This document shows positions 1 to 64,000 of a DNA stretch of 64,000 nt, in pieces (positions within the stretch are counted from its first letter, which is position 1; every line of letters starts with the position of its first letter). The DNA comes from Actinomycetales bacterium. GTDB lineage: Bacteria; Actinomycetota; Actinomycetes; Actinomycetales; Cellulomonadaceae. The notes below the pieces were generated by a model. The model had not been told where the DNA came from, ran no database searches, and was given only the letters and a program-made list of their open reading frames with translations. A program made the translations under genes and the position numbers. The DNA is taken from contig JAHLLI010000006.1 in assembly GCA_020444245.1 (NCBI GenBank), forward strand, positions 124,001 to 188,000, given 5' to 3'.

Positions 1-51
1 ACCGGCTCGGCCGTCGGCCGTGAGTCGCACTGAGCGTCGGAGAGGACGAGC

Positions 52-840
52 ATGAACGAGCCGGTCGTCGCTCGCAGCACCGCCCACCTGCGTGCCCTGT
101 GGGCCGCCGACCGACCCGCATACGGGGTGTGGAGCGTCCTGCCCGACCCCACGGTCGCCGAGCTGCTCGGCGCGTCGGCCATGGACTACGTCTGCATCGA
201 CCTGCAGCACGGCGTCGCCACCTACAGCGAGCTGCCGGAGCTGTTGCGCGCGATGCGGGGCTCAGGTCTGGCGCCGATCGTCCGCGTGCCGTGGAACGAG
301 CCCGCAGCGATCATGCGTGCCCTGGACACCGGCGCCGCGGCCGCGCTGGTGCCCATGGTGAACAGCGCTGTCGAGGCTGCGCGCGCGGCGTCCGCGTGCC
401 GGTTCCCGCCGACCGGGGAGCGCAGCTGGGGCCCGATGTGGGGCGACACCCGGTTCGACGGCGCGCTACCGCCGGCCGACCAGGACGCCGCCGCGATGTG
501 CCTGGTGATGGTCGAGACCCAGGCCGGCGTCGACGCGCTCGACGAGATCGTGCGCGTGCCCGGCGTCGACGGCGTCTACATCGGACCCAACGACCTGGCC
601 CTGGGGTGCGGGTACGGGCGTGCGACCTACCGGGACTCACCCGAGGTCGACGCCCTCATCCAGCGGATCGTCGACACCTGCCGTGACGCAGGGATCGTCG
701 CCGGGCTGCACTGCTCGGACCCGGACATGGCGCTGCACTGGGCCGGCCGGGGCGCACGGCTGTTGACCGCCGGCCAGGACACCTCGCTGCTACGGGCGGC
801 GGCGGCCCAGCTGTGGGACGCCGTGGGCGGAGGCCGCTAG
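52..840 (+). CDS. HpcH/HpaI-family aldolase/citrate lyase
   Basis: A 262-aa protein of the HpcH/HpaI class II pyruvate aldolase family, which cleaves or forms 2-keto-3-deoxy acids with a divalent metal. Visible family marks are the DLQHG motif near residues 50-54, a VETQAG segment near 154, and GVYIGPNDLA, the GPxDL signature, near 176-185. Length is normal for HpaI-like enzymes. The ATG is preceded by a GGAGAGGA ribosome site. The stop overlaps by four bases the stop of the convergent downstream gene. No catabolic operon surrounds it, so the substrate (4-hydroxy-2-oxoheptanedioate, 2-keto-3-deoxy-rhamnonate or other) cannot be assigned. Confidence 0.88.
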   Translation: MNEPVVARSTAHLRALWAADRPAYGVWSVLPDPTVAELLGASAMDYVCIDLQHGVATYSELPELLRAMRGSGLAPIVRVPWNEPAAIMRALDTGAAAALVPMVNSAVEAARAASACRFPPTGERSWGPMWGDTRFDGALPPADQDAAAMCLVMVETQAGVDALDEIVRVPGVDGVYIGPNDLALGCGYGRATYRDSPEVDALIQRIVDTCRDAGIVAGLHCSDPDMALHWAGRGARLLTAGQDTSLLRAAAAQLWDAVGGGR

Positions 841-1322
841 AGACCGGCGGCCTCGCGCACGCGTGCCTCGGCGGCGTCGATGACCTCGGCGACGGCCGGA
901 TCGGCCAGGTCCACCCGTCCGTTCCCGATCACCTGGCTGAACAGGGTCCCGTCGGCGGCGCGTCGGAGCACCACGCGCACGTGGCGGTCGCCCGGCACCT
1001 TGACCGTCTCGGCGAGCAGGATCGAGTTCTGCACCCGGTCGTGGACCACGCGGGGCAGGCGGCTGCGTGCCTCGACCACGAACCGCACCGGCTCGGTGCC
1101 GTCGACCCAGCGCACCTCGAGCTCGCCGGTCTCGCCGTCCAGGCTCGCGCCGTCGACGTCCGTCCAGTGCCGGGAGAGCGGGCGACCGCCCTGGAGCACG
1201 TGCAGGCCGTCGCGGGTGGCCACGGCCCAACCGTCCTCGAGCTTGGCGAAGGCCAGCGCGGGCTCGGTCAGGCCGAGCGCGGAGCGCGCCTCGTCGGGCA
1301 CATGCAGGGGCATCCGGACCAT
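837..1322 (-). CDS. conserved hypothetical protein, 161 aa
   Basis: A soluble 161-aa protein with no recognised catalytic motif. The N-terminal half alternates short beta strands and turns (LAFAKLEDGWAVATRDGLHV) and the C-terminal half is charged, with a helix ending in AEVIDAAEARVREAAGL. There is no signal peptide or membrane segment. Its codon use resembles its neighbours and the frame is clean, so it is likely a real gene. It ends tail to tail with the aldolase and lies downstream of the SDR gene on the same strand, 67 bases away. Function unknown. Confidence 0.75.
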   Translation of the reverse strand: MVRMPLHVPDEARSALGLTEPALAFAKLEDGWAVATRDGLHVLQGGRPLSRHWTDVDGASLDGETGELEVRWVDGTEPVRFVVEARSRLPRVVHDRVQNSILLAETVKVPGDRHVRVVLRRAADGTLFSQVIGNGRVDLADPAVAEVIDAAEARVREAAGL

Positions 1323-1389
1323 GACGCCAACCTAACGCGGGCGGGCGGCCGCGCCAGGCGTGGTGGCGCCGGGCGCGGCCGCCGACGCG

Positions 1390-2169
1390 TCACCAGGTCG
1401 AGTCGCCGCGGATGACCACATCGCTGCCGCCGTCGACGAACACCACCTGACCGCACAGGTGCGAGTTCTCCTCGCCGGCGAGCCACGTCAGGAGCCGGGC
1501 CACGACGATCGGCTCGGCGATGCCGTTCAGCGGCATCGGCACCATCTGGAGGAGCTGCTCGCGAGCCTCGGCGGTGGCGATCATGTCCGCGGTCATCGGG
1601 GTCGCGATGATCCCGGGCGCCACCGCGTTGAGCGGGATCGAGACGCCGGCCCACGCGTCGCTCGGCGCGGTGCGCCGCACCCATTGGGCGAACGCCTTCT
1701 TGGTCGAGCTGTAGATCAGCTGGCCGGTGGTCGTGGGGTCCTGGGCCAGGACCTCGGCCCGGGAGAGGGCTGACGCCTCGTCGCCGGCCGTCATCGCGGC
1801 GACAAGCTCGTCGTCGACCGGCATGAGGCTCGCCATCGAGGCCACACCGACCGCCCGCGGTGCGGGCGACGCTGCCAGCATCGGGCGCAGGCCTTCGAGC
1901 GTCGCGACCATGCCGAAGAAGTTCACCGACACGGTCGCCGGGATCGGATGCGCCAGGCCCGCGATGGCGAACACCGCGTCGACCGCGCCCGTGAGGGCAG
2001 CGACGCCGCTGATCAGCCCGGCGCGGCCGTCGGCGGTGGTCAGGTCCACCGTCACGTCCGCGTCGTGCAGGTCGACCCCGATCACCCGCTCGCCGCGGGA
2101 CTCCAGCAGTTCCTTGGTGGCTTTCCCGATGCCCGAAGCGGCGCCGGTGACCACGGATGTGCGTGTCAT
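1390..2169 (-). CDS. SDR-family NAD(P)-dependent oxidoreductase
   Basis: Short-chain dehydrogenase of 259 aa. The Rossmann TGAASGIG motif is at residues 8-15, a catalytic-serine-type VASMAS segment follows mid-protein, and the YSSTK stretch supplies the YxxxK catalytic pair. About 40 residues separate the serine and tyrosine segments, longer than in classical SDRs and like the 3-alpha-hydroxysteroid/carveol dehydrogenase-like branch. The ATG has an AAGGAGG site upstream. Substrate not deducible from context. Confidence 0.88.
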   Translation of the reverse strand: MTRTSVVTGAASGIGKATKELLESRGERVIGVDLHDADVTVDLTTADGRAGLISGVAALTGAVDAVFAIAGLAHPIPATVSVNFFGMVATLEGLRPMLAASPAPRAVGVASMASLMPVDDELVAAMTAGDEASALSRAEVLAQDPTTTGQLIYSSTKKAFAQWVRRTAPSDAWAGVSIPLNAVAPGIIATPMTADMIATAEAREQLLQMVPMPLNGIAEPIVVARLLTWLAGEENSHLCGQVVFVDGGSDVVIRGDSTW

Positions 2170-2266
2170 GCCAACCTCCTTGTTGGGACACCCTGGGGGG
2201 TATGGCCATCGTGCGCCGGGGTGGAGGCGGCGTCAACGGTGCGCGGGCCGGTAGCCTGCCGATCGC

Positions 2267-2340
2267 GGGCCAGTAGCTCAGCCGGTCAGAGCAGCGGACT
2301 CATAATCCGTCGGTCGCGGGTTCGAGCCCCGCCTGGCCCA
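2267..2340 (+). tRNA. tRNA with CAU anticodon (elongator tRNA-Met, or tRNA-Ile2)
   Basis: A 74-nt cloverleaf. The acceptor stem GGGCCAG pairs with CTGGCCC, the D-stem is GCTC/GAGC, the anticodon stem GCGGA/TCCGT encloses loop CTCATAA (anticodon CAT), and the T-arm is GCGGG-TTCGAGC-CCCGC. Discriminator is A and CCA is not encoded. The loop context looks like elongator tRNA-Met. A lysidine-modified tRNA-Ile2 shares the anticodon and cannot be excluded by eye. The acceptor lacks the initiator C1-A72 mismatch, so it is not tRNA-fMet. Confidence 0.95.
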
Positions 2341-2401
2341 CCGCCCGGCGAGGTCGTCGTCCGGGGCACTCCGGAACTGCGCCGTCCTCGGCGGCGTGCG
2401 G

Positions 2402-3358
2402 CTACGCCGACCCGAACGCCCGGTCGAGGGCTTCCTCGGTGAGGGTCCGGCCCAGCGCGATCAGCTCGGTCGCGCGGTGGAAGTCGAAGGTCCTGGCGGC
2501 GTCCCCAGGCACGGTGACCAGCACGTCGGGCGGCAGCACGGCCAGTCGGAAGCGCGTGATCAGCGCCCCCATCGTGTCGAGTGACATCGAGGCGATGTCA
2601 GCGGCACCGAGGCCCGGCGGGGGAGGGTCGAAGGCGGGGACGCCGCCAGGTCCGGTGTCGGTCCTTCCGGCGAAACGGGACATCATCGCCGTGGCGATCT
2701 CGTTCTCCCACACCCCTGCGGCGCTCTTGCGGAAGCGGTCCAGCCACTCGCTCGCAGGGCGCGGTGCCGAGCTCACCTGCGCCGGTGTCCCCGCGGGGTC
2801 CTGGGTCCTGGCTCCGGCGAGCGAGACTGCGACGGTGAAGTCCGCGTCGGCGCCGATCACCGGTTCCATGGGCACGGGGTTCAGCACCCCGCCGTCGACC
2901 AGCAGCCGACCATTGACCATGATCGGGGTGATCGCGCCGGGAATGGCCACCGAGGCCCGGATCGCGACGTCCAGGGGCCCGGAGGTGAACCACACCTCAC
3001 GGCGGGCGCCGATGTCGGTGGCGACTGCGGTGTAGGGGATCGGCAGGTCCTCGATGAGGGTGTCGCCGAGGATCTCGCTCATCCGTGCGATGACCCGTTC
3101 CAGGCGGATCGCGCCGGGTCCGGACAGTGTCGGGTCGAGGAGCCGGAGAAGGTCACGGTGCGTGAGCGAGGTGACCCAGTCCGTGTACTCCTCGAGCTTT
3201 CCCGCGGCGAGCAGGCCGCCGATGACCGAGCCGATCGACGCCCCCGCCACCGCGGTGACCTGGTAGCCGCGCTCGGCGAGGACCTGGGCGACGCCGATGT
3301 GCGCGTAGCCACGCGCCCCGCCAGAACCCAGGACCAGCGCCACACGCTTCCCGCTCAT
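2402..3358 (-). CDS. patatin-like phospholipase family protein (RssA-like)
   Basis: A 318-aa patatin-fold acyl hydrolase. The oxyanion glycine loop GSGGARGYAHIG lies near the N-terminus, the nucleophile elbow is GASIGS (serine of GxSxG), and the dyad aspartate is in LLVDGGVLNP. Proteins of this bacterial NTE/RssA type are cytoplasmic or peripheral membrane lipases of uncertain substrate. No signal peptide is visible. A long perfect hairpin separates it from the upstream gene on the same strand, so it is probably transcribed alone. Confidence 0.9.
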   Translation of the reverse strand: MSGKRVALVLGSGGARGYAHIGVAQVLAERGYQVTAVAGASIGSVIGGLLAAGKLEEYTDWVTSLTHRDLLRLLDPTLSGPGAIRLERVIARMSEILGDTLIEDLPIPYTAVATDIGARREVWFTSGPLDVAIRASVAIPGAITPIMVNGRLLVDGGVLNPVPMEPVIGADADFTVAVSLAGARTQDPAGTPAQVSSAPRPASEWLDRFRKSAAGVWENEIATAMMSRFAGRTDTGPGGVPAFDPPPPGLGAADIASMSLDTMGALITRFRLAVLPPDVLVTVPGDAARTFDFHRATELIALGRTLTEEALDRAFGSA

Positions 3359-3386
3359 CGCCCCAGTATCCGGCCGCCGGCGGCCC

Positions 3387-3433
3387 CGGTCGCGGTGCCG
3401 GCTTCCCCCCTGCGGAAACCGGCACCGCGACCG
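3387..3433 (-). terminator. long GC-rich hairpin, likely terminator
   Basis: A perfect 15-bp inverted repeat (CGGTCGCGGTGCCGG with its complement) around a 17-base loop, in the gap between the stop of the secreted-protein gene upstream and the start of the patatin gene, both on the minus strand. No U-run follows, as is common in actinobacteria. Confidence 0.65.
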
Positions 3434-3507
3434 CGGTCACATACCCTCGGCCGCGACGCGGGTGCGACGTGCGCCGTGCGTGCGTCGGGTCGCGTGGAGG
3501 GTGGTCA

Positions 3508-4230
3508 TCAGAAGTTGTCCGTGGTGTAGGCGCTGCCGAGGACGTTGAGCTGGAGCCAGCAGGTGAGGGACGTCGTCGCGGACGTGCTGAACGTGGCGGT
3601 GTGACGCGCCGTGGCGGGCAGCGAGCCGGACGAGTACTCGCGAGTGATCGCCAGAGACTGGGTGGCACCGCCGTAGGTCGAGGACCACAGGCGCGGGCTC
3701 TGCACGCTGTCGATCCGGCCGCCACCCTGGAAGAGGGTGTAGCCGGCGGTGAAGCCCATCGTGACCAGGCCGTTGGAGCTGCGGACGGCGCAGCCGACGT
3801 AGGTCCGCTGGTAGGTGGTCGAGACCGTGCTCGTGCAGCCGCTGACCGACAGCGGCTCCGGCCCGGTCGCGCGGACCCGGCTCCCGGTGACGTCGCCGGG
3901 TTGCTCGAGGGTCGCGGCCGACACGGATCCGTCGGCGTAGGTCGACACGGTGGTGATCGAGGTCGGCGTGACGGTCTGCGTGACGTCGACGGGCGTGCCG
4001 CCGAAGGAGTCGATCCGCCCACCCGCATCGAGCGTGGCGACCAGGGCGTCCTGGACCGCGTCGTCGACGCCGTAGGCGGTGAGGAAGGTCCGGAACGAAG
4101 CCTCCGCGTCCGGCGTGAGGGCGACCACGCCGGCTCCGTCGTCCGCTGACGCGGTTCCCGGGTCCGCGGTGCCGACGATGCCGCTGACGGCCAGAGCGAT
4201 TGATGCGACGATGGTCGCGGCGCTCGGCAC
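3508..4230 (-). CDS. putative secreted protein, 240 aa
   Basis: Start chosen at the GTG at 4230, because GAGGAGA lies six bases upstream and a signal peptide begins at once (hydrophobic ATIVASIALAVSGIVGTA ending near ADPGTASA). The mature part begins with a helical segment (LTPDAEASFRTFLTAYGVDD) and continues as a beta-rich, Ser/Thr-rich domain with cysteines in VSGCTSTV, VGCAVRSS and LTCWLQ. A longer upstream start would put a charged tail before the signal peptide and is less likely. Family not recognised. Divergent from the DUF2975 gene. Confidence 0.75.
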   Translation of the reverse strand: MPSAATIVASIALAVSGIVGTADPGTASADDGAGVVALTPDAEASFRTFLTAYGVDDAVQDALVATLDAGGRIDSFGGTPVDVTQTVTPTSITTVSTYADGSVSAATLEQPGDVTGSRVRATGPEPLSVSGCTSTVSTTYQRTYVGCAVRSSNGLVTMGFTAGYTLFQGGGRIDSVQSPRLWSSTYGGATQSLAITREYSSGSLPATARHTATFSTSATTSLTCWLQLNVLGSAYTTDNF

Positions 4231-4307
4231 GTGCGGTCTCCTCGGGCCGGAGTGGTGGGCACTGGTCGGACGTGCTGGTGAGTCAGAGCGCCCGGTCACA
4301 GACTGTA

Positions 4308-4335
4308 ATCGACGTCGATAATATCGGCAACGATA
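4308..4335. promoter_or_regulatory. paired palindromes, candidate operator of the XRE regulator
   Basis: An AT-rich patch in the divergent gap contains the perfect palindrome ATCGACGTCGAT (4308-4319) and, three bases on, TATCG-GCAA-CGATA (4322-4335), directly before the AAGGAA ribosome site of the DUF2975 gene. Small XRE regulators encoded with DUF2975 proteins often control their own operon, so this is a plausible operator (inference). Confidence 0.5.
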
Positions 4336-4343
4336 AGGAATCG

Positions 4344-5015
4344 ATGAGTTCGCCCCGTCAACGGCTCGCGGCCACCAGGTCGCGTGCCGCCGCTGCCTGG
4401 CCGACGGCCGTCCACTGGGGTGCCTGGGTGCTGCGGCTCATGGCCCTGGGCATCGGGCTCCTCGGCCTGATCAAGGCGCTGGCCACCATCACCGGCCGCA
4501 GCGTCGTCTGGCTCGTGCTGCCGATCGGTGACCCGCTCCCGCTCCTCGCGCTACCCCAGGTCAACCAGGCCGTGCCCTTCGGCACGTACCTGTACACCAT
4601 CGACCAGCTCCCGGCCTGGTACCGGGTCCTCGCCGCGACGCCGGGCATCGTCGGTGCCGCGGCGCAGGTCGCCGTCGCGCTCCTGGCCGCAACGCTCGTG
4701 CGTGAGATCGCCGCCGGCCGCGCCTTCCAGCCCAAGGCCCGGCGGCGCCTCGTGCTCATCGCCGGCACCTTGATCGTCGGGGGAGTGCTCCAGGCACTGC
4801 TCGACACGGCGGCCGTGGGCGTGCTCGACTACCACACCATGTCGTTCGATCAGACAGGCGCGTGGGGCGGGATCTACGACTCGTACACCATCCTCACGAT
4901 CCACACGCCACGCTGGCCGGTCGCCCAGATCGTGACCGGCGTGGTCACCGCGGTCATCGCCATCGCGTTCCGCGACGCGTCACGGCTCGAGGAGGAGACC
5001 GGCCTTGTCGTCTGA
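4344..5015 (+). CDS. DUF2975 domain-containing membrane protein
   Basis: A 223-aa integral membrane protein with about four hydrophobic segments (starting WGAWVLRLMALGIGLLGLI; later PGIVGAAAQVAVALLAATLV, LVLIAGTLIVGGVLQALL and the C-terminal IVTGVVTAVIAIAF). Start set at ATG 4344 with AAGGAA just upstream; extended frames run into the AT-rich promoter. It overlaps the following XRE regulator by 11 bases, the standard DUF2975-HTH pairing seen in Firmicutes and actinobacteria. The role of such pairs is not well established. Confidence 0.85.
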   Translation: MSSPRQRLAATRSRAAAAWPTAVHWGAWVLRLMALGIGLLGLIKALATITGRSVVWLVLPIGDPLPLLALPQVNQAVPFGTYLYTIDQLPAWYRVLAATPGIVGAAAQVAVALLAATLVREIAAGRAFQPKARRRLVLIAGTLIVGGVLQALLDTAAVGVLDYHTMSFDQTGAWGGIYDSYTILTIHTPRWPVAQIVTGVVTAVIAIAFRDASRLEEETGLVV

Positions 5016-5289
5016 CCCCTCCGAAGCGGCACCCGAGGTGCTCCTCGCACTCGACCAGATCCTGGTGGAGCGCGACATGACGCTCACCGAGCTGTCGCGC
5101 AAGACGGGCATCACGATGGCCAACCTGTCGATCCTCAAGAACAACAAGGCCCGCGCGGTGCGCCTTTCCACCCTCGCCGCGCTGTGTCACGCCCTGGACG
5201 TCACGCCGGGAGAGCTGTTCGTCGTCGAGGATGCGGCACCGGGCCTGAAGCAGAACCCCGCCGCCCACGCATCGGGCCTGCCCGACTAG
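5005..5289 (+). CDS. helix-turn-helix (XRE/Cro-CI) transcriptional regulator
   Basis: A 94-aa protein carrying one Cro/CI HTH: the segments MTLTELSRKTGITMANLSIL and VRLSTLAALCHALDVTPGEL cover residues 28-75. This is the small YozG-like regulator type found with DUF2975 proteins. The start is TTG at 5005, supported by GGAGGAG eight bases upstream inside the preceding gene, giving translational coupling. It probably represses its own operon through the palindromes at 4308-4335 (inference). Confidence 0.88.
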   Translation: MSSDPSEAAPEVLLALDQILVERDMTLTELSRKTGITMANLSILKNNKARAVRLSTLAALCHALDVTPGELFVVEDAAPGLKQNPAAHASGLPD

Positions 5290-5470
5290 CTGCCTGCCGT
5301 AGCCCGACCAGACGCGGCAACGCGGGATCGGCCGGTGACGCACGACCGGCCCCAGGGCGTCCCCGCGAGGCGGACGAGGAACGGATCCCGCCGGCATGCG
5401 ATGGTTGCCCTGTCAGGGGGCCAGGGCAGCGCGCCGTGTCGCCCTCACCTGGTGACATCGAAGGACGCCG

Positions 5471-5650
5471 ATGAGTGAGACGACTGCCGTCCCGCCCGCA
5501 CCGCAGCCCGGAGCCGTCGCCGCGGACGCTCCCCGCCCGGTGGCCAAGAAGCTGATGAGGGGCGCCTTGCTCGTCCTGATCGGCTTCGCGCTGCTGTTCG
5601 GCGCGGTCTACGTCGGGCTGGGGTACGACGTACAGGCGGGGCCCGAGTGA
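5471..5650 (+). CDS. small single-pass membrane protein, 59 aa
   Basis: A short gene starting ATG with GAAGGACG upstream and ending in TGA that overlaps the GTG start of the Nudix gene (GTGA). The N-terminal 25 residues are Pro/Ala-rich, followed by KKLMRG and one membrane helix (ALLVLIGFALLFGAVYVGLG). Coupling with the Nudix gene and a good ribosome site support translation. No family recognised. Confidence 0.65.
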   Translation: MSETTAVPPAPQPGAVAADAPRPVAKKLMRGALLVLIGFALLFGAVYVGLGYDVQAGPE

Positions 5651-6234
5651 CCGACGACCGGCCCGCGGCCGCGACGACCTCCGACCACGTCGCCCGCGCC
5701 CTCGCCGACGACCTCGCGCGGTGGTCCGCGCCCGACGAGCAGACCGAGGCCGTGCGCGCCGGGTGCGCGTCCCTGCTGGCACGCCGTGGCGGTGCGGCGC
5801 TGGTCCGCGACGGCGGCCCCGAGCACGTGACCGCGAGCTGCGTCGTGCTCAGCCCCGATCTGCGCTCGGTCCTGCTGACACTGCACCGCAAGATCGGCCT
5901 GTGGCTCCAGCTCGGCGGGCACCTGGAGGCGGGAGACTGTTCGGCACCGCAGGCGGCCCGGCGCGAGGCGCGCGAGGAGTCCGGCATCGAGGGGCTGGAG
6001 ATCGTCGGAGACCTCCCGATCGACATCGAGTGGCAGGACGTCTCTCGAGCGTTGGCGTGCACGGTGCACTGGGACCTCGGGTACGTCGCAGTCGCCGACC
6101 CCCGTGTGCCAGTCGCGGTCAGCGCGGAGAGCCACCGGCTCCAGTGGTGGCCGGTCGACGACCTCCCCGACCCCGTGCCGATGACCCTGGCGGTCCGGGT
6201 GCAACGCGCGGTGCGCCGGGTGCGCTCCGCCTGA
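5647..6234 (+). CDS. Nudix hydrolase family protein
   Basis: A 195-aa Nudix-fold protein. The Nudix-box region reads GGHLEAGDCSAPQAA followed by RREAREESGI, with the REARE-EESGI core intact; the first conserved acidic position is Asp, as in the GGHLEPGD sub-branch. It hydrolyses a nucleoside diphosphate linked to an unknown moiety. It starts with GTG overlapping the upstream small membrane protein gene. Substrate unknown. Confidence 0.87.
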   Translation: MTDDRPAAATTSDHVARALADDLARWSAPDEQTEAVRAGCASLLARRGGAALVRDGGPEHVTASCVVLSPDLRSVLLTLHRKIGLWLQLGGHLEAGDCSAPQAARREAREESGIEGLEIVGDLPIDIEWQDVSRALACTVHWDLGYVAVADPRVPVAVSAESHRLQWWPVDDLPDPVPMTLAVRVQRAVRRVRSA

Positions 6235-6347
6235 CCCCGGCGCAGGCCGCACCTGTCGCGTGCCTCAGGTGGACCTCGCGGCCAGGGTCAGGCCGACGTT
6301 CACGAGGGGCTGCGTGATCGGCCGCACCGCATCCACCTGGGCTCCGT

Positions 6348-6539
6348 CTACGACCGCGGTCGGTCAGCGCCCCGACGCGCGGCCGTCGCGCGTCGCAGCC
6401 GGAGGACCTCCAGGCGGACGAGGACGGCGACCCGCCGCAGCTGACGGTCCTCGTCGCTGAGCGGGCCTCCCGACCCGTGGGGGAGCGGTGCTGCACGCCC
6501 ATGCGACGGGGCGGCCAGGTGCTCGGCGGGGGTGGTCAC
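6348..6539 (-). CDS. possible small basic protein coupled to the GntR regulator
   Basis: A 63-aa reading frame whose GTG start overlaps the TGA of the GntR regulator (GTGA). The C-terminal half (LSDEDRQLRRVAVLVRLEVL) could form one amphipathic helix and is rich in Arg. The overlap geometry matches real coupled genes elsewhere in this window, but composition alone cannot exclude a chance frame. No family recognised. The rest of 6235-6535 holds no other convincing gene. Confidence 0.35.
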   Translation of the reverse strand: MTTPAEHLAAPSHGRAAPLPHGSGGPLSDEDRQLRRVAVLVRLEVLRLRRATAARRGADRPRS

Positions 6540-6913
6540 TCGGCGGCCCGGGCGTTGGGCGACGCGAGCAGCGCCGAGCGGACGAGGTCCAGCAGGTCGG
6601 GGCCGCTGATGCCCTCCCGGCGTGCGGTGTCGACCAGCTCGCGGGCGATCTCGTCCGTCCGGCCGGGGGAGCGCGTCGGAGCGGTGACCACCGTGCCGAC
6701 CCTCCGGCGGGTGGCCACCTGCCCGGCCGACTCGAGCTCGCGGTACGCACGGGCGACCGTGCCGGGCGCGATGCCCAGGTCGGCGGCCAGCGTCCTTACG
6801 GTGGGCAGCCGCTCGCCCTCACCCAGCGCCCCGGCGGTGATGAGCGCGACCACCTGTGCCCGGATCTGCTCGTACTGCGGCGTGGCCGAGTCCAGGTCGA
6901 CGGTGACCCTCAT
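6536..6913 (-). CDS. GntR-family transcriptional regulator (YtrA-like)
   Basis: A 125-aa regulator with an N-terminal winged helix: PQYEQIRAQVV, then LPTVRTLAADLGIAPGTVAR and AYRELESAGQVATRRRVGT. The C-terminal domain is only about 50 residues, the short form typical of the YtrA subfamily, which usually controls adjacent membrane or ABC transporter genes. ATG 6913 overlaps the stop of the upstream membrane-protein gene (ATGA), so the two are co-transcribed. It likely autoregulates through the palindrome at 7912-7936. Confidence 0.9.
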   Translation of the reverse strand: MRVTVDLDSATPQYEQIRAQVVALITAGALGEGERLPTVRTLAADLGIAPGTVARAYRELESAGQVATRRRVGTVVTAPTRSPGRTDEIARELVDTARREGISGPDLLDLVRSALLASPNARAAE

Positions 6914-7908
6914 GACGGCACCGCCAGCGCATCCGGCGCAGACGCGTCCCGCTGCCCCCTGCGCAGCGGGACGAACGCCATCACGACGCCGGCGAGCAGC
7001 ACGCCGACCGCCAGGACCATGAGCCCGGCGCCGAGATGCTGCTGCGCCGGGGACCCCGTGACGCCGTACCCACCTGACTCGAGGGGGTAGGCGTCGCGGC
7101 CGAGCGCGAGATGCACCCACCCGGCAGCCACCAGGATCCCCGCGGTGCTCACCGCGAGCACCAGCTGGATGCCGCGCGTGACGTGACCCGCGGAGCGCCG
7201 CCGCAGGTGCAGGTCCCAGTCGACCGACACCCCGACGACCGCGGGGCGCAGGGTGATGAGCCGCAGCACGAGCTCGGTGGCCGTGACCGTCGCGACGATC
7301 GCCAAGGACATCGGCAGGCCGTAGTACCAGCCGGGGTAGGGACCGATCGGTCCGGCGAACCTGCCGGTCCCTTGGGTCAGGCTCCGTGGCCCGTCCGCCA
7401 CCAGCGCGAAGACCGCCAGCAGCGCCAGCGCCGTGCCGGCCCAGGCGAACACCATCCTGCGAGGCCAGAGCGGGGTCACGTCGGCGACGGTGCGGCTCAC
7501 CAGCTCGGCTTCGCGGTGCGCACCCGACGGCCGTGGCCAGGTCAGCTGACCGACCGCTTGCGCCACCAGCAGCGACGCGCCTGCCAGCGCGGGCAGCACC
7601 GCCAGCACCCGGCCGTCGCGTGGCCAGACTCCCAGTGCGACGCCACCGAACACCCACGTGAGGAGCACCACCATCACGACGACGCCGATGGTCGAGGCGA
7701 GCGTCGCGTGACGGTTCGCTCGTGCGGCGGCCCGGGACGGCGTCGTGGTCCGGAGCGCGTCCCAGAGCAGCACGCCCAGCACCAGCGCGAGCAGCGCGAT
7801 CACCGCACCGAGGTAGATCGCAGCCCTCGTCCACTCCACGCACGACATCGCACCCGCGCCGCCGATGCAGATGCTGTTCCCGTCGATCCCCACGGTGCCC
7901 CCCGTCAT
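6910..7908 (-). CDS. multi-pass membrane protein of unknown function
   Basis: About 332 aa with roughly seven hydrophobic helices, for example LGAVIALLALVLGVLLW, STIGVVVMVVLLTWVFGGV, VLPALAGASLLVAQAVG, FAWAGTALALLAVFALV, LPMSLAIVATVTATELVL and GLMVLAVGVLLAGVVMAFV. There is no transporter signature. The start is uncertain: ATG 7908 abuts the palindrome and would be nearly leaderless; GTG 7893 has GGGGGG upstream; ATG 7848 is also possible. Followed by the GntR regulator in a two-gene operon; probably the regulated target. Confidence 0.75.
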   Translation of the reverse strand: MTGGTVGIDGNSICIGGAGAMSCVEWTRAAIYLGAVIALLALVLGVLLWDALRTTTPSRAAARANRHATLASTIGVVVMVVLLTWVFGGVALGVWPRDGRVLAVLPALAGASLLVAQAVGQLTWPRPSGAHREAELVSRTVADVTPLWPRRMVFAWAGTALALLAVFALVADGPRSLTQGTGRFAGPIGPYPGWYYGLPMSLAIVATVTATELVLRLITLRPAVVGVSVDWDLHLRRRSAGHVTRGIQLVLAVSTAGILVAAGWVHLALGRDAYPLESGGYGVTGSPAQQHLGAGLMVLAVGVLLAGVVMAFVPLRRGQRDASAPDALAVPS

Positions 7909-7911
7909 TGA

Positions 7912-7936
7912 GCATGCACAATGAACAATTGCATGC
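7912..7936. promoter_or_regulatory. inverted repeat upstream of the membrane protein/GntR operon
   Basis: Perfect 7-bp arms GCATGCA (7912-7918) and TGCATGC (7930-7936) separated by 11 AT-rich bases that contain the direct repeat ACAAT. It sits directly before the operon encoding a YtrA-like regulator, a typical place for its operator. Function inferred from position. Confidence 0.55.
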
Positions 7937-7975
7937 GACACCGGGAGCGTCAAGAACCCTGTCGGCCAGGCGGGG

Positions 7976-8647
7976 TCAGGAGGATCCGACCCAGATCGAC
8001 CGGGCGGCGGACACCCCGAGCCGCTGCGTCCCACCGCCCACGTCGAGCAGCACCAACCCCGCGTACGTCTGCTGCTCGACCACCGTGAGCTCGGCGTCCA
8101 GGCCCAGCCCGAGCTCGGCCAGGTGGCGCAGCAGGTCGGGGTCGTCGTCGGCGACCCGGACCACCCGGAGCGGGACCCCGGCCGTGGCGAGGTCGAGCGT
8201 GGTCGCCCGGGGCCGGTGGACGGTGCCGTCCGGTCCGGGGATCGGGTCGCCGTGCGGGTCCCGCGTGGGGTGGCCGAGCGCGGCGTCCAGGCGCTCGACG
8301 AACCGGTCGCTGACCGCGTGCTCGATGACCTCCGCGTCGTCGTGCACCTCGTCCCAGGTGTAGCCGAGCATCCGCACCAGGAACGTCTCGACCAGCCGGT
8401 GCCGGCGCACCACGTCCACCGCCTGGCGTCTGCCCTCGTCGGTCAGCGCGATCGAACCGTAGGACGGATGGTTCAACAGCCCCTGGTCGGCGAGCCGCCG
8501 AACGGTCTCGGACACCGTCGAGCGCGCCGCGCCCAGAGCGGCCGCGAGGTCCGACGGCGTCACCGGCGCGTCGGACCACTCCTGGGCGCGCCAGACGGCC
8601 TTGAGGTAGTCCTCGCCCGTAGGGGTGGGGCGGTCCGGCGCGGTCAC
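7976..8647 (-). CDS. mntR: DtxR/MntR-family metal-dependent transcriptional repressor
   Basis: A 223-aa repressor of DtxR architecture: winged helix (residues 27-75, LAAALGAARSTVSETVRRLA), dimerisation/metal domain and an SH3-like C-terminal domain from about residue 150. Aligned to DtxR, the metal-site Met10 is Asp13 (GEDYLK) and Cys102 is Glu106 (DDAEVIEH), with Glu109, His110 and His83 kept. Asp and Glu at these positions are the manganese-selective MntR choice. The MntR Glu11 position is Lys here. Divergent from a P1B-type metal ATPase, so it may control that gene. Symbol is a functional guess. Confidence 0.85.
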   Translation of the reverse strand: MTAPDRPTPTGEDYLKAVWRAQEWSDAPVTPSDLAAALGAARSTVSETVRRLADQGLLNHPSYGSIALTDEGRRQAVDVVRRHRLVETFLVRMLGYTWDEVHDDAEVIEHAVSDRFVERLDAALGHPTRDPHGDPIPGPDGTVHRPRATTLDLATAGVPLRVVRVADDDPDLLRHLAELGLGLDAELTVVEQQTYAGLVLLDVGGGTQRLGVSAARSIWVGSS

Positions 8648-8682
8648 GCCCCGACGCTAGCAACTCCCGGGCGCGGGGGCGA

Positions 8683-8832
8683 CGAAGAATTCGTACGCAC
8701 GAACTTCCGAAGAATGCCGGTGCGAAGAATGCGGGTCGCGCCCGTCGAAGCGATTGCTGGTCAGCTGTATCGCTCTGACCTGCGACGACGTGATCCAGCG
8801 AGCGATACTCCGGGGAGTGGAAGGCATTCTTG
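8683..8832. promoter_or_regulatory. repeated CGAAGAATKC motif in the regulator/ATPase divergent region
   Basis: CGAAGAATTC at 8683-8692, CGAAGAATGC at 8708-8717 and again at 8723-8732, and the same core inverted (GGCATTCTTG) at 8823-8832. The first copy runs into TTCGT-ACGC-ACGAA (8690-8703), an inverted repeat. Four copies within 150 bases between a metal repressor and a metal ATPase suggest regulator binding sites (inference). Confidence 0.5.
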
Positions 8833-8861
8833 GACACCCATTTCGGCGCTACCATGGAGAC

Positions 8862-11159
8862 ATGCTGAATGCCCTCCGTCGCCACCACGAGATGATCGTG
8901 CTCACCCTCTCGGTGATCCTGCTCGGGGGCGGCGGTGTGGCGTGGTGGACGGGCGCCGCGGACCTCGCCGACGGGCTGTGGGTCGCCGGGACCGTGCTCG
9001 GCCTGGTGTTCGCCCTGCTCGCCATGGGCGAGGCCCTGCGTGACCGCCGTCCGACGGTCGACGTCATCGCGGTCCTGGCGCTGGCCGGGGCGCTGTGGGT
9101 GGGCGAACCGCTCGCGGGCGCGATCATCACGGCGATGCTCGCCACCGGGCAGCTGCTCGAGGAGCGCGCCGCCGCCCGGGCGCGCCGCGAGCTGAGTCTG
9201 CTCACCGCTCGTGCTCCGCGCCGGGCGCGACGCCTGACCCCGGACGGGTTGGTCGAGGTCCCGGTCGAGGAGATCGAGATCGGTGAGCACCTCGTGGTCG
9301 CCAGCGGCGAGGTCGTCCCCGTCGACGGACGCCTGGTGGCGGCCGGCACGTTCGACGAGGCCGCGCTCACCGGAGAGCCGGTGCCGGTCGAGCGACCCGC
9401 GGGCGACGACGTGCGCTCGGGCGTGGTCAACGCCGGGCCCCCCGTCGAGCTCGTCACCACGACCACGGCGGAGACCTCCACCTACGCCGCGCTCGTCCGG
9501 CTGGTCGCCGAGGCTCAGGCGATCTCCGCGCCGTTCGTCAGGGTCGCCGACCGGTGGGCCGTCGCCTTCGTGCCCCTGACTCTCGTGCTCGCGGGCGCCG
9601 CCTGGTGGGCGGCGGGCGACCCGGTCCGGGCGGTCGCCGTCCTGGTGGTGGCGACCCCGTGCCCGCTGCTGCTCGCGGCGCCGATCGCGATCGTCTCCGG
9701 CCTGTCGCGTGCCGCGCGGCTGGGCGTCATCGTGAAGGGCGGCGGCGCACTGGAGCGCCTCGCCGGCGGCCGCGTCGTGATGTTCGACAAGACCGGCACG
9801 CTGACCCGGGGCCGCCCGACCCTGACGGAGGTCCTCACCACAGGCTCGGCCGACGCCGACGACGCCCTGCGCCTCGCCGCCAGCGTCGACCAGGTCTCCG
9901 TGCACGTGCTGGCCGGCCCGATCGTCGAGGCAGCCCTCGCCCGCGGCCTCGAGCTCGACGTGCCCTCCGCGGTGGAAGAGGTCCCCGGCCAGGGCGTCAT
10001 CGGGACCGTCGGCGGCGTGGCCGTGCGCGTCGGCCGGCCCGACTGGATCACCGGTCCGCACCCGGACCGCTGGGCGCGCCAGGTGCGCCGGCGTGCGGAC
10101 CTCGACGGCTCGATGAGCGTGCTCGTCGAGATCGACGGCACCCCCGCGGCAGCTCTCCTGCTGCAGGACCCGATCCGCCCGGATGCGCCGCGCATGGTGC
10201 GGGCCCTGCGGGCGGCCGGCGTCGAGCGGGTCGTGCTCGCCACCGGAGACCGCTCCGACGTCGCGGACGTGGTCGGCCGGATCGTCGGGGTCGACACCGT
10301 GCTGGCGGACTGCGAGCCGGCCGACAAGCTCGCGGCCCTCGGGCGCGAGGCGAGGCGCGGGCCCACCGTGATGGTCGGTGACGGGATCAACGACGCGCCC
10401 GCGCTGGCGGCAGCCGACGTCGGAGTCGCGCTCGCCGCACGCGGTGCGACCGCGTCGTCCGAGGCCGCGGACGTCGTGCTCACCGTCGACCGCATCGACG
10501 CGCTCGCGGACGCGATGCTGGTCGCCCGGCGGTCGCGCCGGATCGCTCTGGAGGCGGTGGCCCTCGGCATGGGGCTCTCCCTGGTCGCGATGGTGGCCGC
10601 GGCGCTCGGCTGGCTGGCGCCCGCCGTCGGCGCTGCGCTCCAGGAGGTCATCGACCTGCTCGCGATCGCCGTCGCCCTGCGCGCGGTGCTGCCCACCCGC
10701 CTGCACACCGTCGAGCTGCCTGAGGACGCCCGTCGCACGCTCGCCGCGCTGCACGCCCAGCACGACGACCTCGCCCCCCTGGTCGAGCGCGTTGCGGGGG
10801 TCGCCGACGGGCTGTCCACCGAGGCGCCGGACCTCACCGACGCCCGGGCGCTCCTCGACGCGCTCGAGGGCGATCTCCTTCCGCACGAGCGGGCGGACGA
10901 GGAGCTCCTGCTGCCACTCGTCGCCCGCGCCCTGGGCAGCCACGAGGCGGTCGCCGCCCTCAGCCGCACCCACGCCGAGATCGAGCACCAGGTGACGCGG
11001 CTCCGCCGTCTGCTGGACTCGGTGGCCGTCGACGACATCGAGACGGAGGACGTCGTGGAGCTCCGCCGCATGCTGTACGGGCTCTACGCCGTGCTCAAGC
11101 TGCACAACGCGCAGGAGGACGAGGGCGCCTTCAGCCTCGCGCCCGCCCACGCGGGGTAG
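8862..11159 (+). CDS. P1B-5-type heavy-metal P-type ATPase with C-terminal hemerythrin domain
   Basis: A 765-aa metal-exporting ATPase. It has no N-terminal HMA domain. The TM6 metal motif is TPC (residues 265-267, ATPCPLLLAAP), the phosphorylated Asp is D309 in DKTGT, TGES-type actuator residues appear as LTGEPVP, and GDGINDAPAL marks the hinge. Residues about 625-765 form a hemerythrin-like bundle with HDD, LLPHERADEE, HAEIEHQ and LHNAQEDE ligand-type motifs. TPC plus hemerythrin defines the P1B-5 group, reported to handle Ni and Fe. Start at ATG 8862, weak ribosome site; ATG 8892 is an alternative. Sits opposite an MntR-like regulator. Confidence 0.92.
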   Translation: MLNALRRHHEMIVLTLSVILLGGGGVAWWTGAADLADGLWVAGTVLGLVFALLAMGEALRDRRPTVDVIAVLALAGALWVGEPLAGAIITAMLATGQLLEERAAARARRELSLLTARAPRRARRLTPDGLVEVPVEEIEIGEHLVVASGEVVPVDGRLVAAGTFDEAALTGEPVPVERPAGDDVRSGVVNAGPPVELVTTTTAETSTYAALVRLVAEAQAISAPFVRVADRWAVAFVPLTLVLAGAAWWAAGDPVRAVAVLVVATPCPLLLAAPIAIVSGLSRAARLGVIVKGGGALERLAGGRVVMFDKTGTLTRGRPTLTEVLTTGSADADDALRLAASVDQVSVHVLAGPIVEAALARGLELDVPSAVEEVPGQGVIGTVGGVAVRVGRPDWITGPHPDRWARQVRRRADLDGSMSVLVEIDGTPAAALLLQDPIRPDAPRMVRALRAAGVERVVLATGDRSDVADVVGRIVGVDTVLADCEPADKLAALGREARRGPTVMVGDGINDAPALAAADVGVALAARGATASSEAADVVLTVDRIDALADAMLVARRSRRIALEAVALGMGLSLVAMVAAALGWLAPAVGAALQEVIDLLAIAVALRAVLPTRLHTVELPEDARRTLAALHAQHDDLAPLVERVAGVADGLSTEAPDLTDARALLDALEGDLLPHERADEELLLPLVARALGSHEAVAALSRTHAEIEHQVTRLRRLLDSVAVDDIETEDVVELRRMLYGLYAVLKLHNAQEDEGAFSLAPAHAG

Positions 11160-12263
11160 CTACGGCCCCATAGCCACGACGGCGTCGCCGACCCGAAGCA
11201 CGACGCCCGCCGTCGTCGTGCCCGCGTAGGTCGCGTCGCCGACGTCCACCGACCAGAGCTCGGCGCCGCTGACCAGGTCACGTGCGGTGACGCGATCTCC
11301 GCCGGAGACGGGTTCGAGGAGTCCTGCGGCGATCCCGTCGGAGAAGGCCGCGCTCGCCGCCGTGCGCCACAGCTCGACCCCGTCCGACGCCCGGTGCGCG
11401 GTCACCTCGCCGGTACCCGTCACGATGACGCCTTCCACCACCAGGTGTGCGGGCCCTGGGTAGTGCCGCAGCCCGGCGACCACCACCTCCGTGCCGTCGG
11501 TGATCACCGGGACCGTGCTCGAGCCGTCGTTGGGCCCGAGCATGGACCTCCACGCCGGAAGTGCGACGGCGTCGGACGGAGTCGCGATCGTCCGACCGGT
11601 GGACAGGTCCACCACGGCGTCCCCGACCCGCAGCCAGGTGCGCTCGCGCTCCAGCTCTGCTGCGGCGGGCGCCTCGCCCTGCCAGGTCCAGCTCGCGCCA
11701 CGGTGCCCCGGCGGCACCCAGCGCCTCACGGTGACCGTGCCGGCCTGCACCGCGACCGTCACGACATCACCGTCGACCACCCACCAGTCGACGAGCCCCG
11801 GCGGCGCGTCCAGCTGTGCGCGCAGGCCTCCGTCCGGAGCGACCGCCGTCGCCACGCCGTCCGCCGTGGGCGCCGTCAAGCACACCGCGCCCTCGCCGGA
11901 GGCAGCGCAGGTGGCGCCTGCGGCGACCGGGCCCCAGAGGGGATCTCCCTCGGGGGTCAGCGCCCTCACCCCGGTGCCGTCCGGCCTCGAGACCAGCACC
12001 GTGGCGCCGACCGAGATCACGTCGCCCCCCGTCCGCCAGATCTCGGCCCAGGGCGCCGCGAGGGACGCCGTGGCACCCAGCAACCTCGGTGCCGGTGTGA
12101 GATCGGTCGGTCGCGGGTCCGGGCCGCTGACGGCGCGCCCGGCCACTACGAGCCCGCCCACCACGACCACCGCGGCGATGACCGCCAGGTAGCGACCCAG
12201 GCGCGGCGGGGGAGGGCCTTGCGGCTCGTCCTCGACCTGGACCTCGACGAGATCGGGCTCCAT
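11160..12263 (-). CDS. membrane-anchored PQQ-like beta-propeller protein (paralogue A)
   Basis: A 367-aa protein with a cytoplasmic N-terminus (rich in Glu and Pro), one membrane helix near residues 26-46 (RYLAVIAAVVVVGGLVVAG) and an extracytoplasmic domain of PQQ-like repeats (LTPEGDPLWGPV, HRASDGVELWRTA, LVSGAELWSVDVGDA). It shares the SLAAPW, PDGTG and WGPV landmarks with the protein at 22932-24065. Its stop lies immediately after that of the ATPase, tail to tail. No enzyme motif; such propellers usually serve as scaffolds or sensors. Confidence 0.8.
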   Translation of the reverse strand: MEPDLVEVQVEDEPQGPPPPRLGRYLAVIAAVVVVGGLVVAGRAVSGPDPRPTDLTPAPRLLGATASLAAPWAEIWRTGGDVISVGATVLVSRPDGTGVRALTPEGDPLWGPVAAGATCAASGEGAVCLTAPTADGVATAVAPDGGLRAQLDAPPGLVDWWVVDGDVVTVAVQAGTVTVRRWVPPGHRGASWTWQGEAPAAAELERERTWLRVGDAVVDLSTGRTIATPSDAVALPAWRSMLGPNDGSSTVPVITDGTEVVVAGLRHYPGPAHLVVEGVIVTGTGEVTAHRASDGVELWRTAASAAFSDGIAAGLLEPVSGGDRVTARDLVSGAELWSVDVGDATYAGTTTAGVVLRVGDAVVAMGP

Positions 12264-12375
12264 GTCGAGACACTAGGTGGCGTCGGGCGCGCGCGCCCGG
12301 CCGGTGGCAGGCGTTCGAGGGACGCTCGACCACCGGCGCCGGCCGGGGCCCTCTCAGAGTGAGGGGTGAGGTGCC

Positions 12376-13890
12376 TCACCGACTCACGAGGAAGCGCATG
12401 CCGAACGTCCCGCCGCTCCGGCCCGGGTAGCACCAGAGCTGGGCGTCGGCGTCCTCCCCGAGCAGGTCGTTGAGACCGTCCCCGGTGAGGTCGGCGCCGC
12501 TGAACAGGGTCACGGTGTTCCACCCGTGCCCGACCTTCTGGCGCATCGCGAAGTACCCGTCGCCCCGGCCGGCGTAGAACCACAGCCCGCCGTCCGCGTC
12601 CACTCCGAGGATGTCCGCGCGTCCGTCCCCGTTCATGTCGCCGGCGGACTGCAGGTCGAACGTGGACCAGCCGTTGCCCACCTTGACACGATTGCCGAAC
12701 CGGCCCGCTCCCGCACCGGGGTACAGCCAGAGGTCGCCGCGGTTGTCGATCGCGAGCAGGTCGGCGCGATGGTCCCCGGTCAGGTCGCCGGTCGGCACGA
12801 TGCGGAATGGCCCCCAGCCCCAGCCGATCCGCGTCCGCGAGCCGAGGTGGGCGTTGCCCTGACCCGGGTAGAGGTAGAGGTCGCCGTAGACGTCTGTCGC
12901 GAGCACGTCGTTGAGCCCGTCCCCGTCCCAGTCGCCGGGACCGTAGAGGGCGAGATCACGCCAGCCGGTGCCCTGGAGGTAGGTCGCCACGGATCGGCCC
13001 GGGAAGTACGGGTCTGCGCGCGTGACGAAGCCGAGGGCGAGGTGACCTGAGCTGTAGGTCACCAGGATGGTCCCTCGTCCCCAGTCGATCAGGGGTCCTG
13101 ATCCCCAACCGATCAGGTCTGGTGACAGTGCGATGCGCTCCCAGTTCCCGGCGAGGGGTGCCTTCGGCCGCAGGTTCTCCAGGTACCACGAAGCGGAGAC
13201 TTCGTCGGTGCGTCCGGACGCCCGCGTTCGCACGCGGTACTCGGCGCTGTCCGGCGCCCCTAGCGCCATGATCTCGAGGTCGCACCCTCCCGAGGCTGCC
13301 CCCGTCCTCCACGCCAGCGCCGCCTTGTGCCAGATGTCCTCTCCTGCGATGTGGTAGTCGATGTACGTGGCCGGGCAACGGCCGGTTCCGGGCTCGGGTG
13401 GGATCAACGCGAGGAACGGGGCCGCTCCGCCGGGCTCCGCGCTGGGGGCGGCCGTCTCGGGTCTGGTGAGTGTGAGCGTCTCCGCGTCGGACGGTGGCAC
13501 GGTCACCGTGAGGGTGCGCTTCGCGCCGGGGTGGTTCGGCCAATGGTTGAGGAGCAACGTGACCACATGCTTGCCGGGTCGGGCTCCGAGGCTGGCCGTG
13601 TAGGTGTACCTCGGGAGGCGCTCGGGCGTGAGGTACGAGTCACCCTTGTTCGGGATCACCAGGGGTCCGTCATCGAGCGCGAGCAGGGTCGTCAGGACCT
13701 GCGCGTCCGTCGTGTAGGACACCGTCACGTCGATCCGGCGCGGGCTGACCACGGCGCTGAGTGAGATGTCGGTCGCCGTAGCCTTCACGATCGTGGGTGC
13801 GGCGGCAGGCTCTTGCGCCTGGGCGGTACCGATCCCCACCACGAGCAAGGCCAGCGCTGCGCTGACCGCGAAGAACTGTCGTCGTCTCAC
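12376..13890 (-). CDS. secreted FG-GAP repeat protein with beta-rich N-terminal domains
   Basis: A 504-aa exported protein. Start at GTG 13890, with AGGGGG six bases upstream; signal peptide RRRQFFAVSAALALLVVGIG, cleavage near AQAQ. Residues about 30-270 are beta-rich, with Cys in GRCPATY and GGCDLEI that may pair. The C-terminal part carries FG-GAP-like blades, each with a DxDGD calcium-type loop and a WLYPGxGxG end (GDWDGDGLNDVLATD, GDLTGDHRADLLAID, GDMNGDGRADILGVD, GADLTGDGLNDLLGED). The same module occurs in the next four genes. A short inverted repeat (GGTGAG/CTCACC, 12365-12380) overlaps the stop. Confidence 0.85.
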   Translation of the reverse strand: MRRRQFFAVSAALALLVVGIGTAQAQEPAAAPTIVKATATDISLSAVVSPRRIDVTVSYTTDAQVLTTLLALDDGPLVIPNKGDSYLTPERLPRYTYTASLGARPGKHVVTLLLNHWPNHPGAKRTLTVTVPPSDAETLTLTRPETAAPSAEPGGAAPFLALIPPEPGTGRCPATYIDYHIAGEDIWHKAALAWRTGAASGGCDLEIMALGAPDSAEYRVRTRASGRTDEVSASWYLENLRPKAPLAGNWERIALSPDLIGWGSGPLIDWGRGTILVTYSSGHLALGFVTRADPYFPGRSVATYLQGTGWRDLALYGPGDWDGDGLNDVLATDVYGDLYLYPGQGNAHLGSRTRIGWGWGPFRIVPTGDLTGDHRADLLAIDNRGDLWLYPGAGAGRFGNRVKVGNGWSTFDLQSAGDMNGDGRADILGVDADGGLWFYAGRGDGYFAMRQKVGHGWNTVTLFSGADLTGDGLNDLLGEDADAQLWCYPGRSGGTFGMRFLVSR

Positions 13891-13961
13891 GTCGATCCCC
13901 CTGGTTTGCCTCGGCCGCAGCATGCCAGAAACGCGACGCCCGGAGGGGCGTTTCGCGCCGG

Positions 13962-15320
13962 CTACAGCCACCGTGCAGCGACCGCGCGAAGCTCCGACCC
14001 GAGGGGCCAGAGGTTCTGCCGGCACCCGCCCAGCGAGATCGACTGCTGCATCATCACGGGTGCTGGCGTACCGACCGCCGGGCACCCGGCGTGCCCGAGG
14101 CCGAGGTAGTGGCCGACCTCGTGGATCACGACGTAGTGCTGGTAGTCGCTGCGGCTGAAGGACGCGAACGTCGGGGTCGCGTAGCGCCACCGGACGTCGT
14201 TGATGAACACCCCGGTGCCCACCCGGCAGGAGTAGGCGGAGCTGCACACGGATCCGGCGGCGTTCACCGCCGCCGGAGAGGCCAGGTAGACGTGCATCAT
14301 GCCGCCGGACGCCACCCTGTCGAACCTGATCGCCCCGCCCATCGACCATCCCCGCGGGTCTGCGAGGGTCCAGGCCACGTGCCGCGCGAACTGCCCGAGG
14401 TCCCCGCCGACGGCGCCGAGCGTGGAGACCGTGTAGGTGATGACGCGTCGGGGCACCTGGGTGGGCTCGTTGAGCAGCAGCGGGTCCCAGCCGACGCCGA
14501 CCTTCGTGAACGGGGCGGTGAACGCACCGGTGCCGGAGCCGGGGTAGAGCCACAGGTCGCCGCCGGGCAGGCGGCCCAGGAGGTCCGGCGCTCCGTCGCC
14601 GGAGAAGTCTCCGGGGCCGAGCAACGCGGTGAAGCGGGTCCACCCGGCGCCGATCACGCGCCAGGACCGGAAGCCGCCCGTGCCGTTGCCGGAGTACAGC
14701 CACAGGGTGCCGTCCGTCACCGACCGGGCGACGAGGTCGTTCGCGCCGTCACCGTCCCAGTCGCCCACCGGGGTGACCAGGTCCCGCGAGGCCCAGCCCG
14801 CGCCGATCTTCCGCGGTCTGTCGAAGCCGCCGGAGCCCGTGCCGGGGTAGAGCCACATGGAGGTGTCGTCGCGCAGGATCCCGATGAGGTCGGCGTCTCC
14901 GTCGCCGTCCCAGTCGCCTGGGGCGAGGACGTCGCTGAACGCCGACCACCCGACGCCGATCCGGCGCCAGCCGGAGAACCCCCCGGTGCCGTTGCCGCTG
15001 TAGAGCCACAGCCCGCCCGAGAGGTCACGTGCGACGACGTCGGCGTTGCCGTCGCCGTCGAGGTCCCCGGCGATTCGGACCTCGTCGAGGGTGCGCCAGC
15101 CGACGCCGATCTGCCGCGCCCGGCCCCAGCCTCCCGCGCCGTTGCCGGGGTAGAGCCAGAGCGACCCGTTCTGGGCGATGGCGACGACGTCCGCGTTGCC
15201 GTCGCCGTCGAGGTCGCGGGAGTCGGCGGCGGGCCTCGGGACCTCCGCGGGCGCAGCCGCGGTTGCCGTCGTGGGGATGAAGAGAACGAGGCCGAGGACG
15301 ACGGCGAGCGCGGCGCGCAT
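13962..15320 (-). CDS. secreted FG-GAP repeat protein with C-terminal DUF3152 metalloprotease domain
   Basis: A 452-aa exported protein, ATG with CAGGAG four bases upstream, signal peptide AALAVVLGLVLFIPTTATA. Six FG-GAP-like blades occupy about residues 30-270, the reverse order to its neighbours. The C-terminal DUF3152 domain has LADPRGW, paired Cys (SVCSSAYSCRVG), FINDVRWRYA and the zinc motif HEVGHYLGLGH at 400-410 (HExxHxxGxxH), followed by a methionine (APVMMQQ) that could be the Met-turn. Predicted zinc endopeptidase; substrate unknown. Divergent from the M15-like gene. Confidence 0.88.
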   Translation of the reverse strand: MRAALAVVLGLVLFIPTTATAAAPAEVPRPAADSRDLDGDGNADVVAIAQNGSLWLYPGNGAGGWGRARQIGVGWRTLDEVRIAGDLDGDGNADVVARDLSGGLWLYSGNGTGGFSGWRRIGVGWSAFSDVLAPGDWDGDGDADLIGILRDDTSMWLYPGTGSGGFDRPRKIGAGWASRDLVTPVGDWDGDGANDLVARSVTDGTLWLYSGNGTGGFRSWRVIGAGWTRFTALLGPGDFSGDGAPDLLGRLPGGDLWLYPGSGTGAFTAPFTKVGVGWDPLLLNEPTQVPRRVITYTVSTLGAVGGDLGQFARHVAWTLADPRGWSMGGAIRFDRVASGGMMHVYLASPAAVNAAGSVCSSAYSCRVGTGVFINDVRWRYATPTFASFSRSDYQHYVVIHEVGHYLGLGHAGCPAVGTPAPVMMQQSISLGGCRQNLWPLGSELRAVAARWL

Positions 15321-15459
15321 GGGGCTCCTGGGGGTGAGTGCGACGACCCTATCGTCGCCGCACGTCACGGCGTCGTGGTTCCGGGCTCAAGCCGATCACC
15401 CGAACGGCCGATGCAGCAATGGTCGGTTGCGGCCACGACACGTCGATCGAGGACCAGGT

Positions 15460-17319
15460 GTGACTTCTCAGGCAGCATGCGCCGGGTGGCGCGTCAACGG
15501 GCGGCGGGCCCTGAGCACCGCCGTGACCGTCGGACTTCTCATCGTCGGAGTGGTACCCGTGGCGGCTGCGGCCGATCCGGTGCCCGAGCCGGCCACGACC
15601 GCCGACCCTGCGGCGGAGCCCACGCTCGAGCCGACGCCCGCGGCAGAGCCGACCCCCACGCCCACGCCCGAGCCGAGTGCGACACCCGAGCCGACGGACA
15701 CGCCGACCCCCACCCCCACCGCTTCGCCCGCGCCCACGACCGCACCGACGTCGCTGGCAGCCGCGACGACCGCGGTGTCACCCGCGATCGTCATCAAGGC
15801 GCCCCCGACCAAGGTGCTGCCGGCCCTCGTCGACGCCATGCCGGGCTTCCAGCCCTCCACGTCGTGCGACCCGAACGACAAGCCGGGCATCCTCGCGTTC
15901 GCGGAGCTCATCAGCACCAACTGGGGCATGTATCGCTATCACACGTCGCGCCCGTGCGTCCTCGGTGACGGCACCCAGCACGCCGAGGGGCGTGCGCTCG
16001 ACTGGACGATGAACGCCTACGACCCGACTCAGAAGGCGCTCGGCGACGCCGTCGTCGCCTGGCTCACCGCCGACTCCGGCACGATGGCCCGGCGCTTCGG
16101 GATCATGTACGTCATCTGGAACCGGCAGATCTGGTACGCGTGGCACCCGGACACCTGGCAGGCGTACGACGGCCCAGTCCCGCACACCGATCACATCCAC
16201 TTCAGCTTCACGTGGGACGGCGCGATGATGCGCACCTCGTGGTGGACCGGTGTCCCGGTCTCCGTCTCCGACCAGGGCACCTGCCGGGTCTACGACGGCC
16301 AGTACGCCCCGCGCTACACCGCCAAGCGCACGACGCCGTGCCCGACCAGCCTGCCGGCGGCTCCGTTCAGCGCGTTCCCGGTGACCCTGCCGGGCGCCAC
16401 GGGTAGCGCCGTCGCCATGGCCCAGTCACTGATGGGCATGAGCGGGGCGGACGTCGACGGCGACTTCGGGCCGGCCACGCTCGCCGTCCTGCTGGCCTAC
16501 CAGGCCGCGCACGACGTCCCGGTCACCGGTGTGCTGGACAACGCCACCTGGGCCAAGCTGGTGGCCAACATGCCGGTGCCCCCGTTCGACCAGGTCGTGG
16601 CGGCGCCGGACGCGACGGGCGACGGCTACGCGGACGTCGTCGTGGTGGACGCCTCGGGCCGGCTGCACATCTTCCCCGGTGAGCCGGGCGCCAAGCTCGG
16701 GCCGGTGCGCGTGTTCGGAACCGGCTGGGGTGACATGACGGTCTACGCCCCGGGAGACTGGAACGGCGACCGGATCGGGGACCTCGTGACCGTCGACCCG
16801 GCCGGCGACCTGTGGCTGTACGCCGGCAACGGCGCGGGCGGCTTCCCGCGACGCACCAAGATCGGCAACGGGTGGTCCGGGTACCGCATCACGCCGTCGG
16901 GCGACATGAACGGTGACGGGGTCAACGACCTGCTCGCCATCGACCCGCGCGGCGACCTGTGGCTGTACCCGGGTGCGGGCGCCGGCAGGTTCGGCAAGCC
17001 CGTCAAGGTCGGCAACGGCTGGTCGGACTTCCAGCTGTACGCCGCGGGCGACCAGAACCTCGACGGCCGTCGCGACATCCTCGGCATCGACTCGCACGGC
17101 GACCTGTGGTTCTACGCGGGCCGCGGGAAGGGCTACTTCAGCCAGCGCGTCAAGGTCGGCAACGGCTGGAACGGCTACCAGTTCGCCTCGGGCGGGGACT
17201 TCAACCGGGACGGTGTCGCCGACCTGATCGGCAAGGATCCCGAGGGCACCGTCTGGTACTACGCGGGGCGTGCGGGTGGCGGGTTCGCGATGCGCACCCA
17301 GCTCGCGACGGGCTGGTGA
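15460..17319 (+). CDS. secreted M15/VanY-like peptidase with peptidoglycan-binding domain and FG-GAP repeats
   Basis: A 619-aa exported protein starting GTG with GAGG upstream. After the signal peptide comes a Pro/Thr/Glu-rich linker (PTPTPEP type, residues 45-95). The next domain has HAEGRALD (H174, D181) and HTDHIHF (H242, D244, H245, H247), the zinc-ligand layout of M15/VanY-like D,D-carboxypeptidases. Residues about 308-370 are a PG_binding_1 domain (VDGDFGPATLAVLLAYQ). The rest, from about 375, is a five-blade FG-GAP module. Likely acts on, and binds, cell-wall peptidoglycan. Only plus-strand member of the island. Confidence 0.88.
   Translation: MTSQAACAGWRVNGRRALSTAVTVGLLIVGVVPVAAAADPVPEPATTADPAAEPTLEPTPAAEPTPTPTPEPSATPEPTDTPTPTPTASPAPTTAPTSLAAATTAVSPAIVIKAPPTKVLPALVDAMPGFQPSTSCDPNDKPGILAFAELISTNWGMYRYHTSRPCVLGDGTQHAEGRALDWTMNAYDPTQKALGDAVVAWLTADSGTMARRFGIMYVIWNRQIWYAWHPDTWQAYDGPVPHTDHIHFSFTWDGAMMRTSWWTGVPVSVSDQGTCRVYDGQYAPRYTAKRTTPCPTSLPAAPFSAFPVTLPGATGSAVAMAQSLMGMSGADVDGDFGPATLAVLLAYQAAHDVPVTGVLDNATWAKLVANMPVPPFDQVVAAPDATGDGYADVVVVDASGRLHIFPGEPGAKLGPVRVFGTGWGDMTVYAPGDWNGDRIGDLVTVDPAGDLWLYAGNGAGGFPRRTKIGNGWSGYRITPSGDMNGDGVNDLLAIDPRGDLWLYPGAGAGRFGKPVKVGNGWSDFQLYAAGDQNLDGRRDILGIDSHGDLWFYAGRGKGYFSQRVKVGNGWNGYQFASGGDFNRDGVADLIGKDPEGTVWYYAGRAGGGFAMRTQLATGW
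16954..17024 (+). repeat. 71-bp inverted repeat, left copy
   Basis: This stretch, coding for one FG-GAP blade, recurs in opposite orientation at 17639-17709 with a single mismatch (t here, c there, 21st base). The similarity is at DNA level over 71 bases, far beyond that of other blade pairs. Confidence 0.9.
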
Positions 17320-17343
17320 CCGCTCACCGCCGTCGCTGACCGC

Positions 17344-18825
17344 TCACCACTGGCTGGCGAGCAGTACACGCTGCGCGAAGGACCCACCGACTCTGCCGGG
17401 GTAGAGCCACAGCTTCCCGTCCGGCGCGCGGCCGGTGAGATCGCCGAGGCCGTCCCCGTTCAGGTCCGCCCCGGAGGCGAACTGGTACGTGCCCCAGCCG
17501 TTGCCGACCTGGCGGCGCGTCGCGAAGTACCCGCCCCCGCGCCCCGCGTAGAACCAGAGCTTGCCCGCCTGGTCGATCCCGAGGATGTCCGGACGGCCGT
17601 CGCGCGTCATGTCGCCTGCGGCGTAGAGCTGGACGCCCGACCAGCCGTTGCCGACCTTGACGGGCTTGCCGAACCTGCCGGCGCCCGCGCCCGGGTACAG
17701 CCACAGGTCTCCCTTGGGGTCGATGGCCAGCAGGTCGGCTTGGTGGTCGCCGTTGAGATCGCCCGCGGGCACCACCCGGTAGCCGGTCCAGCCGTTGCCC
17801 ACGAGGACGCGTGCGCCGAAGTGGCCGTGCCCGTTGCCGGGGTACAGCCACAGCCGCCCCGCCGTGTCACGGGCGAGCAGGTCGTTGCGTCCGTCTCCGT
17901 TCCAGTCCCCGGGGCCGTACACCGTGAGCGTCGCCCAGCCGGGGCCCACGGGGATGGCGAGGGGAGGTTGGCTCGGGCCGGTCACCTGGAGCAGCACGAG
18001 GCTGCCGGTCTGGTCGACGCCGACGATCGTGCCGCGGCCGGGGTGGAAGCCGCCCGAGCCGCCCGCGAGGTCGGGGGACAGGGTCATCTGCTTGAGCCAA
18101 CCCATCGGCGGCGTCGGATCCGTGGTCGGGAGCCGAACGGAAGGCGTGTAGCCGGGGGCGTGGTCCGGGGCCGTGAGTCGCAGACGATAGTCGGCGGTGC
18201 TGCCCGCGGACTCCACGAGGAGCCCCACGTCGCAGGCGCCGAGGCCCACCGCATTGGTGAGGAAGGTGGTCGCGGTGTGCCAGGTGGCCGTGCCGACTGG
18301 TCGGTACTCGATGGCCGCCGTCGGGCAGATCGCGTGGTAGCCGAGCTCGTACACCTGCTGGATCTTCGCGATGAAGTACAGATCGGCGCCAGGCGGGGCC
18401 CACGTGATGTCGTTGACGAGGCGGACCGTCGCGGGCGGCATCGCGCGGGGCGGAACGTCGACCTCGAGATCGACCGCGGTCGTGGCGCTGCCCACCGCTG
18501 TGTACGAGATCTCGACCGTGTGGTGACCCGCGTGCGCCGCGACCCACAGGTGGAAGTCCCAGGTCTTGGTGCCGTCCGAGTTCGACACCGGACCGCTGTC
18601 GACCCAGACGCTCACCGGTGTGCCACCGTCGACCGACATGACGACCATCGGGGCCGAGAATCCCATGAGGGTGATGGTGCCGAGACCTCCGACCTGGAGG
18701 TCGCCCGGTACCGCGACGGCAGCGATCTCGACGGGCGGCGGAGGCGGGGGGTCGTCGGCGACCGCCGGCCCAGCGCCGGCGACGAGGGACAGCACAGCCA
18801 CGACGAGAGCGACGACGCGACGCAC
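17344..18825 (-). CDS. secreted FG-GAP repeat protein with beta-rich N-terminal domains
   Basis: A 493-aa exported protein. Start at GTG 18825, with AAGGAG five bases upstream; signal peptide RRVVALVVAVLSLVAG ending near AVADD, then a run of prolines. Residues about 35-260 are Ig-like or beta-sandwich (VPGDLQVGGLGTITLMG), with Cys in AICPTAA and GACDVGL at positions matching the 12376-13890 protein. The C-terminal module of five blades begins at LKQMTLSPDL. No catalytic motif; possibly an adhesin or structural surface protein. Convergent with the M15-like gene, 24 bases apart. Confidence 0.83.
   Translation of the reverse strand: MRRVVALVVAVLSLVAGAGPAVADDPPPPPPVEIAAVAVPGDLQVGGLGTITLMGFSAPMVVMSVDGGTPVSVWVDSGPVSNSDGTKTWDFHLWVAAHAGHHTVEISYTAVGSATTAVDLEVDVPPRAMPPATVRLVNDITWAPPGADLYFIAKIQQVYELGYHAICPTAAIEYRPVGTATWHTATTFLTNAVGLGACDVGLLVESAGSTADYRLRLTAPDHAPGYTPSVRLPTTDPTPPMGWLKQMTLSPDLAGGSGGFHPGRGTIVGVDQTGSLVLLQVTGPSQPPLAIPVGPGWATLTVYGPGDWNGDGRNDLLARDTAGRLWLYPGNGHGHFGARVLVGNGWTGYRVVPAGDLNGDHQADLLAIDPKGDLWLYPGAGAGRFGKPVKVGNGWSGVQLYAAGDMTRDGRPDILGIDQAGKLWFYAGRGGGYFATRRQVGNGWGTYQFASGADLNGDGLGDLTGRAPDGKLWLYPGRVGGSFAQRVLLASQW
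17639..17709 (-). repeat. 71-bp inverted repeat, right copy
   Basis: Reverse-complement partner of 16954-17024, 70 of 71 bases identical, inside the third blade of the convergent FG-GAP gene. The two copies face each other across the gene junction at 17320-17343, so recombination between them would invert about 600 bases. Confidence 0.9.
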
Positions 18826-18909
18826 GGCAACTCCTTGACGAAGCGCCGCCCCCCTGGCTGCGCGAGCGAGATTCTGGCACCACAGAGCCACTCGGGGAAG
18901 ATCCACGCC

Positions 18910-18928
18910 GCGCCCGTCACCCGGGCGC
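18910..18928 (-). terminator. short hairpin downstream of the subtilisin gene
   Basis: GCGCCCG-TCACC-CGGGCGC, a 7-bp perfect stem with a 5-base loop, 15 bases after the stop of the subtilisin gene on the minus strand. Plausible intrinsic terminator without a U-run. Confidence 0.5.
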
Positions 18929-18942
18929 TCAGGTGATCTGCG

Positions 18943-21900
18943 TCACCACCCGGTGCCGATCTGGACTCGCATGAGGAACCCGCCCGCGACCTTGCCGCGG
19001 TACAGCCAGAGCCGGTGCTGGGCGTCGCGCCCGACCAGGTCCCCGATCCCGTCGCCGGTCAGGTCCGCGCCACTGGCGAACTCGAAGCCGTTCCAGCCGT
19101 TGCCGACCTGCACGCGCTGCCAGAAGTAGCCCCCGCCCCGGCCGGCGTAGTACCAGAGCTTGCCTGCCGGGTCGATGCCGAGGATGTCGACCTTGCCGTC
19201 GAGGTTCTGGTCACCGGCTGCGTACAGCTCGAAGTCGGACCACCCGTTGCCGACCTGGATCGGCTTGCCGAACTTGCCCGCACCGGCTCCGGGGTACAGC
19301 CACAGGTACCCCTTCGGGTCGATCGCTAGCAGGTCCGCGCGGCCGTCGCCGTTCACGTCCCCGGCCGGCACGACGCGGTAGCCCGTCCACCCGTTGCCGA
19401 TCTTGCTGGGTGCACCGAACCCGCCCCGGCCGTTGCCGGGGTAGAGCCACAGGTCACCGGTCGTGGTCCGCGCGATGAGGTCGTTGCGACCGTCGGTGTT
19501 CCAGTCACCGGGTGCGTAGACCGTCAACGGGGCCCAGCCCGGACCGCTCAGGGCGAGCGAGCCGACGCGTGCGTTGGCCGTCGTGTAGACCTTGAGGTTC
19601 CCGGCGATGTCGACGCCGACGATGTCCCCGGTGCCGTCTCCCGTGAGATCGGGGGAGAGGGTGAGCTGGCTCATCCACGCAGCGCTCCCGGACGTCCTGA
19701 CGTCGACCACCGCAGGGGTCCCGGCGTCGAGCTCGGAGATCGGGGTGAGCCGGATCCGGTAGGCGGTGCCGGGGAGCAGGCCGTCGACCGTCGTGCGCCG
19801 GCCGTCGGCGCCGACGAGGGCCTCGGGCACCCATTGCGAGCCGTACAGCACCTCGACCAGGTAGCCGGTGACCTGCTCGGGGAACGAGGACGGGGCAGTC
19901 CACGTGAGCGTCGCGTGATCCTCGCCGGCGGTGGCGGAGAGCCGTGGCCCACCGGGCAGCCCGGGAGTCGTGATGTCGAGGCGGGCCCAGTCGCCGGGGA
20001 TCGTGTCGGCGACCGCCGCTACTCGCACGGCCACGGACTCGCCGGGGCCGAGGTTCGCGAACGTCGTCGATCGCCTGCTGGGTGAGAAGTCGTACTCCTG
20101 GCTGGCGGGCTCGTACGCGGACCAGTACCGCCACGTCGAGCCGCCGTCGTCCGAGCGCTGCACCGTGTACGAGCGGAGGGTGCCCGCGTACGTGGCCGGC
20201 GGCTGCCACGTGATGATCGCGCCGTGGGTCGTCGCGACGGCAGCGAGGTCCGTCGGGGCCTGCGGAGCGGCGGCGGTGGTGAACGAGAACGGTGTCCACA
20301 GCCCCCCGCCGGCCGTGCATCGAGCCTGGTAGGTCGTCGCAGGCTGGAGGGTGTCGAAGGCCCCTGGCGACGTCACGGTGCCGAAGGAGGAGTCGTACCA
20401 GACGCCGCCGGACGACTGGAGTCCGCACGTGACGGAGGAAGCGATGTCGCTCGACGTCTCGGGGCTCGCCATCATGAGCGACGCGCTGGTCATCGAGGCC
20501 GTCACCAGTGGCTCGGGAAGCGCACTCGGGGAGGGGGCAGTGCGGATGGCGAACGTCGCCCACACCCCGGCCGTCGCGCCCTCGAGCGCGGTGACCCGGA
20601 CCTGGTAGTCCGTCGCAGGCGTGAGACTGATCACCGTCGCCTGCGCACGCCACGTCTCGGAATGGACCCAGGTCGCGCCATCGGTCGAGAGCTCGACGGC
20701 GTAGCCGGCTGCGTAGCCGTCCGGGGCGGTCCACGCCAGGTCAGCATCCCCTGTCCGGACGCTCGCGCGCAGCCCGGTAGGTCGGTCGCGAACGTCTGAC
20801 GCTGTCGCGGCGAACGCCGTGGTGCTCGTGAGGCCGGGCGCCGTGTCCGTGAGCGCCGTGGCGCGCACCTGGTAGACGGTGTCCGCGTCGAGGCCATCGA
20901 GAGTGGCGGTGAGCGTCGTGGCGTCTGTCGTCGCGGGCGAGGTCCACGTCACGCCGTCCGTCGACAGATCGATCCGATACCCGGTGACTCCGGCCCGCGC
21001 TGCCGGCGGAGCCCACGTCACGGCCAGCGACGTCGTCGAGGACGCACTCGCCGCCAGGGAGAGCGGTGCGGACGGCCGCGGCTCGGTCACCGCCGTCTGC
21101 GTGGCGTGGGCACCGGTGCCGGCGTCACTCGTGGCGCTGACCCGGAACAGGTAGCGGTGGAACGGGTCGAGGCCCGTCACCGTGGCGGACCGAGTCGCAG
21201 AGCCGGTCGCTGCTGCGGGCTGCCACGTCGCACCCCCGTCGGCCGAGGTCTCGACGACGTACCCGTTCACCCCTGCGGCGAGGGTTGCCGGTGGCTCCCA
21301 GGTCACGTCTGCAGTCGTGACCAGGGGCGCGACGGCGAGTGCCGTGGGCGCTGTCGGCAGGAGCGTCGGCGACGTCCGCGCCACGAGCGTGTCGCTGGTC
21401 GGGCCGTAGCCGCCGAGCGTGCTTCCGGTGACCGAGATCTCGTAGTCGGTGTCCGGCAGGAGGCTCGAGAGCACGGCGCTCGAGGTGCGGCTGGTGGTGC
21501 CGGACCACTCCGTGGTGCCGGCGGGCCGCCACTCGACGTAGTAGCGGGTGGCGGGGAAGGAGGTCGGCCCGGTCCACGCGAGGGAGAGCGTGGTCGCGGT
21601 CGACGTCGTCGTCCTGAGGGCCGTCGCAGCGGCGATCGGCGCATGGATGACCAAGGACTTCACGAGCCAGTCCGTGACGCCCGGCGCGGGATCGTCGATC
21701 GGCGTCGTTCCCAGCATCGCCGCCTCGAAGTCGCCCGCGGTGGTGTTCGGCCGCTCGGCGAGGTAGATGGCAGCGATACCCGCCACGTGTGGTGCCGCGA
21801 ACGAGGTGCCGTCGACGACGACCGCCCTCTGTGCATCGAGGGCGTCCAGCGACGTGATCGACACGCCGGGGGCGACCACGTCGAGGCACGGACCCCAGTT

Positions 21901-22785
21901 CGAGAACGCCGCGAGCTTGTCGTCGGGCGTCGATGCCCCCACGGTGATTCCCGTCACGCTCGCGGCGGGCGAGGCGGTGCAGGCGTCGGCGCCGTCGTTG
22001 CCGGCGGCGACCACGACCAGCAAACCGCGGGCGGTGAGGAGGTCGACCGCGTGGTCGATCACGTCGTTCTGCGGGCCGGCCAGAGAGACGTTGACCACAC
22101 CGCGCGTGCCGGCCGGGTGGTGGGCGGCGATCCAGTCAAGTCCGTCGAGCAGGTCGGCCGCTGAGCCTTTGCCTGTGCAGCCGAGCACGCGGACGGGCAC
22201 GACAGTGGCGCGCTTGGCGACCCCGTAGACGCTCGACGCGGCCACGCCGGCGACCGCCGTGCCATGTCCGTTGCAGTCCGACGTGCCTAGCCCGTCGGCG
22301 ACGCCGCTGTATCCCGAGGCCAGGCGCGTGCCGAACGACGGGTGCGGCGACACTCCGGTGTCCACCACGTACACGGGCACCCCGGCCCCGGCGAGGTCGT
22401 CGTAGGAGTAGCTCCCGTCCAGCGGCAGCGACGGCTGGTCGATGCGGTCCAGCCCCCACGACGGGGGTGGCGCCTGGACGTCGGTCGTGGTGATCGGGGT
22501 GTCCGGGACGACCCGGGTGGCGTCGCCTGAGCGGGCGAGCGCGGCGGCCTGGGAGCTCGTCAGATCGACGGCCACCCCGTCCAGGACGTCGTCGTAGACC
22601 TCGTCCGGCGTGGCGCCGATGTCGTCGAGGGTCGCGCTGAGGTCGTCGAGTGCGCCCGGCGCGGCCTGGACGATGTAGCTCTCGGTCGACTCCGGCCGGG
22701 GCGTCTCGGCCGCGGCGGCACTGCCCGGTGCGGCAACTGCCAGGGCAAGCGCAACGACCCCGGCGCGCGCGAGAGGCAGGGACAT
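18943..22785 (-). CDS. secreted S8 (subtilisin) protease with fibronectin III and FG-GAP repeats
   Basis: A 1280-aa exported protease. Signal peptide to about residue 26 (SAAAAE), I9-type prodomain about 34-95, then the S8 catalytic domain with D142 (YVVDTGV), H174 (NGHGTAVAG), N263 (AAGNDG) and S328 (DGTSFAAPHVAG). Seven fibronectin III-like domains follow from about 390 to 1030, the fifth divergent and Cys-containing. The C-terminal 240 residues are the FG-GAP module beginning at MSQLTLSPDL. The ribosome site is GGAGAGG. Likely an active extracellular endopeptidase; the accessory domains probably mediate surface or substrate binding. Confidence 0.93.
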   Translation of the reverse strand: MSLPLARAGVVALALAVAAPGSAAAAETPRPESTESYIVQAAPGALDDLSATLDDIGATPDEVYDDVLDGVAVDLTSSQAAALARSGDATRVVPDTPITTTDVQAPPPSWGLDRIDQPSLPLDGSYSYDDLAGAGVPVYVVDTGVSPHPSFGTRLASGYSGVADGLGTSDCNGHGTAVAGVAASSVYGVAKRATVVPVRVLGCTGKGSAADLLDGLDWIAAHHPAGTRGVVNVSLAGPQNDVIDHAVDLLTARGLLVVVAAGNDGADACTASPAASVTGITVGASTPDDKLAAFSNWGPCLDVVAPGVSITSLDALDAQRAVVVDGTSFAAPHVAGIAAIYLAERPNTTAGDFEAAMLGTTPIDDPAPGVTDWLVKSLVIHAPIAAATALRTTTSTATTLSLAWTGPTSFPATRYYVEWRPAGTTEWSGTTSRTSSAVLSSLLPDTDYEISVTGSTLGGYGPTSDTLVARTSPTLLPTAPTALAVAPLVTTADVTWEPPATLAAGVNGYVVETSADGGATWQPAAATGSATRSATVTGLDPFHRYLFRVSATSDAGTGAHATQTAVTEPRPSAPLSLAASASSTTSLAVTWAPPAARAGVTGYRIDLSTDGVTWTSPATTDATTLTATLDGLDADTVYQVRATALTDTAPGLTSTTAFAATASDVRDRPTGLRASVRTGDADLAWTAPDGYAAGYAVELSTDGATWVHSETWRAQATVISLTPATDYQVRVTALEGATAGVWATFAIRTAPSPSALPEPLVTASMTSASLMMASPETSSDIASSVTCGLQSSGGVWYDSSFGTVTSPGAFDTLQPATTYQARCTAGGGLWTPFSFTTAAAPQAPTDLAAVATTHGAIITWQPPATYAGTLRSYTVQRSDDGGSTWRYWSAYEPASQEYDFSPSRRSTTFANLGPGESVAVRVAAVADTIPGDWARLDITTPGLPGGPRLSATAGEDHATLTWTAPSSFPEQVTGYLVEVLYGSQWVPEALVGADGRRTTVDGLLPGTAYRIRLTPISELDAGTPAVVDVRTSGSAAWMSQLTLSPDLTGDGTGDIVGVDIAGNLKVYTTANARVGSLALSGPGWAPLTVYAPGDWNTDGRNDLIARTTTGDLWLYPGNGRGGFGAPSKIGNGWTGYRVVPAGDVNGDGRADLLAIDPKGYLWLYPGAGAGKFGKPIQVGNGWSDFELYAAGDQNLDGKVDILGIDPAGKLWYYAGRGGGYFWQRVQVGNGWNGFEFASGADLTGDGIGDLVGRDAQHRLWLYRGKVAGGFLMRVQIGTGW

Positions 22786-22931
22786 GCCGCGCCTCTCCGA
22801 GCAGAAGCCCCCCTGAGCGTGCCCGCCTGCTCGCCGAGCACGGCTCCATATGAACCGTCAGTGAGCGTATCGGCTCCGAAGCCCCGAGATGGATACCCCG
22901 ATCGGGCGAAATCGGGCGGGGACGGAGGGTC

Positions 22932-24065
22932 TCACGGGGTGAGGAACGTGGTCACTGCGCCGTCGGCGACGGCGACGCCGTCCGCGTTCCGACCCACGTA
23001 CGTGCCCGCCACCGGGACGCGCCACACCACCGCGCCGTCGCGCACCCGCCGCGCGGTGAGCCCGCCGTCGCCGACCACCGCGACGAGGTCTCCGTCGGAG
23101 AACGCCCCGTCGCCCGGAGCGCTCCACAGCTCGGCCCCGTCGCGGGCGTCGAGGGCGGTCACGCCGCCGGCGACCACGACGCCGCTCACCAGGGCCCAGA
23201 GCGGCCCGGCCACCCGCCAGCTGCTCCGGCCGTCGACGGCACCCACCACGTCCTGACCGTCGAGGGCCACCCGCAGCCCGGGCACGGACCGGTCCCGGAC
23301 CACGAAGGTCGCCCGGGCGAAGTCCGCCGGTGCGCGGACCGACGCCTTGGAGCTGACCTCTTGCCCGGTCGCGAGGTCCAGCAGGACCGCGCGCGTCCCG
23401 CCGATCAGGAGCCACCCGTCGCCCTGCCCGATCGAGAACGGGTACGAGACGGGTGCCACCACCGCGTCGGAGCTCCGGTAGCGCCACACGAACCCCTCGG
23501 GCGCCCAACGGTCCACGACGAGGTGCCCCTGCTCCTGCGCGACCGCGATGAGGGTCCCGTCCAGGAACCACCACGAGCTCAGTGCGCCCGTGGGACGGTA
23601 GGTGGCGCTGACGCGGCCCGACTCGTCGAGCGCCACGGCCTCCTGCCGGTCGCCGCCGGTGGTGACCGTCCCGGCCGAGCCGGTCGCACTGATGGTGCGG
23701 CACAGCACGGCCCCCGACGCCGGTGCGCACGGGCTGCCCTCCCGGACGGGGCCCCAGACCACGGTGCCCGACGCGTCCCTGGCGACCGCGCCGGTGCCGT
23801 CCGGCCCGGAGAGCACGACGGAGTGCCGGTAGACCGCGAGCACCGGGCCGGGATCCGTCCACGCCGTGTGCCAGGGTGCCGCGAGGGACGGGGACACGTC
23901 CACGCCGGCGAGCCGCGCGGCTCGGGCCGCGGACGCGTGGCCCTGTGCCAGGACCGCGATCGCGACCAGGCCCGCGCCGAGCGCGGCCCACCAGGTCGGG
24001 TGGGATCGTCGTGCGCGCGACGGCTCGGTGGGGATCTCCACCTCGAGGTCGTCGCGTTCGCGCAC
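22932..24065 (-). CDS. membrane-anchored PQQ-like beta-propeller protein (paralogue B)
   Basis: A 377-aa paralogue of the 11160-12263 protein: charged cytoplasmic start, one membrane helix (TWWAALGAGLVAIAVLAQG, about 24-43) and an extracytoplasmic propeller with SLAAPW, PDGTG, WGPV and repeated W-x-V or D-GAxLW blades (LDARDGAELWSAPG, RVRDGAVVWRVPV). Start at GTG 24065. Lies on the other flank of the FG-GAP island from paralogue A, same strand. Function not known. Confidence 0.8.
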   Translation of the reverse strand: MRERDDLEVEIPTEPSRARRSHPTWWAALGAGLVAIAVLAQGHASAARAARLAGVDVSPSLAAPWHTAWTDPGPVLAVYRHSVVLSGPDGTGAVARDASGTVVWGPVREGSPCAPASGAVLCRTISATGSAGTVTTGGDRQEAVALDESGRVSATYRPTGALSSWWFLDGTLIAVAQEQGHLVVDRWAPEGFVWRYRSSDAVVAPVSYPFSIGQGDGWLLIGGTRAVLLDLATGQEVSSKASVRAPADFARATFVVRDRSVPGLRVALDGQDVVGAVDGRSSWRVAGPLWALVSGVVVAGGVTALDARDGAELWSAPGDGAFSDGDLVAVVGDGGLTARRVRDGAVVWRVPVAGTYVGRNADGVAVADGAVTTFLTP

Positions 24066-24074
24066 GCAGCGACG

Positions 24075-24257
24075 CTAGTGCGGTGCGGTGAGGAGCGCGA
24101 TCGCGAAGAGGAGGGCGCCGCCGGCGAGCCCGGCCACGGCCCCACCGAACATCCGCCGTTCGCCGGCGGGGTCACCGGCCTGTCCGCGGCGGAAGGCGCC
24201 GACCAGCAGGACGGCGCCGCCGATCGTGCCGACGGCGCCGAGGACGATCAGGATCAC
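24075..24257 (-). CDS. small two-helix membrane protein, 60 aa
   Basis: Starts with GTG overlapping the TGA of the upstream YtxH-like gene (GTGA). Two hydrophobic segments ([20 protein letters not shown] and [20 protein letters not shown]) flank a short charged loop ([14 protein letters not shown]). The coupling and clear membrane topology support it as a real gene. No family recognised. Confidence 0.65.
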
Positions 24258-24484
24258 CCGGTCTTCCGCACCGCGTCGGTGACCTTGTCCTTGAGATCCG
24301 GTGCGACGTCCTGGACGAAGCTGGTCGCCCGCTGGCTCGCGTCGTTGACCTTCTCCTGCACGCGCGGGTCCTCCCACACGCGCCGGGCCTGGCCCGCGAT
24401 CTTCTCGAACTGCTCACGCCCCGCGCGGGTGCCCATCACGTAACCGATGAGCCCCCCGACCAGGAATGCCGTCTTGCCTCGCAT
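24254..24484 (-). CDS. YtxH-like protein, 76 aa
   Basis: A short protein with an N-terminal hydrophobic segment ([19 protein letters not shown]) and a charged helical tail ([20 protein letters not shown]), the layout of YtxH/general-stress membrane proteins in actinobacteria. ATG has AGGAGGA five bases upstream. Its stop overlaps the start of the next small membrane protein gene. Confidence 0.8.
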
Positions 24485-24580
24485 CGCGTTCCTCCTCAGG
24501 TCTGCGACCAGCCTAGGGTCTGCCACGCCGTGGCGCCGACCGCCCGCAGCCTGGGACCGGGGCATGGGAGCATATGCCCC

Positions 24581-25072
24581 ATGGCGATGCGAGAGATCCG
24601 CGTGGTCCCGGACCCGGTGCTGCGCACCCCGTGCGCGCCGATCACCGACATCGATGACCGCGTACGGGGCCTGGTGGAAGACCTCCTGGAGACCGTGGAC
24701 CACGAAGGTCGCGCGGGTCTGGCGGCCAACCAGATCGGGGTCAGCCTCCGGGCGTTCTCCTGGAACATCGACGACGAGGTGTCCTACATCCTCAACCCGG
24801 TCCTCGTGGAGGTCTCCGAGGACGAGTACCAGGAGGGCGAGGAGGGCTGCTTGTCGGTCCCCGGCCTGTGGTACCCGACGCGGCGCGCCTGGTACGCGCG
24901 CGTCGAGGGCATCGACCTGGACGGCAAGAAGGTCGTGGTCGAGGGGACCGAGCTGATGGCCCGCGCCCTCCAGCACGAGACGGACCACCTGGACGGCAAG
25001 CTCTACCTGGACCGGCTCGAGCGCGCGGTCCGCAAGAAGGCGATGCAGCAGATGCGCGAGCAGCTCGGGTAG
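24581..25072 (+). CDS. def: peptide deformylase
   Basis: Removes the formyl group from the N-terminal methionine of nascent proteins. All three metal-site motifs are present in 163 aa: GLAANQIG (residues 46-53), EGCLS (C90) and QHETDHLDG (H132, E133, H136). Start at ATG 24581; ATG 24587 is equally possible. Divergent from the YtxH-like gene. Methionine aminopeptidase, the next enzyme of N-terminal processing, lies at 48396-49283. Confidence 0.96.
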
Positions 25073-25181
25073 CGAGCCTGCTGGCATTCGGGAGCCCCAT
25101 CGGGCATCCTGGGCACGAACACCGCGGTGTCTCCGAGGTCGAGGGCGTAGGGGAAGACGACCCCCGATCCAGGAGGACGAG

Positions 25182-25670
25182 ATGGCGAGTCTGACGCGCG
25201 GTGTCCTTTTCGTGCACTCAGCGCCCCGTGCCCTGTGCCCGCACATCGAGTGGGCGGCCGGTGGCGTCCTCGGCGTGCGCCTGTCGCTGGACTGGACCCC
25301 GCAGCCGGCCGAACCCGGCACCTACCGCGCCGAGGCGTCCTGGCAGGGGGCGGCGGGTACCGGCGCCCGCCTGACGTCGGCGCTGCGCGGCTGGGCGCAC
25401 CTGCGGTACGAGGTGACCGAGGAACCGAGCCACGGCACCGACGGCGGCCGCTGGAGCCACACGCCCGAGCTGGGGATCTTCCATGCGCCGATCGACGTGC
25501 ACGGCAACACCCTGGTGCCCGAGGACCGCGTGCGTGCGGCGATGGAGAACCCCGAGACGATGGCGCTCGAGCTCGAGCTGGCGCTCGGTCAGGCGTGGGA
25601 CGACGAGCTCGAGCCGTTCCGCTACGCGGGGGCCGGCGCTCCGGTGCGGTGGCTGCACCGGGTGGGTTAG
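25182..25670 (+). CDS. DUF3145 domain-containing protein
   Basis: A 162-aa actinobacterial protein of the DUF3145 family, recognised by the opening GVLFVHSAPRALCPHIEWA and the segments LDWTPQPAEPGTYRAE and VHGNTLVPEDRVRAAM. No signal or membrane segment. CAGGAGGACGAG precedes the ATG. The function of the family is not known to me. Its stop overlaps by four bases the stop of the convergent membrane protein gene. Confidence 0.9.
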   Translation: MASLTRGVLFVHSAPRALCPHIEWAAGGVLGVRLSLDWTPQPAEPGTYRAEASWQGAAGTGARLTSALRGWAHLRYEVTEEPSHGTDGGRWSHTPELGIFHAPIDVHGNTLVPEDRVRAAMENPETMALELELALGQAWDDELEPFRYAGAGAPVRWLHRVG

Positions 25671-26050
25671 TCCTCCTCGGAGTCCGTCTCCTTCAGCTTC
25701 TTCTCGCGCTCGCGCAGCTGCTCCTCCCACTCCTTGAGCATCTGCTCGTGCTGGGCGTCGGAGCGCTGGATGCCGGCGAGGAACTCGGGGTCGTCGTCGG
25801 GGCCGCGGGGCGGCCGCTCGTACTCCGGGAACCCGGCGGTCTTCGTCGAGGGCCACGGCACGTTGCGCGGTGCGCTCGCCTGCGGCTTGCCTGCGACGAG
25901 GTAGGCGATCGCACCGACGATCGGGAAGAAGATGATGAGCACGATCCACGCCCACTGCGGCAGGTTCCTGACCGACGGCCCGGCCTGGACGCAGTCGATC
26001 AGCGCGTAGATCGTCAGCGCCAGCTCGATGATGAACGGCAGGTAGCGCAC
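25667..26050 (-). CDS. PLDc_N domain-containing small membrane protein
   Basis: A 127-aa protein with two N-terminal membrane helices (YLPFIIELALTIYALIDC and WAWIVLIIFFPIVGAIAYLV) forming the PLDc_N (phospholipase D nuclease N-terminal) domain, then a charged tail ending in a coiled-coil-like helix (EQMLKEWEEQLREREKKLKE). Start at GTG with GAAGGGGG upstream. It has no catalytic domain. Lies just downstream of fabF, 37 bases away, possibly read with it. Confidence 0.82.
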   Translation of the reverse strand: MRYLPFIIELALTIYALIDCVQAGPSVRNLPQWAWIVLIIFFPIVGAIAYLVAGKPQASAPRNVPWPSTKTAGFPEYERPPRGPDDDPEFLAGIQRSDAQHEQMLKEWEEQLREREKKLKETDSEED

Positions 26051-26087
26051 CGGACCCCCTTCGTCACTCCGAGCGTACCGAGCGCGC

Positions 26088-27320
26088 TCAGGTGGTGACG
26101 ACCAGGGCGACGTTGTGCCCGCCGAACCCGAACGAGTTGTTGATCGCGGCGATCTGGCCCTCGGGCAGCCCGCGCGGCGTGTCGCGCACCAGGTCGAGCA
26201 CCAGCTCGGGGTCCGGCTCGGTGACGTTGATGGTCGGCGGGGCGGTCCGCTCACGCAGCGCGAGGATCGTGAAGATCGTCTCGAGCGCGCCGGCGCCGCC
26301 CAGCAGGTGGCCGGTCATCGACTTGGTCGCGGACAGTCGCACGTGGTCGGCGTCGCCGCCGAGCACCTCGCGGATGCTGCGGGCCTCGATGAGGTCGCCC
26401 ACCACGGTAGAGGTCGCGTGCGCGTTGACGTGGTGCACGTCGGTGGGGGCGACCCCCGCATCCTGGAGCGCGGCGCGCATCGCGGCGATCTGGCCCCGGC
26501 CGCTCGGCTCGGGGGAGGTCATGTGGTACCCGTCGGCGGACAGCCCGACCCCCGCGATCCGGGCGTGCACGGTCGCGCCGCGCGCGGCGGCGTGCTCGGC
26601 GCTCTCCAGGACCACGATCCCCGCGCCCTCGCCGAGCACGAACCCGTCGCGGGCGGTGTCGTACGGCCGCGACGCCCCTGCCGGGTCGTCGTTGCGGGTG
26701 GACAGCGTCCTCGACGCCGCGAACGCGGCGATCGGCATCGGGTGGATCGCAGCCTCGGTACCTCCGGCGACCACGACGTCGGCGCGGCCGCTGCGGATCA
26801 TCTCCAGGCCGTACCCGATGGCCTCGGCGCCCGACGCACATGCGGACACCAGCGCGTGCGCACCGGCACGCGCGCCCACCTCGAGCTCGACGTAGGCGGC
26901 CGGGGAGTTGGGCATGAGCATCGGCACCGTCATGGGCAGGACCCGGCGCGCACCCTTCTCGCGCATGGTGTCCCAGGCGTCCAGCGTGGTCCAGATCCCG
27001 CCGATGCCGGAGCTCACGACGACGCCGAGCCGCTCGGGCTCGACCTCCGGCGCTCCCGCGTGGGCCCACGCCTCGCGGGTGGCCACGATCGCGTACTGCG
27101 CGGACGGGTCCATCCGCTTGGTCTCGGGCCGCGGGAGCACGTCCGCGGCCGGCACCGCGAGGGACGCGGCGAAGCTCACCGGGATCTCGTAGGTGGCGGC
27201 CCAGTCGTTGTCGAGGGTGCGTGCACCTGAGGTGCCGGCCAGTGCGGCCTGCCACGTCGAGGCGACGTCCCCGCCGAGCGGGGTGGTGGCGCCGAGTCCG
27301 GTGACGACGACGTCTCGCAT
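26088..27320 (-). CDS. fabF: 3-oxoacyl-ACP synthase II (FabF)
   Basis: Elongating condensing enzyme of fatty-acid synthase II, 410 aa. The nucleophile is C161 (SACASGAEAIG), and the two catalytic histidines are in HHVNAHATST and the HLLGGAGALE region. Start ATG with CGGAGGT six bases upstream. Last gene of the operon fabD-fabH-acpP-fabF, 62 bases after acpP. Confidence 0.96.
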   Translation of the reverse strand: MRDVVVTGLGATTPLGGDVASTWQAALAGTSGARTLDNDWAATYEIPVSFAASLAVPAADVLPRPETKRMDPSAQYAIVATREAWAHAGAPEVEPERLGVVVSSGIGGIWTTLDAWDTMREKGARRVLPMTVPMLMPNSPAAYVELEVGARAGAHALVSACASGAEAIGYGLEMIRSGRADVVVAGGTEAAIHPMPIAAFAASRTLSTRNDDPAGASRPYDTARDGFVLGEGAGIVVLESAEHAAARGATVHARIAGVGLSADGYHMTSPEPSGRGQIAAMRAALQDAGVAPTDVHHVNAHATSTVVGDLIEARSIREVLGGDADHVRLSATKSMTGHLLGGAGALETIFTILALRERTAPPTINVTEPDPELVLDLVRDTPRGLPEGQIAAINNSFGFGGHNVALVVTT

Positions 27321-27382
27321 GGTGAACCTCCGGTGATAGGAGCGCAGCGGCCCGCCGGGTGGGGCGGGCCGCTGCGGATCGC

Positions 27383-27631
27383 TCAGGACTGGGCGCTGTT
27401 GATGAAGCTGACGGCGTCGCCGACGGTCGCGAGGTTCTTGACCTCGTCGTCGGGGATGCGCACGGTGAACTTCTCCTCGGCGAGGGTGACGATGGTCATC
27501 ATCGACAGCGAGTCGATGTCCAGGTCGTCGGTGAAGGACTTCTCCTGCGAGACGGATTCCGTGGGCAGACCGGTCTCCTCGCTGACGATCTCGGCCAGCC
27601 CGGCCAGGATCTCCTGCTCGCTGAACGCCAT
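27383..27631 (-). CDS. acpP: acyl carrier protein
   Basis: An 82-aa acidic four-helix carrier. The phosphopantetheine serine is S41 in the DIDSLSM motif. Carries growing acyl chains between FabD, FabH and FabF, encoded on either side. A GGAGTG-type site precedes the ATG. Confidence 0.96.
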   Translation of the reverse strand: MAFSEQEILAGLAEIVSEETGLPTESVSQEKSFTDDLDIDSLSMMTIVTLAEEKFTVRIPDDEVKNLATVGDAVSFINSAQS

Positions 27632-27678
27632 GTGGCACTCCTTGGTGGTGGTGGACGGTGACCGATCGGCCACCAGAA

Positions 27679-28674
27679 CTAGGGGAGGACGACGACCTGA
27701 GCGGCGTAGACGAGCCCGGCGCCGAAGCCGATCTGGAGAGCGATGTCCCCGCGCTTCGCCTCGCCCTCGCGCAGGAGCCGCTCGATGGCGAGCGGGATCG
27801 ACGCGGCCGACGTGTTGCCGGTGTCGGCGATGTCGCGGCCGACGACGACGCTCTCGGGCAGCCCGAGCTGCTTGATCATCTGGTCGATGATCCGCATGTT
27901 CGCCTGGTGGGGGACGAAGACGTCGATGTCCTCCGGGGTGAGCCCGGCGGCCTTGATGGCCTCCAGCGCGATCGGGGCCATCTGCCAGACCGCCCACTTG
28001 AAGACGCTCGCGCCCTCCTGGCGCAGGGTCGGCATGGTGCCGGTCCGCGCCGCCTCGGGCAGCGAGTGGGTCTGCGTGATGAGGCTCGCCCGCCCGCCGT
28101 CGGAGCCCCAGATGGTGGGGCCGATGCCGGGCGTCTCGGACGGCCCGATCACGACGGCCCCGGCGCCGTCGCCCAGCAGGAAGCTGATGGAGCGGTCCGT
28201 CGGGTCGATGAAGTCGCTCATCTTCTCGGCGCCGATGACGAGCACGTGCTTGGCCAGGCCCGAGCGGACCAGCGCGTCGGCCTGGCCCACGCCGTAGCTG
28301 TACCCGGCGCAGGCGGCGGAGATGTCGTACGCGGCGGCCGGGGTCGCCCCGAGCCGGTCGGCGATGATCGCGGCGGCGGCCGGCGTCTGGTTGAAGTAGG
28401 TGACCGTGGAGACGATGACCGCGTCCAGGTCCGCCCCGGTCAGACCGGCGTCCTCCAGCGCGAGGCGGGCGGCCTGCTCGGAGAGGTCGAGCACGTCGGT
28501 GTCGGCTCCCGCACGCCGGCGCGTGACGATGCCGGTGCGCTGGCGGATCCACTCGTCGGAGCTGTCGATGGGGCCGGCCACGTCGTCGTTGGTGACGACG
28601 TTCTCCCCGCGCACCCCGCCGAGGCCGAGGATGCGCGTGTACTTCGGTCCGGAGGCCTGCTGCAGGGTGGTCAC
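27679..28674 (-). CDS. fabH: 3-oxoacyl-ACP synthase III (FabH)
   Basis: Initiating condensing enzyme, 331 aa, joins acyl-CoA to malonyl-ACP. Catalytic triad: C122 (SAACAGYSYG), His in HQANMRIID, Asn in TGNTSAASIPLA. Starts with GTG overlapping the fabD stop (GTGA). In actinobacteria this enzyme commonly accepts branched primers; specificity not visible here. Confidence 0.96.
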   Translation of the reverse strand: MTTLQQASGPKYTRILGLGGVRGENVVTNDDVAGPIDSSDEWIRQRTGIVTRRRAGADTDVLDLSEQAARLALEDAGLTGADLDAVIVSTVTYFNQTPAAAAIIADRLGATPAAAYDISAACAGYSYGVGQADALVRSGLAKHVLVIGAEKMSDFIDPTDRSISFLLGDGAGAVVIGPSETPGIGPTIWGSDGGRASLITQTHSLPEAARTGTMPTLRQEGASVFKWAVWQMAPIALEAIKAAGLTPEDIDVFVPHQANMRIIDQMIKQLGLPESVVVGRDIADTGNTSAASIPLAIERLLREGEAKRGDIALQIGFGAGLVYAAQVVVLP

Positions 28675-29594
28675 GCGCTCTCCTTGTCGGCGATCAGCTT
28701 GTGCGCGGCGGCGAGGTCGTCGGGCGTCTTGACCGCCACGGTCTCGACGCCGGGCAGGCTACGCCGGGCCAGGCCCGTGAGCACACCCGCCGGTGCGAGC
28801 TCGATGAGGCGCGTGACTCCCAGGTCGCGCAGGCTCCCGGTCACCAGGTCCCAGCGGACCGGGGCGACGACCTGCTGGACGAGCCGGGCGAGCGCGTCGG
28901 CCGGGAAGTCCTCCCCGTCGAGGTCCGACAGCCAGCGCACCGTGGCGGGGGCGACCTCGACGCCGGCCGTCGCGGCGGCGAACGGTTCGAGCGCCGGCTC
29001 CATGAAGGGGGTGTGGAACGCACCGGCGACCTGCAGAGGGATCACGCGTGCCCGCGCCGGAGGCGCCGCGGCCAGCGCCTCGAGCGCCTCGTGCGTGCCG
29101 GCGGCGACCACCTGGCCTGCCGCGTTGACGTTGGCTGCGTACGCGCCGGCGGCCTCGATGGCTGCGCTCACCTCGGAGGCGTCTCCGCCGACCACAGCGC
29201 TCATCCCGGTCGCGACCTGCGCGGCGGCGTCGGCCATGGCCCGTGCACGGGCGCCCACAAGCGTGACGGCCTGCGGTCCGGAGAGCACACCGGCCACGGC
29301 GGCCGCGGCGAGCTCGCCCACCGAGTGGCCGGCCGTCACGTCGACGAGGCCCGGCGCCTCGCGGCCGTCCAGGACCGCCTCGAACGTCAGCAGCGAGGCC
29401 GCCACGATCAGCGGCTGGGCGATCGCCGTGTCGCGGATCGTGTCGGCGTCAGACGTGGTGCCGTGGAGGTTCAGGTCGACGCCGGCGGCCTCGGAGAGCT
29501 CACCGAGGCGGTCCGTCATCCCCGGCAGCTCGAGCCACGGAGCGAGGAACCCGGGGGTCTGGGAGCCCTGTCCAGGGCACACGATCGCGAGCAC
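28671..29594 (-). CDS. fabD: malonyl-CoA:ACP acyltransferase (FabD)
   Basis: A 307-aa transferase that loads malonate onto ACP. PGQGSQ near the start, GHSVGELAA with nucleophile S91, and AGAFHTPFM with the catalytic His. Start placed at GTG 29594, where homology begins; the ribosome site is weak. First gene of the fab operon, 89 bases after the PucR-type regulator on the same strand. Confidence 0.95.
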   Translation of the reverse strand: MLAIVCPGQGSQTPGFLAPWLELPGMTDRLGELSEAAGVDLNLHGTTSDADTIRDTAIAQPLIVAASLLTFEAVLDGREAPGLVDVTAGHSVGELAAAAVAGVLSGPQAVTLVGARARAMADAAAQVATGMSAVVGGDASEVSAAIEAAGAYAANVNAAGQVVAAGTHEALEALAAAPPARARVIPLQVAGAFHTPFMEPALEPFAAATAGVEVAPATVRWLSDLDGEDFPADALARLVQQVVAPVRWDLVTGSLRDLGVTRLIELAPAGVLTGLARRSLPGVETVAVKTPDDLAAAHKLIADKESA

Positions 29595-29683
29595 CCGACC
29601 ACTCTGCCCGGCGATGTCCGGTTCTCCGGCCGACGACTGCGACAAAGAACCCCGTCTCGCTTGTTCGGAACCTACAACGCCCC
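29595..29683 (-). promoter_or_regulatory. gap between fasR and fabD, probable fab operon promoter/activator site
   Basis: The 89 bases between the PucR-type regulator and fabD. In Streptomyces, FasR activates fabDHPF from the equivalent gap. A TTGTCG-like -35 box is visible on the minus strand, but no palindrome stands out by eye. Confidence 0.4.
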
Positions 29684-30853
29684 TCAGGTGCGCGGAGCGT
29701 CCTCCAGCCGACCGACGGCCAGCGCGATCGCGAGCACGAAGCTCTCGCGGGCGTCCAGCGGGTCCCACCCGGTGACCTCGATGACCTTGCGCAGCCGGTA
29801 GCGCACGGTGTTGGGGTGCACGTAGAGCACCCGCGCGGCGGCCTCGAGCGAACGGCCGTGCTCGACGTGGGCGGCGAGCGTCTCCAGCAGCGAGCCGCCG
29901 GCCTCCTGCAGCGGCCGGTAGGCCTGCTCGATGAGCCGTGCCCGCGCGACGGCGTCTCCGACGAGGACCCGCTCGGGCAGCAGCTCGTCGGCGAGCACGG
30001 GGCACGGAGCGCCGGGCCAGGCGGGCGCGGCGGCGAGCCCGGCCAGCGCTGCGGCTGCCGAGGTCGCCGCCTCGCCGATGCGGGCGACCGCCGGGCCGAC
30101 CACCACGGGCCCTGGGCCGAACCGTGGCGTGATCTCGGCGGCCACCGAGCGCAGGTCGCCTTCCCCGCCCAGCACCACGATGAGCCGTCCGCCCTGGATC
30201 CCGACGAGCGCGTCGCCGGCCGCCCGCCGAGCGGCCCTCCGCAGCTCGCCGACCTGGACCTCGTCCAGCTCGGGTCGGGAGGCGCCCGCCATCACCAGCA
30301 CCGAGCCGTGCCCCGACCAGCCGAGCGCGGCGACCCTGGAGCGCAGTGCGTCGTCGTCGTCCCCGCGGACCAGGGCGTCGACGACGAGCGCCTCGAGCCG
30401 GGCGTCCCAGGCGCCGCGGGCCTCGGCGGCGCGGGCGTAGACCTCGGCGGCGGAGAACGCGACCTCCCGCGAGTAGCGGAGCACGGCCTCGCGCAGGTCC
30501 CGCTCGTAGCCGGGGGCAGCGAGCCGGTCGGAGTGGTCCTCGACGACCTCGACGATGACCCGCACGAGCTGGAGGGTGTGCTGGAGGGAGATCGAGCGCG
30601 TCAGCTCCGGCGGCGCGGCGGCGAAGATCTCGCCTGCGCCGTGCGGGGGAGTGGCGGGGTCCGCGAACCACGACGTGAAGCTGGTGATCCCGGCCTGCAC
30701 CACGAGGCCGACCCAGGAGCGGTCCTCGGCGGGCAGTGCCCGGTACCAGGGGAGGCTCTCGTCGAGCTTGCGCATCGCGGCGGCGGAGAGCAGCCCGGTG
30801 CCGTCGTGGAGCCGGCGCAGCGTGTGGGAGTCGCGGTGCGCCGTCGTCGCCAT
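29684..30853 (-). CDS. fasR: PucR-type transcriptional activator of fatty-acid synthesis (FasR-like)
   Basis: A 389-aa regulator whose C-terminus has the PucR helix-turn-helix (LEAAARVLYVHPNTVRYRLR and KVIEVTGWDPLDARESF). The N-terminal part holds a GGDEF-like/ligand region without catalytic motifs. Its place just before fabD-fabH-acpP-fabF matches FasR of Streptomyces, an activator of that operon. Start at ATG 30853; ATG 30865 is also possible. FasR of mycobacteria is an unrelated TetR protein. Confidence 0.88.
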   Translation of the reverse strand: MATTAHRDSHTLRRLHDGTGLLSAAAMRKLDESLPWYRALPAEDRSWVGLVVQAGITSFTSWFADPATPPHGAGEIFAAAPPELTRSISLQHTLQLVRVIVEVVEDHSDRLAAPGYERDLREAVLRYSREVAFSAAEVYARAAEARGAWDARLEALVVDALVRGDDDDALRSRVAALGWSGHGSVLVMAGASRPELDEVQVGELRRAARRAAGDALVGIQGGRLIVVLGGEGDLRSVAAEITPRFGPGPVVVGPAVARIGEAATSAAAALAGLAAAPAWPGAPCPVLADELLPERVLVGDAVARARLIEQAYRPLQEAGGSLLETLAAHVEHGRSLEAAARVLYVHPNTVRYRLRKVIEVTGWDPLDARESFVLAIALAVGRLEDAPRT

Positions 30854-31026
30854 GAGGCGCAGCATAGGCCGCGAGGCTGCGGTTACGGGAGCGTCGGTTG
30901 TGGGGACCCCACAACGTGCCGCGCGCTGTGGGTCCGGTGCGTCGCCGCGCCGCCGTGACCGCCGACGCAACAGGCGCGCAACCTCCGCGCCGCGTCGCCG
31001 AGCCTTGGGGCGGCTATGGTCGAGAC

Positions 31027-31704
31027 ATGGCTTTGCTCCAACGGCTACGTCGACTCGTGCTGGGGCCGCCTCCGGCGTCGACCGTCGGTTCGCGGCGCCC
31101 GACGTCGACCCCGCCGCCCGAGGCAGGTCAGGAAGACCGCCTCCGGACACGCCTGGTCGCCGACCCCAACGACGCGCGGTCGTTCGGCGCGCTGGCCGAG
31201 ATCGTGCGGCGTCGTGCCGGCGAGGCGCCCGGCGACGACCCCCTGTCGGCGCCCGCCGACCCCGAGGAGCGCCAGCGCGCGGCGGACCTCGCGGTGTGGT
31301 CGCTCGCCGAGGAGCTCGCAGGCAGCCCCAAGGCGTGGTTCCCGCTGATCGAGCTCGCGCGGCTGTCGGTCGAGGACGACCGCGAGGGTGCGCTGCGTCG
31401 TCTGGCCACCGCTGCCGAGCGCGATCCGTCGGGGAAGGCTCTCACCGAGGGTCTCGCGGTGCTGCGCGAGGCCGGGCTGCCGGTGGAGGCGCTCGGCCTG
31501 GGCGTCGGTCACTGGCGGGTGCGCGAGCAGGACCCCGCCGTCGGCCGCCAGCTCGTGCTCGCGGCGCTCGAGGCCGAGCGACCCGCCGAGGCGCGGCACC
31601 ACCTGGACGCTCTGCGCCTGCACCCCAACGAGAGCGCGGTCAGGTCGCTGCGTGACGAGCTCGAGCCGGCCGTCGAGCGCGCGGAGCGTCGCGTCTCGGA
31701 GTAG
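31027..31704 (+). CDS. hypothetical protein, helical repeat-like, 225 aa
   Basis: A soluble alpha-helical protein. Helix pairs such as DARSFGALAEIVRRRAG, WFPLIELARLSVEDDREGAL and RHHLDALRLHPNESAVRSL resemble TPR-type repeats. No signal peptide or membrane segment. Divergent from fasR. Family not recognised beyond an actinobacterial hypothetical. Confidence 0.72.
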   Translation: MALLQRLRRLVLGPPPASTVGSRRPTSTPPPEAGQEDRLRTRLVADPNDARSFGALAEIVRRRAGEAPGDDPLSAPADPEERQRAADLAVWSLAEELAGSPKAWFPLIELARLSVEDDREGALRRLATAAERDPSGKALTEGLAVLREAGLPVEALGLGVGHWRVREQDPAVGRQLVLAALEAERPAEARHHLDALRLHPNESAVRSLRDELEPAVERAERRVSE

Positions 31705-31892
31705 ACGCTCGAACGCCCAGGTCCGGACCGCTCCGCGACAACGATTCTCGGAGCGCGCCAGCGCTGCACGGTGCCGGCGCGCGCGACGCCGCGCCGCCCT
31801 CTGCACGTAGTTCCCGCGACGTTGTCCCGCTCCACCGTGCGGGTGAAGGATGGCTGCGCCTGATCCGGGCACCGATCAAAGGAGATCGATCC

Positions 31893-33728
31893 ATGTCGAC
31901 AACCACTCGACGAACCAGAGCGCTCGGCCTGCTCGCCGCCGCGACGCTCGTCCTGGCAGCCGCCACCCCGGCCGCCGCAGGCGGGCACGGCCATGGCTGG
32001 GGCGCTGCGGACCGCAGCTACGAGCTGACCGTGATGGGCACCACCGATCTGCACGGCAACGCGGTGAACTGGGACTACTTCAAGAATGCCGAGTACGACG
32101 ACTCGGCCCACAACGATGTCGGGCTGGCGAAGATCTCGACCCTGGTGAACCAGGTGCGCGCGGACAAGGGGCGCTCGAACACGCTGCTCATCGACGCCGG
32201 CGACACCCTCCAGGGCACGCCGCTGGACTACTACTACGCCAAGGTCGACCCGATCACGAACGGCACCACCCATCCCATGGCCGCCGCGATGAACGCGATC
32301 GGCTACGACGCCGCAGCCCTGGGGAACCACGAGTTCAACTACGGCCTGGACGTGCTGGACGCCTTCGAGAACCAGCTCGACTTCCCGCTGCTGGGTGCGA
32401 ACGCGATCGACGACCGCAACGGTCGGCCGGCGTTCCAGCCCTACGTGATCAAGATGGTCCGCGCCGGAACCGGCGTGCCCATCAAGGTCGGCATCCTCGG
32501 CCTGACGAACCCCGGCATCGCCATCTGGGACAAGGCCAACGTCGAGGGGAAGCTGAGCTTCCCCGGACTGGTCGAGCAGGCGAAGGTCTGGGTGCCCAAG
32601 ATGCGCAGGGCCGGCGCGGACGTGGTGATCGTCGCCGCGCACTCCGGTGCGGACACCTCCTCGTCCTACGGTGACGCGCTGCCGTTCCCGGAGAACGCGG
32701 CGACGCTCGTCGCCGAGCAGGTTCCGGGCATCGACGCGATCCTGGTCGGCCACGCGCACAAGGAGATCGCCGAGCGCGTGGTGGTCAACCAGCAGACCGG
32801 CAAGGAGGTCGTGCTGTCCGAGCCGCTGAAGTGGGGCGAGCGGCTCAGCGTGTTCGACATCGACCTCACGCTGCACCACGGCCACTGGACGGTCGACGAC
32901 GTGAGCTCGCAGGTCCTCAACGCCAACACGGTGCCGGAGGATCCCGCGATCGTGTCGCTCCTCGCCGACGACCAGCAGACCGTCGTCGACTACGTGAACT
33001 CAGTCATCGGGACGTCCACCGAGGAGCTCTCGGCGGCGACAGCGCGGTACGAGGACGCCGCCGCGCTGGACTTCATCAACTACGTCCAGGCGTCGTCGGT
33101 CAAGGCCAACCTCACCGGGACGGACGCTGACCTGCCGGTGCTGTCCATCGCAGCGCCGTTCAACCGGGCTGCCTCGATCCCGGCCGGCGACGTGTCGCTG
33201 CGCGACATCGCCGGGCTGTACATCTACGACAACACGCTGTTGGGCATCCGGTTCACGGGTGCCGAGGTCAAGGCCTACCTGGAGAAGTCCGCGCAGTACT
33301 TCCAGGCCGTGCCCGGCCCCGGGACCTACCCGGCCGACCAGGTCACCAACGCCGTGACGCCCACCGCCCCGAGCGGGACGCCGGACTACAACTACGACGT
33401 CATGTTCGGGCTGGACGCGCCCCTGACCTACGACATCGACCTGTCCCAGCCGGTGGGGTCGAGGATCGTGGACCTCGCCTACGGCGGCGTGCCGGTGGCC
33501 GACGGCGACGAGTTCGTCGTCGCGATCAACAACTACCGCCAGTCCGGCGGTGGCGGCTTCCCCGGCGTGACGACCGCTCCCGTGGTCGACAACCGGCTGG
33601 TCGAGATCCGGCAGCTGCTGATCGACTGGGTGACGGCGCAGGGCACGATCGACCCGACCCTGTTCAGCTCGACCAACCCCGACTGGCGGCTGACGTATGC
33701 GGGCACCCCGCTGACGATCACGCCGTGA
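31893..33728 (+). CDS. secreted 5'-nucleotidase/2',3'-cyclic phosphodiesterase family protein
   Basis: A 611-aa exported metallophosphoesterase with signal peptide (ALGLLAAATLVLAAATPAAA). The N-terminal calcineurin-like domain has TTDLHGN, DAGDTLQGT, GNHEFNYG, AAHSGAD and VGHAHKEI metal-site motifs. The C-terminal 5_nucleotid_C domain begins near residue 375 and includes NNYRQSGGGGFPG. Hydrolyses extracellular nucleotides, releasing phosphate and nucleosides. AAAGGAGATC precedes the ATG. Stands alone. Confidence 0.93.
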   Translation: MSTTTRRTRALGLLAAATLVLAAATPAAAGGHGHGWGAADRSYELTVMGTTDLHGNAVNWDYFKNAEYDDSAHNDVGLAKISTLVNQVRADKGRSNTLLIDAGDTLQGTPLDYYYAKVDPITNGTTHPMAAAMNAIGYDAAALGNHEFNYGLDVLDAFENQLDFPLLGANAIDDRNGRPAFQPYVIKMVRAGTGVPIKVGILGLTNPGIAIWDKANVEGKLSFPGLVEQAKVWVPKMRRAGADVVIVAAHSGADTSSSYGDALPFPENAATLVAEQVPGIDAILVGHAHKEIAERVVVNQQTGKEVVLSEPLKWGERLSVFDIDLTLHHGHWTVDDVSSQVLNANTVPEDPAIVSLLADDQQTVVDYVNSVIGTSTEELSAATARYEDAAALDFINYVQASSVKANLTGTDADLPVLSIAAPFNRAASIPAGDVSLRDIAGLYIYDNTLLGIRFTGAEVKAYLEKSAQYFQAVPGPGTYPADQVTNAVTPTAPSGTPDYNYDVMFGLDAPLTYDIDLSQPVGSRIVDLAYGGVPVADGDEFVVAINNYRQSGGGGFPGVTTAPVVDNRLVEIRQLLIDWVTAQGTIDPTLFSSTNPDWRLTYAGTPLTITP

Positions 33729-33799
33729 ACCGTTGGCCGGCCGCCGCGGGAGTCACCCGCGGCGGCCGGCCGGCTCGGACTCGAGCGACCGGCCGCGGC

Positions 33800-34144
33800 T
33801 CAGCCCGGCGTCGCAGGCCCGGCGCCGGTCTCGGCCCCCGCGATGCCGGTTGCGGTCACCAGGTGCATCCGCTGGACCTCCACCGAGGTGACGAAGTCGT
33901 CGACCTGGTCGAGGAAGCGTCGGGTCGTGGGCTGCGCCTCGTGCTCGTCCAGGGCCTCCTCGGACTCGTAGAGCTCGTAGAACACGCGGACGTCGGGCTC
34001 CGCGTCGAGCGCGTGCACGGCGTAGGCCACGGTGCGGGGTTCGTGCGCCGCGATGCCCGCCACGGTGTCGCGCATCATCGCGTCGAACGCCTCGGCGCGC
34101 CCGGGCTTCAGGGCGAACCGAACCACCAAGCCGAAATGGGCCAT
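33800..34144 (-). CDS. antibiotic biosynthesis monooxygenase (ABM) domain protein
   Basis: A 114-aa ferredoxin-like fold protein of the ABM family: FGLVVRFALKPGRAEAFDAM, then EPDVRVFYELYESEEALDEH. GAGGAGGATCTG precedes ATG 34144. Such proteins act as small dimeric oxygenases or as quinol monooxygenase-like enzymes; many have no known substrate. Confidence 0.85.
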   Translation of the reverse strand: MAHFGLVVRFALKPGRAEAFDAMMRDTVAGIAAHEPRTVAYAVHALDAEPDVRVFYELYESEEALDEHEAQPTTRRFLDQVDDFVTSVEVQRMHLVTATGIAGAETGAGPATPG

Positions 34145-34326
34145 CAGATCCTCCTCGGGACGGTCCGACCCTCCCACAGCGGGGCGTCCGTGGTCGCCGG
34201 AACAGCGGTCCCATCCGCCGCCTCCGAGTCCCGGATGGCGCGCTCGGGACGGCCATCAGCGCGGTCGCGAGCCGGAGCCTTCCAACCGTCCCGCGACTAC
34301 GATTGGTCGTGGGGGAGGTGGGCGAA

Positions 34327-34704
34327 ATGACAGTCCCAACGGTCCCGACACGTGACCCCCAGCCGACCGCACCCGAGCAACCGGGTGCCGGCCTGACCAG
34401 ACGGGCCTACGTCGTCAATCTGGCCTACGTCGCCTGGTTCTGGGTGATGTTCGCGGCCGGGTACTGGGTCTACTCCTGGTTCGATCTCGACCCGTCGGCG
34501 GGGCAGCCGCTCCGCGATGCGGGCCTTGCCGGATGGGTCGCAACGATCGGCTATGCGCTGGTGGCCACGTCGCCCAGCTGGGTCGGTGCCTGGTTCGCCG
34601 GCCGCGCCCGCGTCGTCGGCGCCGGCAGAGCGGGGACCATCGCGCTGGTCGTCAACCTCGTGGTCGGCGCAGGGCTGTTCGTCGCGATGCTGGCCGTGGT
34701 GTAG
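34327..34704 (+). CDS. small three-helix membrane protein, 125 aa
   Basis: Three hydrophobic segments: VVNLAYVAWFWVMFAAGYWV, GWVATIGYALVATSPSWVGA and TIALVVNLVVGAGLFVAMLA. The N-terminus is Pro/Thr-rich. ATG 34327 has GGGAGG eight bases upstream, favoured over TTG 34303. Family not recognised. Confidence 0.72.
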   Translation: MTVPTVPTRDPQPTAPEQPGAGLTRRAYVVNLAYVAWFWVMFAAGYWVYSWFDLDPSAGQPLRDAGLAGWVATIGYALVATSPSWVGAWFAGRARVVGAGRAGTIALVVNLVVGAGLFVAMLAVV

Positions 34705-34723
34705 GTCAGGCCGGGGTGTAGGT

Positions 34724-34743
34724 CGGGCCTGGAGACCGGCCCG
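34724..34743 (+). terminator. short hairpin after the small membrane protein gene
   Basis: CGGGCC and GGCCCG arms with an 8-base loop, 20 bases after the stop. Plausible terminator without U-run. Confidence 0.4.
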
Positions 34744-34827
34744 CCGACGCCGTGACCTGCGTCCGAGCGCACCACGGCGGTCGGCGCCGCGCGCCCCTGG
34801 GTCTTCCTCGCCTGGCACGATGACGCG

Positions 34828-35387
34828 GTGCCAGGCGCTGAGCTCACCGCAGCGGCCCTGTCGCTCCACGCCGTGCGCCTGCTCGGGTACGCGGAGACCG
34901 GCGCGGTCGCCAGGCGGGCGGTACGGCGGGGTGGTCACTGACCGATCGGAGTCGATCGGAGGATGAGCAGCACCTTGCCGCGGAGCTCGAGGCGACCGGG
35001 GCGAGGCCGACGGTGGTGCGGGCGCACACGCGCTTCCTGCCCGCCAACGCCCGCTTCCAGGACGCTGTGACGCGTTGGCAGGTCCGACCGGCTCCCGGCG
35101 AGCCGCTGGCGGCGAACGACCACACCGACCACCGCTGGGACGATCGGGTCCCGGAGGATCTCGGCTCGCTCGGTCGCATCCTTGGCTCGCTGACCGACGA
35201 GCTGGCCGCCTCGCTGCCACGCTTCAGCGGCTACGACCAGCGGTACGACGCCGCCCTGTCGCGCGCGGTCGACGGTCACGACCGGTGGGTCGACGGCGTG
35301 GGGATCGACTCCTGCCACCTCGTGTGGATGCAGATGCACGAGGATCTCCTGGCGACCCTTGGGCTCGACCGAGCCGACGGGGACTGA
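34828..35387 (+). pseudogene. broken regulator-like gene (deletion and frameshift in the HTH region)
   Basis: A 37-residue opening from GTG 34828 (ELTAAALSLHAVRLLGYAET then GAVARRA) looks like the first helices of a winged-helix domain, but the frame stops at 34939-34941. Another frame, with no ATG or GTG before 35013, resumes with GWSLTDRSRSEDEQHLAAEL and runs to 35387 (DHTDHRWDDRVPEDL, GYDQRYDAALSRAVDG, VGIDSCHLVWMQMHEDLLAT). The two parts read as one protein missing roughly 25-30 residues of the HTH. The C-terminal part could still be translated from GTG 35013 (124 aa). Confidence 0.6.
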
Positions 35388-35570
35388 CCGCCCCTACCCG
35401 CGCCGGAGCCGCCCGACCTCGATCCGGACCGGCTCGCGCAGCGACTGCCCGACGACGCAGCCCGGCGCAGCCCAGGAGCGCCTCGCCCGGCACCGGGCGC
35501 GCGCGGCGGACGGCGAGTCGCGCTCCGTGTTCAACCTTCGCCGCCGCCGGTGCGTGTTAGGAGTGTGGGT

Positions 35571-36143
35571 ATGTCCGGGGCGGAGTCGGTGGCGAGCGCG
35601 CAGGGGGCGTTCGTGACCGGCGACGAGATCGAGATCGCCGCCGCGGACGGCGTGAGCCATGAGCAGGAGTTCGCGGAGTTCTTCCGGGCCGCGCGCGACC
35701 CCCTGTACCGGATGGCCTACCTGCTGAGCGGGGACCCGCACCGTGCGGAAGACCTGGTGCAGCAGACGTTCGAGCGGACCTGGCGGTCGTGGCGCTCGGC
35801 GCGGCGCGGGGACCCGATGGCCTGGGCGCGGCGCGTCCTGGCGAACCTGCGCATCGACACCTGGCGTCGGACCCGTCGCGAGGTGCTGACCGGCCACACG
35901 CCGGAGGGGGCCGTCGACGGCGGCGAGCGGGCGGTCGACGGGCGCGACGCGATCGTGCGAGCGCTCCTCACGCTGCCGGTCAGGCAACGCCGCATCGTGG
36001 TGCTGCGCCACCTGCTCGAGCTCAGCGAGGCCGAGGTGGCCGCCGAGCTCGGCGTGTCGGTCGGCACCGTCAAGTCGACGGCATCACGGGCGATGGCCCG
36101 GCTCCGGGACACCTTGGACACGGCAGGAGGCGCGAGGTCATGA
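35571..36143 (+). CDS. ECF RNA polymerase sigma factor, SigE family
   Basis: A 190-aa group IV sigma factor. Region 2 includes DPLYRMAYLLSGDPHRAEDL and VQQTFERTWRSW; region 4 is LPVRQRRIVVLRHLLELSEA and VAAELGVSVGTVKSTASRAM. This is the SigE-like actinobacterial type with YLL-GD-HxAEDLVQ. ATG 35571 has TTAGGAG seven bases upstream. Its TGA overlaps the ATG of the next gene, so a membrane propeller protein is made with it and may act as its anti-sigma factor (inference). Confidence 0.92.
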   Translation: MSGAESVASAQGAFVTGDEIEIAAADGVSHEQEFAEFFRAARDPLYRMAYLLSGDPHRAEDLVQQTFERTWRSWRSARRGDPMAWARRVLANLRIDTWRRTRREVLTGHTPEGAVDGGERAVDGRDAIVRALLTLPVRQRRIVVLRHLLELSEAEVAAELGVSVGTVKSTASRAMARLRDTLDTAGGARS

Positions 36144-37558
36144 GCATCGACACCGACCGGTTCGCCGGCGAGCTGCGAGCCCGGCTCGAGATCGAGGAGC
36201 TGCATTCCACCCTGGACTTCGACACCGTGCTCGCCGGCAGCAAGCGGGCACGACGGCGGCGCGCGGTGGTCGCCTCGACCGTGGCGGCGGGAGCGCTGGT
36301 CGCAACTGTGCTCGCCGGTCCGCCGTTGGTCGACCTGGGGCACCGGATGGCCGACGCCGCCCGGCGCGAGCGGCTCGCGGGCGTCGACGGAGCAGCCGGC
36401 GACCTGTCCAAGCCGCTGAACGTGGCGTGGCAGGCCAGCGGCGCGTTCGCGGGCGTGTCCGAGCCCAGCGGGACGATCCTGCTCGACACGGATCACTCGT
36501 TCGAGGCCCTCGACGCTGCGACGGGGCAGGTGCGGTGGTCGGTCGCCGAGGACGCGGACCACTCCTGCAGCCCGGCCGCGGTGACCGCTTCCGGGACCGC
36601 GGCTGACGGGCCTGACGGGGTGCTGTGCGTCAGCCCGGCCGACGGGACCATGCAGGTGCGCGACGTGGCTACCGGCGACGTGGTCGCCACCGAGACCAGC
36701 GACTGGCGCGAGTGGCACGCCGCTCTGGTGGATGGCGCACTCGTGGTCGTCGGCGTCGACCAGGAGGGACACGCGGTCGCACGCAGCACCGATCCCGCGA
36801 CCGGCGACGTGAACTGGACCTATCGCGGCGAGACGACGATCCCTCCGGGCGGCGACGGGTTCGGGATGGACGTCGGCCCTGGCATCGTGGGTCTGGCCGC
36901 CGGGGCGTGGAGCGTGAACCTCGACCCGGCGACCGGCGAGCCGGTCGCGGCGGACGGTGCGGCCGAGCACCACCCGGTCGAGCTCGCCGGCGGGCTCACG
37001 GCCATCCAGTCGGGCGCTCCGAACGGGGCGCCCGACGCCTGGAGCGTGCGAGTCCTCGGCCGTGACGGCACCGAGCTGCTTCGAATGCCGGGGATCCTCG
37101 AGCAGCCCCCCGTCGACGACGGGAGCGTGCCTGGGCTGGTCTTCGTCCTCAATCTCGAGACCAACGCCATCGATGTCATCGACGTCACGACGGGCACGAC
37201 GCTCTGGTCTCACGGCGGGTTCCGGCCCGACGTGCTCGTCGATGGCTTCCTGGTCGCCACGTCCAACACCGGCGGCAAGCTCCGAGTCGTGGACGCCACG
37301 ACCGGCGAGCAGGTGTGGACCGCTCAGCTCCACCTGCCGAACGTCGGCCTCGCACCGCTCACGGACGGCGTGAACGTGCTGACGTTGGAGGAAGCAGCGG
37401 GGGAGCCGAACCTCGTCGCGCGGGACCTGGCGACCGGGAGCGTTGTCTGGGCCCAGCCCTGGGACCCGGGCGGCGCGTCTTGGGCTCTCCTGCATGCCCT
37501 GCCTTCCGGCGACGTGCTCGCGACCACGGACAGCGGCGTCACGATCTTCAGGCCGTAG
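36140..37558 (+). CDS. membrane-anchored PQQ-like beta-propeller protein coupled to the sigma factor
   Basis: A 472-aa protein with a cytoplasmic N-terminus of about 50 residues (ELRARLEIEELHSTLDFDTV), one membrane helix (AVVASTVAAGALVATVLAG), and an extracytoplasmic propeller with blades such as ALDAATGQVRWSVA, DPATGDVNWTYRG and VVDATTGEQVWTAQL. Overlaps the sigma-factor gene by 4 bases. The layout fits a transmembrane anti-sigma or sensor, though no zinc HxxxCxxC motif is present. Distant paralogue of the proteins at 11160-12263 and 22932-24065. Confidence 0.82.
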   Translation: MSIDTDRFAGELRARLEIEELHSTLDFDTVLAGSKRARRRRAVVASTVAAGALVATVLAGPPLVDLGHRMADAARRERLAGVDGAAGDLSKPLNVAWQASGAFAGVSEPSGTILLDTDHSFEALDAATGQVRWSVAEDADHSCSPAAVTASGTAADGPDGVLCVSPADGTMQVRDVATGDVVATETSDWREWHAALVDGALVVVGVDQEGHAVARSTDPATGDVNWTYRGETTIPPGGDGFGMDVGPGIVGLAAGAWSVNLDPATGEPVAADGAAEHHPVELAGGLTAIQSGAPNGAPDAWSVRVLGRDGTELLRMPGILEQPPVDDGSVPGLVFVLNLETNAIDVIDVTTGTTLWSHGGFRPDVLVDGFLVATSNTGGKLRVVDATTGEQVWTAQLHLPNVGLAPLTDGVNVLTLEEAAGEPNLVARDLATGSVVWAQPWDPGGASWALLHALPSGDVLATTDSGVTIFRP

Positions 37559-37599
37559 CCCCGGCGCCACGCCGTCCCAGCCCCACCCGACACGCCGAA

Positions 37600-37629
37600 G
37601 GGGCGGCCGCCCCGTCGGGCGACCGCCCC
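37600..37629. terminator. bidirectional hairpin between convergent genes
   Basis: GGGGCGG (37600-37606) and CCGCCCC (37623-37629) form a stem. A shorter alternative palindrome, GGGGCGGCCGCCCC, overlaps the left arm. It lies between the stops of the convergent propeller gene and aceE. Confidence 0.65.
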
Positions 37630-37669
37630 TCCCTCACGCCTCGCGCGTCACGCGCCTCGCGCTACGACC

Positions 37670-40414
37670 TCACGCGTCCCCGCCGGCCATCCCGGACGAC
37701 CCGGCGCGCACGTCGTGCAGCGAGTACTTCGCGATGGCCTTCTCCGGCAGGTCGGCGGGCACCTGACCGCGCGCCGCGAGCATCTGCAGCGCCTTGACCA
37801 CCATCGACGGGCCGTCGATCTTGAAGAACCGTCGCGCCGCCGCGCGGGTGTCGGAGAACCCGAACCCGTCGGCACCGAGCACCTCGTAGTCGCCGGGGAC
37901 CCACTTGCGTACCTGGTCGGCCACCAGGTGGTTGTAGTCCGACGTCGCCACGAACGGCCCGGTCGCGTCGCGCAGCTTCTTGGTGAGGTAGGCCGTGCGC
38001 CGCTCCGCCTCGGGGTGCAGGAAGTTGTGCTGGTCCGCCTCCACGCCGTCGCGCCGCAGCTCGTTCCAGGACGTCACCGACCACACGTCGGCCTGCACGC
38101 CCCAGTCGGCCTCGAGCAGCTCGGCGGCCTCCAGGGCCCACGGCACGCCCACGCCGGACGCCATGAGCTGGGCCTTGGGTCCGCTGCCGTTGGCGCCCTG
38201 ACGGATGCGGTGCAGTCCCCGAAGGATGCCCTCGACGTCCACGTCCTCCGGCTCGGCCGGCTGCGGCATCGGCTCGTTGTAGACCGTCAGGTAGTACATG
38301 ACGTTCGGGTCGCGCGGGTCGGTGTCGCCGTACATCCGGTTCAGGCCGTCCCGCACGATGTGGCGGATCTCGTACCCGTAGGCGGGGTCGTAGTGGATCA
38401 CCGCGGGGTTGGTCTGCGCGAGGAGCGGGGAGTGCCCGTCCGCGTGCTGCAGGCCCTCACCGGTCAGCGTGGTGCGCCCGGCCGTCGCCCCGACGATGAA
38501 CCCGCGGGTCATCTGGTCGCCGGCGGCCCAGAACTGGTCGCCGGTGCGCTGGAAGCCGAACATCGAGTAGAAGATGTAGAACGGCACCATCGCCTGGCCG
38601 TGCGTCGCGTACGACGTGCCGACGGACTGGAACACCGCGGCGGATCCCGCCTCGTTGATGCCGGTGTGCAGGATCTGACCCTGCTGCGACTCCTTGTAGG
38701 AGAGCATCAGGTCCGCGTCCACCGACACGTAGTTCTGGCCGTTGGTGTTGAAGATCTTCGCGGTCGGGAAGATCGCGTCCAGGCCGAACGTGCGGGCCTC
38801 GTCGGGGATGATCGGCACGATCCGGTGGCCGAAGTCCTTGTCCTTCATGAGGTCCTTGAGCAGCCGGACGAACGCCATGGTCGTGGCGACGTTCTGCTGC
38901 CCCGAGCCCTTGGCCAGACCCTCGTAGGCGGTCTCGGTCGGGAGCTTGACCGGCTCGTAGGCGCTGCGCCGCTCGGGCACGAAGCCGCCCAGCACCTTGC
39001 GCCGGGCCATCATGTACTCGATCTCCGGCGAGTCCATCCCCGGGTGGTAGTACGGCGCGTTGAACGGGTCCTCGAGCTGCTCGTCGCTGATCGGCAGGTG
39101 CAGGAAGTCGCGCAGCTGCTTGAGGTCGTCCTGCTTGAGCTTCTTCATCTGGTGGGTCGCGTTGCGGCCCGCGAACGACGTGCCCAGGCCGTAGCCCTTG
39201 ATGGTGTGCGCGATGACCACCGTCGGCTGGCCGGTGTGCTCCACGGCCGAGGCGTATGCGGCGTAGACCTTGCGGTAGTCGTGCCCGCCGCGCTTGAGCG
39301 CCCAGATCTCGTCGTCGGTCATCTTGTCGACGAGCGCCTTGGTGCGCGGGTCGCGCCCGAAGAAGTGCTCGCGGATGTACGCGCCGTCGTTGGCCCGGAA
39401 CGTCTGGTAGTCCCCGTCCACGGTCTCGTTCATGATGTTGACGAGCGCGCGGTCCTTGTCCGCGTTGAGCAGGACGTCCCACCCGCGGCCCCAGATCACC
39501 TTGATGACGTTCCAGCCGGCACCCCGGAAGTACGCCTCGAGCTCCTGGATGATCTTGCCGTTGCCGCGCACCGGGCCGTCCAGGCGCTGCAGGTTCGCGT
39601 TGACCACGAACGTCAGGTTGTCCAGGCCCTGCTGGGCGGCCAGCTGGAGCATCCCCCGGCTCTCCGGCTCGTCCATCTCGCCGTCGCCGAGGAACGCCCA
39701 CACCCGCTGCTGGGAGGTGTCCTTGATGCCGCGCATGTGCAGGTACTTGTTGAACCACGCCTGGTAGATCGCGGAGGCCGGGCCCAGGCCCATCGACACC
39801 GTCGGGAACTCCCACAGGTCCGGCATCAGCCGGGGGTGCGGGTAGGAGGACAACCCGCCGTGCGGCCCGGACTTCTCCTGGCGGAAGGCGTCCAGCTGCT
39901 CCTCGGTCAGGCGCCCCTCGAGGAACGCACGTGCGTAGACGCCCGGCGCTGCATGGCCCTGGAAGTACACCTGGTCGCCGCCGCCGGGGTGGTCCTTGCC
40001 CTTGAAGAAGTGGTTGAGGCCCACCTCGTACAGCGTCGACACCGAGGCGTAGGAGGAGATGTGCCCGCCCACCGCGACGTCGGGGCGCTGGGCGCGAGTG
40101 ACCATCACCGCGGCGTTCCAACGGATGAGACGCCGGTACAGGCGCTCGGTCTGCTCGTCGCCCGGGAAGTACGGCTCCTCGTGCACACCGATGGTGTTCA
40201 CGTAGGGCGTGGTGATCGCGGTGGGGATCATGACGTTGCGCTCGCGGGCGCGGCGCAGCAGAGACAGCAGCACGTAGCGGGCCCGCGGGCCGCCGCGCTC
40301 GTCGACCAGGGCGTCCAGCGCCTCCATCCACTCCCCGGTCTCGTCGGGGTCGAAGTCCGGGACCTGGCTGAGCAGCCCGTTGATCAGGGGTCCGGTCATC
40401 TCGTGGCTCGCCAC
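37670..40414 (-). CDS. aceE: pyruvate dehydrogenase E1 component, homodimeric type
   Basis: A 914-aa thiamine-diphosphate enzyme that decarboxylates pyruvate and passes the acetyl group to E2. The ThDP site reads [12 protein letters not shown] with [15 protein letters not shown]; other hallmarks are [25 protein letters not shown] and YYLTVYNEP. Length matches actinobacterial AceE. Start at GTG 40414 with GAGGTGAGG upstream; E2 and E3 are not in the window, which is usual for actinobacteria. Confidence 0.97.
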
Positions 40415-40677
40415 CGGCGCACCTCACCTCTCGTCCGTCCCGCTCGGGACCGGTCGGTCCGCGCGGGTCTCGGTTGCCTCCGACGCGCTCAGGCGTGTGC
40501 GCAGTCGTCCTAGGCATTCTCCTGGGTCGGAGGGCCCATGTCACACCGAGGCGTGCCTTGCCGGGCACCGGGTTCGCGGCGCGGGTGTGGCACTTGCCGC
40601 GAGCCTGCGGGATGCTGTGATCTACTGCGACGCCAGACCGTGCTCGTGCACGGCCCGATCGAGAGGAACCTGCACCG

Positions 40678-41085
40678 GTGGGATCGACCGCGACGAACGG
40701 CGGCCTTCGCCTCGGATTCGAGTCCGGACAGGTGGTCCAGGAGTTCGGCCACGGCGATGACGTGGACGGCCAGGTGCTCGAGCAGATCGCCGCCATCACG
40801 GGTCAGGCGCTCGAGGACGAGGACTTCGACGACGTCGTCGACGCCGTCGTCCTGTGGTGGCGTGACGGTGACGGAGACCTGACCGACGCGCTGCTCGACG
40901 TGTGCACGACGCTCGACGAGGGCGGCTTCGTCTGGCTCTTCACGCCCAAGACGGGCCGTCCGGGCACGGTGGAGCACACCGAGATCGAGGAGGCCGCGAC
41001 CACGGCCGGCCTGCACGCGACCAGCACCGTCGCGATCGGCCCGGAGTGGTCCGGGACGCGGCTCGGCACCCGCAAGGGGCGCTGA
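40678..41085 (+). CDS. DUF3052 domain-containing protein
   Basis: A 135-aa actinobacterial protein recognised by GGLRLGFESGQVVQEFGHGD and LFTPKTGRPGTVEHTEIEEA. Cytoplasmic. GTG start with GAGAGGA upstream. It is divergent from aceE, its usual neighbour in actinobacteria. The 263-base gap between the two holds no other gene I can see; promoters for both must lie there. Role unknown. Confidence 0.88.
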   Translation: MGSTATNGGLRLGFESGQVVQEFGHGDDVDGQVLEQIAAITGQALEDEDFDDVVDAVVLWWRDGDGDLTDALLDVCTTLDEGGFVWLFTPKTGRPGTVEHTEIEEAATTAGLHATSTVAIGPEWSGTRLGTRKGR

Positions 41086-41129
41086 GCGGGCAGGGTCCCT
41101 ACACGGACCTGCGCCGGTAGGCTCCCAGC

Positions 41130-41206
41130 GGGCCTGTAGCTCAGGTGGTCAGAGCGCCGCGCTTACACCGCGGAGGTCGTCGGTTCGAGACCGGCCGGGC
41201 CCACCA
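41130..41206 (+). tRNA. tRNA-Val (UAC)
   Basis: Acceptor GGGCCTG pairs with CGGGCCC, anticodon stem CCGCG/CGCGG encloses loop CTTACAC (anticodon TAC), T-arm GTCGG-TTCGAGA-CCGGC, discriminator A at 41203, CCA encoded at 41204-41206. Confidence 0.96.
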
Positions 41207-41306
41207 CCCCGACATGGCGAACCCCTGAGGTGCGACTCCCCGCCGGCCCGCACGGCGCCGGCCGGTCCGGTTCGCGACCGGCGGCCACCCGGGCTTGACT
41301 GGGGGG

Positions 41307-42278
41307 ATGCGATACGTGGACACCCCGGCAGCGACGCCGGTCTCGGTCATCGGTCTGGGCACCTGGCAGTTCGGCTCCGCGGAGTGGGGGTACGGCCAGG
41401 ACTACGAGCAGCGCACGGCCGCCCTGGTCAAGCGCGCGCTGGACAGCGGGATCACGCTGTTCGACACCGCGGAGATCTACGGCCGAGGGCGCAGCGAACG
41501 GCTGCTGGGCGCGGCGCTGGGCGACCGGCGGCCGGAGGCGTTCCTGGCCACCAAGATCTTCCCCGTGCTTCCGATCGCGCCGGTGGTCGAGCAGCGGGCC
41601 GTGGCCAGTGCGGCGCGGCTCGGCGTCCAGCGTCTGGACCTGTACCAGGTGCACCAGCCCAATCCCGTGGTCCGCGACACCTCGACGATGCCCGGCATGC
41701 GGGCACTGCAGGACATCGGGCTCGTCGACCAGGTGGGGGTGAGCAACTACTCGCTGGAACGCTGGCTCGCCGCGCAGGACGCACTGGGCCGGCCGGTGCT
41801 GTCCAACCAGGTGCAGTACTCGCTCGCCCACCGCGGCCCGGAGGACGACCTGCTGCCGTACGCCGCCGAGCACGACCGCCTGGTCATCGCCTACAGCCCC
41901 CTGGCCCAGGGCCTGCTGTCCGGCCGCTACAGCGCAGACAACCCGCCGTCGGGCCGGGTCCGTCGGATCAACCCGCTGTTCCTGCCGGAGAACCTCGAGC
42001 GCGCCGCTCCGCTGCTCGCGACCCTGCGTGAGGTCGCCGACGCGCACGACATCACCATGTCGCAGGCCGCGCTGGCCTACGTGGTGTACCACCCGCGGGT
42101 GGTGGCGATCCCCGGCGCGTCGAGCGAGGCGCAGGTCGAGGCCAACGCGGCCGCCGGGGACGTCCGGCTGGCCGAGGACGAGGCCGCGGCGCTCGCGGCG
42201 GCGGCCAGGGCGTTCCGGCCGGTCACCGGGCGGCAGGCGGTGGGCCCGCTGATCCGCGAGGCCCGCGCCAAGCGCTGA
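41307..42278 (+). CDS. aldo/keto reductase
   Basis: A 323-aa TIM-barrel NADPH-dependent reductase. Catalytic tetrad: Asp and Tyr in FDTAEIYG, Lys in ATKIFP, His in YQVHQPN; GVSNYSLERW and the NADP-loop IPGASSEAQVEAN follow. ATG after GGGGGG. Near the AKR branch that includes voltage-gated K+ channel beta-like and sugar aldehyde reductases; substrate not deducible. Confidence 0.92.
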   Translation: MRYVDTPAATPVSVIGLGTWQFGSAEWGYGQDYEQRTAALVKRALDSGITLFDTAEIYGRGRSERLLGAALGDRRPEAFLATKIFPVLPIAPVVEQRAVASAARLGVQRLDLYQVHQPNPVVRDTSTMPGMRALQDIGLVDQVGVSNYSLERWLAAQDALGRPVLSNQVQYSLAHRGPEDDLLPYAAEHDRLVIAYSPLAQGLLSGRYSADNPPSGRVRRINPLFLPENLERAAPLLATLREVADAHDITMSQAALAYVVYHPRVVAIPGASSEAQVEANAAAGDVRLAEDEAAALAAAARAFRPVTGRQAVGPLIREARAKR

Positions 42279-42438
42279 GGCGCGACGGGTGTTCGGGGCT
42301 GAGCGGCCCACGCGGATCATGGTGCTGGTGGTGCTCGAGGGGCCGGTGGTGCGTCCCGCGTGTCGCCTCAGCCACGGGCGTCACCTCCGCGTGGGCTGCT
42401 CGCGTACCTGCGCGTCGGCGGCTCGGTAGGTTCGGGGC

Positions 42439-43638
42439 GTGAGCGCGACCCTGGCCGACGTCGTCGGTCTCCTGGAGACCTGGTTCCCGCCCTCGACCGC
42501 CGAGTCCTGGGACGCGCCCGGGACGGTGTGCGGGGACCCGGCGGCGCCCGTGCGGCGCGTGATGCTCGCGGTGGACCCGACCGCGGCCGTGGTCGACGAA
42601 GCCCTCGCGTGGGGCGCCGACCTGCTGTTCACCCACCACCCCCTGTTCCTGCGGCCGGTCCACTCGGTCGCCGCGACCACCTACAAGGGCGCGCTGGTGC
42701 ACCGGCTGGTGCGCGGCGGGTGCGCGCTGCACGCGGCCCACACCAACGCCGATGCGGCCACCGGCGGCGTCGCTGACGCGCTCGCCGAGCTCATGGGGCT
42801 CCAGGGCACGACGCCGCTGGTGCCGCTGCCCGAGCCCGCCACGGACAAGATCGTGGTCTTCGTGCCCCGCGACCGCACCCAGGCCGTGCTCGATGCGATG
42901 GCCTCGGCAGGCGCCGGGGCGATGGGTCAGTACAGTCGGGCGGCGTTCTGGGGCGAGGGCACCGGCACGTTCCTGCCCGGCACAGCTGCTCGGCCGGCGA
43001 TCGGCCACCCCGGCGAGGTCGAGATCGTGGGGGAGAACCGTCTGGAGATGATCGCGCCGCGCTCCCGGCGGGCCGCCGTCATCCGCGCGATGCTCGACGC
43101 GCACCCGTACGAGGAGGTCGCGTTCGACGTCCTGGAGCCGGCCGCGTTGCCGTCCGGCATCGGTACCGGCCGGGTCGGGACGCTGCCCGAGCCCACCACG
43201 CTGCGGGCCTTCGCCCAGCGGGTCGTCGACGCGCTGCCGCGCACCGTGGGCGGCGTGCGGGTGGCCGGCGCGCCCGACGCGCAGGTGCGCACGGTGGCCG
43301 TGGTCGGCGGCGCCGGCGACTCGCTGTTCGACGCCGTGCGGGCCAGCGGCGCGGACGTGTACGTGACCGCCGACCTGCGCCACCACCCGGCGTCCGAGCT
43401 GCGCGAACGCGCCGCGCTCGAGGCCGGCTCGAGCGACCCGGCGGTGGGCACCCCCTACCTGGTGGAGGTCTCGCACGCGGCGAGCGAGTGGCCGTGGCTG
43501 GCCGGTGCCGCGCGGCGCCTGGAGGCCGAGATCGCGCAGCGTCGGCCCGGCACTACGGTGGAGACCCGCGTGAGCACGCTGCCCACCGACCCTTGGACGT
43601 TCCGCCTGGACCCCGACGCCTCCGGAGGCCTGCCATGA
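42439..43638 (+). CDS. Nif3-like dinuclear metal centre protein
   Basis: A 399-aa NIF3/YbgI family protein (often labelled GTP cyclohydrolase 1 type 2). Metal-site motifs: FTHHPLFLRPV near the N-terminus, HAAHTNADAA, and the C-terminal TADLRHHPASELRERA and VEVSHAASEW. A YqfO-like insert lies between the halves. Overlaps by 4 bases the zinc-ribbon gene, a gene order conserved in actinobacteria. Confidence 0.9.
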   Translation: MSATLADVVGLLETWFPPSTAESWDAPGTVCGDPAAPVRRVMLAVDPTAAVVDEALAWGADLLFTHHPLFLRPVHSVAATTYKGALVHRLVRGGCALHAAHTNADAATGGVADALAELMGLQGTTPLVPLPEPATDKIVVFVPRDRTQAVLDAMASAGAGAMGQYSRAAFWGEGTGTFLPGTAARPAIGHPGEVEIVGENRLEMIAPRSRRAAVIRAMLDAHPYEEVAFDVLEPAALPSGIGTGRVGTLPEPTTLRAFAQRVVDALPRTVGGVRVAGAPDAQVRTVAVVGGAGDSLFDAVRASGADVYVTADLRHHPASELRERAALEAGSSDPAVGTPYLVEVSHAASEWPWLAGAARRLEAEIAQRRPGTTVETRVSTLPTDPWTFRLDPDASGGLP

Positions 43639-44369
43639 CCACTGCACCCGTGGCCGACCAGCACCGACTGCTCGAGGTGCAGGCCCTGGACACCCGCGGC
43701 CAGCAGCTCGACCACGCCCGGCGCACGCACCCGTTGCGCGCCAAGGTCGCCGAGATCGAGGACCGGCTGGGCGAGGCGGAGATGGCGGTGTCCGCCGCCC
43801 GGACCACCGTCGGCGACACCCGTCGCGAGCTGGCCAAGGCCGAGGCCGACGTCGAGCAGGTGCGCACCCGGGCCGAGCGCGACCAGGCCCGCATGCAGGC
43901 CGGAGGCAGCGCCAAGGACGTCCAGGCGCTGTCCGGCGAGCTCGAGTCGCTGGCCCGCCGCACCGAGGCGCTCGAGGAGATCGAGCTCGAGGTGATGGAG
44001 CGTCTGGAGTCGCAGGAGGCCGAGCTGGCCGAGGCGACGGCGACCCACGAGCGCCTGACCGCCGAGCTCGCGTCGGCCGAGCGAGAGCTGGCCTCCGCGA
44101 TCACCGTGCTGGACGCCGAGGCCACCACCGTCGCGGCCGAGCGGGCCGAGAAGGTCGCAGGCCTCGACGCCGGTCTGGTGAGCCTTTACGAGCGGCTGCG
44201 CGCCCAGCTCGGCGGCCTGGCGGTCGCGGCCCTGCGCGGGCGGACCTGCGAGGGCTGCCGCCTGGAGCTCAACCCGAGCGACGTCGCCCACCTCACCGCT
44301 GCGCCGCCCGAGCAGGTGGTCCGCTGCGAGGAGTGCGGCCGGATCCTGGTGCGCGGGGCCGCCCGGTGA
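43635..44369 (+). CDS. C4-type zinc ribbon/coiled-coil protein (DUF164)
   Basis: A 244-aa protein: a long coiled coil (residues about 10-185, Glu/Ala/Arg heptads) ending in a zinc ribbon with two cysteine pairs, CEGCRLELN and CEECGRIL. ATGA overlap with the Nif3 gene and GTGA overlap with the phosphatase gene make a tightly coupled operon. The family may bind nucleic acid or act as a chaperone; unproven. Confidence 0.9.
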   Translation: MTTAPVADQHRLLEVQALDTRGQQLDHARRTHPLRAKVAEIEDRLGEAEMAVSAARTTVGDTRRELAKAEADVEQVRTRAERDQARMQAGGSAKDVQALSGELESLARRTEALEEIELEVMERLESQEAELAEATATHERLTAELASAERELASAITVLDAEATTVAAERAEKVAGLDAGLVSLYERLRAQLGGLAVAALRGRTCEGCRLELNPSDVAHLTAAPPEQVVRCEECGRILVRGAAR

Positions 44370-45109
44370 CCGACCCCGCACCGGGGGAGGGCGCCGTGCG
44401 GCGACCGAGTGCGCGCGGGACGTTGCGCGAGCGACGCCCGTCCGGGTCCGCGATCCGGTTCGACGACGCGGAGCCGGCGACCTTCGTGCTGGTCCGTCAC
44501 GGCGAGACCGCGGCCACCGCCGCGCGCAGCCTGTCGGGCTCGGGTGTCCCCGGGCCGTCGCTCAGCGCCGCCGGGCGGGTCCAGGCCGCGCGCGCCGCCG
44601 ACCTGGTGTTCCGGATCGGGCGCGCGCACTGGGTCGACCTGCCGCACCCGGACGCGATCGTCGCCTCGCCGATGGTGCGTACCCGGGAGACCGCCGCCGC
44701 GGTCGGCCGGCGGCTCGGCGCCCGCGTGCGCACCGACGCCCGCGCGAGGGAGGCCGACTTCGGCGCGTGGGAGGGCATGACGCCGGACGAGATCGACGCG
44801 GCCCACCCGGGCGCCTTTCGTGCCTGGCACGACGACCCCGCGGTGCGGGCGCCCGGCGGGGAGTCGCTGGAGGACGTCGGGCGGCGGATGGCGGACCTGC
44901 TCGACGAGCTGACGCCCGACAACCTGGGGCACGCGGTGGTGGTGGTCAGCCACGTCATGGCGATCCGGGCTGCCGTGGGCGGGCTGCTGGATGCGCCGTC
45001 GTCGTCCTGGGGCGGGCTGCGCGTCCCGGCCGCGTCGCTGAGCATCGTGCGCTGCTGGGCCGACGGCGGCCGCGAAGTGGTGTGCGTCGGGACGCCGAGC
45101 GACCTGTGA
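44366..45109 (+). CDS. histidine phosphatase family protein (CobC-like, no RNase HI domain)
   Basis: A 247-aa phosphoglycerate mutase-fold phosphatase: FVLVRHGETA with the phosphoacceptor His, ASPMVRTRETAAAV, EADFGAWEGM and VVSHVMAIRAAV with the second His. In many actinobacteria the gene here encodes a fused RNase HI-phosphatase; this copy starts about 50 residues before the RHG motif and has no RNase HI part. Last gene before rnpB. Confidence 0.9.
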   Translation: MTDPAPGEGAVRRPSARGTLRERRPSGSAIRFDDAEPATFVLVRHGETAATAARSLSGSGVPGPSLSAAGRVQAARAADLVFRIGRAHWVDLPHPDAIVASPMVRTRETAAAVGRRLGARVRTDARAREADFGAWEGMTPDEIDAAHPGAFRAWHDDPAVRAPGGESLEDVGRRMADLLDELTPDNLGHAVVVVSHVMAIRAAVGGLLDAPSSSWGGLRVPAASLSIVRCWADGGREVVCVGTPSDL

Positions 45110-45156
45110 CCAGGGGTACGCACCGTTCCGGTGGCTGCGCGGGCGCCGTGCTCGGC

Positions 45157-45162
45157 TACGCT
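45157..45162 (+). promoter_or_regulatory. candidate -10 box of rnpB
   Basis: TACGCT, a good actinobacterial -10 match, ends nine bases before the predicted 5' end of the RNase P RNA. The -35 is not clear. Confidence 0.45.
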
Positions 45163-45170
45163 GATCAGCG

Positions 45171-45553
45171 CGGATGAGTCGGCCAGGCGGTCGCGTCGTC
45201 GGGCTCCGGCCCGGCGCCGAGGAACGTCCGGGCTCCGCAGAGCAAGGTGGTGGGTAACACCCACCCGGGGTGACCCGCGGGACAGTGCCACAGAGAACAG
45301 ACCGCCCCGTCCTCGGACGGAGCAAGGGTGAAACGGTGGTGTAAGAGACCACCAGCGCACCGGGCGACCGGTGCGGCTAGGTAAACCCCACCTGGAGCAA
45401 GGCCAGACAGGGAGCGCTCGAGGGCTGCTCGCCCGAGCTCCCGGGTAGGCCGCTGGAGGCGTGCGGCAACGTACGTCGTAGATGGATGGCCGCCACCTGG
45501 GCGGGGGCAACCCCGCCCAGGCACAGAACCCGGCGTACCGGCCGACTCATCCG
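45171..45553 (+). ncRNA. rnpB: RNase P RNA (type A)
   Basis: A structured RNA of about 383 nt. Its ends pair perfectly over 13 bases (CGGATGAGTCGGC with GCCGACTCATCCG). Universal RNase P segments are present in order: GAGGAACGTCCGGGCTCC near the 5' end, AGAGAACAGA-type and AAGGGTGAAAC in the middle, GGTAAACCCCACC, and ACAGAACCCGGCGTACCGG near the 3' end. It matures tRNA 5' ends. Follows the Nif3/zinc-ribbon/phosphatase operon as in other actinobacteria. Confidence 0.96.
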
Positions 45554-45595
45554 CCCTCCGGGGCGCCCCGGTGCCGCCCCACCCGCCGCGCGCAC

Positions 45596-45609
45596 GTTCG
45601 CATGCGAAC
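45596..45609. repeat. 14-bp perfect palindrome GTTCGCATGCGAAC
   Basis: Lies between rnpB and the terminator-like hairpin. Its core (TCGCATGCGAAC) recurs in the loop of the hairpin at 45644-45677, 45 bases on. The GTTC and GAAC halves are in the opposite order to a LexA box, so it is not an SOS site. Confidence 0.6.
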
Positions 45610-45643
45610 AACCGTGCGTCCTCGAGCTGTGCGCCGGCCGAGA

Positions 45644-45677
45644 GCGCCCCGGTGCTCGCATGCGAACACCGGGGCGC
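45644..45677. terminator. strong hairpin between rnpB and the convergent thioredoxin gene
   Basis: Perfect 11-bp stem GCGCCCCGGTG/CACCGGGGCGC with a 12-base loop. It lies 15 bases past the stop of the minus-strand gene and 90 bases past rnpB, so it may end transcription from both sides. Confidence 0.7.
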
Positions 45678-45691
45678 ACTTCGGGGCGCCG

Positions 45692-46696
45692 TCAGGGGGT
45701 CGTGGGGAGGTTCGCCGCCGTCCAGGCGGCGTAGCCGCCCTGGATCTCGTAGACGTGCTTGAACCCGGCGGCGTGCATCGCGTCGGCCACTGCCGTCGAG
45801 TCGGTGCCGGTCGCGTCGTAGACGAAGTAGCTCGCCGACGGGTCCATGCCCTTGAAGGCGGACGCGACGTCCCCGGCGGTCGCCTCGACGTTGACCGCCG
45901 CGGGCAGGTGGCCCTTGGCGAAGTCCGCCGCGGGGCGTAGGTCGACCGGGACGAACGTGGGGTCGCTCGGGTGGGTGCGCAGCAGCTCGTAGGTGCCCTG
46001 GGGGATGAGCGGGATCACGGGCGAGCCGAGCTGCGCGGCGTCCGGGGCGTTCACGCTGACGCCGAAGTTGGTCTGGATCCGCTGCTCCAGCTCGGCCTGG
46101 GTCAGCATCCCGCCCGAGAAGTCCACGAGCGTGCCCTTGGCGTCGTAGAACGCCGTGACGGGCAGGCCCTGGGAGCCGAACGACGACCACAGCTGCGAGG
46201 GCGGGTCCCCGCCGACGTCCTTGGCGAGGGCGAAGCCGGCGCCGGCGAGGTCGAACCGGCGCGCCATCCCGGCGCCGTCGCCGGGGTCGGCCGTGTCGAC
46301 CCCGACGAACGCGACCTTGCCGTCGGTCGCCTGCGCGACCTGGACGAAGCCGGGCAGCTCCTCGTTGCAGTAGACGCACCATGAGGCGAAGAAGTTCACG
46401 ACGACGGGCTTGCCGGCGAACTCGGCGAGGCTGACCGTCGTGTCGTCGAGCAGACCGGGCAGACGGAAGTCGTCCTTGGCGGCGCTGTACTGCGTCCCGT
46501 TGGCATCCGTGGTCGGGGCGTTCTGGCCGGCGGTCAGGGCCAGTGCCGCGACGATCCCGAGGACGGCGACGCCGATCGCGCTCACGGCGCCGATCCGCAC
46601 CCGGCGCTGTCGCTCGGCACGCAACCTGGCGGCCTCTCGCTCGGCGCGCCACGCCTCTCGCTGCTCGGCGCGGGTCATGCGCTTGGTCGTTGACAT
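45692..46696 (-). CDS. membrane-anchored thioredoxin-like (TlpA) protein fused to a rhodanese-like domain
   Basis: A 334-aa protein: charged N-terminus, one membrane helix (about 36-57), TlpA/ResA-type thioredoxin domain with NFFASWCVYC (C107, C110), then a rhodanese domain (about 225-334; VDLRPAADFAKGHLPAAVNV, then the loop YFVYDATGTDSTAVA). The position of the catalytic rhodanese cysteine is Asp, so sulfurtransferase activity is unlikely. The thioredoxin part probably takes electrons from CcdA encoded just upstream. Start ATG with GAAAGG upstream. Confidence 0.9.
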   Translation of the reverse strand: MSTTKRMTRAEQREAWRAEREAARLRAERQRRVRIGAVSAIGVAVLGIVAALALTAGQNAPTTDANGTQYSAAKDDFRLPGLLDDTTVSLAEFAGKPVVVNFFASWCVYCNEELPGFVQVAQATDGKVAFVGVDTADPGDGAGMARRFDLAGAGFALAKDVGGDPPSQLWSSFGSQGLPVTAFYDAKGTLVDFSGGMLTQAELEQRIQTNFGVSVNAPDAAQLGSPVIPLIPQGTYELLRTHPSDPTFVPVDLRPAADFAKGHLPAAVNVEATAGDVASAFKGMDPSASYFVYDATGTDSTAVADAMHAAGFKHVYEIQGGYAAWTAANLPTTP

Positions 46697-46713
46697 CTGG
46701 ACTGCCTTTCGGA

Positions 46714-47469
46714 TCAACCGAGCCCGAGCAGGCCACCGAGGCCGATGCTGGACAGGACCGACTGGGTGAAGGTGGTGACGAGCGACATGCGGTTGAAGGC
46801 CAGCAGGATGCCGAACGCGGCGAGCACGACCGCCGAGGTCACCGTGAGGCCGAAGAAGTGCCGCTTGACCACGGCGAACGCGCCGGCGAGCCGGTCCAGG
46901 GCGAGCGCCGCCGCGAGGAAGGGGACCGCCAAGCCGACGGAGTAGGCGACGAGCATCGCCGTGCCACGCGCCACGTCGCCGCTGCCGGCCGCGAACGCCA
47001 GGACGCTGGTGAGCACGGGCCCGATGCAGGGAGTCCAGCCGAACCCGAACGCCACCCCCGCCACCGGCGCCGCGAACGGCCCGAACCGGTCGAGCGAGGG
47101 GTGCCAGCGCTTCTCCTGGTAGAGCCACGGCGCCTTGAGCACCAGCGACGCGAGCAGGAACAGCGCCATGGCGAGCACGACGAGGCCCGAGAGGCGGGTC
47201 AGCAGGTCCCGGTGCCCGAGCAGGGTCGACCCCACCGCAGTGACGGACAGGCCCAGCAGGACGAACACGGCGCCGAACCCGAGCACGAACCCGAGCGAGG
47301 TGCTGAGCACCCGGCCCAGCTGCGACCGCCCGCCCTCCTGGACGGAGGTGGCGCTGAGTCCGGTCACCACCGAGACGTAGGCCGGGATCACCGGCAGGAC
47401 GCACGGCGACAGGAACGACACGAGGCCGCCCAGGAAGGCGCCGAGCAGGGTGAGGTCGACGGGCGTCAC
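46714..47469 (-). CDS. ccdA: cytochrome c biogenesis protein CcdA (DsbD transmembrane domain)
   Basis: A 251-aa protein with six membrane helices that carries reducing power across the membrane. The redox cysteines are in SPCVLP (helix 1) and TPCIGP (helix 4). GTG start overlaps a 25-codon upstream frame. It is 17 bases before the thioredoxin-rhodanese gene, its likely partner. The operon is probably controlled through the palindrome at 47557-47572. No ResB/ResC genes adjoin, so the target may be sulfur or thiol chemistry rather than cytochrome c. Confidence 0.93.
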   Translation of the reverse strand: MTPVDLTLLGAFLGGLVSFLSPCVLPVIPAYVSVVTGLSATSVQEGGRSQLGRVLSTSLGFVLGFGAVFVLLGLSVTAVGSTLLGHRDLLTRLSGLVVLAMALFLLASLVLKAPWLYQEKRWHPSLDRFGPFAAPVAGVAFGFGWTPCIGPVLTSVLAFAAGSGDVARGTAMLVAYSVGLAVPFLAAALALDRLAGAFAVVKRHFFGLTVTSAVVLAAFGILLAFNRMSLVTTFTQSVLSSIGLGGLLGLG

Positions 47470-47543
47470 GCGACGCGTCCCTCCGCCCGGGTGTCCGCGG
47501 CGTCGACCGACCCCAGGGGGTCGCGGGTCTTCGAGAGTGACAT
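47466..47543 (-). CDS. possible 25-aa leader peptide before ccdA
   Basis: ATG 47543 opens a 25-codon frame (MSLSKTRDPLGSVDA then ADTRAEGRVA) whose TGA overlaps the GTG of ccdA. It may serve to couple translation. No cysteine. The ribosome site is weak; could be chance. Confidence 0.35.
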   Translation of the reverse strand: MSLSKTRDPLGSVDAADTRAEGRVA

Positions 47544-47556
47544 GGCGGCAGCCACT

Positions 47557-47572
47557 ATACCCCCGGGGGTAT
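47557..47572. promoter_or_regulatory. CsoR/CstR-type palindromic operator
   Basis: ATACCCCCGGGGGTAT, a perfect 16-bp palindrome 14 bases upstream of the leader frame. AT-flanked G/C runs of the form TACCC...GGGTA are the known target type of CsoR-family repressors (copper-sensing CsoR/RicR, persulfide-sensing CstR). A rhodanese-like domain in the operon favours the CstR side (inference). Confidence 0.7.
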
Positions 47573-47616
47573 TGAGGAGAGATGGCTACGCGGCGGCCGT
47601 GCGGGGTCAGGTCAGG

Positions 47617-48399
47617 TCAGGGCAGGGCGCGGCGGGCCAGGGCGGCAGCACCGACGATGCCGGCGTCGTTGCGCAGCGTGGCCGGGACGATCGGGGTGCG
47701 GAGCTCCAGCAGCGGCAGGAACTTCTCGTGCTTCTTGCTCACCCCGCCGCCGACCACGATGAGGTCCGGCCACACCAGGTCCTCGACCGTGCGGAAGTAC
47801 TTCTGCAGGCGCTTGGCCCAGCGCTCCCAGGTGAGCTCCTCGCGCTCGCGGGCGCTGTCGGCTGCGCGGGTCTCGGCGTCCTTGCCGTCGATCTCCAGGT
47901 GGCCGAGCTCGAGGTTGGGCACGAGCGTGCCGTCCACCACCATGCAGGTCCCGATCCCGGTCCCCAGCGTGACCACCAGGACGGTGCCCTCCTGGCCGCG
48001 CGCGGCACCGTAGAGCGTCTCGGCGTAGCCGGCAGCGTCCGCGTCGTTGACCGCGTGCACGCGGCGCCCGGTGGCCTTGGCGACGACCTTCTCGACATCG
48101 GTGCCGATCCACGAGTCGTCGACGTTCGCGGCGCTGCGCGCGACGCCGTGCTGGATCACGGCGGGGAACGTCACCCCGATCGGCAGCTCGCCCGGCAGCT
48201 GGAACGACGCGACGACCTCGGCGACCGCGTCCGCGACGGCGGACGGGGTCGACGGCTGCGGGGTGGGCACGCGGACCCGGTCCGCGGCGAACTCCCCGAC
48301 CACCAGGTCCACAGGCGCACCCTTGATGCCGCTGCCGCCGATGTCGATGCCGAAGGCGGCGGGGGCGGCCGATGCCTCGTGATCCGTGTTGTCGCTCAT
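47617..48399 (-). CDS. ppgK: polyphosphate glucokinase (ROK family)
   Basis: A 260-aa kinase that phosphorylates glucose with polyphosphate (and usually ATP), typical of actinobacteria. [12 protein letters not shown] phosphate motif, [11 protein letters not shown] with the catalytic Asp, TLGTGIGT and the C-terminal [13 protein letters not shown]. Its ATG overlaps the map stop (ATGA). Confidence 0.93.
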
Positions 48400-49283
48400 G
48401 GCAGGGTCAGGATCTCCGCTCCGGTCTCGGTGACGACGATCGTGTGCTCGAACTGGGCCGAGCGGCTGCGGTCCGCGGTCACGACGGTCCAGCCGTCGTC
48501 CCACATCTCCCACTCGTGGCTGCCGAGGTTGAGCATCGGCTCGACGGTGAACACCATGCCGGGCTCCATCACCTCGTCGTGGTACGGCGCCGAATCGTAG
48601 TGCGGGACCACCAGGCCCGAGTGGAAGGAGTCGCCGACGCCGTGGCCGGTGAAGTCGCGGACCACCCCGTAGCCGAAGCGCTGCGCGTACTTCTCGATCA
48701 CCCGTCCGATGACGTTGATCCGCCGACCGGGCGCGACGGCCTTGATCCCGCGCATCATCGCCTCGTGGGTCACCTCGGCGAGCTGCCGGGACTCGTCGTC
48801 GACCTCGCCGGCGAAGAACGTCGCGCAGTTGTCGCCGTGCACACCGTTGAGGTAGGCGGTGATGTCGACCTTCACCAGGTCACCCTCGGCCAGCACGGTC
48901 GAGTCGGGGATCCCGTGGCAGATCACCTCGTTGACCGAGGTGCACAGCGACTTGAGGAACGGCACCTGGTTCGGGTGCGGCTGGTAGCGCAGCGTCGAGG
49001 GGTAGGCGCCGTGGTCGAGCATGAACTCGTGCCCGATGCGGTCCAGCTCGTCGGTCGTGACGCCGGGTTCGACGTGCCGGCCGACCTCTGCCAGCGCCTG
49101 GGCGGCGATGCGACCCGCGGCCCGGATCCGCTCGACGGTCTCGGCGTCCTTGACGTCCGAGCCGCCCAGCCGCTCGTGGTCGCGCCCGACGTACTCGGGA
49201 CGGGGGATGTGCGGCGGCACGGAGCGGACGGGTGAGACGGTCCCAGGGACCAGAGTGCCCCTGGGCGCGTGCGTCGCTGGCAT
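48396..49283 (-). CDS. map: type I methionine aminopeptidase
   Basis: A 295-aa enzyme that removes the N-terminal Met after deformylation. Metal ligands: Asp in KVDITAY, Asp in HGDNCATF, His in FTGHGVG, Glu in TVEPML and Glu in FEHTIVV. An N-terminal extension (residues 1-45, with PRPEYVGR) matches the actinobacterial MapA/MetAP1c type with an SH3-binding-like motif. Coupled to ppgK. Confidence 0.95.
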
Positions 49284-49331
49284 GGCTGGCAGTCTACGGA
49301 GTGGAGCGCGACCCTGATGCGGGAGGTAGCG

Positions 49332-49511
49332 GTGACGGAGTACTGGTTCAACCTCGAGACCGGGCAGGTCGAGGTCGGCCGCCAGTCGCCCTGGGACAAG
49401 GTGATGGGGCCGTACCCGACCTACGCCGCGGCGTCCCGAGCGCTCGAGAAGGCCCACGAGCGCGCCGAGGACTGGGACGAGGACGACCGCGAGTGGCGCG
49501 GCGAGGACTGA
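49332..49511 (+). CDS. small SPOR-like protein, 59 aa
   Basis: A conserved actinobacterial small acidic protein: [20 protein letters not shown] then [17 protein letters not shown] and a Glu/Asp-rich helix. Often annotated as SPOR domain or, wrongly, as methionine aminopeptidase because of its place next to map. GTG 49332 has GGAGGTAGCG just upstream, preferred over ATG 49317. Confidence 0.82.
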
Positions 49512-49514
49512 GCC

Positions 49515-50546
49515 TCAGCGCGGCACCAGCACCGCCTCGAGCGGCCGGTGGTCCGAGCCGCCCGGACCGTCGAGCACCGCGGCGCGCACCACGGTCCACG
49601 ACCGCGGGTCGACCAGCACGTGGTCGATCGGCGCGCCGAACCAGCGGGGTGTGAAGGACGGCCAGGTCGCCACGCCCGCCCGGCCGGCGATCGTGGCGGC
49701 GTCCACGCACCCGTCGAGCTCACCGAACGCCGGGTGGTCGACCGTGGCGTTGAAGTCACCGGCGACGATCCCGCCGGGTCGCGTCGGGCACGCCGCGACG
49801 GCGGCGGAGGTCGACGAGGACCAACCCCCGAGGTCCGGGTACACCGGGGCGAGGGTGTGGACCACGGTGAGCGGCGGCCCGGTGCCCGAGGCCACGAAGG
49901 TCGCCGCGGGACCACGCTCGGTCACCTCGTAGTGGCCCATCGACCGCGACACCAGCACGGCGGTGGCCGGGTTGGCGCCGCCGGACAGCACCTCGGCGAG
50001 CACCTGGTAGTCGTGGCCCTGCTCGGCGAGCAGGCTCGCAGCGCGCTCGGCCGTGTCCGACGAGGTCTCCGGGAGCGCGACCACGTCCGCGCCACGCGCG
50101 GCGACCAGGTCCGCGATCTGGCGGGCCGACACCTGGCCCTGGGTGTTGAAGGCCAGCACGACCGTGAGATCGGCCGGGGCGGGAGCCGGGATCTGCGCGC
50201 CGAAGCCCGCCGTACCGCGGACCGCGAGCACCGTCAGGTGCGCGGTGGCCACCAGCAGGCACCACACGGCCACCCAGGTCGCCACCGCGCGCAGGCGGGG
50301 CACGCCGGCGCGCTGGGCCACGGCCCGGGCCGCCGCGGCGAGCCCGGCACCGAGCACGGCCGCCGCGGCCATCGGCCCACGCAGGGCGATCGCCTGGGCC
50401 ACCAGAGGCGCCCCGGCGAGGTCGAACGCCTGGGGCCACACCGCGAGCACCGCGAGCGGCGCGAGGAGGACGAGCAGGGCGAGTGGCACCGTCCCGGCCG
50501 CCTTCGCGCCGGCGGCCGGGATGTCCGCGCGTGGAGCGGGCCTCAC
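49515..50546 (-). CDS. membrane endonuclease/exonuclease/phosphatase family protein
   Basis: A 343-aa protein with three N-terminal membrane helices ([60 protein letters not shown]) and an extracytoplasmic EEP domain: [18 protein letters not shown] (catalytic Glu), [12 protein letters not shown] and [10 protein letters not shown]. Such membrane EEP proteins may act on phospholipids or nucleotides; substrate unknown. GTG overlaps the panB stop. Confidence 0.88.
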
Positions 50547-51367
50547 GCGTCGAAGGAGTGCTCCGGGCCGGGGAAGGTGCCCCGGCGGACCTCGTCGCCG
50601 TACGCCCGGGCGGCGTCGCCGAGCGCGGTGCGCAGGTCGGCGAACCGCTTGGCGAACCGCGGGGACCAGTCGCCCAGGCCCGCCATGTCCTGCCAGACCA
50701 GCACCTGGCCGTCGCAGTACGGGCCGGCGCCGATGCCGATGGTCGGCACCTCGAGGATCTCGGTGACCCGCTGGCCGAGCGCCGCCGGCACCATCTCGAT
50801 CACGATCGCGAAGACCCCTGCCTGCTGCAAGGCCAGTGCGTCGTCGCACAGCGCATCCGCGGCGTCCTGACCGCGTCCCTGGACGCGCTTGCCGCCCAGC
50901 GCGTGCTCGGACTGCGGGGTGAAGCCCACGTGCCCCATGACGGGGATCCCGGCCTGGGTCATCGCGTGGACCTGCTCGGCGACCCGGATGCCGCCCTCGA
51001 GCTTGACGGCGGAGACGCCGGCCTCCTTCATCATCCGGACCGCGCTGCCCATCGCCTGCTCGACGGAGGCCTCGTAGGTGCCGAACGGCAGGTCGCCCAC
51101 CACGAGCGCGCGCCTGGCCGCTCCGGCCACCGCGCGGGCGTGGTGGATCATCTCGTCGAGCGTGACCGAGAGGGTGTCCGGTCGGCCGAGCACGACGTTG
51201 GCCAGCGAGTCGCCGACCAGCAGGACGTCGGTGCCGGCCTCGTCGAAGAGCTGGGCGACCATCGCGTCGTAGGCGGTGAGCATGCTGATCCGCTCGCCGC
51301 GCTCCTTTGCCTCGCGCAGGTGGTGGACCCGGACCCTGCGCGGACGGTCCGTGCTCTGGCTGGTCAT
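50543..51367 (-). CDS. panB: 3-methyl-2-oxobutanoate hydroxymethyltransferase
   Basis: First committed step of pantothenate synthesis. A 274-aa TIM barrel with [33 protein letters not shown] (metal Asp), [15 protein letters not shown] and [14 protein letters not shown]. Start at ATG 51367; ATG 51379 would add four residues. Divergent from glnA. Confidence 0.96.
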
Positions 51368-51450
51368 GGCCGTCACCATAGCCGCGCGCGGCGACCGCGG
51401 CGGGCGTGTGGCGGTGACGCGCGAGCCTCCGCGTGGGGCAGGATGGGGGC

Positions 51451-52788
51451 ATGGACAGGCAGCAGGACTTCGTGCTCCGGACCGTCGAGGAACGGGACAT
51501 CCGCTTCATCCGTCTGTGGTTCACCGACGTGGCCGGGATCCTGAAGTCGGTGGCGATCGCCCCGGCCGAGCTCGAGGCTGCCTTCAGCGAGGGCATCGGC
51601 TTCGACGGCAGCGCGATCGAGGGCCTGACCCGGGTGGTCGAGTCCGACATGCTCGCCAAGCCCGATCCCTCGACCTTCCAGGTGCTGCCCTGGCGCGGCG
51701 AGCGGCACGGCACCGCGCGGATGTTCTGCGACATCCAGACCCCGGACGGCGAGCCGTCGTCCGCCGACCCTCGGTGGGTGCTCAAGCGCACGCTGGCCAA
51801 GGCCTCCGACCAGGGCCTGACGTTCTACGTGCACCCGGAGATCGAGTTCTACCTGTTCGAGAACCCGGCCGAGCCGGACCTGCCGCTGGTCCCGGTCGAC
51901 TCCGGCGGGTACTTCGACCATGTGCCGCGCGGTACCGGCCACGACTTCCGCCGCGCCGCGATCTCCATGCTCGAGTCGATGGGGATCTCCGTGGAGTTCT
52001 CCCACCACGAGGCCGGCCCGGGCCAGAACGAGATCGACCTGCGCTACGCCGACGCACTGACCACGGCGGACAACGTCATGACGTTCCGCACCGTGGTCAA
52101 GGAGGTCGCGCTCGAGCAGGGCCTGTACGCCTCGTTCATGCCCAAGCCGATGGCCGACCAGCCGGGTTCGGGCATGCACAGCCACCTGTCGCTGTTCGAG
52201 GGCGACCGCAACGCGTTCCACGAGCCCGGCGCCCCGATGGAGCTGAGCGCGAACGCCCGCAAGTTCATCGCCGGTCTGCTGCACCACTCCGCGGAGATCA
52301 CGGCGATCACCAACCAGTACGTCAACTCCTACAAGCGGCTGTGGGGCGGTGCCGAGGCGCCGAGCTACATCTGCTGGGGTCACAACAACCGTTCCGCCCT
52401 GGTCCGGGTGCCGCTGTACAAGCCGGGCAAGGGCAACTCGAGCCGGGTCGAGTACCGCGCCGTGGACTCGGCGGCCAACCCGTACCTGTCGTTCGCGCTG
52501 CTGCTCGCGGCGGGGATGAAGGGCATCGAGGAGAACTACGAGCTCCCGGACGGTGCCGAGGACGACGTGTGGGAGCTCACCGACTCCGAGCGGCGGTCCC
52601 TGGGCATCGAGCCGTTGCCGAGCTCGCTCGAGCAGGCGGTGTCGGTGATGGAGCGCTCGGAGCTGGTGGCCGAGACCCTCGGCGAGCACGTCTTCGACTA
52701 CGTGCTGCGCAACAAGCGCGAGGAGTGGCAGGCGTACCGGGCCCAGGTGACGCCGTTCGAGCTGAAGCGGTACCTGCCGGTGCTGTGA
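51451..52788 (+). CDS. glnA: type I glutamine synthetase (GlnA2-like)
   Basis: A 445-aa [14 protein letters not shown], the ATP/metal regions PEIEFYLF and [21 protein letters not shown] and [14 protein letters not shown] are present. Length and lack of the GSI-beta insertion fit the alpha/GlnA2 type, which in actinobacteria sits beside glnE. The loop near Y363 reads ENYELP, resembling the adenylylation loop NLYDLP; whether GlnE modifies it is unknown. Confidence 0.93.
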
Positions 52789-52819
52789 CGGGCGCCCGCC
52801 CCGCCACGATGAGGCTTCC

Positions 52820-55800
52820 GTGACCGACGAGGGTCCTGACACCAGACGGCCGGCGAGCCTGCGCGCGCTGCTGATCCGCAAGGGGTTCGTGGACGCCGGT
52901 CGCGCCGAGCAGCTGCTGGCCGACCGCGACCTGACGGCGCTGCTCGGGCCGGTGGGTGAGGGACACGAGCTGCTGGACACCCTCGGCCGGGCGGCCTCGC
53001 CCGACGATGCGCTGCTCGCGCTGACGCGCCTCGCGGCGGTGCCCGAGCCGTACGGGGCGCAGGTGCGCGGCCTGCTCGCCTCGCCGGGCGAGGTCCGTGA
53101 CCGACTGGTAGCCGTGCTCGGGGCCTCCACCGCGCTCTCGGACCACCTGGTACGCCACCCCGAGGACCTCGCCGCGCTCGCCGAGCCGACCCCGATCGGC
53201 GCGGACACCCAGGCCGTGCGGGCCGAGCTGCTCGCCGCCGTCGGCGCCGATCCGGTCGCCGCCGACCCGGTCGCTGCGCTGGCCGGGGCCGAGGGCACCG
53301 ACGCGATGCGCCGCACGTACCGCCGCCGCCTGCTCGCGATCGCCGCGGCCGACCTGGTCAGCACCGAGCCGCTGTCGCTGCTGCCCGCGGTGGGCTCGGC
53401 GCTCGCGGACCTCGCCGCTGCGGCGCTCGAGGCCGGCCTGGCGGTCGCCCGCGCCGAGCTGCCGGACCACGGGCGCGCCGCCCGGCTCGCGGTGCTCGGC
53501 ATGGGCAAGACCGGCGGCCGGGAGCTGAACTACGTCTCGGACGTCGACGTCATCTACGTCGCCGAGCCCGCCGACGGGGTGGCCGAGGACGAGGCCCTGG
53601 CCGTCGCCGCGCGGCTGGCCGCGGGGATGACCAGGGCGTGCTCGGCGCCGTCGGGGGAGCCCGCACTGTGGCCGGTGGACGCGGCGCTGCGGCCGGAAGG
53701 CAAGCAGGGCCAGCTGGTGCGCACCGTGGCGAGCCACCTGGCGTACTACGAGCGGTGGGCCAAGACCTGGGAGTTCCAGGCCCTCCTCAAGGCGCGCGTG
53801 GTCGCCGGGGACCGCGAGATCGGCCGGGCCTACACCGAGGCGATCTCACCGCTGGTGTGGCGGGCGGTCGAGCGCGAGAACTTCGTCGAGGACTCCCAGG
53901 CGATGCGTCGCCGGGTCGAGGACCACGTGCCGCCGTCCGAGGCGGACCGCCAGCTCAAGCTCGGCCAGGGCGGCCTGCGCGACGTGGAGTTCACCGTCCA
54001 GCTGCTCCAGCTGGTGCACGGCCGCGGCGACGAGACGATCCGCAGCCCGCACACCCTGTCCGCGCTCCAGGCGCTGTCCGCCGGCGGCTACGTGGGCCGC
54101 GACCACGCCGCGCGCCTGGCGGTGTGCTACCGGCTCCTGCGGGTCCTGGAGCACCGCATCCAGCTGCACCGGCTGCGCCGCACCCACCTCATGCCGACGT
54201 CGGACGTGGACCTGCGCCGGCTCGCAAGGTCCGCCGGGATGGCGTCGGCCGCCGAGGTCGACGAGCGGTGGCGGTCGGTGCGCCGCGAGGTGCGCCACCT
54301 GCACGAGGAGCTGTTCTACCGGCCGCTGCTGCCCGCCACCGCCAGCCTGACCAGCGAGGACGTGTCGCTGTCGCCCGAGGCGGCCAAGGCTCGGCTGGCC
54401 GCCATCGGCTACCGCGACCCGGTGGGGGCGATGCGCCACATCCAGGCGCTCACCGAGGGGGTCAGCCGGCGTGCCGCCATCCAGCGCCAGCTGCTGCCGG
54501 TGCTCCTCGGCTGGTTCGCGGACGGCGCGGACCCCGATGCGGGGCTGCTGGCGTTCCGGCGTCTGTCCGACGAGCTGGGCTCGACCCACTGGTACCTCAA
54601 GCTGCTGCGCGACTCGGGGGTGGCGGCCCACCGGCTGGCGCACCTGCTCTCGACCTCGCGCTACGTGGCCGACGCGATGGCCCGGTCGCCCGAGTCGGTG
54701 ACCTGGCTCGACGACGACGGCGAGCTCACCCCGCGCAGCACCGAACGGCTGGCGGGCGAGGTCGACAAGCTCCTCACCCGGCAGGACGACCCCGAGGGCG
54801 CCGCAACGCTGCTGCGCGCCGTGCGCCGCAGGGAGATGGCCCGCACCGCCGTGGGCCAGGTCCTCGGCAGCACCGACGTCGTCGCCGCGGCGGATGCCCT
54901 GACCGCTGCGGCCGAGGTCGCGCTGGTGGGAGCCCTGCGGATCGCCGAGTACGAGGTCGAGCACTCCGCGGACGGCCTGCTCACCCGGATGTGCATCGTG
55001 GCGATGGGCCGGTTCGGCGGCCGGGAGACCGGGTACGGCTCGGACGCCGACGTGCTGTTCGTGCACGACCCGCTGCCGGGTGCGGGCGAGCCGGAGGCGC
55101 AGGCCCAGGCGTCCGGGATCGCGACCCGGGTGCGGGCCCTGCTGGGCCAGGTCGGCCCCGAACCCGCCCTCGAGGTGGACGCGGACCTGCGGCCCGAGGG
55201 ACGCAACGGTCCGCTGGTGCGGTCCCTGGCGTCCTACGCCGAGTACTACGGGCGCTGGTCCTCGCCGTGGGAGAGCCAGGCACTGCTGCGCGGCCGAGCG
55301 ATCGCCGGGGACCCCGAGCTGAGGGAGCGCTTCGAGGCGCTGGTCGACCCGCTGCGCTACCCCGAGGGCGGGGCGGGCGCTGCGGTGGTCAAGGAGGTCC
55401 GTCGGCTCAAGGCGCGCATGGAGGCCGAGCGGCTGCCCCGTGGGTTCGACCCCTCGCGGCATCTCAAGCTGGGCCGCGGTGGGCTCAGCGACGTCGAGTG
55501 GACCGCGCAGCTGCTCCAGCTCCAGCACGGCCACGAGATCCCCGGGCTGCGCACCACCTCCACGCTGCCGGCGCTCGCGGCCGCGGCCCGGGCCGGCCTG
55601 CTGAGCCCGGAGGACTACGAGCAGCTGCGCGAGGCGTGGCTGATGGCCTCCCGGCTGCGCAACGCCAACGTGCTGTGGACCGGCCGGACCGGGGGCCAGC
55701 AGGTCGACGTCCTGCCGCACGACCGGCTCACGCTCATGGGGCTGTCGCGCCTGCTCGGCTACCCGCCGGGGTCGGGCTCGGAGATGGAGGAGACGTACCT

Positions 55801-55852
55801 GCGGCTCGGTCGACGCGCGCGGGCCGTCGCCGAGCGCGTCATCTACGGCTGA
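52820..55852 (+). CDS. glnE: bifunctional glutamine synthetase adenylyltransferase/deadenylase
   Basis: A 1010-aa protein with two nucleotidyltransferase halves: GMGKTGGRELNYVSDVDVIY and AMGRFGGRETGYGSDADVLF, each followed by a GlnD-type helical domain (LKLGQGGLRDVEFTVQLLQL, LKLGRGGLSDVEWTAQLLQL). Regulates the housekeeping glutamine synthetase by AMP transfer and removal. GTG start 31 bases after glnA, probably same transcript. Confidence 0.96.
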   Translation: MTDEGPDTRRPASLRALLIRKGFVDAGRAEQLLADRDLTALLGPVGEGHELLDTLGRAASPDDALLALTRLAAVPEPYGAQVRGLLASPGEVRDRLVAVLGASTALSDHLVRHPEDLAALAEPTPIGADTQAVRAELLAAVGADPVAADPVAALAGAEGTDAMRRTYRRRLLAIAAADLVSTEPLSLLPAVGSALADLAAAALEAGLAVARAELPDHGRAARLAVLGMGKTGGRELNYVSDVDVIYVAEPADGVAEDEALAVAARLAAGMTRACSAPSGEPALWPVDAALRPEGKQGQLVRTVASHLAYYERWAKTWEFQALLKARVVAGDREIGRAYTEAISPLVWRAVERENFVEDSQAMRRRVEDHVPPSEADRQLKLGQGGLRDVEFTVQLLQLVHGRGDETIRSPHTLSALQALSAGGYVGRDHAARLAVCYRLLRVLEHRIQLHRLRRTHLMPTSDVDLRRLARSAGMASAAEVDERWRSVRREVRHLHEELFYRPLLPATASLTSEDVSLSPEAAKARLAAIGYRDPVGAMRHIQALTEGVSRRAAIQRQLLPVLLGWFADGADPDAGLLAFRRLSDELGSTHWYLKLLRDSGVAAHRLAHLLSTSRYVADAMARSPESVTWLDDDGELTPRSTERLAGEVDKLLTRQDDPEGAATLLRAVRRREMARTAVGQVLGSTDVVAAADALTAAAEVALVGALRIAEYEVEHSADGLLTRMCIVAMGRFGGRETGYGSDADVLFVHDPLPGAGEPEAQAQASGIATRVRALLGQVGPEPALEVDADLRPEGRNGPLVRSLASYAEYYGRWSSPWESQALLRGRAIAGDPELRERFEALVDPLRYPEGGAGAAVVKEVRRLKARMEAERLPRGFDPSRHLKLGRGGLSDVEWTAQLLQLQHGHEIPGLRTTSTLPALAAAARAGLLSPEDYEQLREAWLMASRLRNANVLWTGRTGGQQVDVLPHDRLTLMGLSRLLGYPPGSGSEMEETYLRLGRRARAVAERVIYG

Positions 55853-56319
55853 GTGCGGTCCGCATACGGTCACGGCCGAAGAGCGCTCACGACCTTCGAC
55901 CGCGGGCGTTCTGTCACGGTTGGCGCGACGAAGCTTCCGCAGACCCGCGTCTGGATCTGCCGGTGTGCGGCCGGCGGGGCGCCCTTCTCCGACATGGTGC
56001 CGGCGTCCCACGCGGCGAAGCGGCGCTCAGACACCGATCCGTGCTGGGCCGTCCACACTGCGAACGCTCCTCAGAACCTCCGACAGTCTTCGCCGCGCCG
56101 GCCGCCGCGACAGCCCGGCTACCGCCACCACCGACGGCGCCCGGCGATTCCGTGGAGGGGTTGCGCTCCCGCGACATCCAGGTCGCGGTCGCCCTGTTCG
56201 AAGAGGACGCCATGCTCGTGGGCTCTGACGTTGGCGGTTCACCTTGTTCAATGGCTCCGAACCTGCACCGCCCGCGTGACCGAACATCCGCACATAGCCG
56301 CTGTCCGGCGCTGCAGGCG
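55853..56319. other. gene-poor, apparently degraded stretch
   Basis: No convincing intact gene lies here. Frames are Arg/Pro/Cys-rich and look like shadows. Only the short fragment at 56149-56238 resembles a protein family. Confidence 0.6.
56149..56238 (+). pseudogene. remnant of a SnoaL/NTF2-like gene
   Basis: About 30 codons read SVEGLRSRDIQVAVALFEED then AMLVGSDVGG, like the opening of SnoaL/DUF4440 proteins (a charged helix, ALF-DDA and a short strand). The frame then loses family likeness and runs antisense into the next gene. Confidence 0.4.
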
Positions 56320-56886
56320 TCAGGCGGGGTTGCGCACCGCGTGGCGGACGTAGATCACGCCGTTGTCGAATCGTCGGTGGTCGAGGAGCTCGAGGTCGAG
56401 TCGTACGCCCCGGGGCAGCGCCGGCTTGCCGCCGCCCACGAGGACGGGACACAGGAGCAGCACGCACTCGTCGACCAGGCCGTACCGGAAGGCCTCCGCC
56501 GCGATCCCCGCGCCGCCGATGCTCAGGTCCGAGCCGGAGGTCTCCCTGAGCCGTCGCACCGCCTCGGGCTCGAACTGCCGCTCGATCCTGGTGCGCGCGG
56601 TCGAGACGTCGGTGAGTGAGGAGGAGTAGACGACCTTGTCGGCCTCACGCCAGATATCGGCGTACTCGCGGACCACGGCGGGCTCGTTCGTCAACCAGTC
56701 GTCGCTCTCCCAGACGCGCATCGTCTCGTACATGCGTCGCCCGTAGAGCGCCGTACCGATGTGCCGCTCGTGCTCGTTCCAGAACGCGTGCACGTCCTCG
56801 TCAGGCACGGACCAGTCGAACGAACCGGCCTCGTCCTCGAGGAAGCCGTCGAGCGAGATGTTGGCCGCGTAGATCAGCTTGCCCAT
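56320..56886 (-). CDS. dihydrofolate reductase family protein (RibD C-terminal domain)
   Basis: A 188-aa DHFR-fold protein: LIYAANISLDGFLEDEAGSF, TALYGRRMYETMRVWES, KVVYSSSL, SDLSIGGAGIAAEAFRYGLV and VLVGGGKPALP. These stand-alone RibD_C proteins are NADPH-dependent reductases of unknown substrate, often mobile between actinobacteria. ATG with GGAGGG upstream. Confidence 0.9.
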   Translation of the reverse strand: MGKLIYAANISLDGFLEDEAGSFDWSVPDEDVHAFWNEHERHIGTALYGRRMYETMRVWESDDWLTNEPAVVREYADIWREADKVVYSSSLTDVSTARTRIERQFEPEAVRRLRETSGSDLSIGGAGIAAEAFRYGLVDECVLLLCPVLVGGGKPALPRGVRLDLELLDHRRFDNGVIYVRHAVRNPA

Positions 56887-56982
56887 GGAGCCCTCCGCCC
56901 GGACGAGGACAACAGGGTGCAGCCTCACGCCGACACCGGCAAGACCGGCCGCGGCTGTCCTCCCGCGCCGTAGCCTTGCCGC

Positions 56983-57465
56983 ATGGCACGCCGCACCGTC
57001 GCGTCGATCGCACTGGCTTGGCTGGTGACGATCGCGATCGACTTCGTGATCTTCGGCGGCGTGTTCGCCGGCGTGCTTGAGGGCGCCGACCACCCTGCGG
57101 TGCTCGCACCGGAGCAGCTGTTCGCGCGAATCCCCGCCGGCTACGGGTCATTCCTGCTGGAGGTCGTGCTGCTGCATTGGCTGCTCAAGGCGAGCCAACG
57201 ACCGGGGATCACCGGTGGTCTCCTCACCGGGACGTTGGCCGGGCTCGTGTTTGCGTCCGCCGTTGCGCTCGGCCTGTGGTCATTCTCGACAGTGCCCGTC
57301 ACCGCGCTGGTGCTGTGGTGGTTGACCTTGCTCCTGCAGTTCGCCGCCGCCGGCGCAGTGCTGGGCGCCGCCAACACTCCGCTGTGGTCCCGGGCCCGAA
57401 CCTGGGCGATAGGGGGTGTGGTCGCGCTCATCGCAGCCGGGGTGGTACTGCAGAACCTCAGGTGA
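56983..57465 (+). CDS. four-helix membrane protein, 160 aa
   Basis: Four hydrophobic segments: ASIALAWLVTIAIDFVIFGG, GSFLLEVVLLHWLL, GLLTGTLAGLVFASAVALGL with TALVLWWLTLLLQFAAAGAV, and a final helix. No charged catalytic motif. Looks like a DUF1761-like or uncharacterised membrane protein. Divergent from the DHFR-like gene. Confidence 0.75.
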   Translation: MARRTVASIALAWLVTIAIDFVIFGGVFAGVLEGADHPAVLAPEQLFARIPAGYGSFLLEVVLLHWLLKASQRPGITGGLLTGTLAGLVFASAVALGLWSFSTVPVTALVLWWLTLLLQFAAAGAVLGAANTPLWSRARTWAIGGVVALIAAGVVLQNLR

Positions 57466-57593
57466 GCTGGCTGCGGCCGGGCCCCGCCTCTTGTGACGAT
57501 CTCGGCGCCCGCTCGGGTCGCGGTGACCGCCACCGCCCAACTGAGGGGCGGCGTCCCGGAAGAACGGACTCATGGCCCGGCGCACCGGCGGCC

Positions 57594-58019
57594 TCAGGCG
57601 TGGGGGCGCGGTCGGGCGCCGACGCGCGGGCCCTCGATGCGCGGGCAGGCGTCCACCACGACGGTGAGGCCGGCGTCGCGGGCGCGCTGCTCGGCCTCGG
57701 GGTCGCTCACGTCGAGCTGGAGCCAGACCGCCGATGCCCCGGCGGCGATCGCGTCGTCGATCACCTGGCCGGCGTTCGCGGAGTTGACGAACACGTCCAC
57801 CACGTCGATCTTGTCGGGCACCGAGGCGAGGTCCGGGTACCCCTGCTCGCCGTGCACGGTCTCGGCCTTGGGATGTACGGGCACGATCGTGTGGCCCAGC
57901 TCCTGGAGGTAGGCCGAGACGCCGTACGCGGCGCGTGAGGTGTTGCGGGACAGGCCCACGACGGCCCAGCGGCCCGGCGTGGTCAGCAGGTCGGCGATGA
58001 CCGCACGGTCGTTCTCCAT
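57594..58019 (-). CDS. CoA-binding domain protein (YccU-like)
   Basis: A 141-aa Rossmann-fold CoA-binding protein: WAVVGLSRNTSRAAYGVSAY, VPVHPKAETVHGEQGYPDL, DVVDVFVNSANAGQVIDDAI and AVWLQLDVSDPEAEQRARDA. Same fold as the CoA-binding part of succinyl-CoA ligase; free-standing members have no proven role. ATG 58019 chosen; TTG 58031 possible. Confidence 0.9.
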   Translation of the reverse strand: MENDRAVIADLLTTPGRWAVVGLSRNTSRAAYGVSAYLQELGHTIVPVHPKAETVHGEQGYPDLASVPDKIDVVDVFVNSANAGQVIDDAIAAGASAVWLQLDVSDPEAEQRARDAGLTVVVDACPRIEGPRVGARPRPHA

Positions 58020-58083
58020 CGGGCAAGCCAAGCACAGCCCTCGCCGGACGGCCCACGTGGGGCGTGCTCGAGCGCCTGCCGGA

Positions 58084-58956
58084 CTACGGCATGAGGTCGC
58101 CGTGCTCCTCGAGCCGGGTCAGCACCTGCGACCAGGTGAGCTGCTCCAGACCCGGTTCGACCTCGTCCCAGGTGCGCGGTGCGGCGACGGTGGGGTGCTC
58201 GCGGCCGCGCATCGAGTACGGCGTGATCGTGGTCTTGGCCGGGTGGTTCTGGGACCAGTCCAGCAGCACCTTGCCCGGTCGGGCGGCCTTCTGCTGGGTC
58301 GCCACCAGCAGGTCGGGGTGGGCGGCGGCGAGCTCGCGGGCGAGGCCCTTGACGTACCCGTGCACGGTCGACGCCGAGCGGTGCCCGTCCAGTGGCGCGT
58401 ACAGCTGCATGCCCTTGGAGCCGCTGGTCACCGGGACGGTCAGGCGCAGGCCGTCCTCGGCGAGTCGGTCAGCGACGAGGCGTGCGGCCCTCGCGCACGC
58501 CACCAGGCCCGCGCCCGGGCCGGGGTCCAGGTCGATCACCAGGCGGTCCGGCGGCTGCACGCCGCCGCGCGGGCCCACTCGCCACTGCGGCGTGTGCAGC
58601 TCGATCGCCCCGAGGTTGGCCACCCACATCAGGCCCGCCACGTCCTCGATCACCGGCAGGTCCACCACGGCGCCGTCGTCCTCCCCGGGGCTGGCCGCCA
58701 GCTCGTGGTGGCGCACCCACGACGGTGTGCCGGCGGGCACGTTCTTCTCGAAGAAGCGCTGGGCCTCGACGCCGTCGGGGTAGCGCACCCGGGTCACGGG
58801 CCGGTCGGCGAGCTGGCGCAGCAGCGCGGGGGCCACCTGGGAGTAGTAGTGCAGCATCTCGCCCTTGGTGGTCCCGGTGGACGGCCACAGCACCTTGTCG
58901 AGGTTCGACAGGCGCACCCGCCGACCCTCGACCTGGACCCACTGCTCGTCGCTCAT
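58084..58956 (-). CDS. LigD polymerase/primase domain protein (NHEJ)
   Basis: A 290-aa stand-alone archaeo-eukaryotic primase-type polymerase that fills ends during non-homologous end joining. Catalytic aspartates D142 and D144 lie in LVIDLDPGPG; SGSKGMQLYAPLDG and VLLDWSQNHPAKTTI are typical LigD-Pol motifs. No ligase or phosphoesterase domain is attached. Divergent from ku, 122 bases apart, so expressed with it. GTG 59019 could add 21 residues. Confidence 0.92.
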   Translation of the reverse strand: MSDEQWVQVEGRRVRLSNLDKVLWPSTGTTKGEMLHYYSQVAPALLRQLADRPVTRVRYPDGVEAQRFFEKNVPAGTPSWVRHHELAASPGEDDGAVVDLPVIEDVAGLMWVANLGAIELHTPQWRVGPRGGVQPPDRLVIDLDPGPGAGLVACARAARLVADRLAEDGLRLTVPVTSGSKGMQLYAPLDGHRSASTVHGYVKGLARELAAAHPDLLVATQQKAARPGKVLLDWSQNHPAKTTITPYSMRGREHPTVAAPRTWDEVEPGLEQLTWSQVLTRLEEHGDLMP

Positions 58957-59078
58957 GGCGAGGTCTTCGTGCAGGTCATCGGGCCTCCAGGGGTGGCGCT
59001 CAGGGCGTGCGTGCACCATCCTGCCCAGAAGGCGTCGCGGCCGGCACCCCGGCGGCGTGACGGGTGAGGGAGGGACCC

Positions 59079-59975
59079 ATGCGCGCGATCTGGAAGGGCG
59101 CTGTGGCCTTCGGGCTGGTCAATGTCCCGGTCCGGCTGTACGCCGCGACGGGCGAGCACAGCGTCGCCATGCACCAGGTCCACGAGTCCGACGGCGGCCG
59201 GATCCGCTACCGCAAGGTGTGCGCGATCGACGGCGAGGAGGTTCCCGCCGACCAGATCGTCAAGGGCGTCGAGACCGAGGACGGCCGGATGGTCGTGCTC
59301 AGCGACGCCGACCTCGACGCGCTGCCGCTCGCGGCGAGCCGGGAGATCGCCGTCCAGGGCTTCGTGCCCGAGGCCCAGGTCGAGCCGATCACGCTGGGCC
59401 GCACGTACTACCTCGAGCCCGAGGCGGCCACGGTGAAGCCCTACGTGCTGCTGCGCGAGGCGCTCGCGTCGACCGAGCGCGTCGCGCTGGTCACCGTCGC
59501 GCTGCGCCAGCGCGAGTCGATGGCAGTGCTGCGGGTGCGCGGCGACGTGATCTGCCTGCAGACCCTGCTGTGGCCCGACGAGGTGCGGGACGCGGAGTTC
59601 GCGGTGCTGGAGACCGAGGTCGACCTCAAGGACGCCGAGCGCACCATGGCCAGCTCGCTGGTCGAGTCCATGGCGATGGACCTGGACCCGTCCGAGTTCA
59701 CCGACCACTACGCGGAGGCGCTCGAGGCGGTCATCGCCCAGAAGGTCTCGGAGGGCGGCGCCGTCGCGGTAGGCGGCGAGCCGGAGGAGTCCGGCGGGGA
59801 TGTGGTCGACCTGCTCTCCGCACTCCAGCGCAGCGTCGCGAAGGCGCGCGCCGCACGCGGGGAGGACGCCGGCTCGGCACAGGACGCTCCGGGCGACGCC
59901 GCGGGGGCCGAGGACGAGCCCGCGCCGGCGAAGACCTCGCGAGCCAAGAAGCCGAGCCGCCGCCGGGCGTCGTAG
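59079..59975 (+). CDS. ku: Ku DNA end-binding protein
   Basis: A 298-aa bacterial Ku. MRAIWKGAVAFGLVNVPVRL opening, then IRYRKVCAIDGEEV, LGRTYYLEPE and VDLKDAERTMASSLVESM. The last 60 residues are an Ala/Asp/Glu-rich linker ending in a basic tail (KTSRAKKPSRRRAS), a DNA-binding extension found in actinobacterial Ku. GAGGGAGGGACCC precedes the ATG. Followed after 3 bases by the PHP gene. Confidence 0.95.
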   Translation: MRAIWKGAVAFGLVNVPVRLYAATGEHSVAMHQVHESDGGRIRYRKVCAIDGEEVPADQIVKGVETEDGRMVVLSDADLDALPLAASREIAVQGFVPEAQVEPITLGRTYYLEPEAATVKPYVLLREALASTERVALVTVALRQRESMAVLRVRGDVICLQTLLWPDEVRDAEFAVLETEVDLKDAERTMASSLVESMAMDLDPSEFTDHYAEALEAVIAQKVSEGGAVAVGGEPEESGGDVVDLLSALQRSVAKARAARGEDAGSAQDAPGDAAGAEDEPAPAKTSRAKKPSRRRAS

Positions 59976-59978
59976 TCG

Positions 59979-61031
59979 ATGGCCGCTTCCGGCCGCGACG
60001 ACGTCGTCGCGGCGCTGCACCGGATCGCGTTCCTGCTCGAGCGCGCGCAGGCCTCGGAGTACCGCGCCGCGGCGTACCGCAGGGCGGGCGACCGGCTGCG
60101 TGACCTGCCCGAGGGAGAGTGGCGGGCGCGCCGGGCCGACGGTGCCTGGACCACGGTGCCCGACGTGGGCAGCAGCACTGCCAAGGTCGTGGTCGACGTG
60201 CTCGCGGGCCGCACCCCGGAGGTGGCGAGCGACCTCGAGGCCGGGCTGTCCGGGCGTCTCGCCGGCGCCACCACGGCCGGGAACGCCCTGCGCGCGCGGC
60301 TGCGCGGGGACCTGCACGCCCACACCGACGCCAGCGACGGCGCGACGCCCATCCAGGACATGGCGCTCGCCGCGCTGGGGATCGGACACGAGTACCTGGC
60401 GATCACCGACCACTCGCCGAGGCTCACCGTGGCCAACGGCCTGTCGGCGCCCCGGCTGCGGGCCCAGATGGACCGCATCGCGCTGATGAACCAGGTCCTG
60501 GACACCGGGGACCGGCCGTTGCGGCTGCTCACGGGCATCGAGGTCGACGTGCTCGGCAACGGCACGCTGGACCAGAAGCCCGGCCTGCTGCGCGAGCTCG
60601 ACGTGGTGGTGGCCTCGGTGCACTCCCGGCTGCGCAGCGAGCGCTCGGTGATGACCCATCGGATGGTCACCGCTGTGAGCGACCCGGCGACGGACGTCCT
60701 GGGGCACTGCACCGGGCGCCGCGTGCGTGGCCGGACGAGGCCGCCGAGCGACTTCGACGCTGCGGAGGTGTTCGCCGCGTGCGCTGCTCACGGTGTCGCC
60801 GTCGAGGTCAACGCCCGGCCCGACCGTCGGGACCCGCCCGACGAGATCCTGTCGGTGGCCGTGGACGCCGGGTGCCTGTTCAGCGTCGACTCCGACGCGC
60901 ACGCGCCCGGCCAGCTCGACTGGCTGGTGGACGGCTGCGACCGCCTCGCGGCGTTCGGTGTGGACCTCGATCGGGTGGTGACGACGTGGCCGGTGGAGCG
61001 GTTGCTGGAGTGGACCCACCGGCACGGCTGA
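59979..61031 (+). CDS. PolX-like helix-hairpin-helix and PHP domain protein in the Ku operon
   Basis: A 350-aa protein. Residues 1-100 are the helical HhH region of PolX-type proteins (PDVGSSTAKVVVDVLAGRTP). The PHP domain has DLHAHTDASDG (D111, H113, H115, D120), AITDHSPR, GIEVDVL, VVASVHSRL, LGHCTGR, EVNARPD and DSDAHAPG, a full metal site. No nucleotidyltransferase domain is present. Three bases after ku; probably a 3'-end nuclease or phosphatase serving end joining (inference). Confidence 0.88.
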   Translation: MAASGRDDVVAALHRIAFLLERAQASEYRAAAYRRAGDRLRDLPEGEWRARRADGAWTTVPDVGSSTAKVVVDVLAGRTPEVASDLEAGLSGRLAGATTAGNALRARLRGDLHAHTDASDGATPIQDMALAALGIGHEYLAITDHSPRLTVANGLSAPRLRAQMDRIALMNQVLDTGDRPLRLLTGIEVDVLGNGTLDQKPGLLRELDVVVASVHSRLRSERSVMTHRMVTAVSDPATDVLGHCTGRRVRGRTRPPSDFDAAEVFAACAAHGVAVEVNARPDRRDPPDEILSVAVDAGCLFSVDSDAHAPGQLDWLVDGCDRLAAFGVDLDRVVTTWPVERLLEWTHRHG

Positions 61032-61050
61032 GCGGGGCCGGCGCAGGCCT

Positions 61051-62133
61051 TCAGGCCGAGGGCAGCATCAGGGTGAACGTCGCGCCCTGACCGGGTCCGG
61101 CGGAGCGGGCCACCAGGTCTCCGCCGTGTGCCCGGGCGATGCCCCGGGCGATGGTCAGGCCGATGCCCGACCCCTCGCCGCGCGCGGCGCCGGGCACCCG
61201 GTAGAACCGCTCGAACACCCGCTCCAGGTCCGCCGGGGCGAGCCCGACGCCGTGATCGGCGACGCTCACGGTCGCGGCGCCTCCGGAGCCCGCCGCCAGC
61301 ACGGTGACGGTGCCCGCGCCGGTCGCGCGAGCGGCGTTGGTGAGCAGGTTCGTCAGCACCTGGCCGATCCGGTCGGTGTCCGCCGTCACGGGCAGGGGCC
61401 CTGGCGCGCGCACGTCCAGCTGCACGCCGCGCTCGGCGAGCTGGGGGGCGAGCCGGTCGCAGGTGCGACGCACCACGTCGGCGAGGTCGATCGGCGCGAG
61501 CGCGAGCTCCAGACGCCCCTCGTCGCTGCGGGACAGCGCGGACAGGTCGTCCGCGAGCCGGCGCAGCCGGCGCAGGTCCTCGGTCATCGCGGTCAGGGTG
61601 GGCTCGTCGGCCCGGAACACCCCGTCGACCATGCCCTCGACGTAGCCGGACAGGCCGGTGAGCGGGGTGCGCATCTCGTGCGCGACCTCGCCGAGCAGCT
61701 GCATGCGCCGCGCCTCCGTCCCGGCCAGGGCCGCGGCGAGGGTGTTGACGTCCTCGGCGAGCGCCGCCATCTCCGGCTCACCGGGCGGCGCCACCCGCAC
61801 GTCATAGCGACCCGCGGCGATCAGCTGCGCGGCGGCGCGCACCTGGTCCAGCGGGCGGAGCACGCCACGCGCCAGCACGATGGCGACCACGCCGGCGATC
61901 GCGGCCGCGATCAGCGCCCCGACCAGCAGGGACTGGTTCAGCGCCGAGATCATCGCGTCGCGGGTGCCGCTCGCGCCGAACTGGCCGCCCATCATGCGCC
62001 CGTTGGACATGCCCATCCGGCGGTCGAAGAGCTGCGGGGCGAGCACGCGCACCGTCACCAGCGAGGCGAGAGTGCCGACCGCGAGCACGGCGAGGAACGC
62101 ACCGGCCAGGCGGACCGGCAGGCGGGCGCTCAC
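61051..62133 (-). CDS. sensor histidine kinase
   Basis: A 360-aa membrane kinase: helix 1 (LAGAFLAVLAVGTLASLVTV), a short extracytoplasmic loop rich in Met (M40, M42, M47, M48) and Gly, helix 2 (ALIAAAIAGVVAIVLARG), HAMP, HisKA with H152 (EVAHEMRTPL) and an HATPase (NLLTNAARATGAG, DHGVGLAPADLERV, GSGIGLTIARGIARAHGG). GTG overlaps the response-regulator stop. The Met-rich loop could bind copper (guess). Confidence 0.93.
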   Translation of the reverse strand: MSARLPVRLAGAFLAVLAVGTLASLVTVRVLAPQLFDRRMGMSNGRMMGGQFGASGTRDAMISALNQSLLVGALIAAAIAGVVAIVLARGVLRPLDQVRAAAQLIAAGRYDVRVAPPGEPEMAALAEDVNTLAAALAGTEARRMQLLGEVAHEMRTPLTGLSGYVEGMVDGVFRADEPTLTAMTEDLRRLRRLADDLSALSRSDEGRLELALAPIDLADVVRRTCDRLAPQLAERGVQLDVRAPGPLPVTADTDRIGQVLTNLLTNAARATGAGTVTVLAAGSGGAATVSVADHGVGLAPADLERVFERFYRVPGAARGEGSGIGLTIARGIARAHGGDLVARSAGPGQGATFTLMLPSA

Positions 62134-62816
62134 CGGGACCGCCCGACGAACTTGTAGCCCACGCCGCGCACGGTGGCGACGAACCGCGGGTCGGCCGCAT
62201 CGTCGCCCAGCCGGCTGCGGATGGATCGGATGTGCACGTCGACGACCCGCTCGTCGCCGTACCAGTCCTGGCCCCAGACCTGGCGCAGGAGCTGCCCACG
62301 GGAGAACACCCGACCGGGTGCGGCGGCGAGCACCGCGAGCAGGTCGAACTCGAGGCTGGACAGCTCCACCGGGGTGCCGTCGACGGTGACCTCGTGGCGT
62401 GCCCGGTCCAGCACGAACCCGCCGTGCTTGAGCACCTCGTCGTCCGGCGCCGGTCCGCGGTCGCGCCGCAGCACCGCGCCCACCCGCGCGGCGACCTCGC
62501 GCGGGCTGAACGGCTTGGTCACGTAGTCGTCGGCCCCGACCGCGAGCCCGACGAGGGTGTCGACCTCCTCGGCCCGGGCGGTCACCAGGATGACGAAGAC
62601 GTCGCTGGTGGTGCGCACCCGGCGCAGGGTCTCCAGGCCGTCGATCCCCGGCAGCATCACGTCGAGCAGGACCACGTCGACGTCGTCGGCGGCGAGCACC
62701 TCCAGGGCGTCCTCGCCGGTGGCGGCCTCGAGCACCCGGTGGCCGTCCGCCTCGAGGTACCCGCGCAGCACGTCGCGGATGTGCGGCTCGTCGTCGACGA
62801 CCAGGACGGTGCGCAT
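62130..62816 (-). CDS. OmpR-family response regulator
   Basis: A 228-aa regulator. Receiver with D52 (VVLLDVMLPGIDG) and DDYVTKPFSP (Lys), then a winged-helix output domain (LSSLEFDLLAVLAAAPGRVF, VVDVHIRSIRSRLGD, VATVRGVGYKF). CCGGAGG precedes the ATG. Partner of the kinase just downstream. Confidence 0.95.
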   Translation of the reverse strand: MRTVLVVDDEPHIRDVLRGYLEADGHRVLEAATGEDALEVLAADDVDVVLLDVMLPGIDGLETLRRVRTTSDVFVILVTARAEEVDTLVGLAVGADDYVTKPFSPREVAARVGAVLRRDRGPAPDDEVLKHGGFVLDRARHEVTVDGTPVELSSLEFDLLAVLAAAPGRVFSRGQLLRQVWGQDWYGDERVVDVHIRSIRSRLGDDAADPRFVATVRGVGYKFVGRSR

Positions 62817-62889
62817 CAGACCTCCGGGGGTGTCTCGTGCAGGGTAGCGGCGCGGACCGGGTGCCGGTCCGCGCCACTGGCGGTGCTGG

Positions 62890-63228
62890 TCAGGAGCTGA
62901 CGTCGACGCGGTCACGCAGGCGCGTGCGGTCGAAGGTGCCGTCGCCGGTCTGGTCGTGCAGCCGCTGGCGGACCTGGTCCTGGTCGGCGGTCACCTCGTC
63001 GTAGTAGGGGCACTCGGTCGGGTCGCCGAGGCCGTCGCCGGCGGTCGCGCCGCCGTACCCACCGGCCCAGTCGTCGTCCTGGCCGTAGCCCGCGGCGACC
63101 ATGGTGTGCTGGGTCCACTGGAACGGCGAGAAGCCGTTGACCGCGGGGGCCGCGCTCGCCGCGGCCGCTCCGGCGAGCGTGAGGCCGACGGTGGTGGCGC
63201 CGATCGCGAGCATCGTCCGGGTCTTCAT
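62890..63228 (-). CDS. small secreted protein next to the two-component system
   Basis: A 112-aa exported protein: signal peptide MKTRTMLAIGATTVGLTLAG cleaved near SAAAP, then a Gly/Asp/Tyr-rich middle (AGYGQDDDWAGGYGGATAGD) and a charged helical tail (ADQDQVRQRLHDQTGDGT). One Cys (TECPYYDE). GGAGGAGG site. Upstream of, and on the same strand as, the two-component genes; may be their target or a ligand-binding accessory. Family not recognised. Confidence 0.75.
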   Translation of the reverse strand: MKTRTMLAIGATTVGLTLAGAAAASAAPAVNGFSPFQWTQHTMVAAGYGQDDDWAGGYGGATAGDGLGDPTECPYYDEVTADQDQVRQRLHDQTGDGTFDRTRLRDRVDVSS

Positions 63229-63336
63229 GGTTCCTCCTCCTTGTCGAGAGCATCGGTGCTCCGTTGCTGATGACTCCAGCCTGGAGGGGGCCCGTGAGGG
63301 CCCTAGGGACGACCGCATGAAGAGTCGGTGAAGGCG

Positions 63337-63753
63337 TCAGCGCATCCGGGCGAGTGCGAGCACGGCCCGTAGCCCGTCGTCGGTGCCCGGCCAGTGCCGG
63401 GTCACGGCCTCGGTGCCGGCGGTGCGCAGCACGGAGCGCAGCACCAGGGCGACGAGCACGAGGTCGTCGGCCCAACCGAGCACCGGGACGAAGTCCGGCA
63501 CCAGGTCGATGGGCGAGACGAGGTAGGCGAGCAGCAGCCACAGCCGCACCCGCACGCCGCGGGGGAGCGTCGGGTCCGCCGCGAGCCGTCGGACCAGTCT
63601 CACCAGGTCGGGCACCAGGCGGGCGGCGGCGCCGAGGGTGGCCTGCCCGGGCGCGACGGCCCACAGGGCCGCGACGGCGACCGCCCACAGCAGGACCAGG
63701 CCGCCGACCACCGCGACGGGCACCGACCACCAGTGCTCCCACCAGCCGGTCAT
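63337..63753 (-). CDS. YkvA/DUF1232 membrane protein
   Basis: A 138-aa protein with an N-terminal membrane helix (VPVAVVGGLVLLWAVAVAAL) and the DUF1232 signature LLAYLVSPIDLVPDFVPVLG then WADDLVLVALVLRSV. ATG 63753 fits the domain start. Function of the family not established. Divergent from the CDF gene. Confidence 0.88.
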   Translation of the reverse strand: MTGWWEHWWSVPVAVVGGLVLLWAVAVAALWAVAPGQATLGAAARLVPDLVRLVRRLAADPTLPRGVRVRLWLLLAYLVSPIDLVPDFVPVLGWADDLVLVALVLRSVLRTAGTEAVTRHWPGTDDGLRAVLALARMR

Positions 63754-63841
63754 CGCCGGACCGGGGCTCGTGGGGTGCGTCCTCGTGCAGGGTCGCCGGG
63801 CATCGCGAGGATAGTAGGGGACACGGACCGGGAGAGGTGGC

Positions 63842-64000
63842 ATGGCGCACGACCACGCGCACGCGCAGGGCGTCGAGCAGCGGCGGCGCCTGGCCGTCGC
63901 GCTCGGGATCACCGCCGTGATCCTGATCGCCGAGGTGGTCGGCGCGGTGATCACCGGGAGCCTCGCGCTGCTGGTCGACGCCGCGCACATGCTCACCGAC
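63842..64000 (+). CDS. cation diffusion facilitator family transporter (5' part)
   Basis: The first 53 codons of a CDF metal exporter, cut by the window end. A His-rich start (MAHDHAHAQG), first membrane helix (VALGITAVILIAEVVGAVIT) and the TM2 metal motif VDAAHMLTD, with the His/Asp pair used for Zn, Co or Cd binding. GAGAGGTGGC precedes the ATG. Confidence 0.88.
   Translation, partial: MAHDHAHAQGVEQRRRLAVALGITAVILIAEVVGAVITGSLALLVDAAHMLTD

Follow-up and report, generated by a model that had tools for sequence, protein, structure and literature searches.

The window, the whole stretch of 64,000 nucleotides analysed here, comes from a high-GC actinobacterium and contains an island of five adjacent genes (A to E, 12376-22785). 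A first-pass annotation had read them as five genes for exported proteins. The third-position GC of 0.88-0.94 in all five and the signal-peptide-like N-terminus on each (judged by eye) suggest that these genes are real and their products exported. E, D, B and A are located on the minus strand; C has the opposite orientation, reading away from B and towards D. The long ORFs of A, B, C and D are too long at the N-terminus; likely starts are at about 13923 or 13890 for A, 15320 for B, 15460 or 15493 for C and 18825 for D. A scan for promoters and terminators revealed one weak promoter-like match and no terminator.

Table 1 Genes of the island, their parts and the flanking genes (positions in the window).
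Feature	Position	Strand	Content	Basis or remark
PQQ_2-like flank	11160..12263	-		Pfam match just below cut-off
Gene A	12376..13923	-	signal peptide, Cys-containing beta region, C-terminal five-blade propeller	
Gene A propeller module	12379-13134	-		
Gene B	13962..15320	-	signal peptide, N-terminal five-blade propeller (other subfamily), C-terminal DUF3152 zincin	
Gene B DUF3152 zincin	about 14031-14414	-	HEVGHYLGLGH	
Gene B propeller	about 14490-15233	-		
Gene C	15460..17319	+	signal peptide, Pro/Thr linker, M15-like domain, PG_binding_1, C-terminal propeller	alternative start 15493
Gene C PG_binding_1	about 16447-16560	+		
Gene C propeller	16591-17316	+		
Gene D	17344..18825	-	signal peptide, Cys-containing beta region, C-terminal propeller	
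Gene D propeller module	17347-18087	-		modelled, pLDDT 92.6
Gene E	18943..22785	-	signal peptide, S8 protease, six fn3, C-terminal propeller	
Gene E propeller	18946-19665	-		
Gene E S8 domain	about 21703-22389	-		
PQQ_2-like paralogue, other flank	22932..24065	-		Pfam match just below cut-off; 39% identical to the first flank

The Pfam scan confirmed the FG-GAP-like propeller assigned before: FG-GAP_3 (PF13517) was found in all five proteins with 64-102 bits (cut-off 26.9) and E values of 1.5e-17 to 2e-29, so the assignment is not due to chance. It was the match in A and D and was accompanied by DUF3152 in B, by PG_binding_1 in C and by S8 and six fn3 domains in E, with a weak I9 match below the cut-off. 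Of the partner domains named in the first-pass annotation, Pfam thus recovered DUF3152, the peptidoglycan-binding domain, S8 and fibronectin III. In B, the DUF3152 match coincides with a zincin motif; the S8 domain of E has the D/H/S motifs; the M15-like label of C comes from the motifs HAEGRALD and HTDHIH, a Pfam M15 match being absent in the scan of the five proteins. The Cys-containing domains of A and D are an N-terminal region in common, 24% identical and with a Cys pair, whose structure model reached a pLDDT of only 51.9. A sorting signal (LPxTG, hydrophobic helix, basic tail) is absent from A, C, D and E, which all terminate at the propeller; E has a single LPxT[GA] pattern, located inside the protein. 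The Pfam scan found neither a trypsin match (E<=0.1) nor a CWB2 (PF04122) match in any of the five.

The 10.7-kb island sits between the two PQQ_2-like genes. The relative G016 has equivalent neighbours (P-type ATPase 86%, PQQ gene 38-44%, next gene 63-85% in pieces, FabF end 88% over 74 residues inside the compared stretch) with one PQQ gene and no island. The PQQ gene was found in only 2 of the 19 genus genomes, our own and G016, and the empty site was therefore seen once. Near the island, at 8754-11159, a P-type ATPase is encoded that ends in a hemerythrin domain.

The propeller module and its lectin relatives

A common five-bladed VCBS/FG-GAP propeller forms the C-terminus of A, C, D and E. 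Blades were delimited at the GxGW motif; the last blade of C was missed by the pattern and included via the alignment. Identities among the four proteins were 67-86% in blade 3, 61-80% in blade 4, 47-73% in blade 2, 47-53% in blade 5 (A, D and E) and 28-43% in blade 1, with means over A, C, D and E of 77, 70, 58, 50 and 36%, respectively. The blades match position by position, which argues for duplication of whole domains and not of blades. The last four blades had been described as the most alike, which is imprecise: blades 3 and 4 are the ones that stand out in the five-bladed module. One module common to all five proteins was claimed and is found at the C-terminus of A, C, D and E; the propeller of B is N-terminal and belongs to another subfamily, clustering in the tree with propellers of the Arthrobacter type (99/92).

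An aspartate-rich AB loop and a GW motif between blades are present, as in VCBS actinolectins and tachylectin-like proteins. AlphaFold2 on 35 modules gave a pLDDT of 92.6 (module of D modelled), so that the structure prediction proposed earlier yielded a good model. The first solved matches in Foldseek were lectins; UmbA4 with bound teichuronic acid leads, and 5c2m, which we take to be derived from tachylectin-2, and GlcNAc lectins are also among them. Non-lectin propellers (a Tc toxin subunit, KICSTOR) were also high, at ranks 9-15, which counts against the anchor function proposed below; integrin alpha chains were found below the lectins, Tc toxin and KICSTOR. Fold and motif together suggest that the module binds carbohydrate, and the conserved blades 3 and 4 would form a common pocket.

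Distribution and partner domains

At E<1e-90, the genome itself encodes seven compact modules: those of the four island proteins and three single ones. The latter belong to a relative of A (C22; the N-terminal regions are 37% identical over 252 residues), to a protein with Big_5 and DUF4082 (C14) and to one with CAP (C8). Longer propeller variants were found on Amidase_2 and SpoIID proteins of contig C11 (E 3e-35 to 4e-14 against A1); the compact module is absent there, which speaks against the anchor function. The C14 contig (L017) is short, at 3311 bases, and is taken up almost entirely by the Big_5/DUF4082-propeller gene and a second secreted-looking frame, perhaps as a result of an assembly break at repeats.

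A search across genomes, also proposed in the first-pass annotation, revealed that, within the family, the module is neither generic nor scattered: it was present in 4 of 19 genus genomes at E<=1e-30 and in 4 of 221 family genomes at E<=1e-60, and clustered in two of the latter, our own (G000) and G010. A pattern-seeded search for named relatives, which may miss distant ones, found 124, of which 80 were kept. All 80 loci have actinobacterial titles (judged by name), and within that search the module is thus restricted to Actinomycetota. The closest of these relatives are a MAG from the genus of the window and Bifidobacteriaceae/Propionibacteriaceae MAGs, several of them multicopy, and the Actinomycetales MAG AS06rmzACSIP_387 is among the nearest named ones; we presume that these nearest MAGs originate from (termite) gut and digesters. 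Adjacent module genes were found three at a time in L030 (G010), L039 and L043 and in pairs in L041, L045 and L049. In Streptomyces sp. NRRL F-5727, four adjacent ORFs bear propellers (L106:6522-16729).

The module forms the C-terminal end in 123 of 127 matching ORFs, a count in which overlapping loci contribute some ORFs twice and a few ORFs stop at contig edges. Among the few other placements is a propeller N-terminal to PGA_cap (L051:7818-9719). CAP, S8 and SpoIID partners recur across distant lineages. Protease or wall-type domains were present in 22 of 42 singly scanned proteins and glycoside hydrolases in 2 of 42; fusions of the glycan-degrading type are GH43 and MGH1-like (L042, L038). 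Partner domains were sparse among wider relatives (n=71): GH25 and Trypsin (PF00089) were found three times each and GH3, M23, SpoIID and Amidase_2 twice each; the 71 were scanned out of 77 ORFs in L054-L113, and three of the six left out belong to L109, which overlaps L098. The C-terminal position, the many enzyme fusions and the groups of adjacent genes support the earlier idea of a surface chassis that carries several activities. A secretion chassis, suggested in the same place, gains no support since the proteins have ordinary-looking signal peptides, and these (by eye) rule out a reading of the module as secretion tag.

In the module tree, the 22 labelled rows of 44 required 12 changes when labelled by genome and 9 when labelled by partner; the numbers of states are unequal, and the counts therefore do not distinguish homogenisation from fresh fusion. 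Taken as wholes, the lineages form separate groups in the tree.

Glycan genes near sister propellers and proposed retention at the wall

Sister propeller genes of the same genome lie beside glycan genes. On C11, glycosyltransferase genes surround the amidase and SpoIID propeller genes, and the same contig encodes a TagH/TarH-type ATPase and an RmlB-like protein within about 16 kb; the RmlB-like gene is 83% identical to a G016 gene that matches GDP_Man_Dehyd/Epimerase in Pfam, Rml names being those assigned in this analysis. On C8, the CAP-propeller gene adjoins an acyltransferase (by eye), and an adjoining N-acetyltransferase matched 3mqg (1.7e-40), which we take to be WlbB. Further, an aminotransferase matched WbpE (1.6e-69; the top match is another transaminase), a Gfo/Idh oxidoreductase gave generic matches only (best 1.6e-21), and an NDP-sugar dehydrogenase is 76% identical to that of G010, for which a UDP-ManNAcA dehydrogenase gave the best match (3e-65). 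In L018, the C8 aminotransferase and dehydrogenase genes lie at 2187-3272 and 10981-12267. Work on Streptomyces griseus describes, in the available excerpts, five steps to UDP-ManNAc3NAcA, the sugar bound by UmbA4 (PMC13274773). The C8 genes look like four of these five steps; the search covered these four, and the fifth is an epimerase.

Linkage of propeller and polymer genes was found for sister genes on C8 and C11 and in G010 and G011. The trio of acetyltransferase, aminotransferase and oxidoreductase also flanks propeller genes in Microbacteriaceae (L080), Agromyces (L088) and Cellulosimicrobium (L094) with 56-79% identity, and a Wzt 67% like our own is encoded near a propeller gene of a Bifidobacteriaceae MAG (L047). 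Further findings stand against the anchor function: in BLAST, a gene of the glycan set was present in only 8 of 80 named loci, in L103 only at 30%; the DUF4214 locus L202 has an aminotransferase 45% like that of C8; and no known glycan genes adjoin the island itself within the window. A 96-kb control contained no glycan-set gene and is too small to test the value of 8/80.

Taken together, the module is probably a five-bladed lectin of the VCBS/tachylectin type that serves as a non-covalent anchor and tethers secreted enzymes to the wall glycopolymer of the same cell. Once a protein has been exported via its signal peptide, its C-terminal propeller would bind the glycopolymer, probably a teichuronic/teichoic-acid-like polymer with an amino-uronic acid. 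The protease, the D,D-peptidase-like enzyme and the Ig-like proteins, presumably expressed jointly, would thereby be held at the wall, so that hydrolases and proteases captured at the glycopolymer could act there; B, with a propeller of its own, would be the zincin partner. If so, an anchor and a ligand that can be tested as a pair would be at hand for actinobacterial wall enzymes without a sorting signal, and the C8 genes would be candidates for the synthesis of a defined amino-uronic acid.

The same lectins could instead aim outward and guide secreted lytic enzymes towards competitors' glycopolymers, like UmbA lectins. UmbA5, a five-bladed propeller, targets other bacteria according to the available excerpts of PMC11062931 and PMC13274773, so such lectins can aim outward; UmbA4 is the closest solved relative, wall hydrolases are among the many partners, and Trypsin is present in 3 of the 71 wider relatives, as in UmbA. 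We nevertheless consider this unlikely because a trypsin match was found in none of the five, the island modules are alike in blades 3 and 4 and not diversified, and the sister genes adjoin the cell's own glycan genes and, in the loci examined, track its exporter type (see below). The predominance of protease or wall-type domains (22/42) over glycoside hydrolases (2/42) and the linkage to glycan export and amino-uronate genes make it improbable that the propeller binds plant or host glycans as a carbohydrate-binding module, which would be useful in termite gut and digesters and would suit both the presumed gut or digester origin of AS06rmzACSIP_387 and the Bifidobacteriaceae/Propionibacteriaceae MAGs and the fusions to GH43, MGH1-like, GH25 and GH3 domains. 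Little likelihood is also given to a protein-protein scaffold, in which the propeller would dock the proteins mutually or to a surface protein in an integrin-like use of FG-GAP, with blades 3 and 4 as a possible docking face: integrin alpha chains are among the structural matches but rank below the lectins, and the glycan-gene linkage argues against it.

A wall anchor of this kind has close relatives in the literature, and the earlier statement that no such system is described was too strong. According to the available excerpts of Pereira and Lupas 2021 (PMC8023676), VCBS actinolectins are likewise secreted actinobacterial propellers with aspartate-rich loops and a GW motif, placed in a lectin-containing supercluster; they are described there as single propellers or behind a TIM barrel, and the excerpts report no demonstrated function. 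The partners found here (S8, M15-like, zincin, CAP, Amidase_2, SpoIID) differ. UmbA, the lectin subunit of Streptomyces umbrella toxin particles that recognises other species, also has a C-terminal beta-propeller lectin, and UmbA4, with six blades, binds teichuronic acid with ManNAc3NAcA (PMC11062931, PMC13274773, available excerpts). UmbA has an N-terminal trypsin-like domain and belongs to a toxin particle, whereas the five proteins have five-bladed propellers and no trypsin domain; umbrella-toxin membership was rejected on the latter point. ALF repeats (UmbC, PF03752) gave no match in the genome, nor in control genomes. CWB2 is the shared non-covalent anchor of Clostridioides difficile wall proteins and is bound to PSII; its genes adjoin the polymer locus and its partner domains vary (PMC5842191, available excerpts). 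These features resemble the ones proposed here, but the fold is unrelated, and here the end module varies between related genomes. In the excerpts of PMC8753576, the Bacillus subtilis amidase LytC and LytB (SpoIID) are listed with tua/tag genes including the sugar dehydrogenase TuaD, again an amidase and SpoIID pair listed with teichuronic/teichoic acid genes. By analogy, CWB2-PSII and LytB/LytC with the tua/tag genes are precedents for the proposed mode. The shared wall module of LytB and LytC is another one, made of CWB2 repeats, and the LytC amidase is of a different family than the one found here. The arrangement described here did not turn up in searches of open-licence PMC literature on propellers, DUF3152/DUF4214, wall anchors and teichuronic enzymes; possibly new are the combination of these partners with a lectin-propeller anchor and the putative exchange of that anchor with DUF4214.

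Homologous enzymes ending in DUF4214

The S8 domain of E is closer to S8 proteases of the family (best 47-52%; 30 of 121 genomes with a match, our own included) than to Bifidobacteriaceae S8-propeller proteins (31-38% over parts). In ten S8 loci including that of the window, the motif-found frame was obtained in seven: our own, three that contain or run into DUF4214 (L124, L127 and L128, the frame of L128 leaving its locus) and three with an fn3 end (L130-L132); L125, L126 and L129 are outside this reading. M15-like relatives of C (G014, G009, G154; 45-49%) have DUF4214 at the end in 3/3. Pfam confirmed DUF4214 in all three arrays scanned out of five A4 arrays. From 19 regions of G009, G014 and G016, 24 DUF4214 ORFs were obtained and 20 scanned; their partners are S8-fn3, M11-like zincins, Amidase_2, Big_5, beta-helix, RCC1, GmrSD_C and others. 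BLAST between the DUF4214 and propeller sets gave 45-46% for M15, 49% for S8, 33-37% for Amidase_2, 36-45% for SpoIID and 29-36% for M11-like enzymes, and 46% over 177 residues for the Big_5 protein. Judged by these identities, the enzymes of both sets are homologues. DUF4214 on S8, M15 and M11 proteins matched at about 1e-86 or better; that on Amidase_2/SpoIID is of a distant kind (about 1e-32 to 1e-46), a point against the anchor function, and an M15-like protein and a CAP homologue (47%) of G016 have neither module, which argues against a clean rule.

The exporter type differs between the examined propeller and DUF4214 loci. Within stretches of up to 20 kb around the modules, a G009-type Wzm was found in 15 of 17 DUF4214 loci (57% or more; one is the query; absent in L202 and L206) and a propeller-type Wzt at 60% or more in 0/17. 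The propeller-type exporter was present in all three propeller loci that are long enough (G000, the query; G010, 79%; G011, 75%), in which G009-type Wzm was not found; the G013 contig is too short. Fisher tests of exporter versus module gave 0.009 and 0.0009, values that are overstated since the sets contain the query genomes and consist of related genomes. The idea that the two modules strictly exclude each other was rejected: 0/221 genomes hold both at the cut-offs, but with 4 propeller and 36 DUF4214 genomes chance alone gives zero overlap in 49% of draws (26% for the genus), which is thus no evidence for exclusion.

Related bacteria with like enzymes but another end domain hint at exchangeable anchors. 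We tentatively propose, as a conjecture with somewhat less in its favour than against it, that the set of secreted wall enzymes in this actinobacterial family ends in a lectin propeller or a DUF4214 array, two unrelated modules, according to the glycopolymer export cassette of the genome, and that a polymer change in a lineage led to a change of anchors across the set; anchor and polymer were possibly swapped jointly. If true, DUF4214 would also be a wall-glycopolymer anchor, which proposes a role for DUF4214 arrays; surface enzymes would follow the wall polymer of their host as a possible rule, and the modules would be readers of wall chemistry. In G016, M15-like, Big_5-DUF4214 and CAP genes are adjacent (L183, G016:C18:66000-72500), a possible counterpart of the island in a DUF4214 genome. 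GmrSD_C (nuclease-like) is fused to DUF4214 arrays at four loci of G009 and G016 (L175, L180, L181 and L182), at L180 below the Pfam cut-off.
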